Positions 1 to 64,000 of a stretch of DNA of 64,000 bases are shown here, in pieces. Position 1 is the first letter of the stretch. Each line of letters begins with the position of its first letter. The notes below the pieces were generated by a model. That model worked only from the letters and a program-made list of their open reading frames with translations. It was not told the DNA's origin and did not search any database. This DNA is from Rhizoctonia solani. Lineage: Eukaryota; Basidiomycota; Agaricomycetes; Cantharellales; Ceratobasidiaceae. The stretch is from positions 62,001-126,000 of the forward strand of contig NC_057382.1 in the NCBI RefSeq assembly GCF_016906535.1, read 5' to 3'. Made by a program: the position numbers and the translations under genes.

Positions 1-2
1 AA

Positions 3-2921
3 AACAGAGAGAAACTTGCTTTCAGATGTCACAACGGCCATTGGCAACCTACCAAACTACTCTTTGGATATAGGAATGGACCAGCAGAGTTCCAGCGTGT
101 CATGAATAGGATACTTTCAAGATTTCTATGGCAATTTGCCCTAGTATATATTGATGACATAGTGATCTATAGTGTTAAGTTTGAAGACCATTGCAATCAC
201 TTAGATCAAGTCTTAGGAGCTATTGAAGAAGCTGAAATCACCCTATCTCCAAAGAAATGTCACATTGGATACCAATCACTACTATTGCTAGGACAGAAGG
301 TATCAAGATTAGGTCTATCAACCCACAAGGAAAAAGTTGATGCTATCTTAGAGTTGGAACCCCCTAAAAATGTTCCTACCTTACAGACTTTCCTAGGGAT
401 GATGACTTATTTCTCTAGCTATATTCCCTTCTACTCATGGATTGTAGCGCCTTTGTTCAAGCTTCTCAAGAAAGGAACAGCTTGGTCTTGGGAGGAAAAG
501 GAACAACAAGCGTTTGAACTTGCTAAAGAGGCCCTTGCATCTGCTCCAGTAATGGCTTATCCTATTATTGGAAAACCATACAGATTATATACAGATGCAT
601 GCAACTATGGCCTTGGAGGAATATTACAGCAAGTCCAATCCATCAAGATAAAAGACCTAAAGGGGACAAAGGCATACAAGTACTTAAGGGGGGAATATGA
701 CAAAGGAAACCCAGTTCCCAGAATGACAATTCCTGCTTCCAAGCAGAGAGACAACGTGACTGGGGGGGATACATGGGATAAGCAAGACTTTGAAGAAACA
801 ACTGTACAAGTGGAGCGAGTCATTGCTTATTGGTCAAGGATTCTAAAAGAAGCAGAAAGAAACTACTCCCCAACAGAGCGCAAAGCATTAGCCCTCAAGG
901 AAGCACTTGTGAAATTTCAGGTATACTTGGAAGGAGCTGAATTTGTTGCTATCACAGATCACGCCGCTCTCACTTGGAGCAAGACTTACAATAATGTCAA
1001 CAGAAGACTCATGACATGGGGCTTAGTATTCTCAGCCTACCCAGGAATGCAAATTGTGCACCGCGCAGGAAGAGTACATGACAATGCAGATCCTATCTCA
1101 AGACTTAGGAGGAGAACCCCATATCATACCAGCCCTCTGGCAGATCAATCAACTCCACTCAAGCTCAATATGGAGGAAGACCCATTAAGAAACCTCTACA
1201 AGGAGATAAATGAACGTTTTGAAGAGAAACTTCTTAGAGTTGCAAGCGCATTCACCCAGAGTTACAAAATTGGAAATAGCCAGAAGCCCATCAAGAAGTG
1301 GATACCCACACCGGCAGAAGCTATATCTTATCAAACAACTACCTCATACTCTGTGGAAATATCAATAAACTCAGAAGAAATCACAAGGTTCATAGAAGCA
1401 TACAAGAAGGACTCCCATTTCAAGCAAGTAATGGAAGAATTCAAGTTGCACCACAATCCACTCAATCCACCCTTCCATCAATACCAGATAGGAGATAATG
1501 GATTGATCTACTTTATAGATTCCCAGGAAAAGTATCGGCTATGTGTACCTAGGGATCTACAAGTAGATATTTTGAAAGAAAATCATGATAACCTCAATCA
1601 AGGAGCACATGCCGGTTATGCTAAGACATATCATCGAATTGCTTCTGTTTACTATTGGCCTAAGATGGCTAGAAGCATTCAGAAGTATGTACACACTTGT
1701 GATATCTGTCAGAAAGCAGGACATCGACGGCATGGACCCAGAGGATTCCTTCAACCTTTACCTATTCCACAGCAACCCTTTGAAGTAGTATCAATGGACT
1801 TCATCATGGATCTTCCACCAAGTAACAACTACAACGCTATCCTAGTTATTGTGGACAAACTAACTAAGTATGGACATTTCATCCCATGTACTACTCAGAT
1901 AGATGAAGTACAAACAGCGCAACTGTTCCATGATCACATATGGTGTCACTATGGTTTACCTTGGCAAGTAATCACTGATAGAGATGCTAGATGGACAGGA
2001 GCCTTTTGGGGTCACTTAGTTAGTATGTTAGGAATTTGGCAAGCACTCACCACTGCACATCATCCTCAGAGTGATGGACAAACAGAGATACTTAATCAAA
2101 CTACAGAAGTGGCTATTAGAGTATTCACTAACCCAGCCAAGGACAATTGGAGTAAGCTTCTATCAGGATTTGCGCACTCATACAATACAAGTGTGCATAC
2201 ATCCACACAACAGACACCAGCCTTCCTACTCCGCGGATTCCAGCCTCTAACATCAGCCAACTTACTGGCTCTCACTTCTGAGAACATTCCAAGACCAGCC
2301 CAAGAAAGTCAAACAGCTGAAGAATTCAAGGAATCCATGGAATTAGCACGATCACTAGCTAAGGACGCTCTCAAAGTAGCTCAGAATTATCAACAGAAAT
2401 ACTATAATTCTGACAAGACACATGTTACCTTTGAGCCAGGAGATTTAGTCTTAATCAATCCCCATTCCTTAAACTTACTCAAACATCAGTCAGGGAAAGG
2501 GAATAAGCTAAATATGCGTTATGAAGGACCATTTGAAGTTATGGAAAGCATATCACCAGTAGCATATAGGATAAGATTACCTGCTAGCTATCGCATACAC
2601 CCAATCATTAACATAGCCCACTTGGAATCTTACAAGGCATCACCCCCAGAGTTTGGAAGCCGACCCACTCAGAATATACCTAGAGAAGACTTCCAACAGA
2701 TGCCTGAATATGAGGTGGAAAGGATAGTAGAAGAAAGGACAATAAAGAAAGGCAACAAGAGAATCAGGCAGTACAAAATCCGTTGGCTTGGGTACAGCTC
2801 AGAACATGATAGATGGAGGACAGAGAAAGAATTAAGGAATGCTCCAGAAGTAATCAAAGAATGGAAGCAAACCTCTGGCTCCACTATCCATCCCAATCAC
2901 AAGAAGAAGAAGGAGTTCTAA
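3..2921 (+). CDS. pol: Ty3/gypsy pol polyprotein, C-terminal part (RT, RNase H, integrase, chromodomain)
   Basis: The frame is open from base 3, so the Met at 102 is internal and the true start is upstream. Numbered from that Met, the RT catalytic motif YIDD is near residues 16-19. RNase H starts near 163 (YTDACNYGLGG) and carries an unusual insert of about 60 residues before the ERNYSPTERKAL segment. The integrase HHCC zinc finger lies around 500-535 (CDIC), and the DDE core has its Asp in SMDFI (about 565), Asp in TDRDARW (about 625) and Glu in DGQTEIL (about 653). A chromodomain (EYEVERIV...IRWLGY) sits near 868-925. All these catalytic residues are present. The product would copy element RNA and insert the cDNA, with the chromodomain steering it to modified histones by family analogy. 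Confidence 0.92.
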   Translation, partial: NREKLAFRCHNGHWQPTKLLFGYRNGPAEFQRVMNRILSRFLWQFALVYIDDIVIYSVKFEDHCNHLDQVLGAIEEAEITLSPKKCHIGYQSLLLLGQKVSRLGLSTHKEKVDAILELEPPKNVPTLQTFLGMMTYFSSYIPFYSWIVAPLFKLLKKGTAWSWEEKEQQAFELAKEALASAPVMAYPIIGKPYRLYTDACNYGLGGILQQVQSIKIKDLKGTKAYKYLRGEYDKGNPVPRMTIPASKQRDNVTGGDTWDKQDFEETTVQVERVIAYWSRILKEAERNYSPTERKALALKEALVKFQVYLEGAEFVAITDHAALTWSKTYNNVNRRLMTWGLVFSAYPGMQIVHRAGRVHDNADPISRLRRRTPYHTSPLADQSTPLKLNMEEDPLRNLYKEINERFEEKLLRVASAFTQSYKIGNSQKPIKKWIPTPAEAISYQTTTSYSVEISINSEEITRFIEAYKKDSHFKQVMEEFKLHHNPLNPPFHQYQIGDNGLIYFIDSQEKYRLCVPRDLQVDILKENHDNLNQGAHAGYAKTYHRIASVYYWPKMARSIQKYVHTCDICQKAGHRRHGPRGFLQPLPIPQQPFEVVSMDFIMDLPPSNNYNAILVIVDKLTKYGHFIPCTTQIDEVQTAQLFHDHIWCHYGLPWQVITDRDARWTGAFWGHLVSMLGIWQALTTAHHPQSDGQTEILNQTTEVAIRVFTNPAKDNWSKLLSGFAHSYNTSVHTSTQQTPAFLLRGFQPLTSANLLALTSENIPRPAQESQTAEEFKESMELARSLAKDALKVAQNYQQKYYNSDKTHVTFEPGDLVLINPHSLNLLKHQSGKGNKLNMRYEGPFEVMESISPVAYRIRLPASYRIHPIINIAHLESYKASPPEFGSRPTQNIPREDFQQMPEYEVERIVEERTIKKGNKRIRQYKIRWLGYSSEHDRWRTEKELRNAPEVIKEWKQTSGSTIHPNHKKKKEF

Positions 2922-3121
2922 GCTCCACATGGCTTCTTCCATGTACCACAGGTGTAACTAAACCGGTCATATCCTCCAAGATAGGAAATAACAACATACT
3001 CAACGTTTGAAGCACTAAGTCAAACCTATCTTATGGAGGATGAATTTTGTATAAATGCTCTCATTCAACTCTCCCAATTGTCATCCCAATCATATTCAAT
3101 TGCCCACACACTAAATCTACT

Positions 3122-4493
3122 ATGTCTTTCTCCCAAGATTATTATTGCTACCCCATCTTCACCTCCTACAGGAATGACGTGCCCCTCACTCCTGAGCTAG
3201 GTATCATTGAAGCTAGTCATGTCCGCGATTTATACTATGTCTATGCTAATCGCCACAATGACCACTACTCCCCATACTCTGAGAATCACCCAGACCCCTT
3301 AGAACGTCGTATTCATGCCATGCCTGACATTGAGGTCTTCCTTATGGATGATGATCATCCCCCTCAATGGTTCCTAGGTGTCGACCTCACTCACGCGTTG
3401 CATGGGGCCTACACCCATGCACTTTGTGTCTTTGGCGAAGCTGTCCAACCTGCTGGATGGAATCGTCGCGAGCCCTGGGCAAATTACGACTACGCAACTG
3501 AGCTCGTCAAGATTGGCTTTCCATACATCCCGCGTCCCATTTGTTTCAAGGAGGACGTCTACCACTTCCCCGCCGATTCCTTCCACGAGCTCCAGCAACA
3601 AGTACATCACAACAACTTCTACGCGATTTGCCTCAATGCTCTGTCAATTATTATCACTGCTACTAAACAGATGGAGTATAGTAACATAGCCCATGTTGGG
3701 TATATTCGCGGCTCCCCCGCCTGCGTTTCGGCGCATCGTTTTTGGTGCCGTTTACATGGTCACCCAGTAGTCGAACACTCCGAAGACGATCTGTCTGACG
3801 CAGGTAAGATTGGTAGTATAACGCAACATAATCGTACTCAGCTCACCAGGGTATCAATTGCAGGATTCCCTGTCAACAGATACGACGGCGACAACGAAGC
3901 ACTGGGACCAATTACTCCGCCGCCTGAGAACGTTCCGCCGCCCCAGTTGGTGGATTTTGCGGAAGTCCCCTTCGACTACGCCGCCTGGGGACTTCCCCTT
4001 CGACTACGCCGCCTGGGGACTTCCCCCTCGAGAATCTTCCGAACAACCCGAAACGGCTTACCTGGGTTACCAGAACGGCAACTTGTTTACGGCTCCGGAA
4101 TACGCCCCGTTGCACGCCGCCAACGAAGCAGGCGAATTCCCTGCTCCAGAATACGCCCACGGCCACGAGCTCGACATCGCTGCTCTCACGCAGCAACTCT
4201 CTTTGGTTGCCGTCGCGCAGAGCGTCGAATCCGTCTCCCCCGGGTTCGGTAACGACTTCGTCGCTTCTGTTTGGGAGTGGCCGGGAGAACCAAACCCCGT
4301 CGTCGACTTGGGACCACCTGAATGGCCCACCGTACCGCAGCAACATACGCCGCCGTTCTCGTGGGAAGACCACTGGCACGAGGTTCACGCTCGCGACCTA
4401 GAGCTAGGTGACAACCAGGACATCCACATCGGCGGAGGGCTCGAAATCGACTCGGAGCATATCATTCGCCCTCTCCCCGTCGTCACTAACTGA
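3122..4493 (+). pseudogene. Third ORF of retrotransposon A, frameshifted by a 28-bp tandem duplication
   Basis: An ORF starts at ATG 3122 (MSFSQ), about 200 bp after pol, with a TATA-like tataaat just upstream (about 3048). It reads to about 4010 in one frame. The sequence from about 4000 to the stop at 4493 is continuous protein in another frame (rich in Pro, Trp, Glu, ending LPVVTN). The break falls exactly on two perfect 28-bp copies; 28 is not a multiple of 3, so one copy would give a single ORF of about 450 codons. I do not recognise the product: it has no signal peptide, no membrane helix and no known motif, so I do not call it env-like. Other copies may carry the intact version. Confidence 0.6.
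3967..4022 (+). repeat. Perfect 28-bp tandem duplication
   Basis: Units 3967-3994 and 3995-4022 are identical, beginning CCCCTTCGAC and ending GGGGACTT, followed by CCCC again. It causes the frameshift in the third ORF of retrotransposon A. Confidence 0.95.
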
Positions 4494-4945
4494 GCTAACC
4501 ATGTGCCATGCCTGTATATACTACAACTCAACGTTCTCCGCGTCTCAATTCCTGTAATCTGCGATCATTAATACCTTACTCGCGAATCTGATTGTTTTGA
4601 CTCGTCTAAATAATCGTCGCTAAGAATTCAACCCTTATTCGTGTGAACGTCCCACCACACTTAGTATCAATCGATAGCCACGATTCGATAGATATCGATA
4701 GCATTTTTAACCAAGTCAAAAGCCTCGGATTTGACCTCGCAATAATTACAACAAGTAAATACCTTGCACCAGTTGAAGACTCAGAGCGGGTGACTAAGCC
4801 TTAAGCGCCCATGGCTCCGACACCTTAAGACTTAGCAATAAAATTAAGGAATTTAATTCCAATTTCAAGGGGTATAATCAATTAGCATCAAACCTTTAAT
4901 TAGGAAGCCATCTCTGGATAGGATAAGTCCAGATTGGGGGGGATA
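4494..4945 (+). other. Non-coding stretch between third ORF and 3' LTR of element A
   Basis: No ORF is supported. The stretch ends in a purine-rich run with seven G (about 4934-4945) directly before TG, as expected for a polypurine tract priming plus-strand DNA. Confidence 0.5.
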
Positions 4946-5250
4946 TGTTATGGATATGACATTTCTTCTTTAATCTGTACTTATTTTATTAATTACACTA
5001 GTAATCTCACAGTAAATAAATGAGATAAAGATGCGAACTAAGGTTTTCAAGGTCCCTCTATCCAATAGTGACCTTTACAAAACCTACAAAGCTCAGGAAT
5101 ACCCTTAATATGCAATGCCTTTTGCATATATGCTGTTTTCTCACTCATTTAAATATATATAAATTCAGCTGAGTAGATAAACAGTAACAAGTAATATTTC
5201 TCTTGTTTGTAGTATTTATTATTCAAGATTCTATCTTGTGGCTACACACA
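4946..5250 (+). repeat. Putative 3' LTR of retrotransposon A
   Basis: It starts TGTTATGGATATGACA directly after the polypurine tract and ends near GGCTACACACA (5241-5250). A TATA-like run (tttaaatatatataaa, about 5150) fits a U3 promoter. The partner LTR is outside the window, so the 3' edge is a guess. Confidence 0.55.
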
Positions 5251-6491
5251 GAAATATTCAGGGTCCCCCCTGTCGCATAGGCAAGTGCTCCGGCGCTTAA
5301 TCAGCCCTTAAGCGCCGACGCACTAAATGCGCCTTTTCTCCATCACCCGGGCATCCCACACTGCCGAATTGCTTGCGCTTAGGTGCGCATGTTTGTGCGC
5401 TCCAGGACGCTGGGTCAAACTCCCAAAACGGACAACATTTGGTAGAGTTATGCCCCATTTACTGTAAGTACCCAATGCAGAGGTATCCTACCTTTGGGAC
5501 TGTTTACTCCAAGGATGAAACACTTAGCCTTGGGACATCTAAGGACCCACACAGGCAAATACTGCCTTGGGGCAAACATTGCCTTGGGGCAAATATTAGG
5601 ATCTGTTGTTTGTTTACTATGTACCAAGGTATTGGCTCCCTCAAGTGTTTCAGTTGCCACATGTACCTCCTGTACCCCCTCTTGGTATCAATCATGTATA
5701 TACTTGTTTGTGCGCCTTCTCAGGGTATAAAAGGACCCTGTGAAGACGCTTCTAATGCATCCATTTATCCACTCTTATATATTGACATATACACACAAGC
5801 CTTTAACAGCTTATCTGCGCATTTACTTTAGTGATTGACTCACTGTAAATAGCATAGGAGGTTATTTGGCGCACTAAGACCATAGGCCAGTCCCAACAGA
5901 CACAGGGTAACCTATTAGTGTACTTACTGCGACCCTGTGCCCCTTGACTGTCACAGTTGTTGAGTTCAACATTGAGTATAGTGCGACGATACTGTAAGGA
6001 TTGTTGTGATTGAGTGATAGTGTTTCAATCCACCATACCCCTTATATTGTAGATAGCTTTATCTACAATATCTCATAAATCCTAGATATATTTTAGGTAA
6101 ACCCCATAAGTCTTAAGTCTTACTTAAGCATATATAAGTCCTATACTTATTAGGCCAATCCTATAAATCCTGTACATTAGTCAGGTAACCCTCTTACTTA
6201 AGGTACTATCCTAGAGACCTTAAGTATACATACCCTTGGTCACTTAGGCTTAAGTAACATTGGTCTAAGGTACTATACATAACCAACCACCTGCACTTCA
6301 TAGTTGCTAGACTATTTGTTAGGAGTTGTTATTCCTGATAACCTAGCCTATATTGTGCATATATTCTGTGCATATATTCTGATTCTTAATACTAGTTCTT
6401 AGTTATTCCCATATACATTTTGTATATAGTAATTCTTTCTTACTCCTGTACTTACACAACTCTTAACACCGGATTTGAGCGACACCGGCAA
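5251..6491. other. Gene-free repeat-rich stretch, possibly LTR-like or the edge of a DNA element
   Basis: A GC-rich start (5270-5420) is full of gcgc/gcgctt motifs. A 17-bp tandem pair beginning TGCCTTGGGGCAAA lies at 5563-5579 and 5580-5596, and a TATA-like tataaaagg is near 5725. From about 6050 to 6430 the sequence is AT-rich with many cttaag/taagtctta motifs and a short direct repeat of GTGCATATATTCT (about 6355-6381). A 152-codon ORF here (5373-5831) has no recognisable protein features. It could be a decayed LTR or the subterminal region of the Tnp2 element that follows; I could not find paired ends. Confidence 0.35.
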
Positions 6492-7340
6492 ATGGTCATA
6501 TCTGTAAGTTTATCAGCCATTTTTAGAGTAAGGACTTACTGTTACAATAGAGCCACGCCCTCAAATCCATGCTCAATTTATGCGCCTTAAATTGAGCAAA
6601 TGATGCCGGCGAGCTTGTAGCAAAGTTCGACAACGCTGGCAAGGCTGTCTGGTTTGTTAACGGGATTCTCGTCCCGCATTTTGATCGTGGGTTCGACAAA
6701 GAGTGGGTAAAATGGGGGACGAGCGCCATAGATGTGATACGCGACCAGAGCCGCTGGGACCCTTCCAACATTGAGTACTTGGAGTCTGTGACCGATGCCA
6801 AATGGAGAGTTGTTGTTAAAAATGGGGTCTATGCGACGATGTTTCGTGTTTGGAAGAAGTACCAGGGAGATGCAGGCAAAGGGCGGGAGTGGTTGGATAA
6901 ACGCAGGATGTTGAACAGACGTCAATCCCGGAAGGATGCGGTGAGTACCAAGCTTTTTCCATTGAGTAATTATACTTACGCTCGTGGCAGAAAGCTAAAA
7001 GTTGCATGGCAGCGCTCAAAGGATTGGGACTTGAAGTCGGGGGATTCAAATTTACCGGCGACCCCGGTTTTCAATCGTCCGAATATTCAGACCCGGACGA
7101 TCAGAGCCGCCGTGTTGTTCAGGAACCCGAGTACCGAATCGCAAAGGTTAGTAACAAGTAACTATTTAGGGTTTGAGTTACAAACACTAACCTTTGCTCA
7201 GCTTGTCCAATTTTTGGGGGCGCTTGATATTGCATACAAAGACAACAAGAAACAATGCGGAAATCAAAAGGTCACGCGCCGGGATTTTGATAAGGTCAAT
7301 AACAATGTACCTAAGCTCAAGAAGGGGAAGATACCGGCTT

Positions 7341-7786
7341 TGTCATGACCTTCATTGGCATGACATGATTTTTTACTATTTTCTACCTTTTTTCCGAGAT
7401 AGTTTCCTTTTTTGGTATATATTTATGACTCATCAAGATCACGTGACATATTTGATATATGATGTGAAATTGTAAATGACTCACTGTTTTGTATTGTTGT
7501 TTTTGATGTGGCTCCTCTCATGTATTTAAACAAGGTCAAGTCACCGCTAAACAGCAAGACTTGACCTCTTCGTCAATTCATCCTAAGCTTACCCTTACCC
7601 ATTGCCCAGGCCCCTAGTTGGCCATAAGTGCACTTTACTACAAAACCCTTAACCCAGGCCTCGTTGCCCTCTACCCATACCATACCCCTTGGGCCTTCGT
7701 CGCCCCTCTTTGTCTCATAGTCCATTGGTGATAGGGCCACGGACTTTAAACCTACTTGTATCATAGGTCCGAGCTTAGTCGTGACA
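7341..7786 (+). repeat. 5' LTR of retrotransposon B
   Basis: 446 bp, TGTCATGAC at the start and GTCGTGACA at the end as short imperfect inverted repeats. It is identical to the 3' LTR except at 7571 (C here, T at 13850; the trinucleotide is TCG here and TTG there). Confidence 0.97.
7523..7567 (+). promoter_or_regulatory. LTR promoter: TATA-like box and inferred transcript start of element B
   Basis: TATTTAAA at 7523-7530 lies about 25 bp before AGCAAGACTTGACCT (7553-7567). The latter is the inferred RNA 5' end because its complement forms the primer site after the LTR. AGGTCAAGTC just upstream can also pair with GACTTGACCT, forming a hairpin around the start site. Confidence 0.5.
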
Positions 7787-7788
7787 CT

Positions 7789-7801
7789 AGGTCAAGTCTT
7801 G
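7789..7801 (+). promoter_or_regulatory. Self-priming primer-binding site of element B
   Basis: AGGTCAAGTCTTG lies two bases after the 5' LTR. It is the exact reverse complement of CAAGACTTGACCT at 7555-7567 in the LTR, right where transcription should start. This is the Tf1/sushi-type arrangement, in which the RNA 5' end folds back and primes minus-strand synthesis instead of a tRNA. Confidence 0.7.
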
Positions 7802-8139
7802 TTACTCGTACTCTTGTCGACAAACGAGAACTGCGCTTAGATAAGCACCAAAGCCTGAAACGGCATCACATCGTAGCCCCTGTGTAATAATCAAAGACAG
7901 GAATACGAGTGCCAGTAAGGTTGCGGGATAGCCCTTTGCCAGCAATCGTCCGCATACCAGGGTGTCTGCACCTTTAGTCATACGCTGTTAGTCAGCCAAA
8001 CCTCCGCTTACTAAAAACCTGACTAATCATCACGCTTGTACACAGCTGTTGATATTAGAAAAGGATAGTTTAACGCTAGTGGGAAAGCAAACAGTTAGTA
8101 GTTAGCACTATAAATCCGTTATTACCTATCTGATCGAGT

Positions 8140-8661
8140 ACCAATTTATATTGGGAACGCACTCTAGTGTTCGACTTTTTAGATCTCATCCTCTTTGCCA
8201 TCTTTTGGCCCTACTCCTTCGTCACCCGCTACCTCTACCTTGAAAAAACCATCAACGATATCAATCACATCCTAGTCGGTCGCATTAATAATCTCGAAGA
8301 ACACATTGCTTGTATTGAGGAACCAGGGCTAGTCCAAACAATAGCCCATATCAAACACCACAAGTCTTTTGCCGAGCGCCTTAATAATATATACAAGGCA
8401 GATCTTCAAGAGCAAAAAAACCTCATTGCCAATCTCGAATCCCATAATTGAGATCTAGCTCTCACAATTGAAGAGCAAGAAAGGCGCATTGAGGAAAAGG
8501 ACCGACTATTGGTGGAAAAGGAGCTAGAGCTAGATAACTTCCACTGTTCTATTCAGGATATCACCCAAGACGGGAAGGGTCGAATCCACTATTACAAAGA
8601 ATATGAGTTTTTTGCAGTCTCATATGACAATGCCTGGCTTGGGCGCAATAGGAGAGACTAA
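8140..8661 (+). pseudogene. Coiled-coil ORF upstream of gag in element B, interrupted by TGA
   Basis: The open frame runs from about 8134 to TAA 8659-8661, broken once by TGA at 8449-8451 (AAT TGA GAT). The translation is Leu/Glu/Lys/Asn-rich with heptad-like spacing (residues such as ERLNNIYKADLQEQKNLIANLE and IEEQERRIEEKDRLLVEKE), suggesting a coiled coil after a hydrophobic start (FLDLILFAIFW). No ATG opens it; the earliest usable start is GTG at 8167. It overlaps the first 59 bases of gag in another frame. It could be an extra element ORF, or the 5' part of a longer gag reached by frameshifting or splicing. Its function is unknown. Confidence 0.45.
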
Positions 8662-10168
8662 TTTGTCTTCTTCTCAAGTTCAATCAGGATGGTCCGCTCC
8701 ATCCTCTTGTACACATACTCCTGCTCCTGCGGCTGAGCCGCCACATGTATATTCCCCCATGTCTTTTAGCCAGATGTCAGATTGTGAAGTACTTGATATG
8801 GTTGCTCAAAATATGATTATCTTAAAAAAAGAGTTCTCGCAATTACAAGGCGCCTATGAGGCACAACATGATCAAATAGCATTGTTAAGGGCAGAACTTG
8901 AGGAACATTGCGATCAATCGCAAAATCAACACATATTCTATTCCACCCAAATCCAAGGAGCGGCCGCTTCCATTCAGGCTGTGCAAGACCAGCTACTTCA
9001 CAATTCCACTACTTGTCCCACGGCTCCTCCCCCACCTCCACCTTCTGGCACAGCCACCTCCACCAATCCCCCAATTGCTCCTGCGTCTTCCAATTTGGAT
9101 TTGAAATTTGCTAAACCCAATAAGTTCAATGGCAAGAAAGAGGACGCCCTCAATTTCATTATTGCCTGCCAGGCCTATATAAGAGCGAAAGGAGCAAATA
9201 GATCCCACGAGGAGAAAATATTGTGGGTAACATCATATTTTGAAGGTGCAGCAGAAGATTGGGTTCGCCCCTATAAAGAAAGGAAGGTTTTCAGGGGAGA
9301 AGCAGTCCCATTATTGGAGGATATTGACGTATTCTGGGCAGAATTCACTAAGCATTATGTGGACACTAATCGCGATGAGAAGTACCGTCAAAAATGGAAT
9401 AATTTGCGGCAGAAAGCATCGGTTCAGGAATACACCCAAGAATTCCAACAATACTCCGTGTCCCTGGGTTACAGCGACGAGACACTGCGCAATAAGTACT
9501 ATGATGGCCTCCAAAACAATATTAAGGACATCATGCTTTCAACTATGTTCCAATGGCGCCGCGCTACTGCCCAACAAGTCTATGATAAGGCAGAGGAGAT
9601 CGCAAACCATATCGAATCTACACGCTTATCTCATCCTTCTGTCTCCACAGTCCGCGCCCCTGCTAATGCCGCCCCCACTACCACTTCCACTCCCCCTTCC
9701 ACCCGCACTCGTCTCAACGTGGGAGACAATGTCTATATGATTGACCCAACCACTCGCCGCGCCAAGAAAGGCGCTATTACTTCAATTGTTTGTACTACTT
9801 CTGGCAATATGCCCAATGTTAGGTGGAATGGGGAAACAAAGGACACAATGATTCCTTTCCCATCTCTTAAAAAAGACGAACGCCCCACCGCTGCTGCCCC
9901 AGTCAAGACCATCATTGCTCCTACCCCTGTCCTGGCCTCAAACTCCAAAGGCCCAGGCCCCATGGATCTTGATGGAAGAGGATTTTCAAACCTCACTTGC
10001 CATGTATGCGGTGGAAAAGGTCACTTTGCACGCAATTGCCCTTCCAAGCCCATGTCGGGACATGTGGCTAATGTTGAATGGTCTTGGGAAAGACCTAAAG
10101 AGGAAAATAGGATTGAAGTTGTCTCTGATGAGGAAGAGTTGGGAAAAGGAAAAGCCAAGGCCAACTAA
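8603..10168 (+). CDS. gag: Gag capsid/nucleocapsid protein of retrotransposon B
   Basis: A 521-codon ORF from ATG 8603. A Pro/Ala-rich N-terminal region is followed by a capsid-type domain (about residues 165-290: KFNGKKEDALNFI, YFEGAAEDWVRP, VQEYTQEFQQY). A second Pro/Thr-rich linker precedes a CCHC zinc knuckle near 467-480 (CHVCGGKGHFARNC, spacing C-x2-C-x4-H-x4-C) that would bind element RNA. The ORF is intact although pol is not. Its end overlaps the open pol frame, with a slippery heptamer about 20 bases before the stop codon. Confidence 0.92.
   Translation: MSFLQSHMTMPGLGAIGETNLSSSQVQSGWSAPSSCTHTPAPAAEPPHVYSPMSFSQMSDCEVLDMVAQNMIILKKEFSQLQGAYEAQHDQIALLRAELEEHCDQSQNQHIFYSTQIQGAAASIQAVQDQLLHNSTTCPTAPPPPPPSGTATSTNPPIAPASSNLDLKFAKPNKFNGKKEDALNFIIACQAYIRAKGANRSHEEKILWVTSYFEGAAEDWVRPYKERKVFRGEAVPLLEDIDVFWAEFTKHYVDTNRDEKYRQKWNNLRQKASVQEYTQEFQQYSVSLGYSDETLRNKYYDGLQNNIKDIMLSTMFQWRRATAQQVYDKAEEIANHIESTRLSHPSVSTVRAPANAAPTTTSTPPSTRTRLNVGDNVYMIDPTTRRAKKGAITSIVCTTSGNMPNVRWNGETKDTMIPFPSLKKDERPTAAAPVKTIIAPTPVLASNSKGPGPMDLDGRGFSNLTCHVCGGKGHFARNCPSKPMSGHVANVEWSWERPKEENRIEVVSDEEELGKGKAKAN
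10141..10147 (+). promoter_or_regulatory. Putative -1 ribosomal frameshift site gag/pol (GGGAAAA)
   Basis: GGGAAAA is in the X-XXY-YYZ phase of the gag frame (codons TTG GGA AAA). A -1 shift there enters the pol frame with no stop before the protease. The gag stop follows at 10166-10168. I did not fold the downstream RNA for a stem or pseudoknot. Confidence 0.55.
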
Positions 10169-13100
10169 GGAGTAAGGCACTTGGCTGTATGCTCGCGGAT
10201 TTGCATTATGTAAACAATGATTTCGAAATACTCTCTTTATGTAATACATCTCAAATATATGCATTGTTCTCTGCAAATCCGTGTGAGACTCCTAAAACCC
10301 AAAAATCAAGTTTTTTGGCTAAACCTTTTCAAGGAAAAGCCATGATCGACTCTGGAGCAACGTCCTGCTTCATTCACCCTCTTTTGGTAGAAACCTATTG
10401 ACTCCCAACCTATTCACACCCAATTCCTAAAAAACTACGCGTTATTGATGGCCGAGAAATTGATTCTGGTCAAATCACTCATTTCACTCAATTCAAATGT
10501 ACCATTGGCAATCACACCGAAGAACTAGAGTGCCATATTTCCAATATTGGCAATCACCAATTAGTTTTAGGAATGTCATGGTTGAAAAAACACAATCCCC
10601 AAATTTTGTGGGAAAAACATACACTCATTTTTAATTCCTTGTATTGTTCCAACAACTGTCTAGCCATACCTGCGGTTCTAGAACTTAAAGCAGTAGAGGA
10701 AATTCCGTCACCTTACCAAGAATTTTCCAAAGTCTTTTCTGAGGAAGAATCGTCTAAATTGCCGCCTCATCGCCCTTACGATATTGCTATTGAATTACTC
10801 CCTGATGCAAAACCTTGACATGGCCCCATATATAGTCTAGGCCCCCGGGAAGATGCAGAACTTAGGGAAACTATCAAAAAGCAACTGAAAGCGGGCTTGA
10901 TTCGTCCATCTAAATCTCCCATGGCTTCCCCAATACTATTTGTCAAGAAGAAAAACGGGAAATTACGCATGTGTGTAGACTATCGACGGTTGAATAGCAT
11001 GACCAAGAAGAACGCTTACCCCCTGCCCTTGCCACAAAACCTTATTGAGAAACTACAAGGTGCTAAGATCTTTAGTAAATTTGATCTTAGGGCAGGCTAC
11101 AACTTAGTCCGAATTAAAGAAGGCGATGAATGGAAAACCGCTTTCAAAACTAAATACGGATTATTCAAATACTTGGTTATGCCTTTTGGATTGACAAATG
11201 CGCCGGCAGCCTTTCAGGACATGATGAACAAAATATTCAGAGACCTCTTGGACGTTTATGTCATCATCTACTTGGACAATATTCTAGTCTTCTCTCTGAA
11301 TGAAAAAGATCATGAAGCCCATGTGCGAGAGGTACTCAAAAGGCTGCAGGATAATGACCTTTTTTGCAATATTGAGAAATGCCATTTCCACGTCAAGAAA
11401 ATTGATTATCTAGGGTTTATCATATCTGAATTTGGTATAGAAGTCAATCAATCAAAAGTCACAGACGCCTTAAATTGGTCAACACCTAAGAATGTCAAAA
11501 ACATCCAAGAATTCCTAGGATTTGTGAACTTCTATAGACGGTTTATCCCTAATTTTGGAAATATGGCACAACCACTGTACAATTTGCTCAAGAAAGATAG
11601 TAACTGGAGATGGGAATCAGCAGAACAACAATCTTTTGACAGCCTTAAAAAATGTCTTACTTCAGCGCCCTTGCTTTTACAACCTGACACCACAAGACAA
11701 TTTTATGTGGAATGCGACGCATCGGATTATGCCACTGGAGCAATACTATCCCAACGCAACTCTGAAGGGAAATTGGCTCCAGTAGCCTATCTGTCCAAAT
11801 CCTTATCCCCTGCCGAAAAAAATTACGATATCTTTGACAAGGAATTGTTGGCAGTCATTAGGGCATTTAAAGAATGGCGCCATTTGTTAGAAGGATCTGA
11901 ATTGCCGGTTCAAGTTTTAACGGATCACAAAAACTTGGAATATTTTTCTACATCCCAATCCCTTAACAAACGACAAATCCGATGGGCCAATTTCTTGGTG
12001 GACTACAATTTCCAAATCATCTACAGGCCTGGAGCACAGAACAGGAAGGCAGACATCCTCTCAAGACGCTACAATTTGATACCCCTTGAAGGGGGGGTAG
12101 AGAACCAAGTTCTCTTGAAACCGGAACTTTTCATTTCATCCATTACTCCGGATCAAGAAATCAATGATCTAATTGGCGAGGCAATCTATGAGGATAACCG
12201 CCTTAGGGAAATTCTGCAGAAACTCCAGAATAAGGAAAAAGTCATAGATTGGGAATTGAAAGAGGGCTTACTGTGGTATCAAGGGAAAATATTTGTACCA
12301 AAGGACGAAACCATCAGAAATCTCATTTTGGAATCCAGGCACGACGCATTAGCCGCAGGTCATCCAGGACAAGCCAGAACATTGGAACTTGTCTCCAGAA
12401 ATTATTACTGGCCATCCCTGAAGAAATTCGTGAACTCTTACGTCAGTCACTGCGAGACATGTATCCGGTCCAAACCTACAAATCAAGTTCCCACAGGCCT
12501 ATTAAAACCATTACAAATCCCTGAACGGCCCTGGGAAGATATAGCATACAACATGATTGTAGGACTACCAGTTTCAGAAGGCTTTGATGCTATCCTTACT
12601 GTCATTGATCGATTTTCAAAAATGGTACACTTTATCCCCACCCAATCCACAGCATCTGCCATCGACGTTGCCAATTTATTCATCACGTATGTATGGAAAC
12701 TACATGGTTTACCCAGGAGCACAGTTTCAGACAGGGGCCCCACATTTAACGCCAAATTCATTCGTCATTTGTATAAAAGGCTGGACATTAAGCCAACATA
12801 TTCAACAGCATATCATCCACAAACCGATGGACAGACGGAACGCATCCAAAGGGAAGCTGAAATCTTCATACAAATGTTTGGGAATCATCGTCAATCAGAC
12901 TGGGTGTCACTATTGCCATTGGCCAAATTTGCCTTAAACAATTTAAAACAAACTTCCACAGGGAAATCCCCGTTCCAAACATGTTATGGCTATAACCCAA
13001 GATTTACAGTAGGACAAAAGTCAGATGAATCAGTCCCAAACGCAGATGAACATGCAGAATTCTTGGAAAAGGGCTATGATGAAGTCAAGGCAGCGTTATC

Positions 13101-13608
13101 AATGTCCCAAGAAAGGATGAAACACTTCTATGATCAACGTCACAGAGAAGAAGAAGAAATTCAAGTAGGGAACAAAGTTTGGCTAAGTCATCAGAATATA
13201 TCCACCGACAGACCATCCATCAAGCTCAGCCACAAAAAGCTAGGCCCCTACTTGGTAATTGAAAAAATTGGATCACATGCGTATAAATTACAACTACCTC
13301 ATACCATGCGCATACATCCAGTCTTTCACATTAATCTTCTGACAAAATTCCATCCTGACCCTCATGGACGCGACCCTCCTCAACCTGCACCTATTATTAC
13401 AGAAGAAGGTGAGGAAGAATATGAAGTTGAAAGAATCGTGGACAGCAAATGGAAAGGGCGTGGCAAATCAAAGAAACTCTGGTATTTAGTCAAGTGGAAG
13501 GGATACGACGAAGGAAGCAACTCGTGGGAACCAGTGGATAATGTGGGTAACGCTCAAGAAGCCATAGAAGAATTCCACATGGAACACCCTGATGCAGTTG
13601 GAGCTTGA
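10147..13608 (+). pseudogene. pol: Pol polyprotein of retrotransposon B, with two nonsense codons and mutated catalytic residues
   Basis: In the -1 frame after gag the order is aspartic protease (DSGA at 10348-10359), RT (MCVDYRRLN; MPFGLTNAPAAF), RNase H (ECDASDYATGAIL; LTDHKNLEYF), integrase zinc finger, integrase core (VSDRGPTF; DGQTERI) and a C-terminal chromodomain (EYEVERIVDSKW...LVKWKGYDEGSNSWEP). The frame is cut by TGA at 10399-10401 and 10816-10818, which lie in one frame with the 903-codon remainder. The RT box reads YLDN (11269-11280) instead of YxDD, and the first integrase Asp is replaced by Asn (AYNMIVGLP, codon 12550-12552). All four changes fit C-to-T in TCG on one or the other strand. 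The stop is at 13606-13608, directly before the polypurine tract. Confidence 0.93.
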
Positions 13609-13619
13609 AGAGGGGGTAA
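13609..13619 (+). promoter_or_regulatory. Polypurine tract of element B
   Basis: AGAGGGGGTAA lies between the pol stop codon and the first base of the 3' LTR, the expected place for the plus-strand primer. Confidence 0.75.
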
Positions 13620-14065
13620 TGTCATGACCTTCATTGGCATGACATGATTTTTTACTATTTTCTACCTTTTTTCCGAGATAGTTTCCTTTTTTGGTATATA
13701 TTTATGACTCATCAAGATCACGTGACATATTTGATATATGATGTGAAATTGTAAATGACTCACTGTTTTGTATTGTTGTTTTTGATGTGGCTCCTCTCAT
13801 GTATTTAAACAAGGTCAAGTCACCGCTAAACAGCAAGACTTGACCTCTTTGTCAATTCATCCTAAGCTTACCCTTACCCATTGCCCAGGCCCCTAGTTGG
13901 CCATAAGTGCACTTTACTACAAAACCCTTAACCCAGGCCTCGTTGCCCTCTACCCATACCATACCCCTTGGGCCTTCGTCGCCCCTCTTTGTCTCATAGT
14001 CCATTGGTGATAGGGCCACGGACTTTAAACCTACTTGTATCATAGGTCCGAGCTTAGTCGTGACA
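13620..14065 (+). repeat. 3' LTR of retrotransposon B
   Basis: 446 bp and matching 7341-7786 at every base but one (T at 13850). It is followed by the target duplication GGCTT at 14066-14070. Confidence 0.97.
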
Positions 14066-15070
14066 GGCTTGGGCTGTTGACAAGGAATGGGAACGCACAA
14101 ATCCAAAAGCATGCAAACAATCGGCTAAGCGAATCGACTCGGACCTAGACAAAATCCCCCAAGAAGAAAAATTCGACAAATTTATTGATTGGTACGCACC
14201 TCAACCACGGGAGTATCTATCCCCTTTGCCATCACCATTCCCCTTGGCATCCCCCTTGCCTTCCAAATCTAACGCTCCGGCCAATACCCCTGTTGCCTCT
14301 GTTATGTTAGCTACGCAGAGCCAGGTCATTGAACCGACCCCAGTTACAACACCTATTCTCCTTGATACCGACGTATGCCATTCCCCCGGAAATGCAGCGC
14401 ATCAGCCCCCTTTGGATGTGCCTGCAGCTTTGTTAATTGCCCCCAGTCATGCCTCCGGGTCTGTTCATCCATGGGGTACAGCAATGCACGCCGGTGCGTT
14501 GGTGGGGTTTGGTCCCAACGTAGCCTTTGCGGCTCCAGAAGCACCGGCGTTTGTCCAGCCTGCGTTTCCGCAATACGGTCAGTTAGGCGGGGCTGCGTTT
14601 ATGCCACACAACGTATTGCCGATAGGGTATCAACCAGGTTTTCAGCCTGGATATCTGTATGGACAACCCGGCAGGAACGGAGGCACTCAAGCGCATATTC
14701 CAATCGGTAAGTTGAACATTTATGCGTAAAGGTAGAATACTTATCGTTATATTTTAGACCCTACTCTTCAAGGTGAGACAATTGGTCGCTTGTATCCCTC
14801 AAACGGCATGCCTCCACCGCCAGAGCTTCATGAACAAGAAGCCGCCGCCGCTGCCACGCAACACGGCCAGACTGCGCAGCCAAATATGCCCGGGCCAAGT
14901 CAGCCATCAAAACCAGACTCCAAGCAGCCAAAGCACGCAAATCAAGAATGGCAAGCAATAGCGGCAACGGCAACGGGGATGGTAATCCTGGGCTTGATCC
15001 ATTGCGACCTCCTCGGAAGCGTCGCACCCAACAAGTCAAGCAAGTCAAAGTTGTTCTCCAAGGTGCGTAA

Positions 15071-15403
15071 CTCACCTGTTATATACCCATTTTCCTGTTG
15101 TTTTTATGAACTATTATCAACTCACTTTTTGCCCTGTATTATTGTCTTTTGTTGTTGATAATTTCCTTTATTATTGTGTACGCGTCCGATTCTCAACAAC
15201 CTGTTCGGTTATTATATGTTCGATTACATGGATGATCATGGCTCTAATATTTATCACTACCTGTAACAATTCTCATATATCAAACGTATACTATTGTGTA
15301 AAAGAAATAAAAACGCACCACAGTTGTTGTTATACTAGCTTAGTCATCAACGCGCATGTTGTCTCCATCCATCAAGTTGTCGGGCCTTGTCTGTTCACTG
15401 GGA
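15071..15403. other. Short gap between convergent Tnp2-element genes
   Basis: AT-rich, no supported ORF. It separates the 3' ends of the split plus-strand gene and the minus-strand transposase pseudogene. Confidence 0.4.
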
Positions 15404-18400
15404 TTAGATAGCAAAAGATTTATAAAAAGAACGCACTGTTATCATTGCAAAAGTAAGCCAAAAGCGCCCGTATGACATCTCGATATTGGAAAGCGCAAAG
15501 AGGCCGGTAAATGCGGTTGCCGGCACTGCTTCCACTGGCTGGAGCTCTTGGTATTCCCATGCGCCGATTCCAAGAATATGATCCCTAGATTTTACAATTA
15601 CCATGTAAATACCTTAGAGAAAGAAAATACATACCAATGATTCCATGGGAAGGCTGGTGGTTCTGCCGGAGCAACAAATCTCTGAACCATGACAGCCAGA
15701 AACTTGTGCTCCTCGCCCAGAACAGCCACTGTCGATTTGTAAATACCCTGAATGATCACAGGTACTTGGTCGCCGATATAACCGTAGCGTGAACCAAATC
15801 CTTGGGTATGGTTTGCCGAGCCGTACCGAACGCCGTACCAACGGAAGTGGGGGTAAGTAAGAGTGGATCGGCTGGGATGAAGCTGAACTCAAGCGCCTTC
15901 TGGTGGCGGCGCGCCATACCCGTAAAAGCGAACATTGTGCAGACCTACAGGGCGGTGATTATTGCAATACTCAACCATAAGATTATAATATCCCCGGTGC
16001 TTGTGATCTTGGAAGTTGACTTTGGCGGGGGCGGTTGCCAACCGAATGTGCTCTATATAATAACTATATATAAGTGCTCAAAAAAAAAGCATAGACTCAC
16101 CTTGTTCAAGAAATTGGGCGTCCCCGGCCAGAATTGCGTCCAGCCGACCATGCTGAACTTCGTGTTCCGGGGCGTCTCTCATGCCCTGTAATAAAAGTTT
16201 TGTGGTTGCCGTATTGTCGTCGGTTGGCCTTTCAATCAATTGTAATTCGTTAATCTATATAAATATTAGTAAACCAAATATGAATTAGAGGGGGATATAC
16301 ATAGCGGTAACACTCAACGCAACGCATAAACCCCTTTGCCATTGTTGCTTCAATTTCTCCACCTCCATGCCCATTCTTGTTGACGTTGATGAGCATTTGG
16401 TTTGCACGCTCAAATTGGGCAGTTGAAGTGTTGTAAACACTTCCATATTTATAGAGGTGGTCAGGCAAGTGAGTAATGGCGTGGAAACTTGGGGTGAGGT
16501 GGATATTCATATCAGTGAACACCGTGCCGACCTGTTCAAGTAACTGGCAACCTTGTTCTACCTCCTCTCAAGTAATTCTGTGTCGAGTCAGAAGTGTGGT
16601 TCCAACACAGAACCGTAATAGATTTGCAAACCAATTGCGAGGGTTTCGCAATGGCATGAATTCATGCCAAGGAGGCACTTTGTCAAGCTTGCCCCCATCC
16701 AAGTCGTTGACATGGTTCCGACGTCTACGAAAAGCCTTTGCATTGGCCTTCTGGGCCTTGTAATGCTTTGACCTCTCGCTGCCGCGAGGAATATCCCCAT
16801 CAGGGATTGAGTTGCCCACACGCCAGGCCTCAAAATACGAGCCGATCATGATAAGGCGCGAGAGGCGCCGCTGGTCGGCCTTAACGCGTCCCTTCAACCC
16901 TTGAGCCTGTGATGTATATTAATAATATGTACGTTGAATATATGCGAACTTACATGGGTAGGGAGCCGGCTACAATAATGAGGGAAAATCGTCCGCGTGA
17001 TAAAAGCATTGTAGCGTGCCTTGGGTGTCTCACCGGCAGGCTGCCGATGAAAACGTTTTCGGAGCATCCCTTGCTTGTATATATACTTACTTTTGATAGC
17101 CTCTGTGAGCCCAAGATCTACCAAATGCATTACATCAGTGGGCGCATTATCAAATGCGTAGAAACCGGAGAGCCGGTCTAGTTCGGTAAACGTTGTCCCG
17201 GTCTCATTACGGATGTCATTGCGTTTGTGCCATTCCGCACGGAGCCATTGGTGCTTATCCTGCAAATGTTTGTGTGGATCGCAAAGATCATAGCCTATGG
17301 GAAACATTAAGTAAGTCAAATTCGCATATATGATCATACACTCACCTTCATGGTCATAGCCTCGCCCAGTCGACAGCAAACAGGCCCGTAGCTTGCAATA
17401 TGGGCAGTGATTTTCCTCCGCAGTAGCACCGACATGACCTGTACATTTGATGCGCGCGATCCAATCAACCACAAGGACCAATAAGTTTGCGTAAACGCGT
17501 CGGTCTTGAATTTCCCCCGTCTCGGCATCGTGCACCGGCAAATCAACGCCTATAGTAGCTTTAGTATATAAGTGAAAATCGTTAACTGGGCATACCATTA
17601 GACAGAGAAATTAGATTGTCTATAAGAGGCTCCATCATTTGGTTGAACGCGTAGTCCTTAGGCTCCGTTGGTCCAGGGAGTACCATCGCAAGGATCGTGT
17701 TTTCGAATAAATTCCATTCAAAATAAGGAAGATTATTGATAACAATATACACTCCGTTGGAAGTATAACTTCCACCGGCAGTGTAATTGCCTCCGTTTGC
17801 CTGGTATCTGCGCATATATGTTTAAATGAAAAGATAGCGTTAAGTTAAGTACTCACCCATCCGCATTAAGTGTAAGGCTAAGGCCCAAAGGTAAGCGCGC
17901 AAGAGATAAAGGAAAATCTCCGGCAGGCAAATCCACGTACTCGCCGTCAATAAATTGTTGGGTGAGTCCCGTCGCATGCGCCCGCCATCCCCATCCCTTG
18001 CTGATGTCCGAAAACCGTTGGTTGGCTGGCATGTCATCAAACCACTCCACAGGATCCTGGGGTCTTGGTGGGTTTTTGGTTGGTTCATCTTTGGGGTTGT
18101 CGTTGTTACGCCAGTGTTGACAAAGCTCAGACATACCAGGGCGGGACAGTAGACGACCGAGAGCAGCAGGGAGAGGGATGTAAGGAAACAATTTGGACGG
18201 GCTACGCTTGATAGTACCATCGGCAAGTAAACGCTCTGTGTATAGAACACCGGGGCACCGTTCTCCAACGTTCCAAGTGCAACGAGGTTTGGGTAGCTGG
18301 TAAAGTTGCTCCGTCGTGTATTGCTTGCCGCATGTTGGCTTGGGACACACAGGATAGATCCTCATGAGCTCTGAGTGATCCATCCCGAGCCGACGCTCAA

Positions 18401-19612
18401 GCGACCGTAGAGTAAGTGGCATCTGTCAAATCTCTTTGACAAGCGGCTGGGGGAGGTATTGCGCGTTGGCCATAAGTGCCAATTTGTGAGACTCCAGTAT
18501 TGCTTGGACAGAGTCCTGTGTTGCGTGGTTGAATGCATACTGAGCCCAAGTGCGCAAGTAGATGTTCCGCAGAGTTGGGTGAGCATCAAATAGAGGCATA
18601 CCGGCCCCTGCATCATTGCCCGGAGGTCCGGGAGGCCCCTTGGCATCATCTGGTGGGACACGGATTGGAGGCTCCTCCACCAGCACTCCCTCGGGGTCGT
18701 CTGGGTTGTCTGGGTTGTCTGGGTTGTCTGGGTAAGTATCAGCATTGTCGTCGTCTTCTATGTATGGATCGTCATGGTGGGGTTCTTTGGCGTCAGAAGG
18801 AAGGGGATCGTTGCCGAGGGGAAGCGGGGCAGGCCTAGTTGCTCCAGAAACAGATAGATTCATGAGATATTTGCCGAAATAATCAACATCCAAGCAAGGA
18901 CTGCACGTGGTAAGGCATGGATCGTCTGAGTCTGAGTCTGAGTCTGAGCCGGCGGAGGAATTGTCGCATAAGTCAAGCAATTCGTCCGGTTGAGTAGAAT
19001 TATCAATAGACTCGAAAAGCGGTGGGGTACGTGGAGATTGTAATAAGTAAGTCTTAGAACAAGAGCCAAGATGGGGCGATCCAGGTCTAGAACAAGAATC
19101 GGCGGGAGTATAATGCTTGTTGGGTGGAAATGTGTCGAGATCAGTAAGGTGACATGCATTAATGCTAGTGCTAGAGATTGTTGCGGCTTGATTATCTAAG
19201 TCGCTAAGATCAGGTGATTGGCGGGGAGGGGCTTCTGAGGGGCACGGGACAGACGGTCCCGCCCGCACATTGCATTGTTGGGCCAGCGGGTGGACACCGT
19301 TTGTCCTTCAATGTGCAGCTATAGTCCCTGGCTTCTGGTGATACCAAAATGGATAACATTTCAAGCAGTCGCAGAGCCTCTTCCGGCCAAGCAAGCAGTC
19401 AGAGATACGTTTCTTGGACTGTAAACTACGGTGAAGCTCAAATTAATTAAACTTAGATGAATTAAACTTGCCTTTCTAGCCTTTTCCTTCGCTTTTAGTA
19501 ATATTTCCGTATCGTACTTTGCCATGTGTGCTAGGTGTTGACTTCGATACGTTGTGGCGCGGGTGAGGAGAAGAACAAAATTGTCTAAGTCGTCCCCGAT
19601 GCTCATGGTCAT
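15404..19612 (-). pseudogene. Tnp2-family (CACTA-type) transposase with three in-frame TGA codons
   Basis: Read on the minus strand from about 19612 (MTMSIGDDLDNFVL) to a stop at 15404. Exons include an acidic, Asp/Pro-rich segment (about 19268-18429), a Cys-rich segment (CPKPTCGKQY), and the conserved core (FEWNLFENTILAMVLPGP; HCPYCKLRAC; DNAPTDVMHLVDLGLTEAI; GMLRKRF). The C-terminal part has ITHLPDHLYKYGSV and ends GRFWLTFAM. Introns are short and regular. The frame is broken by TGA at 18426-18428, 16568-16570 and 15889-15891, each inside otherwise continuous protein sequence and each preceded by T. The first two exons (19612 to about 19250) do not join cleanly by eye. The product would cut and rejoin CACTA element ends; this copy should not. 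Confidence 0.85.
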
Positions 19613-19714
19613 TAAATTTCAAATAGACCCTGAAGATCGTATTCCTATTCTAAGTCTGGTCAATTACTGTACAACAACGCCACAGCAAAGCATGATCTGA
19701 GATCCAATCTAAGT

Positions 19715-20215
19715 CTGGACACATGCTGTCCAAGTCCCGTGCCCGCCGCACACCCTTTGTTGAAAAGGGGGTGAAGTCCTGTGGAGGTTGATGGTAGTAG
19801 GTGTTTGGGTGAGTACCCTGAAATTTGCAGCTTCTGACGCACTGACCAGCATACCAAACAACGCGCACACGTCCCCCCTTCTGGGAGAGGGTGGGCGCAT
19901 CCTATTTAGGTGTTGAAGAGTAATGGATTGAAATGTAACGATGAAACAATTATGTATGTAATCAAATAAATATATTCCATTTATCCCAAAGAAACGAAAG
20001 GCCCAAAGTGTCGGGCACAGGCATCGCAGAGATATTGTCCAGCAATGGACCAGCATTTGTATCCCGACAATCGACAAATGCTGGACAGCCTGGTCTATTA
20101 CTGTACCGAACGCGACAAAAAAGTCCAGTTCATGCCTCGACAAAGGCTGGACACGTGCCGTCCAAGTCCCGTGCCCGCCGCACACCCTTTGTCGAAAAGG
20201 GGGTGAAGTCCTGTG
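19715..20215 (+). repeat. Pair of 69-bp direct repeats differing only at CpG sites
   Basis: Copies at 19715-19783 and 20147-20215 both start CTGGACAC and end GAAGTCCTGTG. I see three differences, all at CpGs of the second copy: CACGTG/CACATG, GCCGTCC/GCTGTCC and GTCGAA/GTTGAA. They lie just beyond the 5' end of the Tnp2 transposase and may be subterminal repeats of that element. Confidence 0.8.
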
Positions 20216-22353
20216 CATGTGATGTATCATCTGTGGTACGTCCCACGAACTCCAAACAACGAGTCGGGCGGAAAATCGAAATGTATACTATTTCCGTAAC
20301 AGCTGTAAAACTAAAAAACAAGGGTGCGGATTTTCCGCACCCTGCCAGCCTTCAGTGTGAGAATATCAATGAGTACACATATCTGGAATTATTATATGAA
20401 TAAATACTGGCCACTGAAGATCCCAAGTCTATATATACTAGTATATACATGTCGTACTGGCCAATTTTGTAGGTGAACGCGGATGCCTCAAACTTAGATA
20501 CACGAAATGTATTGGTGATTTCGGATCCGTGTAGGGGCCTTCAGCTAACCATAAAGATCAGTGTTGCTTCATACCTTTGATCCTAATCAAACCAAGTCTC
20601 CGAGCAAAATATTAAGAGACCCAGGCTTCTTCAGTGCGGCTCAAGACAGATTTACTCTAGCCTCGGTTTAGTGTGCGTACAAATACATCCAACATCAATC
20701 TCACAGGTTTATCTCCACCGGGTGTGACTTACTACCCCATTCCAGATAGGGGTGCATTTATTGGCCATAGTGATAACAGTCGGCCGGTGCCTGTATAGGC
20801 TTCGAGTTCCAATCGTGACATCATCGAATCTCTGATGATCGATGACCTAAAATGGGACCTGGTCGTGCGCCCTCTCATTCGCTGGTCATGGCCCCAGCCA
20901 TGACATCGTACATTGGCTTGACGCCGAGAATACTGACCATATCGGAATCATAACACTTAGGCATGAGTGAGCCACGCAACTCACATAAAATGACGAGTCT
21001 TAAGTCATCTGTGTTCTTTGACACAGAGAGGAGACGATTCTCTCATATATACGGCAAAATTTTCGAGTACCCAATCTTTAAAGAATATGGGTACAAATAC
21101 TATATATGGGCAAATAGGTCTTTTGGTTGGGGTAGCTTGGGGCAATATCACGAATGATACAGCTAATAAGCAAGAGATGGAATAAAGAGATTAATGAAGC
21201 ATTATCGGTGCCCCGAGTCCCCCACCCCTCACCTGACCTGACCTCCGACGACTACGCCCTCGAGCTCCCGTATTTACTTCCATATTTTATATATCATCGT
21301 TCGTCATCTATTCCTCACTTACACAGTGGCCTATGTCGGAGCCTAATTTAACTAATTTTAGTCCCAAATAGGATCCCACTCCCAGGAACGGCAATACGCT
21401 GAATTCGAATGCATTCAAATGTCTCATCGGTGCAGAGAACCAGCAAGTTTGTATGCCCGGGTAAATCTTGAGTGAATAAGGCTTGCATCGACGTCATGAT
21501 CACTTCATGTCTCACCCCCAAATCTCAATGGACGGAAATATTCCTCAGAAACAGCATGATCGCCCCAGACATTTTTTAATTACATGGTGAACATATATTT
21601 GAACCGGATCATCTTAATATGGTTTCGCTTTTGTAACCGACGCGATTCTAGGGCATACGGCTGGGGGAAGGAGGCTAACTCGTCCTCCGGGGAAAAACCA
21701 CCCCGGTTTCTGAGCTGATATACAATACTCTTATCACATACCTCATTCTCGGTTCTCGTTTCTATTACTCCAAGCCAAGCAATCATGCCTGATCCCGCGC
21801 GCGGTACCAAGTTCGTGACGGATTTTTCAGCTTTTATGCCGGAGTGGCACTTTGCCTATAGTGAACCCCGTCATACTGAGCATGCAGGCAGCAATGAGAC
21901 TGAAATCTCCGTACTTCTGAGAGATTGCTCGCAGAATACTGCAAAGGCAGCATTTTGGTAGTTTGTTGTCTCCGAGCATAATCCCTCAGACAGGGAGCCG
22001 AACAGAAGGCCTCGATAATTATCACTCCCTTGCCGCTAGCACTAATGGATATCAGGAGCCGGTCTACTGGCCCAATTTAATTGGGGTTGATTTTGAGCCA
22101 TATGGAAAGGTCCGATGATGCCGCATCCCCCTCAGTTCACGACCTCGATCAAGGGAACTACTACGCAAACGGGGGACGCCGTAAGTTGGGTTCCCGTAAT
22201 ATCAAGTCTTAGAAAGAATTTTCCACTCGATTTGCTATTGGAGCATTGTCCTTCTACTTGTATAAATACTGCATATGGCTAAGTCAAGAATATTCAGAAT
22301 TCTCCCCTTGTCTTAGGTCTACTTCTCATTGTCATCTATAGTTGCTTCACGAT
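20216..22353. other. Gene-free stretch
   Basis: No supportable coding region on either strand. It contains a perfect 9-bp stem hairpin with a 3-base loop at 20322-20342 (GGGTGCGGA...TCCGCACCC). I could not fix the outer end of the preceding Tnp2 element in it. The last 200 bp should hold the promoter of the oxidoreductase gene. Confidence 0.4.
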
Positions 22354-25095
22354 ATGCCTGAGTCCAACTCTGTACCCGGATACGGGATATACCGTATTGC
22401 TCTTGTTGACCTAGTCAATCCTGCATGCGGGAAGCACGAGCTATCGAGAAAGGATGATAACGCATTAGCTGCATCTGAGCTATCGAGCCTCTCGGACAGC
22501 CCAGTGAATAAGGTATTCATCCTATGTATTACCTGATAGCTCTATAGGTATCTGATTTTGGTACACAGTGGATCGTTTATCCTGTATCTGCTTCTGAACA
22601 AGGTATCGGCGATTTTAGAATCTCGAGCATTGATGGCAAACATGTTTTGTCATGGAAGGAGGAAGATCTTAGCCTGGTACCATCGGGGTCTTCACGCACA
22701 ACTTGGAACATAGAAGCTGCAAAGGGAAAAAATGGGGGCGAAATTTGGCATTATTTGAAGTAAATATCCCTGTCCCCCCGTTCAATTTTGTGCTCAACCA
22801 TATGGGTATAAAAGGATATCTCCAAACGACAAACCTGGATATTATATAAAAGTCAACGACACGGTTAGTTAGTTACTCATTAAAAGCAGAGCTGCTAGTT
22901 AAATATTTCTGTGCAGACAGGCCCTCTCACCAAAATATTGACTAAGGAGGTGAGTTCATTGGGCATACGCCCATAATTGAACTCGCTGGTGAAGAGAAGC
23001 TTACTTGTGGATCGTATGCTTATAGGATGAGGCTCCGTGTTCGGGCTGGAAATTTGAGAAAATATCAGATGAAGTACCTGAACATTTATCTTGGTCTGCT
23101 TTGTCCGCGGCAGACGGAGAGTCTTTCCAGCAAAAGTTCTTCAACCTTACCCTGAAAGAGGCTGCTTGGGAGGAGTACGATATCATCATTGTTGGCTCTG
23201 GTATCGGAGGCGGAATTCTAGCAAACGACCTCTACGACACCAACTCTAGGCTCGGAAAGAACGCGAAGCGGATTCTCCTCCTTGAGAGGGGAGGTCTGGT
23301 ATTTCATTCTCACTGTTTGAATACTGCTCGTCCTGCTGGATTAGCAAATGATCGTGGCCAACAAAACGATACCTTTTTCAAGCAATTCAAGCGTCAATAC
23401 TTATTTGAGCCCAAACTTGAGAAGGAGGATGCCGAAATTCCTGGAGATCCGAAACGCGATCCTAAGCAGCAAGACCCCTGGAGTGGTGGTGCCATGTACT
23501 GCCTTGGGGGCCGTAGCGCTGCCTGGGGATTGTTTGCGCCTCGCGTCCATGACAGTGTCCTCCGAGATAAATATCACTCCCAAGTTTATCAAGATCTACG
23601 CGAACAGTATTACGACAAAGCCGAGCGCCTCATGCTAGTCTCCCTACCGACCACTCGCCGGGCACATCAACACGTAATGGATCGTCTCACTTCGAAATGC
23701 CAGGAAGTGGAGCCGAGTGTCCAGTGGCAATGGGGCCGAATCGCGTCAGAATTCAAGGATGACCGTAACTTTGACTTTGCCGAAGGCGCATATTCTACTA
23801 TTGACAAGATCCTGGAGATTGCTATGAGCCGCCCAAAGACAGACGTTCAGAGTCGCAGCGGAGACGATGTTTTCACCGAGCACAAGTATTTCAAGACTGT
23901 CCTCAACGCCGATGTTAGATCATTGAACTTTGACACAAACGGTGCTGTTACGGGTGTAAACGTCAAGGCAGCCAATGGGGAAAATACTACTATCAATGTT
24001 AGGAATCCGGGAAAAGGGGTCGAAAACGGAAAGGTCGTACTATGCGCGGGGAGCGTACATTCTCCTGCTATCCTACTTCGAAGCGATCACACCAAAGCTA
24101 AAATTCAGGATGGGAAGTATAACGCGCTCCACCTGACCGACCATAACATCCTTTTCTTCCAAGCTTCATTCCGCTACACCAATCCCGCCCTTAGGGAGGA
24201 ATTAGGAGCGATGAAGCTACAAACCTATGCCAAAATTGATAATCAAATAGTCCTATTCAACATGTCCATTGATGCGTCCTCATTTCTCCCAAGAGGGAAA
24301 TCTCCCGATCCAAAGCTCCCGAAATTCATCTTCGTTATTATGTTGCAAGACGAACTTGTCAAAGACAACAGCATCGTACTGGAGAATGATGAACCAAAGA
24401 TCCGGCTAAACAGGAGGAACATGCCGCTTAGCGAAGAGAAGATGCGTAAATTCATTTTAGCTGCTATGAAGGCCCTCGTTGGCTCAGCTGGACTGGAGTT
24501 TGTTGACTTCGAGGACTTGAAAGCGGACTCCAAATTCAACGACGTCAACGACAAAAAATTCCTGAAAAAGATCGATATCGGATACCTCCCGCTCGGGGGT
24601 GTGGCGCACGAACTCGGAACGTTGCCCATGGTTAGCAAGCTTGAATCGGACGCGTTCTGCCTTGATTCGAATCTTCGAGTGCGACCTGAAATATGCGATG
24701 GAGTTTACGTCTGTGACCTTTCATGCTTCCCTCACTCTCCCGCAGCTAACCCCACACTTACTCTTGCGGCTCTCGCCATTCGTCTCTCTCGCCATCTTAA
24801 TGAACGACTTCGAGTTAAGGTCCAGGACAATACGCGCGTTTACACCGTTAATCAAACAAGCGCCAAGGTTCGAGTTTTCCTCTCCTATCAGAAACCGCGT
24901 GGAAAGAGTGGTAATGCGGAGGAGGCAGTTGTCCTGGCGCCAGGCCAAGAATATTCGTGGCAACGGGAGGCGAATGTGCCTCAGGGACTCTTTATATACA
25001 GACTTGATATGAGCTCGCAAGAGGAGAAATTCTTGGATAGACCTGTTGTCCTTGTGGCTCATCCTGGAAAAGTGACACCTATTTTGTACGACTGA
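22354..25095 (+). CDS. GMC-type FAD oxidoreductase with a lectin-like N-terminal domain
   Basis: Five exons (22354-22512, 22548-22759, 22815-22863, 22917-22949, 23026-25095) give a frame of 840 codons plus stop. Residues 1 to about 165 resemble a beta-trefoil/ricin-B-like fold by pattern only (YGIYRIALVD; QWIVYP; FRISSIDGKHVLSW; GYYIKVN; GWKFEKI). The rest is a GMC-type enzyme: FAD-binding VGSGIGGG near 198, GGRSAAWG, the active-site region HELGTLPM, and the C-terminal FAD motif with SPAANPTLTLAALAIRL. An extension of about 80 residues follows. It probably oxidises an alcohol or sugar, with the N-terminal part possibly binding carbohydrate. No signal peptide is visible. The substrate is unknown. 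Confidence 0.82.
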
Positions 25096-26049
25096 ATATC
25101 TCCCAGATGTTTGATGAAGTACCGATCATGTATGGCCTAAAGAAACTTGTAAACTGAATCAATTTAAAGCTAATTTCATAGGAAAACACCAGCATTGCTA
25201 TTACACCATTTTGTAACCTAAGCCACGATGTCACGATCCATACGCCGAAAGTCTCCAGCTACTGCGGTCGAAATTTTAAACCTTCTACCTATCACAGTGC
25301 ATACCAGATGATCTCATTGGGTGAGTGCATATATTCAACCTACCGCCATCATAAAATTGTGTATATTATGCCCAATTATCGCATGTATAGTCTATAAGAG
25401 CCGTTCTCTAAACCTCTAAGAGCATAAAAACGGTTTGACAAGTCATAACATCTAAAAGTGCCGATACCTTTACAACGCCCCGAACAGGATGAACAGCCCG
25501 AGACCTAGTGTGAATTGAGACGCCTAGAAGACGACAATTGTCGGACAGATATCTTATCAAACGGCAAAAGATTCGTGTAAATGTACCAAATCATCTTCAG
25601 ACGCGATCTCGGTCCCGTGTACATCCCCTGCACCCATAGGACTCCCTCAATCAAACAGTAAGTAACAGGTTGGCACAAACGGCAGATTTCAATGCGCATA
25701 TAACAGGGAACAGGCAAAAATAGCATGAGATATTACCAACTAGGTATGTTTTAAATAAATTAATGGCCATACCAAAGCAGCAGCAATAGACAATCCGAAG
25801 TATGATGCATATGAACTAGTATACAACACAGGTAGAGTTCCATGGACCCAGAGAAGTGATATGTCGAAAAGGGAATAATAAATAGAATAAAAATCAAGAA
25901 AATATGGACACGGATGTCAAATAATGCTCAGCTGGAGCTGACGAAATATTTAAATCGAAAAATCCCAAAACGAATCAATGGAACATGCATGGTTGAGACG
26001 AAGGACTCTAAGAATAAATAGAAAATGATATATGGATGCGATAAGAGGC
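25096..26049. other. Gene-free stretch between convergent genes
   Basis: AT-rich sequence between the oxidoreductase (plus) and the membrane protein (minus). It should hold both 3' untranslated regions; no ORF is supported. Confidence 0.5.
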
Positions 26050-28190
26050 TCATTGGGTGACAGGAAGAACAGGAAGTGGTCGTATACCTGATGGGGTGGC
26101 TCCCATCGATAGAGGATGAGTGGGTGCACTCTCCTTTTCATCGAGGTCCACCTTTAGAGACGCTGATCGTGGAATGGGGGGCGCCGGAAGTAGAGAACTG
26201 AGAGGTTCAGGGACCGGTAGTGGCCGGGGCTCGGTTGCATACCGTTGAGGGATGGGAGGAACGGGTGGTACATCAGGCAGCTTTCTCACAGAAACAGACC
26301 TCGGGCTTGATCCCGAGGGATGAGGCACCCCAGAAACAGGGAGACTAGGCATCGGCGGCTCCGGAGCGCCGCCGTCATTCCCGCGTTGCCTAAAATATTC
26401 GGACCCAGCCCTTCTCAACGAATCCATACTACGCAGCAAGGGGGTGGTTACGTGCCCTGTGAGAGCGGACATGACATGACCGCTGATAGTCGAGACGGGA
26501 GTTTCAGGAGGGTCGGTCCAATCACTCCTTTCGGTGCGCACAGTGCTTGAGCGGGTCACCCGAGTGCCCGAACGGGCAACGGATAAATGAGTTGATGATG
26601 CATTACGACTATGTGTCTTGGAAGGACTCGATCGGGTTGTCCTGCCCGAGCGAGACGACGACTTCGTATTCGAGCGTTGAGCCTTCTCCGAGAGCGTAGA
26701 CTTGGATCCGAATGCAAGCGTTAATCGCCCGGTTGCTGTGCGGGCAAGAGATTGGCCTTGGTCTGTATGGGTAGTAAAGTCGTCCTGAAGATCGAGAGTA
26801 GGGGATTTTAATTCCACTGGGATAGTACGGGGAGATGACATGGGGAATTGAGATGTAATCCCCTCGGACAAGGGCGTGCTCACGTCGTCCATGCTCCCCC
26901 GGGGGTTTCCATTGCCCTGTAGTGCCATCGGAGTTAACCTGAATGGTTCAGGTGTGCCGTTCCTTGTCCGTTTATCCATGGCATATTGTACTTTGGAATC
27001 GCCCTCGTCCTCCCCATCCGAGTGATCTAGTCGTAGGTTTTCTGGGTCAAAATCGTCCCCGGATGAATCCGTCCTGGGTTTCTTTTCGTCACAATCCTCT
27101 CCCGAATCTGATCCAAAATCTTCATCACGAATACTGGGCTCTCCTCCAGGCCCAGTCCACCCACTCTCGGTCGGCCAGATCGAAGCCCAAGAAGGTGGCG
27201 GTGGGGGAACAAACGAGCCCAGTCCGGCGAAGCCTGACGCACCACCACGTGAGCGTCGATTGATATCCACGGGAGTGTCGCCTACCCGAAGTTCAGCATG
27301 GGGGCGGATGGGCTGGCCGCCGGCATTCGGCTTGGGCGATTGAGTGAAGTATTTTGCAAGAGGGGGCGGGGTAGTTGCGCTTTTCATGAGGGATGACGAA
27401 CGGTGTCTGGGGCTGGACATGTGCTTTTGAGGAGAAGGGATGTTGCTCAGTCTAGGAGATGGGGCCAGAATGGAAGTGTCCAGGCGTAGACGTTCTCGGG
27501 TCGACTTTCTCGATTTATTTTTGGACGGTGCAGGAAGACCTGTTGCTGACTCGGGATCATAGAGTTGTCCCTGTGGCTGACTATGACTTTGTGCGAGATT
27601 TTCTGACGAAGTCATTCCCATAAGTGGCAGGCTTAAATAAGCATTTTTTGAACGCGAGGACCAAGACTTGAAGTAGCCTTGAGGTACCTCTCCCATTGAG
27701 CGCTCCCCAGATGTTGCTGTCGAGTTGCTTGACCCTCTAGTGCGAGTGTAGCCATTTCGAATGCGGGAAGAAACTGGAACAGAATTGCGATGCCGACGAT
27801 GCTGTATCTCGCTCTGGGATTTGCGGCGATTTCGTATAACGAGATATACTATGATTCCGAGTAGAACAACAGCTGCAAGAGTTCCGCAAGTAATTCCTAC
27901 TATTATCAAACTCCGGGATCTAAAGACAAAGTTTAAACCGATGGGATGAATTAAATAGCCAAATAATAAACTCACGTTGAATCAGTTATACTTCCGATCG
28001 CGCGAGCATTTAACCCATTGAGTTGTCTGGGAATCTGGTAAGATTAAATGGACATGGACGATGGGAAGTGATATCCGAGTCGATCAACTTAAGCCAGTCC
28101 GTGTATATCAGTTGTGCTCACCGGCGCTTCCTGGCTTCCAGAACGTCTTTCCAGGCTGTCGTATGCTCCTAGAAAGGGAAGTGTGGGCAT
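26050..28190 (-). CDS. Single-pass membrane protein with long Ser/Pro-rich cytoplasmic tail
   Basis: Minus-strand exons 28190-28122, 28034-27976 and 27919-26050 join in frame to 665 codons. A short N-terminus (MPTLPFLGAYDSLERR) of about 47 residues has no clear signal peptide. It is followed by one hydrophobic helix (about 48-70, IIVGITCGTLAAVVLLGIIVY) and a basic stop-transfer segment (RNRRKSQ). The remaining nearly 600 residues are low-complexity Ser/Pro/Arg/Gly with acidic patches (DEDFGSDSGEDCDEKK) and polyproline stretches (VPPPPPSW, PPVPPIPQ), typical of phosphorylated, SH3-binding tails. I do not recognise the family; a surface sensor or scaffold is possible. Confidence 0.75.
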
Positions 28191-30986
28191 TGCAGTGCTG
28201 TTGGTTCGCAGAAGGCGGGTAAAGTCAGCAAAATTCGATGTTCGAACACGCGAATCCTTACTCAATCAATTCTCGAGGAAGTTGATCTAATCGCCCACAG
28301 ATAATATGGATTTATGGCCGAAATATACACGAGAGACTGCGAGCCTGACGCGTGTCTGGTTGGTGTTGGATGGAGGTGGGAGAACTGGATAACATGATAT
28401 GGACAGACCTACGGCTAAATAGAGGCTGGTTGTCAAGCCGAAGTGTACCGCCGCCAAGGGTTCAGCCTGATGCTTCGGTGACGTGGGGTTATCGGAAAAG
28501 GTATGTTTGTTTTGACACAGCCGCTATTTTGATCTGCACACAGCCACCCATTATAGCTCTCAAATTAATCACCCATGATGAATTAACTCCACTACATCCA
28601 CTCGACCACGCTATCTACCCGACTCAGCTCCTCCCATGGCTTCTCTTATGAGTAAAGCTGCATAGATACAAGTTTCTGCGCGGTATTGTTTGTTGTCCCC
28701 TTGATTTATCACCGGTGATCTCGGTTATGAAGAAGTTTGGTACTTACCTACCATATTTAAATTGTGCATCACTATGCATGCGTAGACAATAAATAACGCT
28801 CATACACTATGCTTGGTTGTCTCATAAAAGCATTATATCAGTCTCCATATATATAGTAGCGTGTGTGTGCATAGGTAATTATATCCAAGGCATATACGAG
28901 TTGATCTTTTCATCTGATCAGTCAGACCTTCTTGAGAAGATATCCCACCAAGGATTCCCACAATCCAACATGGTAATTAATTTGATATTCCCGTATCGGG
29001 CTCATACCGATCTCCGATACAGCCCCAAAGATCCGAACACGATTTTCGAGGACGAACTCGGTCACGTTGCCATCTGTGGCATCTGTGCCGCCATAAGACC
29101 AATTATGGGATAAGAGGCTCACTAAAATGGGTATCTGTTGAATGAAATAACACCGAAATGCCCGTTGGCACGTGAAGTGGAGAAGTGTGGTATCCTAGGA
29201 AGGGTTGCTTTTACATCACGACATTCATTAAGATGAAATTATAACATACCTTTCAAGGAAGTTAGCCATCATTTGGGGCAGCGCGTTAGCATGAGTTACC
29301 TTGGCCTCGTGGTTTGAGAAGGATCCGATTTCTCACAGGCTTAGCCAAGCGCTATGATCATCGGAATGACTTTTTATGATAACACACTGGCATGAACAAC
29401 CAAAAGTTGACATGCAGTGTCACGAAGAAGATACGCCAAAAAATGAGAATTTAACGAAAACCAATCAACTGCTATCTTGTAGAACACTCTTGGTCTGCCA
29501 GTAAGGCGCATGACACGTATCAACATCACAGAATAGTATCCACGGATTCGGGTACACTGACTAACAATCGCATACATTGAGGTGAGATCGGGATATTAGA
29601 GCGCTTAAAGTGTCCCATATCTAAAAAAAAACCTCTCCAGTGAGCGGGATGAGGAATGATGCAAGTAAAGTGTTTCATTTTGCCATTGTATGATAGAGGA
29701 AAATGTCAGTCATAGTGGCTGATCTACTCCGAGTCTTCGGTAGCAGCACATTCTAACCCGCACCCAGTTCACCCACGTGGAACCTGCACCTGAGTATATT
29801 AGCTAGTAACGAAACGGGCTAATTGTGCTCTGCGCTCAGATCAAAGGGCTCGGATATGGGTTTGTGTTTATTGGCCGAAGTTCCCAGCGTAGAAATTATG
29901 TGTACACAAGGTTATATAGTAAGTGTAATCGGGATAAATCATCAATGAGAATCAGATGATCATTTAAATTAAGGAGCTCCAATAGACGTAAACCTCAGAC
30001 CTGTGATTGACTTGAGGCTAAGCAAGGTTTTCCAAGAGCTACTTAGAGTCTGTGTATTGCTGGAGCCAAGAAAACATGCCAAGAAGACGTGCGACGTTTT
30101 GATAAGCGTAGAGTTAATTAGCCCTAGATCTTGAATTAACATTATGAGAACCACTTGAAGGTTAGATAGGATATCAGACGGAAGAAACATCAGTAGCCAA
30201 ATTGATAGAAAATGCCGTAAAGTTGAGGGCTCATGTTGTCATTTGGAGGCGATTGTTGAGCTGTCAGAAGAAATTGATCAGACCATAGATCATAGACCAT
30301 AGATCAGCAGAACTGTCCATGATATCCACGATTGATGATTAGATACATCTGTATCCATTGAGACAAACGCTATCAAACACGGCATTTCAAGTACGCAATT
30401 GACGTACTGGCCATATGACGTACAGTATACGTAGTGCCAGAGACAAGCGCATCCATAGTCCGAATCCTAGGCCTGCGGTTGGTTCGCCCAACCAAGTATA
30501 TTCAGTATCCATGATAGGGTGATTGTCAGTCAAGTCATGTACTGTAGTCATTTTTTGAGTTACTTGCTAACTCAGCACTCTTTGTAACCGTCAAAAACAG
30601 GCTTAGAATAAGCCCAGCCTTATGCTGAAGTCAGAGGCCACGGACTTGAGAATTGAAGATATGCTTTCGAAGCCACTACGATAGGAGGGTGTAGGGCGAG
30701 AATAAAGCTCAATACCAAACGAATATCTTTATGTCGAGTTTGATGACAATCTCGTGACTCTCGAGGACGCTGGCAGTGGACGAAAACACGCTATGCCTGC
30801 TCAGAGAATGGCCGGTGCCTCATGTAATCACGTGATTATTAATTACCCTGAATGATCACACGTTGATTGTGTATACTTGCTGATCATTTAGTACGGTTGA
30901 ATCATTGAGAACAGGTGCCGTTACCATGACGGCCCTTGAGACCTGAGGGATATATAGACCAAAGCAAGCGTATAGAAGCATTAGGC
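28191..30986. other. Long gene-free stretch
   Basis: About 2.8 kb. The longest ORFs are under 100 codons, overlap on both strands and show no protein-like features. The first few hundred bases should include the promoter of the minus-strand membrane-protein gene. Confidence 0.45.
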
Positions 30987-31072
30987 GAAAGACAAAGAGC
31001 AATATATTACAGGGTAACTAATCCGACAATACATGGAAGCATACACAGCTTGCTCAAAGTACCGCAAGCCCA

Positions 31073-31609
31073 CTAGTAGTCGTCTCCTGCCGACGACGCA
31101 GGCGCCTTGGGACTCCGACGCCCGGCCTTTACTTGCGCCAGAGTCCAGTCGCCTTCGCCCTCGTTCGACTTCTTCCCTACGATCCTCTCGTTGTAGGCAG
31201 CAACCTGCGAGTCCAAAACACCGATCAATCACCCATCGAGCTATACACTCTGGCGAACACGTACCACTGCCGTGGTGGGCTGATCCTCGTCGCCGATCGT
31301 TACGACGGCATACTTTCCGCCGGTGCGAAGCTTGTATCCGACACCCTGTGTGGTGTCAAGAGTGGCCAGGTCGTTGTAGAAGATCTGACCGGCGAACGGG
31401 TGAAGATTCCCTGAGTGCGAGTCCGACATCAGATCTAGATGAAAAAAGCTGGGGCAAAATGACTGACCAGAGGGGATGTTGTCAGTCTTGTAAGTGTATG
31501 TTCCCTTGGGACCAAGGTTCATCACGACGTTGATGAGGTTATCGTCATCATCGTAGGTGATGGTTGCGGGGGCACAGGTGTAACCGGCGATGGCGAAGAT
31601 GGAAGACAT
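31073..31609 (-). CDS. Small acidic protein of an unrecognised family, left inverted copy
   Basis: Minus-strand exons 31609-31468, 31410-31265 and 31204-31073 encode 139 residues starting MSSIFAIAGYTCAPATITYD. Features are an acidic YDDDDNL block, VVMNLGPKGTYTYKT, HPFAGQIFY, LRTGGKYAVVTIG and a Ser/Ala/Lys-rich C-terminus ending GDDY. No signal peptide or membrane helix is seen. The pattern of short beta-prone segments and the size suggest a soluble all-beta protein such as a small lectin-like fold, but I cannot assign a family. It is identical to the copy at 32367-32903 and diverged from the one at 40626-41163. Confidence 0.78.
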
Positions 31610-32366
31610 TGTGTTTGTACAGGGGAGTGAGAGGAGTTGTGATGCTGTGATGCTGAGAACCGAGCAGCAGCAGAGCGTGTTATATACGAGAGGACAGATG
31701 ATGGTGCTCGTATGATAGATAATTTATTTTCCGTATGGAGGCTCTGCTAGGCACGCATGGGCGCATTCTGTTCTTCGGGCTCGCAAGTACACCTGTCAAG
31801 CCAACCGGATCGTTTACATCTTGGGGAAGGCGGAAGTGTTGTCGCACATATGGAGCCGACCTCGGCAACTCGTGCTCGGTGGTTGTTCATACTGAACAAC
31901 CGTGCCTGATTGTTTATTGAACTTAGCTGAGCGGGTGGCTGTGCATGTGTCTGCCAATTAGGGAAGCCGAGACCGGTAACTGGTTGATCCCAGCGCCTAT
32001 ATGATCCTATCCACGACATTAGATGCTGACAAGTTGACATTACTTCCTGCCTTCTCTTGGGACTCTGCTGATCTCATCAAAGCGCTATGTCCAGCGTCTT
32101 GTCAAGGACCAGGCACCTACTGCATCTTTAGTGGTCCCAAGTACAGTTACCGGCGCCGGCATTAGGTACAAAAACTTTTCCGCACTTTGAACTTCCGAAG
32201 AACAACAGAATGCGCCCATGCGTGCCTAGCAGAGCCTCCATACGGAAAATAAATTATCTATCATACGAGCACCATCATCTGTCCTCTCGTATATAACACG
32301 CTCTGCTGCTGCTCGGTTCTCAGCATCACAGCATCACAACTCCTCTCACTCCCCTGTACAAACACA
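31610..32366. promoter_or_regulatory. Divergent promoter region of the inverted gene pair
   Basis: 757 bp between the two start codons. The outer parts belong to the inverted arms, so both genes share the same proximal promoter (TATA-like tatataac about 80 bp before each ATG, inside CTCGTATATAACACG). Only the central 431 bp differ. Confidence 0.55.
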
Positions 32367-32903
32367 ATGTCTTCCATCTTCGCCATCGCCGGTTACACCT
32401 GTGCCCCCGCAACCATCACCTACGATGATGACGATAACCTCATCAACGTCGTGATGAACCTTGGTCCCAAGGGAACATACACTTACAAGACTGACAACAT
32501 CCCCTCTGGTCAGTCATTTTGCCCCAGCTTTTTTCATCTAGATCTGATGTCGGACTCGCACTCAGGGAATCTTCACCCGTTCGCCGGTCAGATCTTCTAC
32601 AACGACCTGGCCACTCTTGACACCACACAGGGTGTCGGATACAAGCTTCGCACCGGCGGAAAGTATGCCGTCGTAACGATCGGCGACGAGGATCAGCCCA
32701 CCACGGCAGTGGTACGTGTTCGCCAGAGTGTATAGCTCGATGGGTGATTGATCGGTGTTTTGGACTCGCAGGTTGCTGCCTACAACGAGAGGATCGTAGG
32801 GAAGAAGTCGAACGAGGGCGAAGGCGACTGGACTCTGGCGCAAGTAAAGGCCGGGCGTCGGAGTCCCAAGGCGCCTGCGTCGTCGGCAGGAGACGACTAC
32901 TAG
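32367..32903 (+). CDS. Small acidic protein of an unrecognised family, right inverted copy
   Basis: Exons 32367-32508, 32566-32711 and 32772-32903 encode a 139-residue protein identical to the left copy, and the intron sequences match too. Total identity, including introns, implies very recent duplication or ongoing gene conversion between arms. Both copies have clean splice sites and no stops, so both look functional. The third, diverged family member shares exon lengths 142 and 146 and the same intron phases. Confidence 0.8.
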
Positions 32904-32989
32904 TGGGCTTGCGGTACTTTGAGCAAGCTGTGTATGCTTCCATGTATTGTCGGATTAGTTACCCTGTAATATATTGCTCTTTGTCTTTC

Positions 32990-33303
32990 AACGGCGCAGT
33001 GTTCTGTGAATGCTTGGTACGGCAGTACGTGACATAATAATCGCGGACTTGGCAATCAACACAGCTATATCTAACTATCTGAAGAACCTTAAAATATCTG
33101 ATAAAAGAATAATAACACAAGTCTCGCATATGCATTTGGGACCCGATGGCATACTGGGACCGCTCTATGCTTCAGGCTATAGACTCGCTTCTTGATGGTC
33201 TACGTTTATTCACTAACAGCAATATCATAATAGGATAAAATTTTGTAGAATTGCTCACTTTCAACTTTCAAGCTAGTTTTCTTATGTATTCTATAGTCAC
33301 ACT
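32990..33303. other. Short gene-free flank
   Basis: No ORF is supported. It ends in ACT (33301-33303), the target duplication of the CACTA element that follows. Confidence 0.5.
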
Positions 33304-33660
33304 CACCGTATACCCCAAAGGTACGGACAGTCCGAGCCCTAAAGTCCGAGCCCTAGGGTACGGATGTCTCTTAAGTAGAAAACCCACCCTTGGGTTCGGA
33401 CCTTTGGCAAAATCCGACCCCAAGAATATCCGGACCCGGGGGCCGGCTATTTAGCACGGTAATTGTCCGGACCCTGGCGCTGTTCTAGCGCTCATGAATA
33501 CTCATAATCCGCCGCCGAGGTTCGGATACCCAGCTGGTATCCGAACCCGGGGTGCGATTTATACTGTAATGCTCGGATAATATACTAAATTTTAATATAC
33601 ACGGTCCGATGCAATAATACAAACCCGACCCCTGGGTTCGAACAAGCCTATCCTGGGGTG
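33304..33660 (+). repeat. Left TIR and subterminal motif cluster of the CACTA element
   Basis: The TIR is about 33304-33339. It is followed to about 33660 by scattered copies of the motif CCGAcCCC/CCGGACCC in both orientations, mirroring the other end. Confidence 0.75.
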
Positions 33661-33844
33661 CGGAGATACATGGTGCCGGGAAACTGAGAAACAACAGAAG
33701 CAGGGGAAAAGGATACATGAAATCACCAAAAATGTACAGCGAGTTCGAGACACATAGAGTCGAGGTCCAAGACACGAACAAGTAACGAAACAGCGAGAAA
33801 GAGAAAAAATGAATAATCGAGAGCGAGTCGCGAACCGGCCTCGG

Positions 33845-35907
33845 TTATTTCTTTTTGGCCGCGGCTCGCGTTTTCCTGCAAGAATACTATGTTAGTACCC
33901 GAAAGCCGATGTTCTAAGTCTCTTACATCGGAACGGTCTTGCTCAAATCGAATTCGTTAACCATTTCCGACTTGGCTGCGTGTGAAGTCGTAGCCGACAA
34001 ATCTTGTGGTGGTGGGCGGGGCTTCGGACGAATGCGGGGCTTCGGCACTGAGTCAGATGGCTCGGAGACAGGAGCAACGGCAGTATTCAAAGCCGCCGTG
34101 ACTTTAGTTGAAATCGAGGCAGAGGTGGAGGCTACAGCAGTGGATTTCTTCTTTGTCTTCGCACTCGCACTCTCCAGCTGCGAGACTTCGTCTTGGCAGT
34201 TCTGCGCCCAAGAGTTTGAGCGCCCGGACACCTTGCGTCAATCTCCAGTGAGAGTTTTTCGTGCTCAAGAAGAAAGTTAACTTACTTTCCCTTTGGTATG
34301 TACGCTGCCCTTTTGGCGCTTGGTCGGCGGGGGTTTTGCTGGTTTGGTTGCGGTTTCAAGGTTGGATTCCACACCGGGGCCAGGTTCAGGTTGAGCCTTC
34401 CTCTTGAGACTCTATAGACCGTTAGTAAATGTTAGTGTGTAAGAACGAGCATATACAGTATGCTTACTGGCGATGCACCTGTATTGGTGGACTTGGTGAT
34501 CGGTGCCGTTCGATTGGTAGTCTTACCGATGCCTGCCTTTTTCACAGTAGCCGGAGGCACCTTTGGAGGCGGGGATGGCTTCGATATGGGCAAGGATTTG
34601 GCGGACTTGGCAATGGCGGCAGCAGTGGGGGTCTTGGCCTTGGTCGCGGGAGTATTGGACGCAGCAGGCTTATGCGTGCAAGAGGAAGATTTGGATGCGC
34701 GAGCAGAGGGCTTGAGCACTGGAGCGTCGGACGTGGGAGTCGGGGCCGGAGTCAAGGTGCGAGTCTTGGATACAGATCGCTTGACCTCTGGTTCATCCTC
34801 GCTATCGGAATCCTCAATACGGCAGCGCTTCTAGTTGTATTAGAAAAGAAACTAGAATAAAAATATGATCGAAACGTACCTTTCCTAGATCTGCGGTCCT
34901 CGTTGAGCTCACCCGCACTCCGACATCATCCTCGTCTATGTCGGGTCCAATGGTACCGGCAGGTTCTTCATCCACAAGTTCTTCGGCCACGGGGTCCTCC
35001 TCGACGGGCTCTTCTTCGGCGGGCTCTTCTTCGGCGGGCTCTTCCTCGACGGGCTCTTCTTCGACGGGCTCTTCCTCGACGGGCTCTTCTTCGACGGGCT
35101 CTTCCTCGACGGGCTCTTCTTCGGCGGGCTCTTCTTCGGCGGGATCTTCCTCGGCGCTTTGGAGAGGGGCGTTTGTATTGGCATCTAACAAACCAAATTA
35201 ATACACGATCGAGTGAGCACAATTCCGACTTACTCTTCCCTCCGCGTAGCCGCCCTTGCTTATTCGCCTTGGTGTCACGCTTGTTTTTGCATATGGTCTT
35301 CATCAAGGCTTTCCCAGCCCAGTCCTCTGGGAAGCGGTAGAGGACCGGGTATGCGGCCTTAGTCTGTAAAAAAAGCAATCGTTCATATTAGCAAAACGTT
35401 GTGTGATAGAGAAAAAAAATGAAGATAAAATAAAATAAGATAAAACTCACAGAGACAAGGACGGCAGCCCGAACGTTGTAAGGGACTAGCTCCCAGGTAA
35501 CTCCAACATTCCCGAGCATACTTGCCAAGTCGTTTCGAAATTTGGCCTAAGTACAAAATCAGCGTAGTGCTAAAAATACAAAGAAAGCAAATAAATGCGT
35601 TTGAGACTTACCTTGATATCTAACCACATCCCATGGGGGAATGTCTTTCCAACGCCAAAATCCATGTACCCTTCTAACCCCTTGCACTTCTTGATGTTCT
35701 GCGGTTTTTCGATGGTCGGGACGGTTTTCTGGGTACCATTGGGGAAGGTAATCTTTACAAATTTTCCCCCCTTTAGGTACCGCGCTGATAAGAGATTTAT
35801 CAGCGATCGACAATCAAATGAAATCTCGATCATTTACCAGGTAGATCTGTGGCTGTGCCGCCGACAGGCGCCGTGGCGCTGGAGACACTATTGACCATAC
35901 CTAGCAT
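33845..35907 (-). CDS. Accessory gene of the CACTA element, EEEPV-repeat protein
   Basis: About nine short minus-strand exons from ATG 35907 (MLGMVNSVSS) to a stop at 33845 (KTRAAAKKK). The N-terminal half looks globular (KFVKITFPNGTQKTVPTIEK; GVTWELVPYNVRAAVLVS; AAYPVLYRFPEDWAGKALM). An acidic EEEPV/EEEPA repeat block of about 11 units follows, then a basic Ser/Thr/Pro/Lys/Ala-rich tail with short clusters such as KRKAQPEPG. Exons I traced join without stops. The head-to-head position with the transposase suggests a second element-encoded DNA-binding protein comparable in role to plant TnpA, but I see no sequence match to that family. Function is inferred from position only. Confidence 0.6.
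34995..35155 (-). repeat. 15-bp coding tandem repeat (EEEPV units)
   Basis: About eleven 15-bp units alternating GACGGGCTCTTC- and GGCGGGCTCTTC-type on the plus strand. In the minus-strand gene they encode EEEPV/EEEPA. The same repeat opens long but spurious frames on the opposite strand. Confidence 0.85.
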
Positions 35908-36312
35908 TGCGAACGAGTTAAGACACGTCAAATACGTGGAAACAAGAGAGTATTGTGTTATTACTCACTTTATAAGGCTTTAGATGAATAGATGAACAAT
36001 TTTCGTGGGCTTGGAGTGAAATTTGCGAAATGAATGCGCGGGTGGAATTTCATCGCGAAAGTTGGTAGATTGTCAGCAATAGGTAACAGGAACTCGGATA
36101 AATATTTACCAGATTATACGATTTTATGTATTCAGTCAAACGAGAGAGGATGGGGGAGAGGGAGTGTGCTGGTGATGGTTGGGAGGAAGGGAGGCAGGAC
36201 GTCGACCGACGCTCAAGTCCCCCCGACGCTTATGTCAGCCGACGGCGCTTAGCCCTTGGACAAAAGTTTTGTTCGCTCCCTACCCCCAGTCCGTCCTCAG
36301 TTATCGTCATAA

Positions 36313-39300
36313 ATGGTTGATAAGCGGAAAGTATGGTGCGGTTGCTGTCGAAATTATGTAACCACTGAGACATTCAAGTCTCACCAACGGGTTCGAGAGG
36401 GGATGCCTAGGCCAGTTCGCAAACCTCTAGGCAAGCCAAGGAGGAGACCTAGCACTGAGAAGCTTCGGTAAGTAATAATTTAATCTTGTTATATGCTAAT
36501 TAAGATTCATTTAATCTACTATACAGACAACGCTTACGCCGGCATTCAAGCCGGGAATCCATCAACGCACACCGAGCGAATTCTCCCCCATCCCAGTTAT
36601 GCAGCCCCAGCCAATCCCCATGCCGGACCTTTTCCCCCCCGAGCCCGAAGATATAGACCATGATACAGAACCGTATCATTCGGAGCTCGAGACCATACCT
36701 GAACTCAACCTAACCCATATTTGGGAACAGGTCATGCGAGCACGCAGCCCGCTCGACTTGGGAGATCAAGAGCTTCGCTCCGAAGGCTCTCGTTCACACA
36801 GCACACATACCTCAAAGACGCCATTGGATTCGTTGGAGCTTGGAGGAAGTGACTCGGATGAGTCGGCGGATGTGGACAACGTGGAATACGACCCTGCGAC
36901 ATATGGATTACCGCCCGAATCGTTCATTCGGGAGCAATTGTTGGTCAAGGTTGCTAAACTGGGTACGTATTTTGTTTGATTTGCTCTGCATTTATCTTAT
37001 ATGCGCTTCAGCTCGAACAACTATTGGCCCGGATGATCTAGATACCATCCGGGACTTTAATTTTTTTTAGGGAGAAGACTGCTGTACGTACACATGAAGC
37101 AATGCGAAGAACTTACTGTCGGTCTGAAACCAAAACTAAAATCCCGAGTCTTAAGTCTATTAGAACTCGAATGCTTGCGTTATCGGCACTGAAACCAGTT
37201 AAATACCACTGCTGCAAGAACTCATGCGTTTGCTACGCAGGATATCTTGCCAATCTCAACGATTGCCCTTACTGTCATTCCCCTCGCCTTGACCCTTCTG
37301 GACGTCCATATTCCATTTTCCAACATATTCCACTTATCCCCCAGCTGCGAGCACTCTTTCGGAACCGAGCAACATTCTTAAAAATGCTATATTGGTCTGA
37401 ATTCCAGCGGAGTGGAACACACGTCCGGGATGTATTTGACGCCGTACTCTATGAACTATTATGCGCTACGCGCGTGGTTGTCGATGGAGTTGAACAGCCA
37501 TACCGACATTTCGAGGACTTTCAAGAGCTTGCGCTGGCAATCGCACTGGACGGCATGGGCCCATTTAAGCGACAAAATCATTCATGTTGGCCAATACTTA
37601 TTATTATCTACAACTTCCCCCCCGAAATCCGAACACACCTCTCCAACATGATATGCACCGGCGTTATTCCTGGTCCCCACTCCCCCAAAGACCTCAACTC
37701 CTTCCTCCAGCCGCTAATCGACGAACTTGTGGAGCTGTCTCGAGGTGTTGAGGCCGTAGATGTGGTTAACGAAGAGGTTTTTGCTCTTCGTGCGCATATT
37801 CTTGCGGCGTTTGGAGACTTACCGGCAATTGCAAAATTGATGGAGTTTGTAGGCCATAATGGCCGCTTCCCTTGTCGCTTATGCAAGATTATGAGTATTC
37901 TTGGTCGCACAGCCAAGAACGCATCCCATCTGTATTGCCCACTCCATCGTTCAGACGACACCGGACTTGACCCCTACGAACTCCCACTCCGCACTCACGA
38001 GGAGTGCCTTAAAGATGGATACGATGTCCTCCGAGCTCCAAACGACACTGTACGGGCCGACTTAGCAACTGATTGCGGCATCAAGGGTGTGACGTTGTTG
38101 GCTAAACTCTCGTCGATCCGGATCCCCGACTCGTTCCCCGTCGAAGCTATGCATCTTGTGTGGATAAACTTGATCCCTCAGCTTGCAGACTTATGGCGCG
38201 AAAAATTCAATGGAATTGATTCTGGATTTGAGGATTACTTGATCAACGCGCTTGTCTGGAATTCTATGGGGGACATGTGTGTTGATTCTTCGCGTTCGAC
38301 ACCTTCTTCTTTCGGCTGTCCTATTCCTCATTTCAGAAATCGCTCACATTTTACTGCTGAATCTTGGTCTCGCTGGGCAACCCACGCGGCCCCAAATTTA
38401 CTGCGCCGTCGCTTTATGGACTTGAGGTATTATATTCATTTTGTTTGTCTAGTCAACCTAATGAACAAATGCACCGACCACGCCGTCGACCGCTCTGAGC
38501 TCCCGGCGATTCGTCGAGGCTTCATTGAGTGGGTGGAGGATTTCGAACAGTAAGTAATGCTTGCGCGTATATACATATTGGATGGTATATCAACTATGTA
38601 ATAGGATCTACTACCAGCACGATCCAGAGCGCATACAAGTGTGTACAACAAATATACACTATTTGCTTCATATCGTGGACTCAATCGAGCGTCTTGGGCC
38701 CCTACCTGGCTACTGGGCATTCCCTATGGAGCAATACTGTAGCTTCATTGGGGCCTCGGTGAAAAGCCGGCGATTTCCTTACGCGAACATTGCTCGGCGC
38801 GTTTGCGATGTCGCTCAGCTTTGTATCATTCGCGAAATATACGACTTACGCAATATGATCAGCTTCGGGCAAACCCGAGCATCAACCGAGGAGGACTTGA
38901 AGACTGAGATGAGGGAAGGTGATAAATTCGAAAACTGTATGTTTATCATTTATTGTTTCAATGTTAACTAATTATGTCTAGATCCCAACCGAATATTCCT
39001 AACCCCCTGGGCCGAGGCGCTCACTGTAACTCCTGAACTACGCGCACAGATCTCCAAGTACTTGGCAACCACCTATGAAGTACGAATTGGAAAGAAATTA
39101 GCTCTAGAGCTGATTCCCGATACCCTCCAACAATGGGGCCGAATGCGAATCACCCAGGGAGGCAACTTGATTCAAGCACGAGGCTACCATAAGCTACGAT
39201 GGGACGGCCGCGACGCATCATTTGTTCGGGTATGTTTTAGTTTATATATATTAATATTGACTCAATAAGTCTAGTATGAACTGCTGGCCGATCGACTTGC

Positions 39301-39628
39301 TCATCTTCCAAGAGCAACACCCGACTTCGTCCCAACTTCTTATTATGGTCAGCTTCAATATTTGTTTAAGTTGCCCCTAAAGCCCGAAAGTGTCGTCAAT
39401 CCGTCAAAGGATGGATCAAAATATCTCATTCTCGCGTTCATCTTGGAGGCACCAGTGGTTATTGAAGATGCTTACGAATACAGGGTCACATGGTACGAGG
39501 GAAAGTTGGGAAGTGGGGAAGTGGTCGACGCCCTAACCATACAGTGTGCTATTGGACGAATTCAAGACAACAAGCGTTGGTGGATCATTGATAGGAGTTC
39601 GGATTTGGCACACTTGGATTTTGTATGA
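36313..39628 (+). CDS. Tnp2-family CACTA transposase, possibly frameshifted at a T8 run
   Basis: ATG 36313 opens an exon with a Cys/His motif (WCGCCRNYV...FKSH). An acidic exon follows (about 36577-36963; its 5' splice is uncertain), then LARTTIGPDDLDTIRDFNF. The long exon 37102-38553 holds the transposase core with Cys pairs (YHCCKNSCVCYAGY, DCPYCHSP), DGMGPFKRQNHSCWPILI, IRTHLSNMICTGVIPGP, FPCRLCK and SFPVEAMHLVWINLIP. Later exons end at WWIIDRSSDLAHLDFV. Around 37061-37068 a run of eight T puts a TAG in frame; seven T would make the frame continuous (DFNFF-REKTAVR). It could be a real one-base insertion or a sequencing error. Otherwise there are no stops, unlike the Tnp2 copy at 15404-19612. 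Confidence 0.85.
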
Positions 39629-39689
39629 GGTATATAATTGGTATTAATATGATTTTGACCTAGTTTACACTTGCTACGCGCTGGATGAG

Positions 39690-40058
39690 CAATCGCCTGG
39701 AAATCCGACCCTCATTCACGCATCCGACCCCAGTGCTCAAATCCGAACCCCTCAAATAAGCCCGACCCCCGACGAAGAATGTAAATCCGACCCCCGGCCA
39801 CGAATCCGGCCCCTCCGAAAATGTCCGACCCCTAAAAAACCCAAGAACCCGACCCCCGAGCAGAAATCCGACCCCTCGAGAAATTCCGACCCCTGGGGAT
39901 TACAGACATCCGACCCTCGAGAAAAAGTCCGACCCTCGAGGGGGTTCGGATTTAAAAAGCCGAACCCCATCCGAAATAACCCCCCGGCGCCGGGGTCCGG
40001 TTTTTCCTAGTGTCCGACCCCCGGGGTCGAACTCTCCGTACCTTTTGGGTACACGGTG
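39690..40058 (+). repeat. Right subterminal motif array and TIR of the CACTA element
   Basis: From 39700 to 40030 about 14 copies of TCCGACCCC-like motifs sit in the same orientation, roughly 15-30 bp apart. The TIR is about 40023-40058. Such subterminal repeats are the known binding sites of element-encoded proteins in plant CACTA elements; that role here is by analogy. Confidence 0.8.
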
Positions 40059-40061
40059 ACT

Positions 40062-40625
40062 TCCGATCCTACAATAATCAATGCTTACCCAAGTCATGCT
40101 GAGGTAGACTAAATAGCATAATTATACATATTCCATTGATCACCCAATGCATGTGCTCCCAGATAATACTGGGTGGTCTACTTTTATAATATGAGCGGTG
40201 GTCTAGCGGCCAATGGATAGTCCGTTTTGTAATCAAATTGGCCTTGGCGCTAAATGAAACAGAGAAGCCGTGCCGGCTACTGCGGGGTCGGTGAGGATCA
40301 GAATCCGTCGAATCAAGGAACCTGCCACAAACCAGGCACTCCAGGCTGCCAAATTCAAATATTACCTAGCACTAAATTACCTTCGTTACAGTTCCCGGCA
40401 CCGGCACCAGATAGACGACAAGTGTCATATGTTCTAGGCACTCATCGGTCAGGTCAAGATGCTTTGAAAGGCTTAAAAATTCTTCCTCTGTATCGTTCCT
40501 GAAGAAATTCTTTTGGAAAGGTAAGTACGGTGCATTTGAAATGTTCACCTAAGTATTTAGCGCTACACCTAGAATATTTAGTATGCTATCGCCACGACCA
40601 TCTTCTCTCTCTTTTTGCGTTTCAA
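40062..40625. other. Upstream flank of the third family member
   Basis: No gene is supported. The segment about 40385-40415 (ttacagttcccggcaccggca) resembles 32143-32163 upstream of the right inverted copy (tacagttaccggcgccggca), so the promoters look related. A tRNA A-box-like TGGTCTAGCGG occurs near 40207 but no tRNA can be built. Confidence 0.45.
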
Positions 40626-41163
40626 ATGTCTTCGATCTTTACCACTGACAACTACTTTTGCGCCCCTGCTACCATCACTTATGATGATGACGATAATCTA
40701 ATCAACGTCGTGATGAATTTTGGTTCTAGAGGAACGTGCACATTCAAAACCGATAACGATCCGGGTGGTAGGTTAAGTTGCTAGTCTGTAAACTGGGAGT
40801 TTACTTCTTACATTTTGACTTCAGGTGACTTACACCCGTTCGCTGGCCAAATATTCTATAGCAATTTTGATTATATGTTAATTGGTTCATCAATTCGTTA
40901 TAGCCTTCGTACGGGTGGAAAGTACGCGATTGTCACCATAGGCAATCCAGATCAGGCTACCGCAGGAACGGTGAGTGCTTGTGCGGTGGATTTCAACAAC
41001 TGTCGTAGTGATTCAGTGTAATCAATAGGTAGTAGCATACAGTGATAGAATAAGACCAAAGAAATTTAACCAAGGGAAGGGTGATTGGAGCGTTGCTCAG
41101 TCAAAGACTGGATACAACCCTCGGACTTATAGAAGATCTTTGTCTTCCGTTGAGTATTATTAA
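40626..41163 (+). CDS. Small acidic protein of an unrecognised family, diverged third copy
   Basis: Exons 40626-40767, 40825-40970 and 41029-41163 encode 140 residues starting MSSIFTTDNYFCAPATITYD. They share YDDDDNLINVVMN, HPFAGQIFY, LRTGGKYAIVTIG and GKGDWSVAQ with the inverted pair. Exon 1 and exon 2 lengths are the same, and intron positions are conserved. The C-terminus differs (RRSLSSVEYY). The protein is less acidic at its end, and codon differences are spread along the gene, so this is an older paralogue. It is separated from the inverted pair by the CACTA insertion. Confidence 0.75.
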
Positions 41164-41360
41164 AATTTTCTTCTTATAGTCCTTTGAGAACGGGGAGATA
41201 TATAATTATAAAATAAGTATATTACTCAAAAACTGTAGGTACTGTGCAAGCACAATACTGGTCTCAATGGTATTGATGGCCATACGCATACGCGTACGAA
41301 TACTGGCGCTTATAAATCGTCAATGTTTACTGTGAGAGCCGCTTCGAACCCCTTGGCCCG

Positions 41361-41895
41361 TGTAACGACCGGCCAGAGGCCGGTTGTGTCACAGATGACG
41401 GGCACCTGGCAGTCGGAGCCGGCGCTTATCGCGTATATATTTTACTTTAATTGGATTTTCCCTATGTTCGTGCCTTGCCTTTCCTTTCCTTAGTATAAGA
41501 ACACTTTCGTTTGTAGCCGAAACTCAGTCGTCGCGGCCATTATCTACGCACGACTGAGCTTTCCGTTTGTTTCTCTCGTTTTTAAATACCATACAGTTAC
41601 CGGCTTTGTGCCACGTTACTAATGATACGCGCCTCATTTGCCATTCTGACCGTCTCAGTAAGCACGCGTTATTGGACGGAACGGTTAGTCCGACGCCTTC
41701 CCGTCCGCTAAAGTTGTCCTACCCACGCTTACTTCGCTCTCCTCTCTCGGCTCGTCTCTGCTCGTTTTTCCGTTCGCCTCTCCTCGTCTCGACTCCGCCT
41801 CGGACCTTCTCCTTTCGCAATTACCCCCGTTCTCCCAATTTCTGGAATTCGTCAATTCCTGCACCACGCACCGCCCGGACCTTTCACCTGTCACA
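41361..41895 (+). repeat. Possible solo LTR
   Basis: It starts TGTAACGACCGGCC (with a short palindrome ACCGGCCAGAGGCCGGT) and could end at CACCTGTCACA. I see no matching 5-bp flanks, so the edges and the call are weak. The 132-codon ORF inside (41567-41965) is Ser/Arg/Pro-rich in a way typical of translated pyrimidine-rich DNA. Confidence 0.3.
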
Positions 41896-43546
41896 GTCGG
41901 CCATAAGTAGATTTACTATGCGGACTTTGATAACCTTAAGAATCAACCATCATATACATAGTTGATACAGGAAAGGAGCAAGGAGATATAGTGTAGAACA
42001 TTAATACGGCGAGTCATATCATGATTTACTTACTGCGCAGACTAACATACTCAAAACGAGGATAGTGCTTTAAGTGAAAGTTGGACTGAAAATGTTGAGG
42101 ATGGTGAACACGGCCTCAAGGTAAGTATGCAAGCTTTGACGCGTGTAAGCGTGTGATTAAGAGGCGGATAGGATAGATATATGCGTGTAACTAAACTAAG
42201 AAGCTTTAATAACGGTATGTAAATTGATATGAGATGATGTATCTATATACGGCTCGTGCATGCGGTTTAAATACTCATTCGTGTCAGAGAAAGAACAGAG
42301 CTGTCGTTAAGACGGCAGAGCGCGCAGTAGTAAACATCGAGAGGTACAGAGTGTAAGAAGGGAATCAATAAAGCGACAGAGATATGCCGGGTAACTACCT
42401 TACAGACGAGCACGAGCGGCTGGGGGCCGTTGAGCTCAACAGAAAGGTCAACGCAAACCGACTTTCGGTCTATGTGATGGGTACAACCTCTTTGAAATTG
42501 AATAGGACTCATTGAGGAAGGCGTGCCGAAGCAGTGGTATTCGGGTAATCTGGATGCTGAAATGGTATATTTTTACAGATATACCAAAGCTTGGGATTTT
42601 GTTATACCATAGTATCTGAGAATTTTAAACCTATAACAACTAGAGCTTGTCCCTTAGGCCTAAAGTGACTTCCTTTGAGCGTCGTGCTTGATACAAAAAC
42701 GCAGTATTTACAATAGAATTCTATATTAGCCTAGTTCCAAGTAATTTCTGGGTATGAATGAGAGTGAGGGTGGTATACGTAGTGGAAATGGTGAAAAATG
42801 GAGAAGATATGAGTTCAAATAACACTCCTTATACATCCCATAGAAATCGCCGAGCCGTTCCACGTTTAACCGGTACCACTGGGCACATGTTGCGCATGTA
42901 TACGGACTGAATCGATTACACAAATATAAACAACTAGAGCGTTCTCTTATGCTCGATAAATATTCACACGTAGGGTCTATTCGGGAACTGTTGTACACAT
43001 TCAATAGTCTCGAGCTCCTCTAGAGCTCTGTGAATAGCTCGTCATTTGGGAACGACGGTTCACATGCGGTTTGCGCTGTAACGCTTTAATATTTAATAAG
43101 GAAATTACTCAGTCAAGTGATTTTCACCGTACATCTTTCCAGTTAAGCTTTTCTCCACTTGTTGATCCACCTCTACGTATTGGCCTTTTCGTACTAGTCC
43201 ACCCCGCTCTTCATTAGTGCTGGATGCTTTCCAAACCGGCTGCTCGCGTGGGCCCAATATTGATCGATTACCCAGCAGTAATGTAAGGGCGGGTCATACG
43301 ACTACTCCTGCGGACAATCAGGCTACCGAAACCAACTATACGCTCCATGGTGCGATCTTCCTCTGCTCCAACCATGTCACGTGTCATGCGGCGCTTGTGG
43401 TACGACACAGGACAAATTTCGTTTTGCCTCCGGAGACGATCATCAAACCGCGAAGTACACAAAACAAGGTGAGTGAGAAAAACACGCACGCGTTGAAGAC
43501 TCGATTCTCATAAGTAGCATATACGGATTTTCAGAAACGAATTGAA
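41896..43546. other. Gene-free stretch
   Basis: No convincing ORF. The last few hundred bases should carry the promoter of the RGG-protein gene at 43547. Confidence 0.45.
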
Positions 43547-45717
43547 ATGGCGTCTACAGAGCAAGCACCTGCAGCTCCCCCTTCGACAACTGTTCCACAA
43601 CCGCGTTACGTACCCGGAGCCCCGCCTCCATCAAGTATATCAAAGAAATCGAGAAAAAAGACCAAGTCTGGAGCAAAGAGCTTGGTCATTGCGGCACATG
43701 AAGCTGCACTCTCGGACCATGCGCCGGATGCGGAAGAGGTGAAGGCGGGCAAAGTCGATCCATCGTTGTTGGCAAACCCTCCGCCTCCGTCGAGTGGTGG
43801 TGGTGATACTGGCGATCATACCGAGGCAGATGAGCCGACCCACGAGTTCGATTCCGAAAAAAGCTTGGTTGTAGACGCGATCTCGAAGCGCATCAAGGCA
43901 TTGGGCAAGAAAGCGGTAAGCACTCGATGCGCTTGGCGCTTATGCAATGCCTATTTACAATGATACTATATAGCAACGAGTGAAAGAATACAAGGAGCAG
44001 AAAGAGCTGAACGAGGATCAGAAAGCTGCAATTGCTGGGCTCCCGTTGATTGAGGCAGGCTTGAAGGAACTGGAAAGCATCAAGAAAACGGCGGAGGTGC
44101 GCATATCGGTACCTGGATACATGTGGTTGACAGAGAAGTAACCGATATTAATTTCAGGGACTTGAGATTAGCGCTCATCGTACTCGGAATCAGGAGCGGA
44201 TCGAGCAGCAAAAACTCGCAGACCAACGAGTTGCTGAGGCCTCTCAGCAAGCCGAGGTACGTTTGCGCGAGTGCTTGATTTGGACATGAGTATGGAATCA
44301 ATTTGTGCAGGCTTCGCTTCTCCCACGAATTACGTCACTGCTTTCCTTCCTCGCCCTCCGTAACCTCCTCACGCACTCCACTCCTACCGATCTCTCAATA
44401 TCCGATCCCGAACGAAACGCGATTCTCAGTGCAGGCGAGGTAATTCTCGCTCATCCTCCTGTTGGTCACGTGGAAGAAATCGTAAAAGGATTCTTATCAG
44501 GCGCTGGAAGCTGGGAGGATGTTGAATGTGTGTGTTCCGGCTTTACGGTTGTATACTCTACTTACATTATGTTTAGATTCTCGTCTCATTGAGATAACTA
44601 GCCAATTTGTTGCTCCTCGACCACCCACTCCTATCCCCGACCCATCCATTCCCCTCGACCCGACCACAACCACGCATGAGGTCCAACCCGAGCCACCAGC
44701 ACCTGAGGAGCCCCAGGATGAGCCTGAATCATCTGAGCCAGTTGTTCTCGGCTTCGTTCCTCAGTCAACAGGTGGCGGATTCCACTTTATGCAAGAGTCT
44801 GAACTTGAGGCTCCAGCTGCTATGAGCGAATCGCAGGAATGGGTATCTGTTCCTCCCACAGGCGAACCCGTACACAGCGAGGAAGTGGCCGAAGAGGCTG
44901 AAGCCGTTCAAGAAGAAGTCAAGGAGGACGTTGTCGATACATGGGGCGCTGCCGCCGGCGCCGATGTCGCTGGTGGAGCACCACTTGACTGGGCTGCAAC
45001 TGGGGATGAGGGCGATGAATTGCCAGACCTTGGTGGACTTCAAGGTAAAGCATCTTCAGGCGAAACATACTCCCAGTAATTAATACTATTTTATATAGCT
45101 ACATTTGGTGGCTCGGGAACAGCAACCCCTGTTGCCCAAGCAGCGCCTACTACTGCCTCAGTCCCTACGTCTGCTCCTGCAGGGAAGAGTGTCACGATCG
45201 ACGACGACGGATTCACCGCCATCCCCGCTCGTCGTGGACACGCACAGCGTGGGTCCTTTAATCGTGGACGTGGAGGGCGTGGAGGAGAGGGTGGATACCG
45301 TGGACGCGGCGCTTTCCGTGGCGAAGGTGGTCGTGGGCGAGGAAGTGGGTTCCGTGGGGATGGTGAGGGACGTGGTGGATATCGTGGAGATGGAGAAGGA
45401 CGTGGTGGCTATCGCGGAGATGGGGAAGGACGTGGCGGCTATCGTGGAGAAGGAGAGGTGCGTGGTGGGTACCGTGGAGAGGGTGAAGGAGGTTATCGTG
45501 GACGCGGTCGAGGAGGATATAGTAGCGGAGAAGGCGAAGGTGGTCGCGGTCGCGGTGGAGGTTATCGTGGAAGGGGAGAAGGTCGTGGTGGAAGTGGTAC
45601 GTATACTGTCCTCTTGAATAATTCTTTATACTAAATCGCTGGTCTCCTTCAGGTTACCGCGGACGTGGCTCTTCTGGTAACGCAACGCCAACGGCCGAGG
45701 CATCTGCGCCTGCTTGA
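43547..45717 (+). CDS. RGG-box putative RNA-binding protein
   Basis: Seven exons (43547-43915, 43974-44096, 44158-44256, 44311-44527, 44577-45044, 45099-45596, 45653-45717) give 612 residues. The N-terminus is Pro/Ala/Lys-rich (SKKSRKKTKSG). A charged helical, coiled-coil-prone region spans about 110-200 (AISKRIKALGKKAQRVKEYKE; RTRNQERIEQQKL), then a conserved-looking globular part (ITSLLSFLALRNLL). An acidic linker with FVPQSTGGGFHFMQESE and DWAAT follows, and a C-terminal RGG/GYRG array of about 120 residues. Coiled coil plus acidic linker plus RGG resembles the animal Caprin layout, suggesting mRNA or stress-granule binding; orthology is not shown. Arg residues in such arrays are usual methylation targets. 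Confidence 0.8.
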
Positions 45718-47578
45718 AACTATAGCCAGGTGATTGGACTTCGTTTAGTGTTCCATATGGACGCGGGGTTACCGTTTGGTACTGTGGTCAGCCCATGTGT
45801 ATACGATTTTTATCAAACAAACTTGAAATGCAACTACTCACCCATTTAAGTGACAAATACCTTGAGCTCGGTATTGAAGTAGTACAACTGGGATATTGAT
45901 ATAAAGCTGAGTATGAGCAACGAAAGTTTTAATCTTTCCGGATAAAGGAATATTAATGGCCAAATCCCAAGGGTTCGTATCTCCATGCCCACGGTCCTTG
46001 TGCTAGCTTGTTGAGCTGGCGACTTCTCGCTTGGATTCTTTATAGAACTATTTTAATTGGTATCACACCACCTGTTTCAAACACCAAAGCAAAATATATG
46101 CGTCATGTTTTCGGGGCCAGCGGCTTAGATCGCAGGTTTCACCTTTTAAGGGCCTTTTCTAAGACCGACTCCGCATCAATGTTATAATAAACGGCTGTTT
46201 AGTTCATATACAACGATGACATTCACTAAATAAAGGTCAGTGACTCGACTTGGTCATCACCGAGAGTCTCTTTTTTTTTACGTTTATAAGCTTCCTGCAG
46301 ACACCAATTATACGCCCATTTTCACGCAGGTAGTGTAGAGTCACACGTGCACTTGGTCTGGTTTTTGGCCAAAATACATTATATGCTTCTTGTTCAATCG
46401 CATTGGGTGTGAAATTCATTCATACTAGTTACCTGGTTGCTTTATTGATGTATTTCAGTATACTGAGCCAGGGTAGCATGCGCTAGGAATGCCTCCTTTA
46501 CCTAGATAATATACTCTGCTTTTCCAGTATTCAAGCGTCTGTGGGCCAGCGTTTCATACCTGCTTGCGCTTCTTATCGTTTTAAATCACGACTCGATATA
46601 ATAATATAAGCCTATGGCGAACAAGTGTAGACAAAGAATAGACGTTAGTCGGTTTACTAAATGGATAAGGGCCGGATGCCACTCGCATTGAAATACTTAG
46701 ATACAAGTCATATCGAATGTGCGAGCATATAAGAGTCAATACGAGCGCGCGAGTCAACTATATGCGACCAATCGCGTATATTAATACCATGTGGATGTTC
46801 TGATTCAATGTATGACTCGGTTTTCTTACTTGTGTATATATAGGGGGCGCTTAGGGCGACTCCAACGCCATCTCTCTTCGCTTGAATGTTTTTTATTCAT
46901 TCATACAATCATACACATTAAGAACGACCCCTTTTCAATAACTCGACTCACATACATCAATGAGAAGTTTGCGACCGTGAATGAATTGCAATTGCCAAAT
47001 GCTAATTTATTTAATCGCCTCAAACTCATGGAGGCCACGATAAAGCTAAAGGCCCAATGTATACCGACTGGAGATGAAGGATATATAATTTATATGCATG
47101 ACAATACTTATTCAGACTTTTGTCGAAGGGGATTGAGCAGCAAATCACTTCGTGGTGCTGTGAGGTCTAGTACGTAATCGCCGACACGTGACTTTGGCAC
47201 CAGTGTCACTCAAGCACGTTTCTACCACGAAGGCTGTTGACAGCTGGCAAGATAGTTGTGAGTTCGTCGAGTAGATATTAGAAATACATGCCAGTCGAAA
47301 CGACCTATTAGGAGTTGAACTAACTGAGGGACTATTTGGATAGGAGAATCTAGCGGCGTCGACAGCACCGATAGAGTGGGGTTTCATAAAGATATGAAAG
47401 AGCTACTGACCTACGCTCAGAATGGTGGGTAGCTCACGATCAGTTTGACTCACCAGATTTAAGCTAGCCAACCCTACAGAAGAACCTGGAAAATCAAGCA
47501 AAGACGATGGCTCGGAGCTTATAGTTACAGGTGGGACATTAACAGTAGTGGGGCTAGCTATAGCTAATTTATAATTAG
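45718..47578. other. Gene-free stretch
   Basis: AT-rich. The ORFs at 46237-46419 and 46791-47177 lack protein-like composition. The missing first exon of the F-box gene should lie near the right end but I could not identify its start. Confidence 0.4.
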
Positions 47579-48573
47579 ACTCGCTGAACGAATTAGAAGG
47601 GGCGTTAAGAGGAGTGATTGGATTACCTATCGAAATCCTTATTGAGGTAGGTCTCGTGCCGATGAGTGTCATAAACTCACAGCATTTTCCGCGTTCTACG
47701 ATTCACAGGTATTAGGGTACCTCGCATTGCCAGATACACTGGCGCTTTCGCGCTCGAGCAAGTTCTTCCGTCGAATTCTGATGAACCCCACTGCCGCTAC
47801 CCTAAACGTATGGCGTGCATCTATCGAGAATGTACCAGGGTTGCCATCGTGCCCAAAAGACCTGTCTGAGCCGCAGTATGCGGCACTGATATATTCTCAC
47901 CACTGCACTGTAAGTGTCTTGGGCTTCATAAGAAGAAAACAGCATTAAGAGTTATTCGTATAGGTGTGCGGTACCAGTACCTCGGAGCCGATGGATCCGT
48001 ACCTAAATACCCGGCTATGCCAAGATTGCATCGAAAAAAAGTGAGTCAGCTGATAGAAGGTAGATTACTCGAGTGACTTACTCCGAATAGCATTGTCGCT
48101 GCCGAAGACATCAAAGATGAAGTAGTCGGAGTACTAATTCCGCAGTCGCCTAGTAAGTATGTCTGTGTCAGGCCGCGGGGGCCTTCTGAACACATGTAGT
48201 CTCTAGGCTAAAGGGAGGCGGCTGCTGTACAAAGACGTGCCTAAGACGTGATAAGGAGGCGATGGAGGCCTGGTATAAGGAGCTGCATCAACGCCAACTT
48301 TCACGAAAGGAAATACGGTCTGAGATAGGACAGATAGGGGATAACTTGGTAGAAAGGGTGTTGGTGGGTCTCATAAGAATCTTGAATCAACCTGAAATTG
48401 ACCTAGACAATAGTACGCTAGAGAGATGTCTGTTTTTCTACGTGACATTAGTGGGGTATAGGTTATGGAAATACAGTGACCCATCGGGCCGCACTAGCCG
48501 CAGGTCGGTTTGGGCATCGTGCCCCATGAGTGAATGTTCCACTCGCATGCGTTGTATTGTGACTTTACCTTGA
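47579..48573 (+). CDS. F-box protein with Cys-rich tail, 5' end unresolved
   Basis: Visible exons begin at 47579 (SLNELEGALRGVIGLPIEILIE), join over an intron at 47647-47708 to VLGYLALPDTLALSRSSKFFRRIL, a clear F-box. They continue with VWRASIENVPGLPSCPKDLSEPQYAALIYSHHCTVCG, then a second Cys pair (CQDC), CCTKTC and a charged region (WYKELHQRQLSRKEIRSEI) to a stop at 48571-48573. LPxEI, VWxxxxxNVPGLP and the Cys pairs are typical of large agaricomycete F-box families. The protein would link substrates to SCF ubiquitin ligase. No start ATG is seen upstream in frame (stop at TAA just before 47579), and the end may be truncated: a His/Cys-rich frame follows at 48578-48811. Confidence 0.65.
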
Positions 48574-50575
48574 GCCGTTGTGTAGAAAGTATCACGCCTC
48601 GCACAAATGTGCAAAACATCACGAGTTCCAAATTTCATTTCATTGCGATTATACAACATTCCACAGGGATGACCATAGTTCGCCACATGCATTCGTTTCA
48701 GCGTGGGATTCAGGTTCTAGAAAAAGGGCAAGTTTGAATCACAAGTATAAGGAAGATCACGAAAAACTGACTGCTTCCCAAGCACCAATGGCGGGTAGCT
48801 ATCGTCCTTGATGCTCCCAATCAGCGAGACAGATGAAACAATTTGCGATTCATTCTGTAGGCTTCAGAGAAGCTCGACACTTTCCCCGTTTCAGAGTTAA
48901 GATCTATTCCAGTCTCCCACGGTCAGCTTGTTGTGGATGGTGATCAAATCTATTGGGAGCTCAGCGTGCTCGGTAGGTGTATATATGCGCTGTCTATTTT
49001 GCTGCTATAATAATGCGCACAGGCCTAAACCTCAACCCGGGAAAGATTGAATGTAAGTGGGCATAGATTATCGGATACATGCGCGCCGATGATAGCATGT
49101 AGTGCTTGGTATGTTTGTCAGAGGTTCTGCGGTGGTCAATCCCTCAATTCTTCTTCGGAACTATCTAGAAGCCGTACTGAAGTTGAATAGAACGCGAACG
49201 ATGTCCATTTGGTCGGCGCCTCTGCGTCCGGGGCAAGCCATTTGCCATTGAGTAGTCATTCTTCGGCATTTTTGTGGTAAGGTCGTGACGTCTACAAGAG
49301 TTAAGACACAAATTGAGTTATATTAAGGTATCCGGCATGATCGTGCCAGAGAGGTTGTCGGCCAAGGCATCGCTTTAAGTATCAGTTCCCCTTGCGGACA
49401 TGGTTAGAGTCGGGCTCGGCCAAGCTCTTTACCAAGGAAGAACAAGGAAATTGTGCCCTACACGCGCCTTCTGCTTCTTCCATCGCGGATGACTGTTGTT
49501 TCCCGAAGCACCGTGGCTAAATATTAACCATTAGGTTCCAGTTAGCTGGGGATATTGCACTGCGTCCTTGATGTCGAAGCCAAAGGTTGAAGGAACGATG
49601 TGAACACAAACAACTGAAGGTCTATCGACTAGATAACCCCACTGAATGAATACGTGAATTTGGACTTGATTGTAAAACTATGACTTGAGCACGAATATCT
49701 CCGCTTGTTTACCTGATATGGTCACACGATCGGAGAAATAGTTAATCATTCCTTGTGAATATAATTGGGGGCTAGCTTGATTGGCACCCAGAAGTATCAC
49801 CCATCTATCCTGTCATGCAGCTAGCTCTGTGCATTTTTTGTTGACTGCTTGGCATGACAAGATAATAAGCACAACCTGGTCAAAAGAGCAATCGATGATC
49901 ATGGAGGAGGATAACAGATAATCCAACAGATTTATGGATTTAGAGGTGCGTATCGATATCCACCGGATGGATTTATATAGAAAGTGAAGTCACACTTAGT
50001 ATTGACATTAAAGATTTCGAGATGGAGCTTAACGTGATATCCCAAGACAAGTGTAGCTCTAATTGTCCTCTCGAGTTTATCAAGTGATATAGTACTTGAG
50101 CACGTCTCTATGGGCAACCATTCCGTTTATCATGTGAGCCCAGTCCAGCTCCGATAGCCCTTTTCGATGAGTCACCTAAGCTTGAAATGAAAGTTATATA
50201 ATGACCTGCGATTTTTCGTATTTTGATATCTAGACGGCCTCTACTCTTTACTCATGACGAGAGTGAAGCTCTTTGGTATGACCTAAATTGGTACAATTTA
50301 TGGTTCATTTTTCGCGCTGTGCTTTTACCAAGTGTTCGTTTTGCCACTGTTGGATAGCTGAACACATTCTATGAGCATATGTGTCGACCTCCATTAGGGA
50401 CCAGAATGGCACGTGACCTGAGATAGAGAAGCGCCGACATCTCGTGGGCGTGTTTCGGAATGCCTCCATCAGGCAACCGATGCGTTCATCTAGCCCCTAT
50501 TCGGTAATTACTCTAGATGGCGACGACCGGGCTTGCACTAAGCGAAAGACCCATAATAGATGAAATCCAAATAAA
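48574..50575. other. Mostly gene-free stretch
   Basis: 48578-48811 holds a frame rich in His/Cys (CRKYHASHKCAKHHEFQI) that may be a detached C-terminal part of the preceding F-box gene. The rest has no supported ORF. The final few hundred bases precede the kinase gene. Confidence 0.4.
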
Positions 50576-53500
50576 ATGCAGTCGGCTCCTGCTATCATCA
50601 TGCCCTCGTCGTCTCGCCTTCCGTACTCGCAGTCGTCTCGTCTGCCCTATCCGGCGTCTAACGTTGCACCGGCGATGGCCAGCCCAATAACTGTGAACTC
50701 TCACCGAAACTCGACGCTCGTTCATCGTGGGTTCTATGACTTGCTTTCATTGGTCCCTGGTACTGCCGGTGTGGGGGTTGGGACGAGAAGAGGAAAGGTG
50801 AATGATATGTGGCCGCATGACGAGCTAGTGCCGGGGCAGAGGTACGAGGACATAGGAATGGGAGGACCCCCACCCGCTCCTCCACCTGGAGGCACGTTTA
50901 TCCCTTCAACCGGAGTTGCTGTATCGCCACCTACCCTAGCCTCACCCAAAGGCAAGCGTAGGATAAGCAAGGATATGGTATCTCGGCCGATGGGGTTTGT
51001 GTGAGTCGCTTGGAATTAAATGACTACAATCTAGTCTGATAGGGAATTTTGAGTCATCTGGTCCATGCCTCTGACGCAGATCAGGCCGAAGCATTGCTGA
51101 GTCGGTGGGGACCAGATGGAATAGGAAAATTAGGAGTAGGTATTTGGGCTATGTTTATCCTAGATTGTGTTAATGGGCCAATTGGTAGATCCAAATTGGG
51201 CTCAACCGATCAAGACTCAAATTCGCTCTAAGCAGCAAGAACGAGCTGTGGCGGAGGTAATGCACGCAATGGATGCTACTCCTGTACGTATCTTATCTAT
51301 AGCGATCGGTATTTTGTGTTTATCATATCCTAGTCTACATCCTCGGCTAGCGCTCTAGTGCTTCGTGTGGTCAATGGCATGTCCACATCCACATTAACCA
51401 CATCAACTGTCGCGCCATCGACACCTGGAGCTGAGAAGACCTATTCCCGCCTTGCGAATTCCAACTCCCGACTTGGGCTCAGTCCGCCACTCGAAACTCA
51501 GCACGAGCACTCTGGAGAAGAATCAACTGACGCTAAAGCTGGTCATACGAGCGAAGGCAGTGAGATCACGATCAAGGGTCGATCCATCGTACCACATCCA
51601 CCAAAGCAGGCTCAAGCCACTGTTAGTCCCGACCTAGGTCAGGTCGAAATGGTTGCGAGCCCACTTGTGTGCAGGGAAGGCGTGGGAATTGGGCATCCGA
51701 TCGGGCCGAGGAGCCCTGGGAATCCACCCCAGCCCCGATCTCCTGGCCGAATTGCCGTGCCGCCTAGATCTCCAGACCGACCGATGGGACCGAGGCCACC
51801 TGGCGACAGTTCTGCAGTACCATATTCTCCAGCGCAATCTGTGCCGTATTCCCCGACGCAACCAGCTACACCATATACTCCACAACATACACCCTGGCTA
51901 CCGACGACACCTCCTAAACCAGATTTTGCCCCCGCAACTCCACCCAAAGACTTTCCGCCACCCACACCACCCAAGCGCGCCGACTTGGGCTATCCTATAT
52001 CCCCAAAACGTGATATCACTCCCGTAACGCCCAAGCGTGAGTTCCAACCAGCGACGATGCCTCTCAAACGTTCGACATCACGACCGTTACCTATTCCTGC
52101 CGGTGGTGCAATCGGAGCTCCTGAAGACCCATTGGCCATGTTTGCGAATGAGCTAATGAGAGGCGTGAATGGTGGAGCTAGTACGTACCCTTTATCCTCA
52201 TTATCCTTGGCCCCGAGTACATTGACTGATATGCCTCGAGGTCCTATTCCTATCCCCGGCTTACCTGGTTCGCCTCCAAAATCGGGTCTTCCTGGATCTC
52301 CTGGGACACCTGGAACAATTCGAATCCACCCTGAGGGTACGCCCCTTCCTGCCCCTACTCCGGGGGCCTGGGGGGCAACTGCTATCAAAGAGGACGCGGG
52401 TAAGACACTTTCCTCGTACCCTCCAATTTTGACATCTAATCGTTTGTGCAGAAATAGCTAATTCACCCGGTACCAATAGTGGCGGAATCGGTGTCCCTCG
52501 TGGCTTTACAAACTCGATCATTGGAGGAACGGGAGATAAGTGGGCTACAGGGCCAAATGTCAATCGTCAGTATTACCATCTTATCATTGGCTTCGTTATC
52601 CTGACATATTCTCTACCTCATTGGGGATCTATTAAATCAAATCATTCATATCCAGCTCCCTCTAAACTATTCCGACCATCGCTTACTACGCTCGATAAGG
52701 CTGTTTCGGCAAAAATTTACTTTGAGAATGTATATTTCCCGTTGCTACGACTTCCGCCTTCCAGAGAGCAGAGGCGTCTGGCCATGGAGGCCGAGATGGA
52801 ACAGGTATGTTTGGTGCCTTGACCTATTATTTATTCTGATTTCCACTATTTCCACGCTTTATTGTATTAACCGACCGTCACCAATCTTATCAGCTCAATA
52901 TTCCCCAACATATGCGCACTCAGCTCCGTGCAAGATGGCGAGCCAATGAGACCGCTTACCTTCGCGAACGACGGCGACGAGTTGATCAACGTTCGTTTGT
53001 CAAGCTCAAGACGATTGGGCATGGAGCTTTTGGTGTTGTCAGTCTCGTGAAGGAGAAAGATACCGGGGAACTCTACGCAATGAAGCAGGTAGGTTGGGTA
53101 TATACGACTAGGAAATTAAATTGAGAATGGGGGACCCAGATGCGCAAAGTCGATATGCTTCGCAAAGGCCAAGAAGGACATGTGCGCGCGGAGCGAGATG
53201 TACTCAAGGGAGCAGCGCTCGTATCTAGTCCGACTGGAGCGGACTGGATCGTTCGGCTATTTTATAGCTTCCAGGACCAGGACCATTTGTATCTTGTGAG
53301 TTTGCCGCTTTTTGGAGATCCAATTGGGTTCTGAGTTGTCTGCCCCGATAGGTACTCGAGTTTATGGGCGGAGGTGATCTATTGAATTTGTTGATCGAGA
53401 AAGATATTTTTGAAGAGGACTTTGCCAAATTTTACATTGCCGAGGTTGGTCGGTCCTATTTAGATGGACGGAATGAGTACTCATAGAAATAGATGATTCT

Positions 53501-55045
53501 TGCGATCGAGCAATGTCATAAGCAAGGGTTTATTCACAGAGACATCAAGCCTGATGTTAGTCGTTTCTCAGACATATTTTGCTTTCATCCTGATTTTTTG
53601 TTATAGAACTTCTTGTTTGACCCCAATGGGCACATCAAACTGAGTGATTTTGGGCTGGCGTGAGTGGCCTTGATCAACATGTCAATCAGGGTTTATGATG
53701 ATTAAATTTATCCCCCGGATAGTACTGATCTGCACTGGGCGCATGATACATCTTGTAAGTTGAGACTATCCTTACTAAACCCAAAACTGAAGTTCTTCAG
53801 ACTATGAGCAACAGCGAAGGGATCTACTTCACAAACATGGTATTGATCTGGAAGATGGAGAGACTCGTACTCATAAGAACCGTCGAATGGACAAGTTTGA
53901 AGCTGATCGTGTGATGGGAGGTGAGGGTGTGTTCACTTGGCGCGAGAAAAACCGAAAGAAGCTAGCGTATTCGGTTTGCGGGACGAACTCGTATAGTGAG
54001 TGGTATTGACCTCTTTCAGGTTACAATAATTGATGTAGGCTTCGATTAGTGAGCCCAGAGGTTATTCGAGGTATATCCAGAAGCTCCATTGATGAGTGTT
54101 AAACTCACAGTTTGTCTTGTCCAGGTCAAGGATATTCCTTCTCTTGTGATTGGTGGAGCCTGGGTGTTATAATGTTCGAATGTTTGTACGGGTAAGTGAA
54201 ATGTACTAGATGAAAGAATGGGAAGCTGATTTCAATACTAGCTATCCCCCATTCGTCAGCAATTCGGTATATCATCTTGCTTTTTCATTAGCAACCACGA
54301 TTATTAACTTCATTAATAGCGCCACGTTACGCGTCAGAAGATCCTCAACTGGCGAACATCCCTCCGTTTCCCGCCTCGGCCAAAAATATCTCGTGAAGGT
54401 GTTGACTTGATGGCACGCCTTTTGTGTGAACCAGAGGATCGTATTGGAGCACAAGGTGGACTTCCGCCAGGGATGAACCGGCGCAGTGGATTCCTCGGTG
54501 GTAGCCTAGATGGGGCGGATGACATCAAGGTACCATGGTCTACCTTCGGAGTATCAATTATTTCAGCTGATCTATTGTAACAGGCCCATCCATGGTTCAG
54601 GGACATTGATTTTGCACGCATACATGAACAAGAGGCGCCATTCAGGCCCGAACTACAGCGCCCAGATGATACGAAGCATTTCGATACAGAAATCGCACCC
54701 GAGGTAGGTGCTGTCAAAGAGAGCTCTCCACCTCTTTCTGACATTATCCAGCCCCTCGCACCAGCCAACGGTGCTCCCCCAGACGCAACACGAGACCCAA
54801 TGTTACGACACAAAGTACACGGTGCCCACATCCTCGAGACCCGAAAGGCATTTGCATTCGCCGGTTTTACACACAAAAGCCCGCGCAAGATCAGCTATAC
54901 CACTATTGATGCTATCCTCAAACCTTTTGAGGATAACGACGCCAAACGAGTCCCTGCAGCACATGGAGGAGATGATGAACAAAGAGGCCGGTCGACCCTT
55001 AGGGAACAGGAAACCGTCGGGCGCGGAAGAGCTATATCCATGTAA
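50576..55045 (+). CDS. NDR/LATS-family AGC Ser/Thr protein kinase
   Basis: ATG 50576 opens a gene of roughly 15 exons. A long N-terminal part is Pro/Ser-rich, with repeated TPPKP/PTPPKR and SPKRD motifs (51358-52461). The kinase follows: IGHGAFGVVSLV (about 53015), Lys in YAMKQ, HRDIKPD (about 53540), DFGLA with the NDR-type insert before the activation loop, YSVCGTNSYMSPEV, and [31 protein letters not shown] and AHPWFRDIDF come next, then a hydrophobic-motif-like FAGFTHK near the end. NDR kinases (yeast Cbk1/Dbf2, Orb6/Sid2) work with Mob proteins in polarity and cell separation. The upstream segment ARWRANETAYLRERR fits the Mob-binding N-terminal region. I cannot say which subgroup. No stop or frameshift was found in the exons I joined. 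Confidence 0.88.
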
Positions 55046-55435
55046 TTCGGACTATAAAAGTTTTACTAGTGGGTTGTTGTTTTGTTTATAGTAGTTTAGA
55101 TACCCGAGTCTGATCTCGTAATACGTTGCACTGAAAATAATGATATGAATCCATGTAACTCATGGTTATGAGATTAAGATTCTGCAGTCATCAATCACTT
55201 AACGCCGACGTGTGATCCGACAGCAATTGAACTCCGCTTCGCTCTAAGCCTGGTGAAAGCGGATTTCGCCAGCGCATATGTATTCGTCTGATTCCACGTA
55301 GATACTGAAAGCGTCAATTATGTTCTCGTGAACAGTGTGCCAGCCAACTTTAGGGGTTTATTCTGTTGTTAGCGGGCGCAGAAGTCGATCATGGTTAACC
55401 ACAGCTATCTTTCCCTCAGGCTGGTGCAAGTACGC
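55046..55435. other. Gene-free flank between kinase gene and MITE 1
   Basis: No supported ORF; it includes the kinase 3' untranslated region. Confidence 0.45.
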
Positions 55436-55655
55436 CACTGTACAAGGTTATAATACTGAAAATCAGTGCGTGTGTTTAAGTGAGAATTGAGCTGAAATCA
55501 AGATCAATACATACTGATTTTAGCTATCAATTCTTCCATAGTCTGATTCATGCTGAGGGAGGCATACTAACATTGTAATTTTCAGGCCATATCCTACTGA
55601 AAGAAGGAATCTTTTACTGATGTACTGATTTTCAGGATCTTATCACACCACAGTG
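55436..55655 (+). repeat. MITE copy 1 (220 bp)
   Basis: It begins CACTGTACAAGG and ends CACACCACAGTG. Both termini share CACTGT plus an internal inverted block (CTGAAAATCAGT / ACTGATTTTCAG). It is about 98% identical to the reverse complement of 59255-59474 (five differences by eye). No transposase is encoded, and no clean target duplication is seen at this copy. Confidence 0.85.
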
Positions 55656-57240
55656 ATATACTGGGACGAACTTCTCGTCGCGTTCTCTACATTTCTAAAT
55701 TTACACGCATGTATTAATTCAGCACGAAGGGAGTCAAATGGTATGTTATCGTAGGCACGATCAATCAAGTAAACTCGACATTTGAGTTTTGCCTTGGTAT
55801 GATAGCCTAACATGTGCGTTTGCCACAGCACGATACGGAAACTGGGTTTGGAAACAAAAAAAAAAAAAAAAAGGGATGATCTAGGGAACAAGCAAATGCG
55901 GGCTTTGAAATGAGGGCACGAAACACGACGGGAGATATCGAAGGAGCGCGAAATGCTTTCAAGCCACTAAGGACGTACCTATTACTTACAAGGATCTCTC
56001 TGAGGCCTTCTGGTCGGGCAACTCCAGGGTGGCGACACATGGCTCGGTGTAGGGGAAGCATGAAAAAATCCAGAACGCACCAAAGTAATCTGGGTGGCAA
56101 GAGTAGTGACCTGATTTCATTGCTACTTTTAGGCATATAGGTTTCAGAACAAGGGGAACAACATATCGTTTATGGTATAGTTTTATCCACTGATGGATTC
56201 AAAAATGAGTTGTATGCGTGGTACATGTGTAGAAGCCAATAATAATCGTGATTGCAATGTTCCAATTATCTCAACTGACAGCAGTCGCACGTCGTTGTGT
56301 TAATTATTGGCGCAAATGCATTGTTATGTACATCCGAACATCAAGCCTTTATGATCGCAAGAAGCAATCGATTGGGCTGAGCTCAGCGCACAATAAACCT
56401 TGGCCGATGAGCTCAACCATATTTGGAAATACTTACCTCAAAAAACAAGGCTCTCCACAGCATAACCACGTAAAAAGCCGGATTGGTTTATAGTTGACCG
56501 AGCCCTGTATGATCCGTAGACATATATAACTCCATGCGCTCACCACTTGGCATTCTATGTTCTACCCCAATTTTTCCAACGCCCGCCCCCTGTCTCTTGT
56601 GTCCATTTATTCAACCCAGTAAGACATGTATTCAAGAACCAGGTATGCGTCATTACATGACCGTCATCCAGGCTCCCAATACTGAGTGCCTTAGCAACGC
56701 GAATATTGTAAAGGAGGGAGAAAATAGTCATGGAACCAAGGAAGGAGAATGTAAGCTTCATAAAATCATTCCTATTTGCGGCCTCGCCTATGCTCCTCCT
56801 TAGGGAACTTGGCCTACAGCTCACGGAGCAGTAGCCTTCTCGAAGATCATTGCATAACCGGCACTGCAAGCAAATCAAACAACACACCAAGGTGAGCGTA
56901 CAGCTTGGTGTATTATGTCGACTTGCTTACAATTTTATCCAGACCATCAGCCCCTTTCCAAAACTCGCACAAGCGCGCGAATTAGTTGATGGCATATATA
57001 TCCGCCAGAAAGAGTAGGAATAATGAGCCAAATCAAGTAAAATAGTACTTATTTTATTATAGGACCCAACATTGCTTGGAGAAGAGGGGTTAGACTCATG
57101 ATGATATATCAAGGTTGCTGACCAACACGCAACTGAACTCGGTTTGGGCCAAGTGGGTCTGTCAGACCGATCCTTCGACCAACAAAGGCAAGTCGCATGC
57201 TTATATCCTAACCAAATCCTGCTCACGTAATATCAGATTG
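55656..57240. other. Gene-free stretch inside the MITE-bracketed segment
   Basis: No convincing ORF; it contains an A-run at about 55856-55872. The upstream exons of the F-box-like pseudogene may lie near its end but I could not identify them. Confidence 0.4.
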
Positions 57241-58542
57241 GGTAGATATTGAATCAAAGCTCACACTTCTGTTGACGGAAGATCGCACCGCGCGTTCTGA
57301 ACGGGATCGTGCAAAAGATAGAGAAATAGCCCTATCAGAAAAGCTCAGCGAACTATTGGAGGAACTCTCACCGCCTGTTAATTTTTCAATCCGTCACCGC
57401 CAGTCATCGATGTGGGATTATACCTCCCCATCTTCATATCACCCACCGTTGCCGTCCTTCATACATATGCACGATTGGGCTATTGTTAGAGACCTGTGGA
57501 AGATGCATTGCACCAAGGAGGATATGCTTGCTCTCTTTGGAGAGCATACAGACCATCAAGGGATTGATAGTTGAGTGGAAGCGTGGGATCGAATCCCATT
57601 TTGCAAAGCTGGTGCAAGACAAGAAAGGATCACGTGTACAAGCCCCCCTTATTCAACCGACGATACTCCGGTTTGAAAGCACGGCTGGCTCACTTTTGAA
57701 TTATACAGATGCGCATAAAATGCTTTTACAAGGCGATATATTCTTTTACGATACCGAGAAGAACCATTCACCTCCAATTCCAATGACCTACGGCGAAATT
57801 CTCGGCAACAACGGCCTCATCGCATCCTCGTTATCCCTCAAACCTAATTCGGTGTTGCGTATGCCAGATGCAAACCTCAGCAGGTACAAATTTTATTTGG
57901 AAGCCCACCTGGTTGCATGTGATCTCATGGCATCAACACACATAACCACCGCATCCTACCTTTCGTTGGTTGGTATGAGTGCCGAATTTCAATGCAAGAG
58001 GTGTCTTGATGCTAAACAAGTGACTTGGGTAGAGTTGGTAAGTATTGGAACAATTACGAGAGGCTAAAGTACATTAATAACTATTGTTGACAGGTGCGCC
58101 ACTACATCATATCTAATGAGTTCTTCAAGAAGAATCTGAAGATAGTGCGCTCACTCGGTGGATGTATCACGCACAGAAATGCGCATGATACTTACCTTCC
58201 CACCCAACAAACCATGGTTGGATCTTGTTCAATCGATCCGCAAATGGAGCTCGACGCACACACGGGCAAGCGCCGCAAAGGCCTATTATGCGCCCAGGTT
58301 CCGGGTCTGAAAGACGTGGTTGCCCCCGAGTGGGCAATCGTTAGGCACCTTCAAGACGTGTAAGTAAATCGGGTTAGTTATGTTATCCTTTTTTTTTTTT
58401 GCTTAGACCGGCGCATACACTTATCAGACACGGAATTGCTGAGCCGGCGGCGTGTTTGCACTATACACCTCAGCACGTGTACGACTCTATTGCCGACTTT
58501 GGAGGATACGGCCTCCCACCCCACGATTTGGCATTTCTCTGA
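57240..58542 (+). pseudogene. F-box-like family gene fragment with a frameshift
   Basis: It opens after a possible acceptor near 57237 with a charged region (RDRAKDREIALSEKLSELLEEL), then LWKMHCTKEDMLALFGEH. The frame is lost around 57548-57556: the following protein (KGLIVEWKRGIESHFAKLVQD) continues one base out of phase and no intron fits. Further exons at 58094-58358 and about 58434-58542 are cleanly spliced (RHYIISNEFFKKN; HGIAEPAACLHYTPQHVYDS), ending at TGA 58540-58542. The central part has CKRCLDAKQVTW, a Cys pair. The layout resembles fungal F-box family tails but the F-box itself is not visible, so the family is tentative. Confidence 0.55.
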
Positions 58543-59254
58543 TCTGGCTTCTTGTGAAGAATTACTCCAATCGCTATAACGACTGCCTGAATACTGTCGT
58601 TCTAAGATACATTTTCCTCTTGAAATTTTTACAGCCTGGGATTATTTTTGTTTCTAACTCTGCGTGTAGTCTTGTTGTGATTGTTGCCATGTAATTGTTC
58701 TTGTTCTTGTGATATATACACTTATTTTGCGCGGAAGAATGCAATGGATTTCATCTCAAGTCAATCCAGTCAACATTGAAGGGCTGCTCACATAATTGTA
58801 CCTTACAGTCATTTGGGGGCTGTGGACCGGAGCATGCGGAGACCCACGAGCCTAGTCTTGCGCGAAGGATGCGACGGCTGAGTGACGCGGCCACGTAATC
58901 ATTGGATGTTGGTCGTTGCCGACCACATCTCATCGCGCGTTCGGTCCATCGACGCGCCCTTTCTCTTTTTAAGAAATATCTTAATCTCTTCCCTTTGTGA
59001 GATCCTTGCCTATGTACAGGGTCATTTATGTATTTTATATGACTTTTGGGGATCCTTGCCTACATGAAGGATCACTTCTTAATTCATGGCCAACATGGCT
59101 CTCTTGCCCTAAACGGCTTCCTTCCCCTTAAGTGGGTTATTTTCCTTAACCGGCCTTCCTCCCCTTAACTGGGCTTATTCCCCCTTAACTGGGTTGTCTG
59201 CCATAACTGGCTTCTCACCCTCAATCGGCTTTCTCCACCGTTGTGGCTCATTAA
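58543..59254. other. Gene-free stretch with degenerate short repeats
   Basis: From about 59095 to 59250 a run of 20-25-bp degenerate units built on CCTTAACTGGGTT/CTTCC repeats. GATCCTTGCCTA occurs twice before it (about 59003 and 59052). It may be a decayed LTR; no ORF is supported. Confidence 0.4.
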
Positions 59255-59474
59255 CACTGTGGTGTGATAAGATCCTGAAAATCAGTACATCAGTAAAAGA
59301 TTCCTTTTTTCAGTAGGATATGGTCTGAAAATTACAATGTTAGTATGCCTCCCTCAGCATGAATCAGACTATGGAAGAATTGATAGCTAAAATCAGTATG
59401 TATTGATCTTGATTTCAACTCAATTCTCACTTAAACACACGCACTGATTTTCAGCATTATAACCTTATACAGTG
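59255..59474 (-). repeat. MITE copy 2 (220 bp), inverted relative to copy 1
   Basis: It begins CACTGTGGTGTG and ends CTTATACAGTG, flanked by the 3-bp direct repeat TAA on both sides (59252-59254, 59475-59477). The TAA duplication would suit a PIF/Harbinger-type or CACTA-type transposase; I cannot decide which. Confidence 0.87.
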
Positions 59475-62412
59475 TAAGTTGAATTGTTGTTGCGGCTCCT
59501 CAAAGCTGTGTGGTTACTACGGACTATTCCTAACTATTACATAATTTTCAGGAAATGGATGGTTCGTCTATATTGACCTAATTCCGTTGCCCAGGCCTTT
59601 GGGGGTGACCCGCCGCTCTCCCACTGTCGGCGTGTGCCTGGTCAACACACGCCATTGCGTCGCGTCAGTCGCGTCAGTCGCGTCGGCCTTTCGGGGGGGA
59701 GTGCTGGCTCGCGTCCAGGTGCCCCAGACCCCACATCCGGTGCATATGTGCGCTGGGTCGCCCAGACCAGACTGGTACCTGACGACAGATCATATCGTGC
59801 GTGTCTCACGACCGCCAGAGTACCGGAGCGTAAGAGTGATATTGCTAGTTGTAAGTGGGTTGAGTCTATGATTTCATTGATATGGCATGATCCTATCAGC
59901 AGGAGAGATTAACATTTCCAAACTAAGGTGTGGATATCGGTATGATAGCGGACACTACCTGATTTAGCTCTCAATATACTGTTGTCTTCTTGGCACAACG
60001 GAGTAAGCTCTGAATGAGCAGCATGTATAACGAAAACCGCTTCAATAAGTAGCCGATGAATGCATACATGATACACAAAGTGAAACGAGGCTATAGCGAA
60101 GGAACAAGCGGTGAGAAAGGGTGCCAAGGCAAGGTTATGTCTTGGATAAATAACGTAGCATTACACACCCTGCGTTTCTACATATAATGCATAGCGAGGA
60201 AAACGCCAGTCGTTGCTGACTTATCTGTAGCCAAGCAATGAGGATCCGCACTTGCGTGTTAAGGAGCGTGGATTATTGTTGCAGTGACTGGCACCAATTA
60301 ACGGAAATTGTTTGTTTGGACATGTTAAGACAAAATCAAGGAACGAAATAGCAAGAATATGGCCTGAAAGAGCCATCCCTGGGTAATTATAAAAGACAAG
60401 TCAGTTGAGCCCGTCGCTGCTCATCCCCGTTTAGACTACCCCAGCACCCGTACTCTCGATTTCGGATCACTGTATTTCCCCAGTCTGGACGGTTTGGAAG
60501 TAATTTAGTGCATAATGGGGCGGGGAGATATTACATCCAATAAGAGCGTAGCTGATAATTTCCATTAGAACCTTCCCTGGATCTTCGGCCTCCGTATGAT
60601 AGTGTGGATTTTACCCCTACTAATGGAGAGTTATGACACGATGTGACCATATGAGACGATGTTGACATGAAGTCGACTTGCTGTACATAGACTTAGTACA
60701 AGGCTCTGTGCTATTGAAGCTGAGGTAGGAGAGTATCGATATCGGTTAAAGCAATGTTTGAGAGAGAATCAATGACTTTGTCCTTTACTAAGATGCAGGG
60801 AATCCATTGGAGCACGTACCCAGTCAGTCGATTCTGCCCTCTACAAGTAGCAAAGTTCTACGATTCCATAAACCTGTTTTGAAAGCTCTATGACTGCATC
60901 GCTTGCTGATGAATTTGAAGGTATATTAGTGCCTAGTTATGAGATATTAAACTCAATATGAATACATTTCTTGTGCGCACGAGCTCCGTGGAGTATTAGC
61001 ATCCTCCCACTTGCACTGCGACCGTCCGGAATTTTTATGGATATGAGTAGATTTATAAATAGGGATCAACTACTGGCTCACTGTCTTGTCCTATCTCTTT
61101 CTATTTGTAGTCTACTTTTTCCGTTCCATTTTCTACATCCCTTGTTTGAGTTCGTCTTCCTCCCCTAGCTACCCCATATTCTGATAATAGTCTATCCGAG
61201 AATCATTAATAGTTATAATCTGAACATATAGGACCCCAAAAGCTTGTCGGCCGTTGATGTGGACGTTTTCTGACGAGGTTTGCGGAGACGCAAAATAGTG
61301 ACTTAGCTGGAGCATGTAGTGGGTCACGTGACTACCGCTTAATGCCGTCTAACCTCCTCCACTGTCTGGCCTCGTACACACCGAGTGCCTCGGCAGGCCT
61401 TTGCGTGCCGCTTTGATCCCACCCGAAATCCCGTAACCTCACGAGAGCTGGTTTGGGCCACCCACCCACGAGCCAGACTCACGGTCGGGCACCCCGGTCC
61501 ACCCTCGCTGCTTCGCAGCCGCGGGGGTTCCCAGCCTTCACCGGTCTAGGTCTCGTGGCCGGCGGGGAACGAGTGGACAGAGGATAAGTTTTTTTACTCC
61601 CGCGATAGGCGTCGGAACCAACCATTAGCTCCATCTAGACCGAGTTCTAGTGGACCAGCAAACATTCCACTACATGTTCTTCAATCTTTTAATTGGAACT
61701 TCATTACCCGGGACACAAAGCGATTTAATCTCTGTACGTAGAGAATCTCGTACCGTAGTTCCGCCCTATCCGAAGATCTCATAGCCGTCGATCAAAACGT
61801 GGAGACTGACTGAACAGGGGCTCGTCCGGTACGCCACACTGACGGCGAGGTCTTGTGCGTATACCTATCGCCACACCTGACCGGCATAAAGGCAGCCAAC
61901 TTCAATTGAACTGGTTGTAAGTGATTGAGATAGGAATCAATCGATACCGGACGGGTGAGGTCACTTGTCAAATGGACATGTACGCTGCGCTAGTATGGGC
62001 GCTCTTGCGTCACTGCTATAATGGGGGGGGGGCGTCGACCGGAGCTTCAAACGTGTAGCAAGCTTATCACCAAGGTAGCCTGACATAGATGCGCTTCTGG
62101 CGATATTAATGGGAGAGAAAATAATATAAATTATCACAGGTCGCATGAGTCTCTGAAAGGAGGCAGAATGAATGCCATGAGATGTATGTTATGCGGGGTG
62201 GCTAAATGACTTATAAATTACACTCACGCACGAAGGAAGTCAGAAACAACCGATAGAAGATCATAAAAATTTCTGAAAACCGCATTACAATTTTACTCCG
62301 ATTCGAACACTAGACTACACCTGCAGAGTAGTATTTGAAGAACAAATTTATTTTCATTCTTGCTTTTCAATTCACGACAAGCTCCTTCGCCTCCGGATGT
62401 CACAATAACCTG
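59475..62412. other. Gene-free stretch with two GC-rich islands
   Basis: 59580-59870 is GC-rich and holds a 9-bp tandem repeat (GCGTCAGTC, about 59662-59679, plus a partial unit). About 61320-61580 is a second GC-rich island with the palindrome GTCACGTGAC at its left edge (about 61323). A G8 run lies near 62024. No ORF over 100 codons and nothing protein-like. Confidence 0.4.
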
Positions 62413-64000
62413 CTAAAGTGGGACCCAGGCTAGCATTATACCGTTAAGCCAATCTCCACTATAGTAGGTGACCGTCAAGAAATCAGTTGAAGGTTGATCA
62501 CGTTCCCAAGCTTACCTTTTGCCGCATATATAGTGCAAACGTGTAGCCTTACCGTCACCCGTGGCGGGTGCTTGGCATCTAAAGTCTTCTCCGTCGCCCC
62601 CACCAAAGATATCGCTGGTCCGGCCTAGAATACTACACGATTAGCTGGCCATCGGCAAATAAACATTGAAGCCCGACCTTTGTTAGTAACGAAACACAGC
62701 TGAACAATATACTTATTATAGCGTCCTAGAACAGCCACGATATCTTCATCGGATGCCAAAACGAAAGTATGCTCCTTCCCGCCCGAGTTCGAACCCCCAT
62801 GATAATCAGCCTTTTGAGATTTTGTGCCACATCCTCCGGGGCCAAAGTATTCATACGTAACCTAATCGAGATACTTGTTAATATCCCGGCTTTCAACTCG
62901 ACCGATTATCAATTACCTCTATGCCATCGATGTACGTTCCACATTTTATACGGATGGATTTAATACGAGCTGTATCAGACTGTTTTACAAAAGGCCAGTC
63001 AGAAAAGGGAGTTCCTGCCACGCCGCCATAGTATTTGGAAAACTCCCTATCGCCACCTAGTCCCGAGCCTTGAACGTCGTGTCTCCACAATGTCTATAAC
63101 CAACCGTTATTCTTAGCATGGGCAGAGGGGCACCAGAGCTCTTACTTACCCGTAAGTCATGTATTATATCAGATTGAACTATTCCAGAGAATGCGGACAA
63201 GCAGCCTCCTGAACTGCGCATAACTGTCGGAGTGCCGCCATCGGATCCAAAGTGCTGTGAAGTTATGCCTTTGCTAGTGTTCAATTGGAGCCCACAGACA
63301 CCCTTTTGATCCTTCCACAGGATTATATCGGTTACATATTCACCTGGAATGCATTTCAAAGTAGTCTAAGCATGCAAAAGTGGCAAGCCGCAATTTGTGC
63401 CATACCAGCTGTTAATGTTACTTCGTTGTTCGGCGTCTTATTCGATCCGTATGTGACTGGAGAGCCCTCAGTTGTGTACTTTACCGATATTGATTTTATG
63501 TAATATCCATCGGAGTAAAACGCGATCTTGGAGATTGTGTTATGCACATGAGAGGTTCCGTCAAATGAAGTTCCGTCTGATGTGATGGCTTTGGTAGTAA
63601 CCGGGCAGTACGTCACAAGCGATCGGTGGAGCTCGTTCAGTCTGAATTGAAGTTCCTTGGAAAGTATAGTCGTAAGGTGCGTCACTTTGATAATTCGTAC
63701 TCGCTCCCATTGGTGTGGGGGTACTAACGAAACAAGACATTAGTGCGCTTTGTCTTAATAGAATGGATCAGCGAACCTGGCCTACGTAGCCACTCTTTGA
63801 CATTATCCTCGCTCTGGAGGGTAGTCGGATCTCCGCCCTATGCTCGAGAGACAAAAGATGATTAATATAGCATTCGTCACTTCGTTTGAACATACCTGTG
63901 TGGATGCCCTAGCTGAGGCTGACATCGATAGCTGGTGAAGCCCCAGATACGACCGGTCTGTGACTTTCAGGTACTATAATAAAGTTAGAGTGTTTTTTAT
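62413..64000 (-). CDS. MACPF-like/tandem jacalin lectin protein, 5' part outside window
   Basis: Minus-strand gene entering from the window's right edge, with a stop at 62413-62415. Its first visible exons (SYLGLHQLSMSASARA; GGDPTTLQSEDNVKEWLRRPV; HLTTILSKELQFRLNEL) look like the C-terminal end of a MACPF (perforin-like) domain, where GGD...W precedes a helical segment. Two jacalin-like domains follow. The first has SDGTSFDGTSH, YYIKSISVKY, GEYVTDIILW and SGGCLSAFSG; the second has YIDGIEV, YFGPGGCGTK, EHTFVLASDEDIVAVLG and the ending SGDWLNGIMLAW. Jacalin domains bind sugars; MACPF domains can form membrane pores. The exons I joined are free of stops. The jacalin call is firm; the MACPF call rests on a short tail. 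Confidence 0.7.

Follow-up and report, generated by a model that had tools for sequence, protein, structure and literature searches.

Rhizoctonia solani is an agaricomycete of the order Cantharellales, and one region of its genome raises the question of what inactivated the transposons that lie nested there. The window analysed is a stretch of 64,000 nucleotides (C13:62001-126000) from an assembly of 40,703,773 bases in 16 contigs, to which C3, C6, C8, C11 and similar labels refer. An earlier note on this DNA had proposed that a single signature, TCG to TTG, explains the inactivating changes at 6492-20215, as would be left by a RIP-like process or by methyl-CpG decay with a TCG preference. The elements concerned are the following.

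7341..14065, plus strand: element B, a Ty3/gypsy LTR retrotransposon with a chromodomain, recognised by its LTRs, the target site duplication GGCTT and Pfam matches to gag, RT, RNase H, integrase and chromo
7341..7786, plus strand: 5' LTR of B, 446 bp, with TCG at 7571
13620..14065, plus strand: 3' LTR of B, 446 bp, with TTG at 13850
6469..7340, plus strand: distal part of element A, holding the stop at 6593; it joins 14066 onward in the C6 copy
14066..18825, minus strand: main part of element A, a DNA transposon labelled Tnp2 in the earlier note

Element B is inserted within element A, as the copy of A on C6, which is contiguous across the insertion site, makes plain. The distal part of A (6469..7340) is 96-97% identical to copies on C6 and C13; a Pfam search with three pieces of the element returned no match to back the Tnp2 label. 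The TCG/TTG difference at 7571/13850 is indeed the only one between the two 446-bp LTRs of B. Likewise, the repeats at 19711-19788 and 20143-20220 differ within their 69-bp core at the three CpGs that had been reported (contexts ACG, CCG and TCG), with the TCG/TTG difference located at 19761.

Seven in-frame stops had been described, all of them TGA preceded by T, and this is how they read in the window (on the minus strand each coordinate gives the low end of the codon).

6593..6595, plus strand: TGA after T in element A, where the copies on C6 and C13 have TCAA
8449..8451, plus strand: TGA after T in an open frame upstream of gag in element B; 2 of 20 copies have TCGA and 3 others TTGA
10399..10401, plus strand: TGA after T in pol of element B; 7 of 20 copies have TCGA, 2 others TTGA and 2 are gapped
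10816..10818, plus strand: TGA after T in pol of element B; other copies have CCGA, ACGA, CCAA, CTGA and so on, and none of the 20 has TCGA
15889..15891, minus strand: TGA after T in element A, where the copies on C6 and C13 have TCAA
16568..16570, minus strand: TGA after T in element A, where the copies on C6 and C13 have TCAA
18426..18428, minus strand: TGA after T in element A, where the copies on C6 and C13 have TCAA

The further claim that these codons derive from TCGA is consistent with six of the seven, whereas the stop at 10816 fits an origin at CpG but not clearly one at TCG. Four of the six are the stops in element A, where TCGA itself was seen in neither the C6 nor the C13 copy at 6593, 18426, 16568 or 15889. 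The simplest explanation for TTGA in the window and TCAA in the other two copies would be a TCGA palindrome changed on opposite strands; a single event may account for the TCAA shared by C6 and C13, whose copies are closely related. In element B, sister copies read TCGA, TTGA, TCAA or TTAA at 8449, and the few copies that share TTGA with the window at 8449 or 10399 (L014, L019, L020, L022 and L030) each carry further stops, so they are not intact copies with the same TGA codons.

That TAA and TAG are absent holds for the window frames; in other copies TGA is a bias, with exceptions. Across 20 B copies, the gag and pol frames contain 19 distinct nonsense events, namely 16 TGA (12 after T), 2 TAA and 1 TAG, counted in frames taken from the window copy, where indels could mislead. 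Four copies of a second Tnp2 element aligned in the window frame give 8 TGA (5 after T), 2 TAG and 1 TAA. Among the best 150 of 788 reverse transcriptase candidates, 8 have an in-frame stop, every one TGA, and 2 of 150 integrase candidates (from 692) have one, a TGA and a TAA. Because any process limited to CpG would produce TGA-only stops, the assignment to TCG relies on the preceding T and on counts between copies.

The LTRs of one element are identical at birth, and their differences therefore record later change. From 10 same-strand candidate pairs we set aside L011 (a twin) and L012, and from 10 more we lost 2 without a match, leaving 16 of 18 pairs in use. The LTR-like pair of L012, 3.6 kb apart with 29 differences of which 4 involve CpG, is off-pattern; it is probably not a true LTR pair and was hence dropped from the pooled count. 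Here and in the trios described below, sites were counted only where their flanks were unchanged, and in unpolarised counts the direction C to T is an assumption. Across 6,650 aligned sites, the 16 pairs contain 41 transitions, all 41 at CpG, together with one transversion. Change was found at 28 of 61 TCG sites, compared with 6/47 for ACG, 4/43 for CCG and 3/32 for GCG (13/122 for other NCG in total; p=3e-7), and at none of 2,540 NCH sites. Setting the lower 95% limit against the upper limit for NCH, the excess is at least about 230-fold for TCG and at least about 40-fold for other NCG.

The same order of contexts appears in the internal region of element B. The family has 40 scored matches (62 candidates), and the comparison took in the window copy plus 19 more (L012-L030); L011 (the C11 twin, with no substitution) was set aside, 10 further copies served for their LTRs only, and the remaining 9 lay outside the comparison. 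When polarised in trios, the C-to-T fraction across the 20 copies is 0.51 for TCG (95% 0.46-0.56), 0.17 for ACG, 0.17 for CCG, 0.08 for GCG and about 0.07 for NCH. In every one of the 20 copies TCG is mutated more than any other NCG, and in L022, L026, L028 and L030 the fraction reaches 0.89-1.00. Across the family, identity to the window copy is 82-87%, and old change dilutes the signal, which is sharper in the younger comparisons (LTR pairs, element A, second Tnp2). The B trios also hold A-to-G changes, many of them TTG to TCG, as expected if two copies changed in parallel; in the trio L020/L021/L014, 19 of 43 A-to-G changes fall outside CAN. We rejected a recognition site restricted to TCGA, as TCGA (0.57), TCGC (0.48), TCGG (0.59) and TCGT (0.48) mutate alike; the base 5' of TCG likewise has little effect in the copies of element A.

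DNA transposons are changed in the same way. Between the C6 and C13 copies of element A, differences occur at 80 of 124 TCG, 20 of 311 other NCG and 6 of 1,568 NCH sites (p=4e-36), alongside 7 transversions, and the changes on the two strands are interspersed. The second Tnp2 element offers an unhit copy within the window for comparison.

37042..38550, plus strand: second Tnp2 transposase (PF02992), window copy, with 33 TCG in 37042-38000

Against the C16 copy, differences are found at 27/27 TCG, 9/11 CCG, 8/14 ACG, 2/13 GCG and 5/333 NCH sites, with 1 transversion; the C8 copy hardly differs from that on C16, and their shared losses count as one event. The C9 copy has lost every comparable NCG (TCG 23/23, ACG 9/9, CCG 12/12 and GCG 5/5, or 26/26 for the latter three), so no TCG preference is visible there, and the distantly alike C15 copy differs at 13/13 TCG, 17/30 other NCG and 61/215 NCH sites. 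Over 1.1 kb each, the C16, C8 and C9 copies retain no TCG and the C15 copy one. Plain parsimony on the window, C16 and C8 copies gives the opposite direction, making the window copy the changed one. The open frame of the window copy, a density of TCG like that of the host and the direction in which CpG is known to change nevertheless suggest that the other copies lost TCG and that the window copy did not gain it. An even spread of transitions over CpN or NCG contexts, which the earlier note had named as evidence against its proposal, is not what these alignments contain: TCG is the leading NCG in the B copies, the LTR pairs, element A and the window-C16 and window-C8 comparisons.

Bulk DNA shows no depletion of TCG. 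In 8 arbitrarily placed 3-kb genome samples, taken without a screen for all transposons, TCG is the commonest NCG in 7, making up 29-34% of NCG; TC makes up 26% among NCH in the pooled samples, and in L051, one of the 7, the TCG share is a little lower than the TC share of the same sample. The eighth (L055) has 3 TCG in 3 kb and by eye is a Ty3 gag and protease fragment. Within the window, the depletion check proposed earlier gave a TCG share of 22% for 6492-20215 and of 32% each for 22354-28190 and 43547-55045. Sparing of genes is here a statement about base composition, not about mutation counts in genes.

Two further gypsy groups have almost no targets left. Twelve 2-kb RT stretches contain 0-8 TCG each, with a CpG observed/expected ratio of 0.05-0.40, and open frames of 1,187 codons hold 6 of the 12. 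Several are very similar (L035 and L037-L040 are 99.1-100% alike, and L041-L044 99.0-99.4%), with L036, L045 and L046 more distant. The remaining TCG still vary (3/3 between L037 and L040, 5/6 between L041 and L042), and in many pairs, with few targets left, NCH transitions outnumber those at TCG. This composition fits families that survive by target loss; families that had avoided methylation, with no mutation involved, would have a similar one.

LTR retrotransposons and DNA transposons are thus both affected, a copy can be emptied of TCG, and bulk genome samples keep theirs; the change is seen in a defined context, on both strands, in several transposon families and at high speed relative to other substitutions. 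We consider it likely that a RIP-like, mostly CpG-directed C-to-T process acting on both strands has struck the transposons here, with TCG far ahead of CCG and ACG, and these ahead of GCG. Of the two origins suggested for the signature, this one fits better.

The other, ordinary methyl-CpG decay, would have transposon CpGs methylated and 5-methylcytosine deaminating spontaneously, with TCG leading through context-biased methylation or repair. In its favour, non-TCG CpGs change well above NCH both in the LTRs (13/122 versus 0/2,540) and in element A (20/311 versus 6/1,568), and a general methyl-CpG component is probably present. Plain decay expects similar rates across NCG, whereas TCG exceeds other NCG by about 3- to 10-fold (28/61 versus 13/122 in the LTR pairs, a comparison in which the relative methylation of contexts may differ). 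Moreover, methylated CpGs in vertebrates mutate with an excess of about 10-fold, far below the excess over NCH in the LTR pairs, and in the second Tnp2 element TCG was exhausted in the window-C16 comparison while NCH differed at only 5 of 333 sites. Plain methyl-CpG decay therefore looks too weak, leaves the TCG preference unexplained and is, in our judgement, an unlikely account of the whole.

A TC-preferring cytosine deaminase (APOBEC- or DddA-like) editing transposon DNA or cDNA would share the preference of known enzymes of this kind for a 5' T. However, without a CpG requirement such an enzyme should also change TCA, TCC and TCT, and the LTR pairs have no change at NCH; editing of retrotransposon cDNA is ruled out by the DNA transposons changed on both strands. 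A search for the OTT_1508 deaminase family gave no match, but its controls were silent too, and overall we regard a deaminase as very improbable. Hardly credible is an artefact of sequencing or assembly that arose at methylated sites, for although the many small indels by which the C11 and C13 twins differ point to assembly errors in repeats, the genome paper describes PacBio and Illumina data with Pilon, its available text lacking the word 'nanopore' (PMC7884421), miscalls would fill the long open frames of the low-TCG families with TGA, and site 8449 takes four forms across sister copies.

Two duplications bear on whether the RIP-like process is triggered by repeats; RIP in the strict sense should change any duplicate that is long enough.

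30987..32989, strand not assigned: inverted duplication with arms 30987-31776 and 32200-32989

Its 790-bp arms each contain 36 TCG and differ by 1 transversion; the stretch has no Pfam match and, a single weak match of 137 bp on each chromosome aside, occurs elsewhere only in the C11 twin. The C13/C11 duplication itself has 1 substitution, at ACG, in about 13.6 kb. Both near-identical duplications may be younger than the last active phase. As they are almost unchanged, we did not adopt homology-triggered RIP as a settled conclusion, and we call the process RIP-like and transposon-associated rather than repeat-induced.

The order TCG >> CCG, ACG > GCG and the scarcity of change at NCH point to methylation of CpG combined with a step that favours a 5' T, and the process is probably linked to methylation. 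A DNMT1-like enzyme would first methylate cytosine and accelerated deamination would follow, turning T|CGA into TGA stops, while low-TCG families would persist because few targets remain in them. A PF00145 search, with limited sensitivity for split exons, found one locus only, lying within C3:2179001-2185500, whose exons have their best matches among DNMT1 structures and a weak match to a BAH domain; at the same sensitivity no close paralog was found. Papers on basidiomycetes, rather than a tree, suggest its placement in the Masc2 group. Separately, a Tet_JBP match below the cut-off lies at C2:5076-5339. As a tentative proposal, for which we would put the chances slightly short of even, Agaricomycetes have or have regained a TCG-directed mutator that works through a DNMT1/Masc2-class methyltransferase without RID; its episodes could erase all TCG of a copy, and families still spreading would be those that have already lost almost all their TCG and CpG with their frames preserved.

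This places TpCpG-type transposon mutation in a subphylum for which hypermutation is quoted as not detected (PMC12730594), a view that PMC6980582 disputes for CpG in Tricholoma, and in a genome (taken to be that of R. solani AG1-IA strain XN) whose own paper used two dinucleotide indices and judged RIP 'not prevalent' in Rhizoctonia (PMC7884421). Of 11 copies that are heavily hit or target-poor, none passes the thresholds used there, and neither the window Tnp2, which is unhit, nor the pool of genome samples passes them; RIPCAL is described as blind to trinucleotide bias (PMC2621366). Since dinucleotide thresholds miss the TCG pattern, other basidiomycete genomes may have been misread. Our literature search, which covered sources other than subscription papers and preprints, found no report of TpCpG hypermutation in Agaricomycetes. 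LTR dating is affected as well: with the rate from the text of PMC7884421, the 16 pooled pairs date to about 3.0 Myr using all sites and to about 0.07 Myr without NCG sites, the latter value resting on one substitution. The system also allows testing of which enzyme makes RIP-like mutation where RID was not found.

Set beside known systems, the process shares with RIP of Neurospora and other Pezizomycotina, which in Neurospora acts in the premeiotic dikaryon, the C-to-T change on both strands in repeats and the capacity to saturate. In contrast, Neurospora RIP prefers CpA and depends on RID, whereas change here is at CpG and above all TCG, NCH is unchanged in the LTR pairs and the only PF00145 locus found is DNMT1-like; the TCG process is missed by the dinucleotide thresholds for RIP that were applied to this genome. 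R. solani AG8 (PMC4014442) and Tricholoma matsutake (PMC6980582) are also Agaricomycetes with CpG-biased C-to-T change, reported there as a dinucleotide bias, whereas the bias here is trinucleotide; in AG8 the changes described lie between nuclei and affect genes and repeats alike, while ours are in transposons. The AG8 paper treats TpCpG bias as specific to Pucciniomycotina and not expected in R. solani; the earlier note had remarked that TCG-targeted RIP-like mutation is known from Microbotryum and relatives and less so from Agaricomycotina. A close likeness is to the hypermutation of Pucciniomycotina such as Microbotryum, TpCpG to TpTpG on both strands of gypsy-like elements, as reported by Hood et al. 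2005 and Horns et al. 2012 and cited in PMC5381629, PMC4352252 and PMC12730594. An excess of C-to-T at TpCpG over other NpCpG in transposons, on both strands, is found here too, and in these accounts, as here, it comes without direct evidence of a RIP pathway. The present host, however, is an agaricomycete outside Pucciniomycotina, its mutations include a graded component at CCG and ACG, and up to 27 of 27 sites are changed per copy, compared with 1.7 of 35 sites on average in each copy of the Pucciniomycotina pol fragment quoted in PMC5381629.

The left end of chromosome C13 and the right end of chromosome C11 of the same R. solani assembly share a near-identical duplication. Matches to the C11 end, which are separate points, span C13:22858 to C13:100000 (window 1-38500), and a single substitution was found in the ~13.6 kb compared between the two copies. 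Small indels between them are numerous and look like assembly error.

Three further features lie within the window:
30987-31776 and 32200-32989: arms of a 790-bp inverted duplication, with 1 mismatch between them
about 8266-8600: open frame 5' of gag in element B, a Ty3/gypsy LTR retrotransposon, in a reading frame different from that of gag
23026-25095: GMC oxidoreductase, weakly matching the structure of pyranose oxidase

The arms of the inverted duplication are separated by 423 bp, and the 160- and 171-codon frames within it gave no Pfam match. The frame upstream of gag, which by eye appears charged and coiled-coil-like, includes the TGA stop at 8449.

Close to a chromosome end, at C2:5076-5339, a weak Tet_JBP match falls below the cut-off; this could be a TET dioxygenase carried by a transposon. 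Among R. solani records, one is 100% identical to the GMC oxidoreductase and another 87%.
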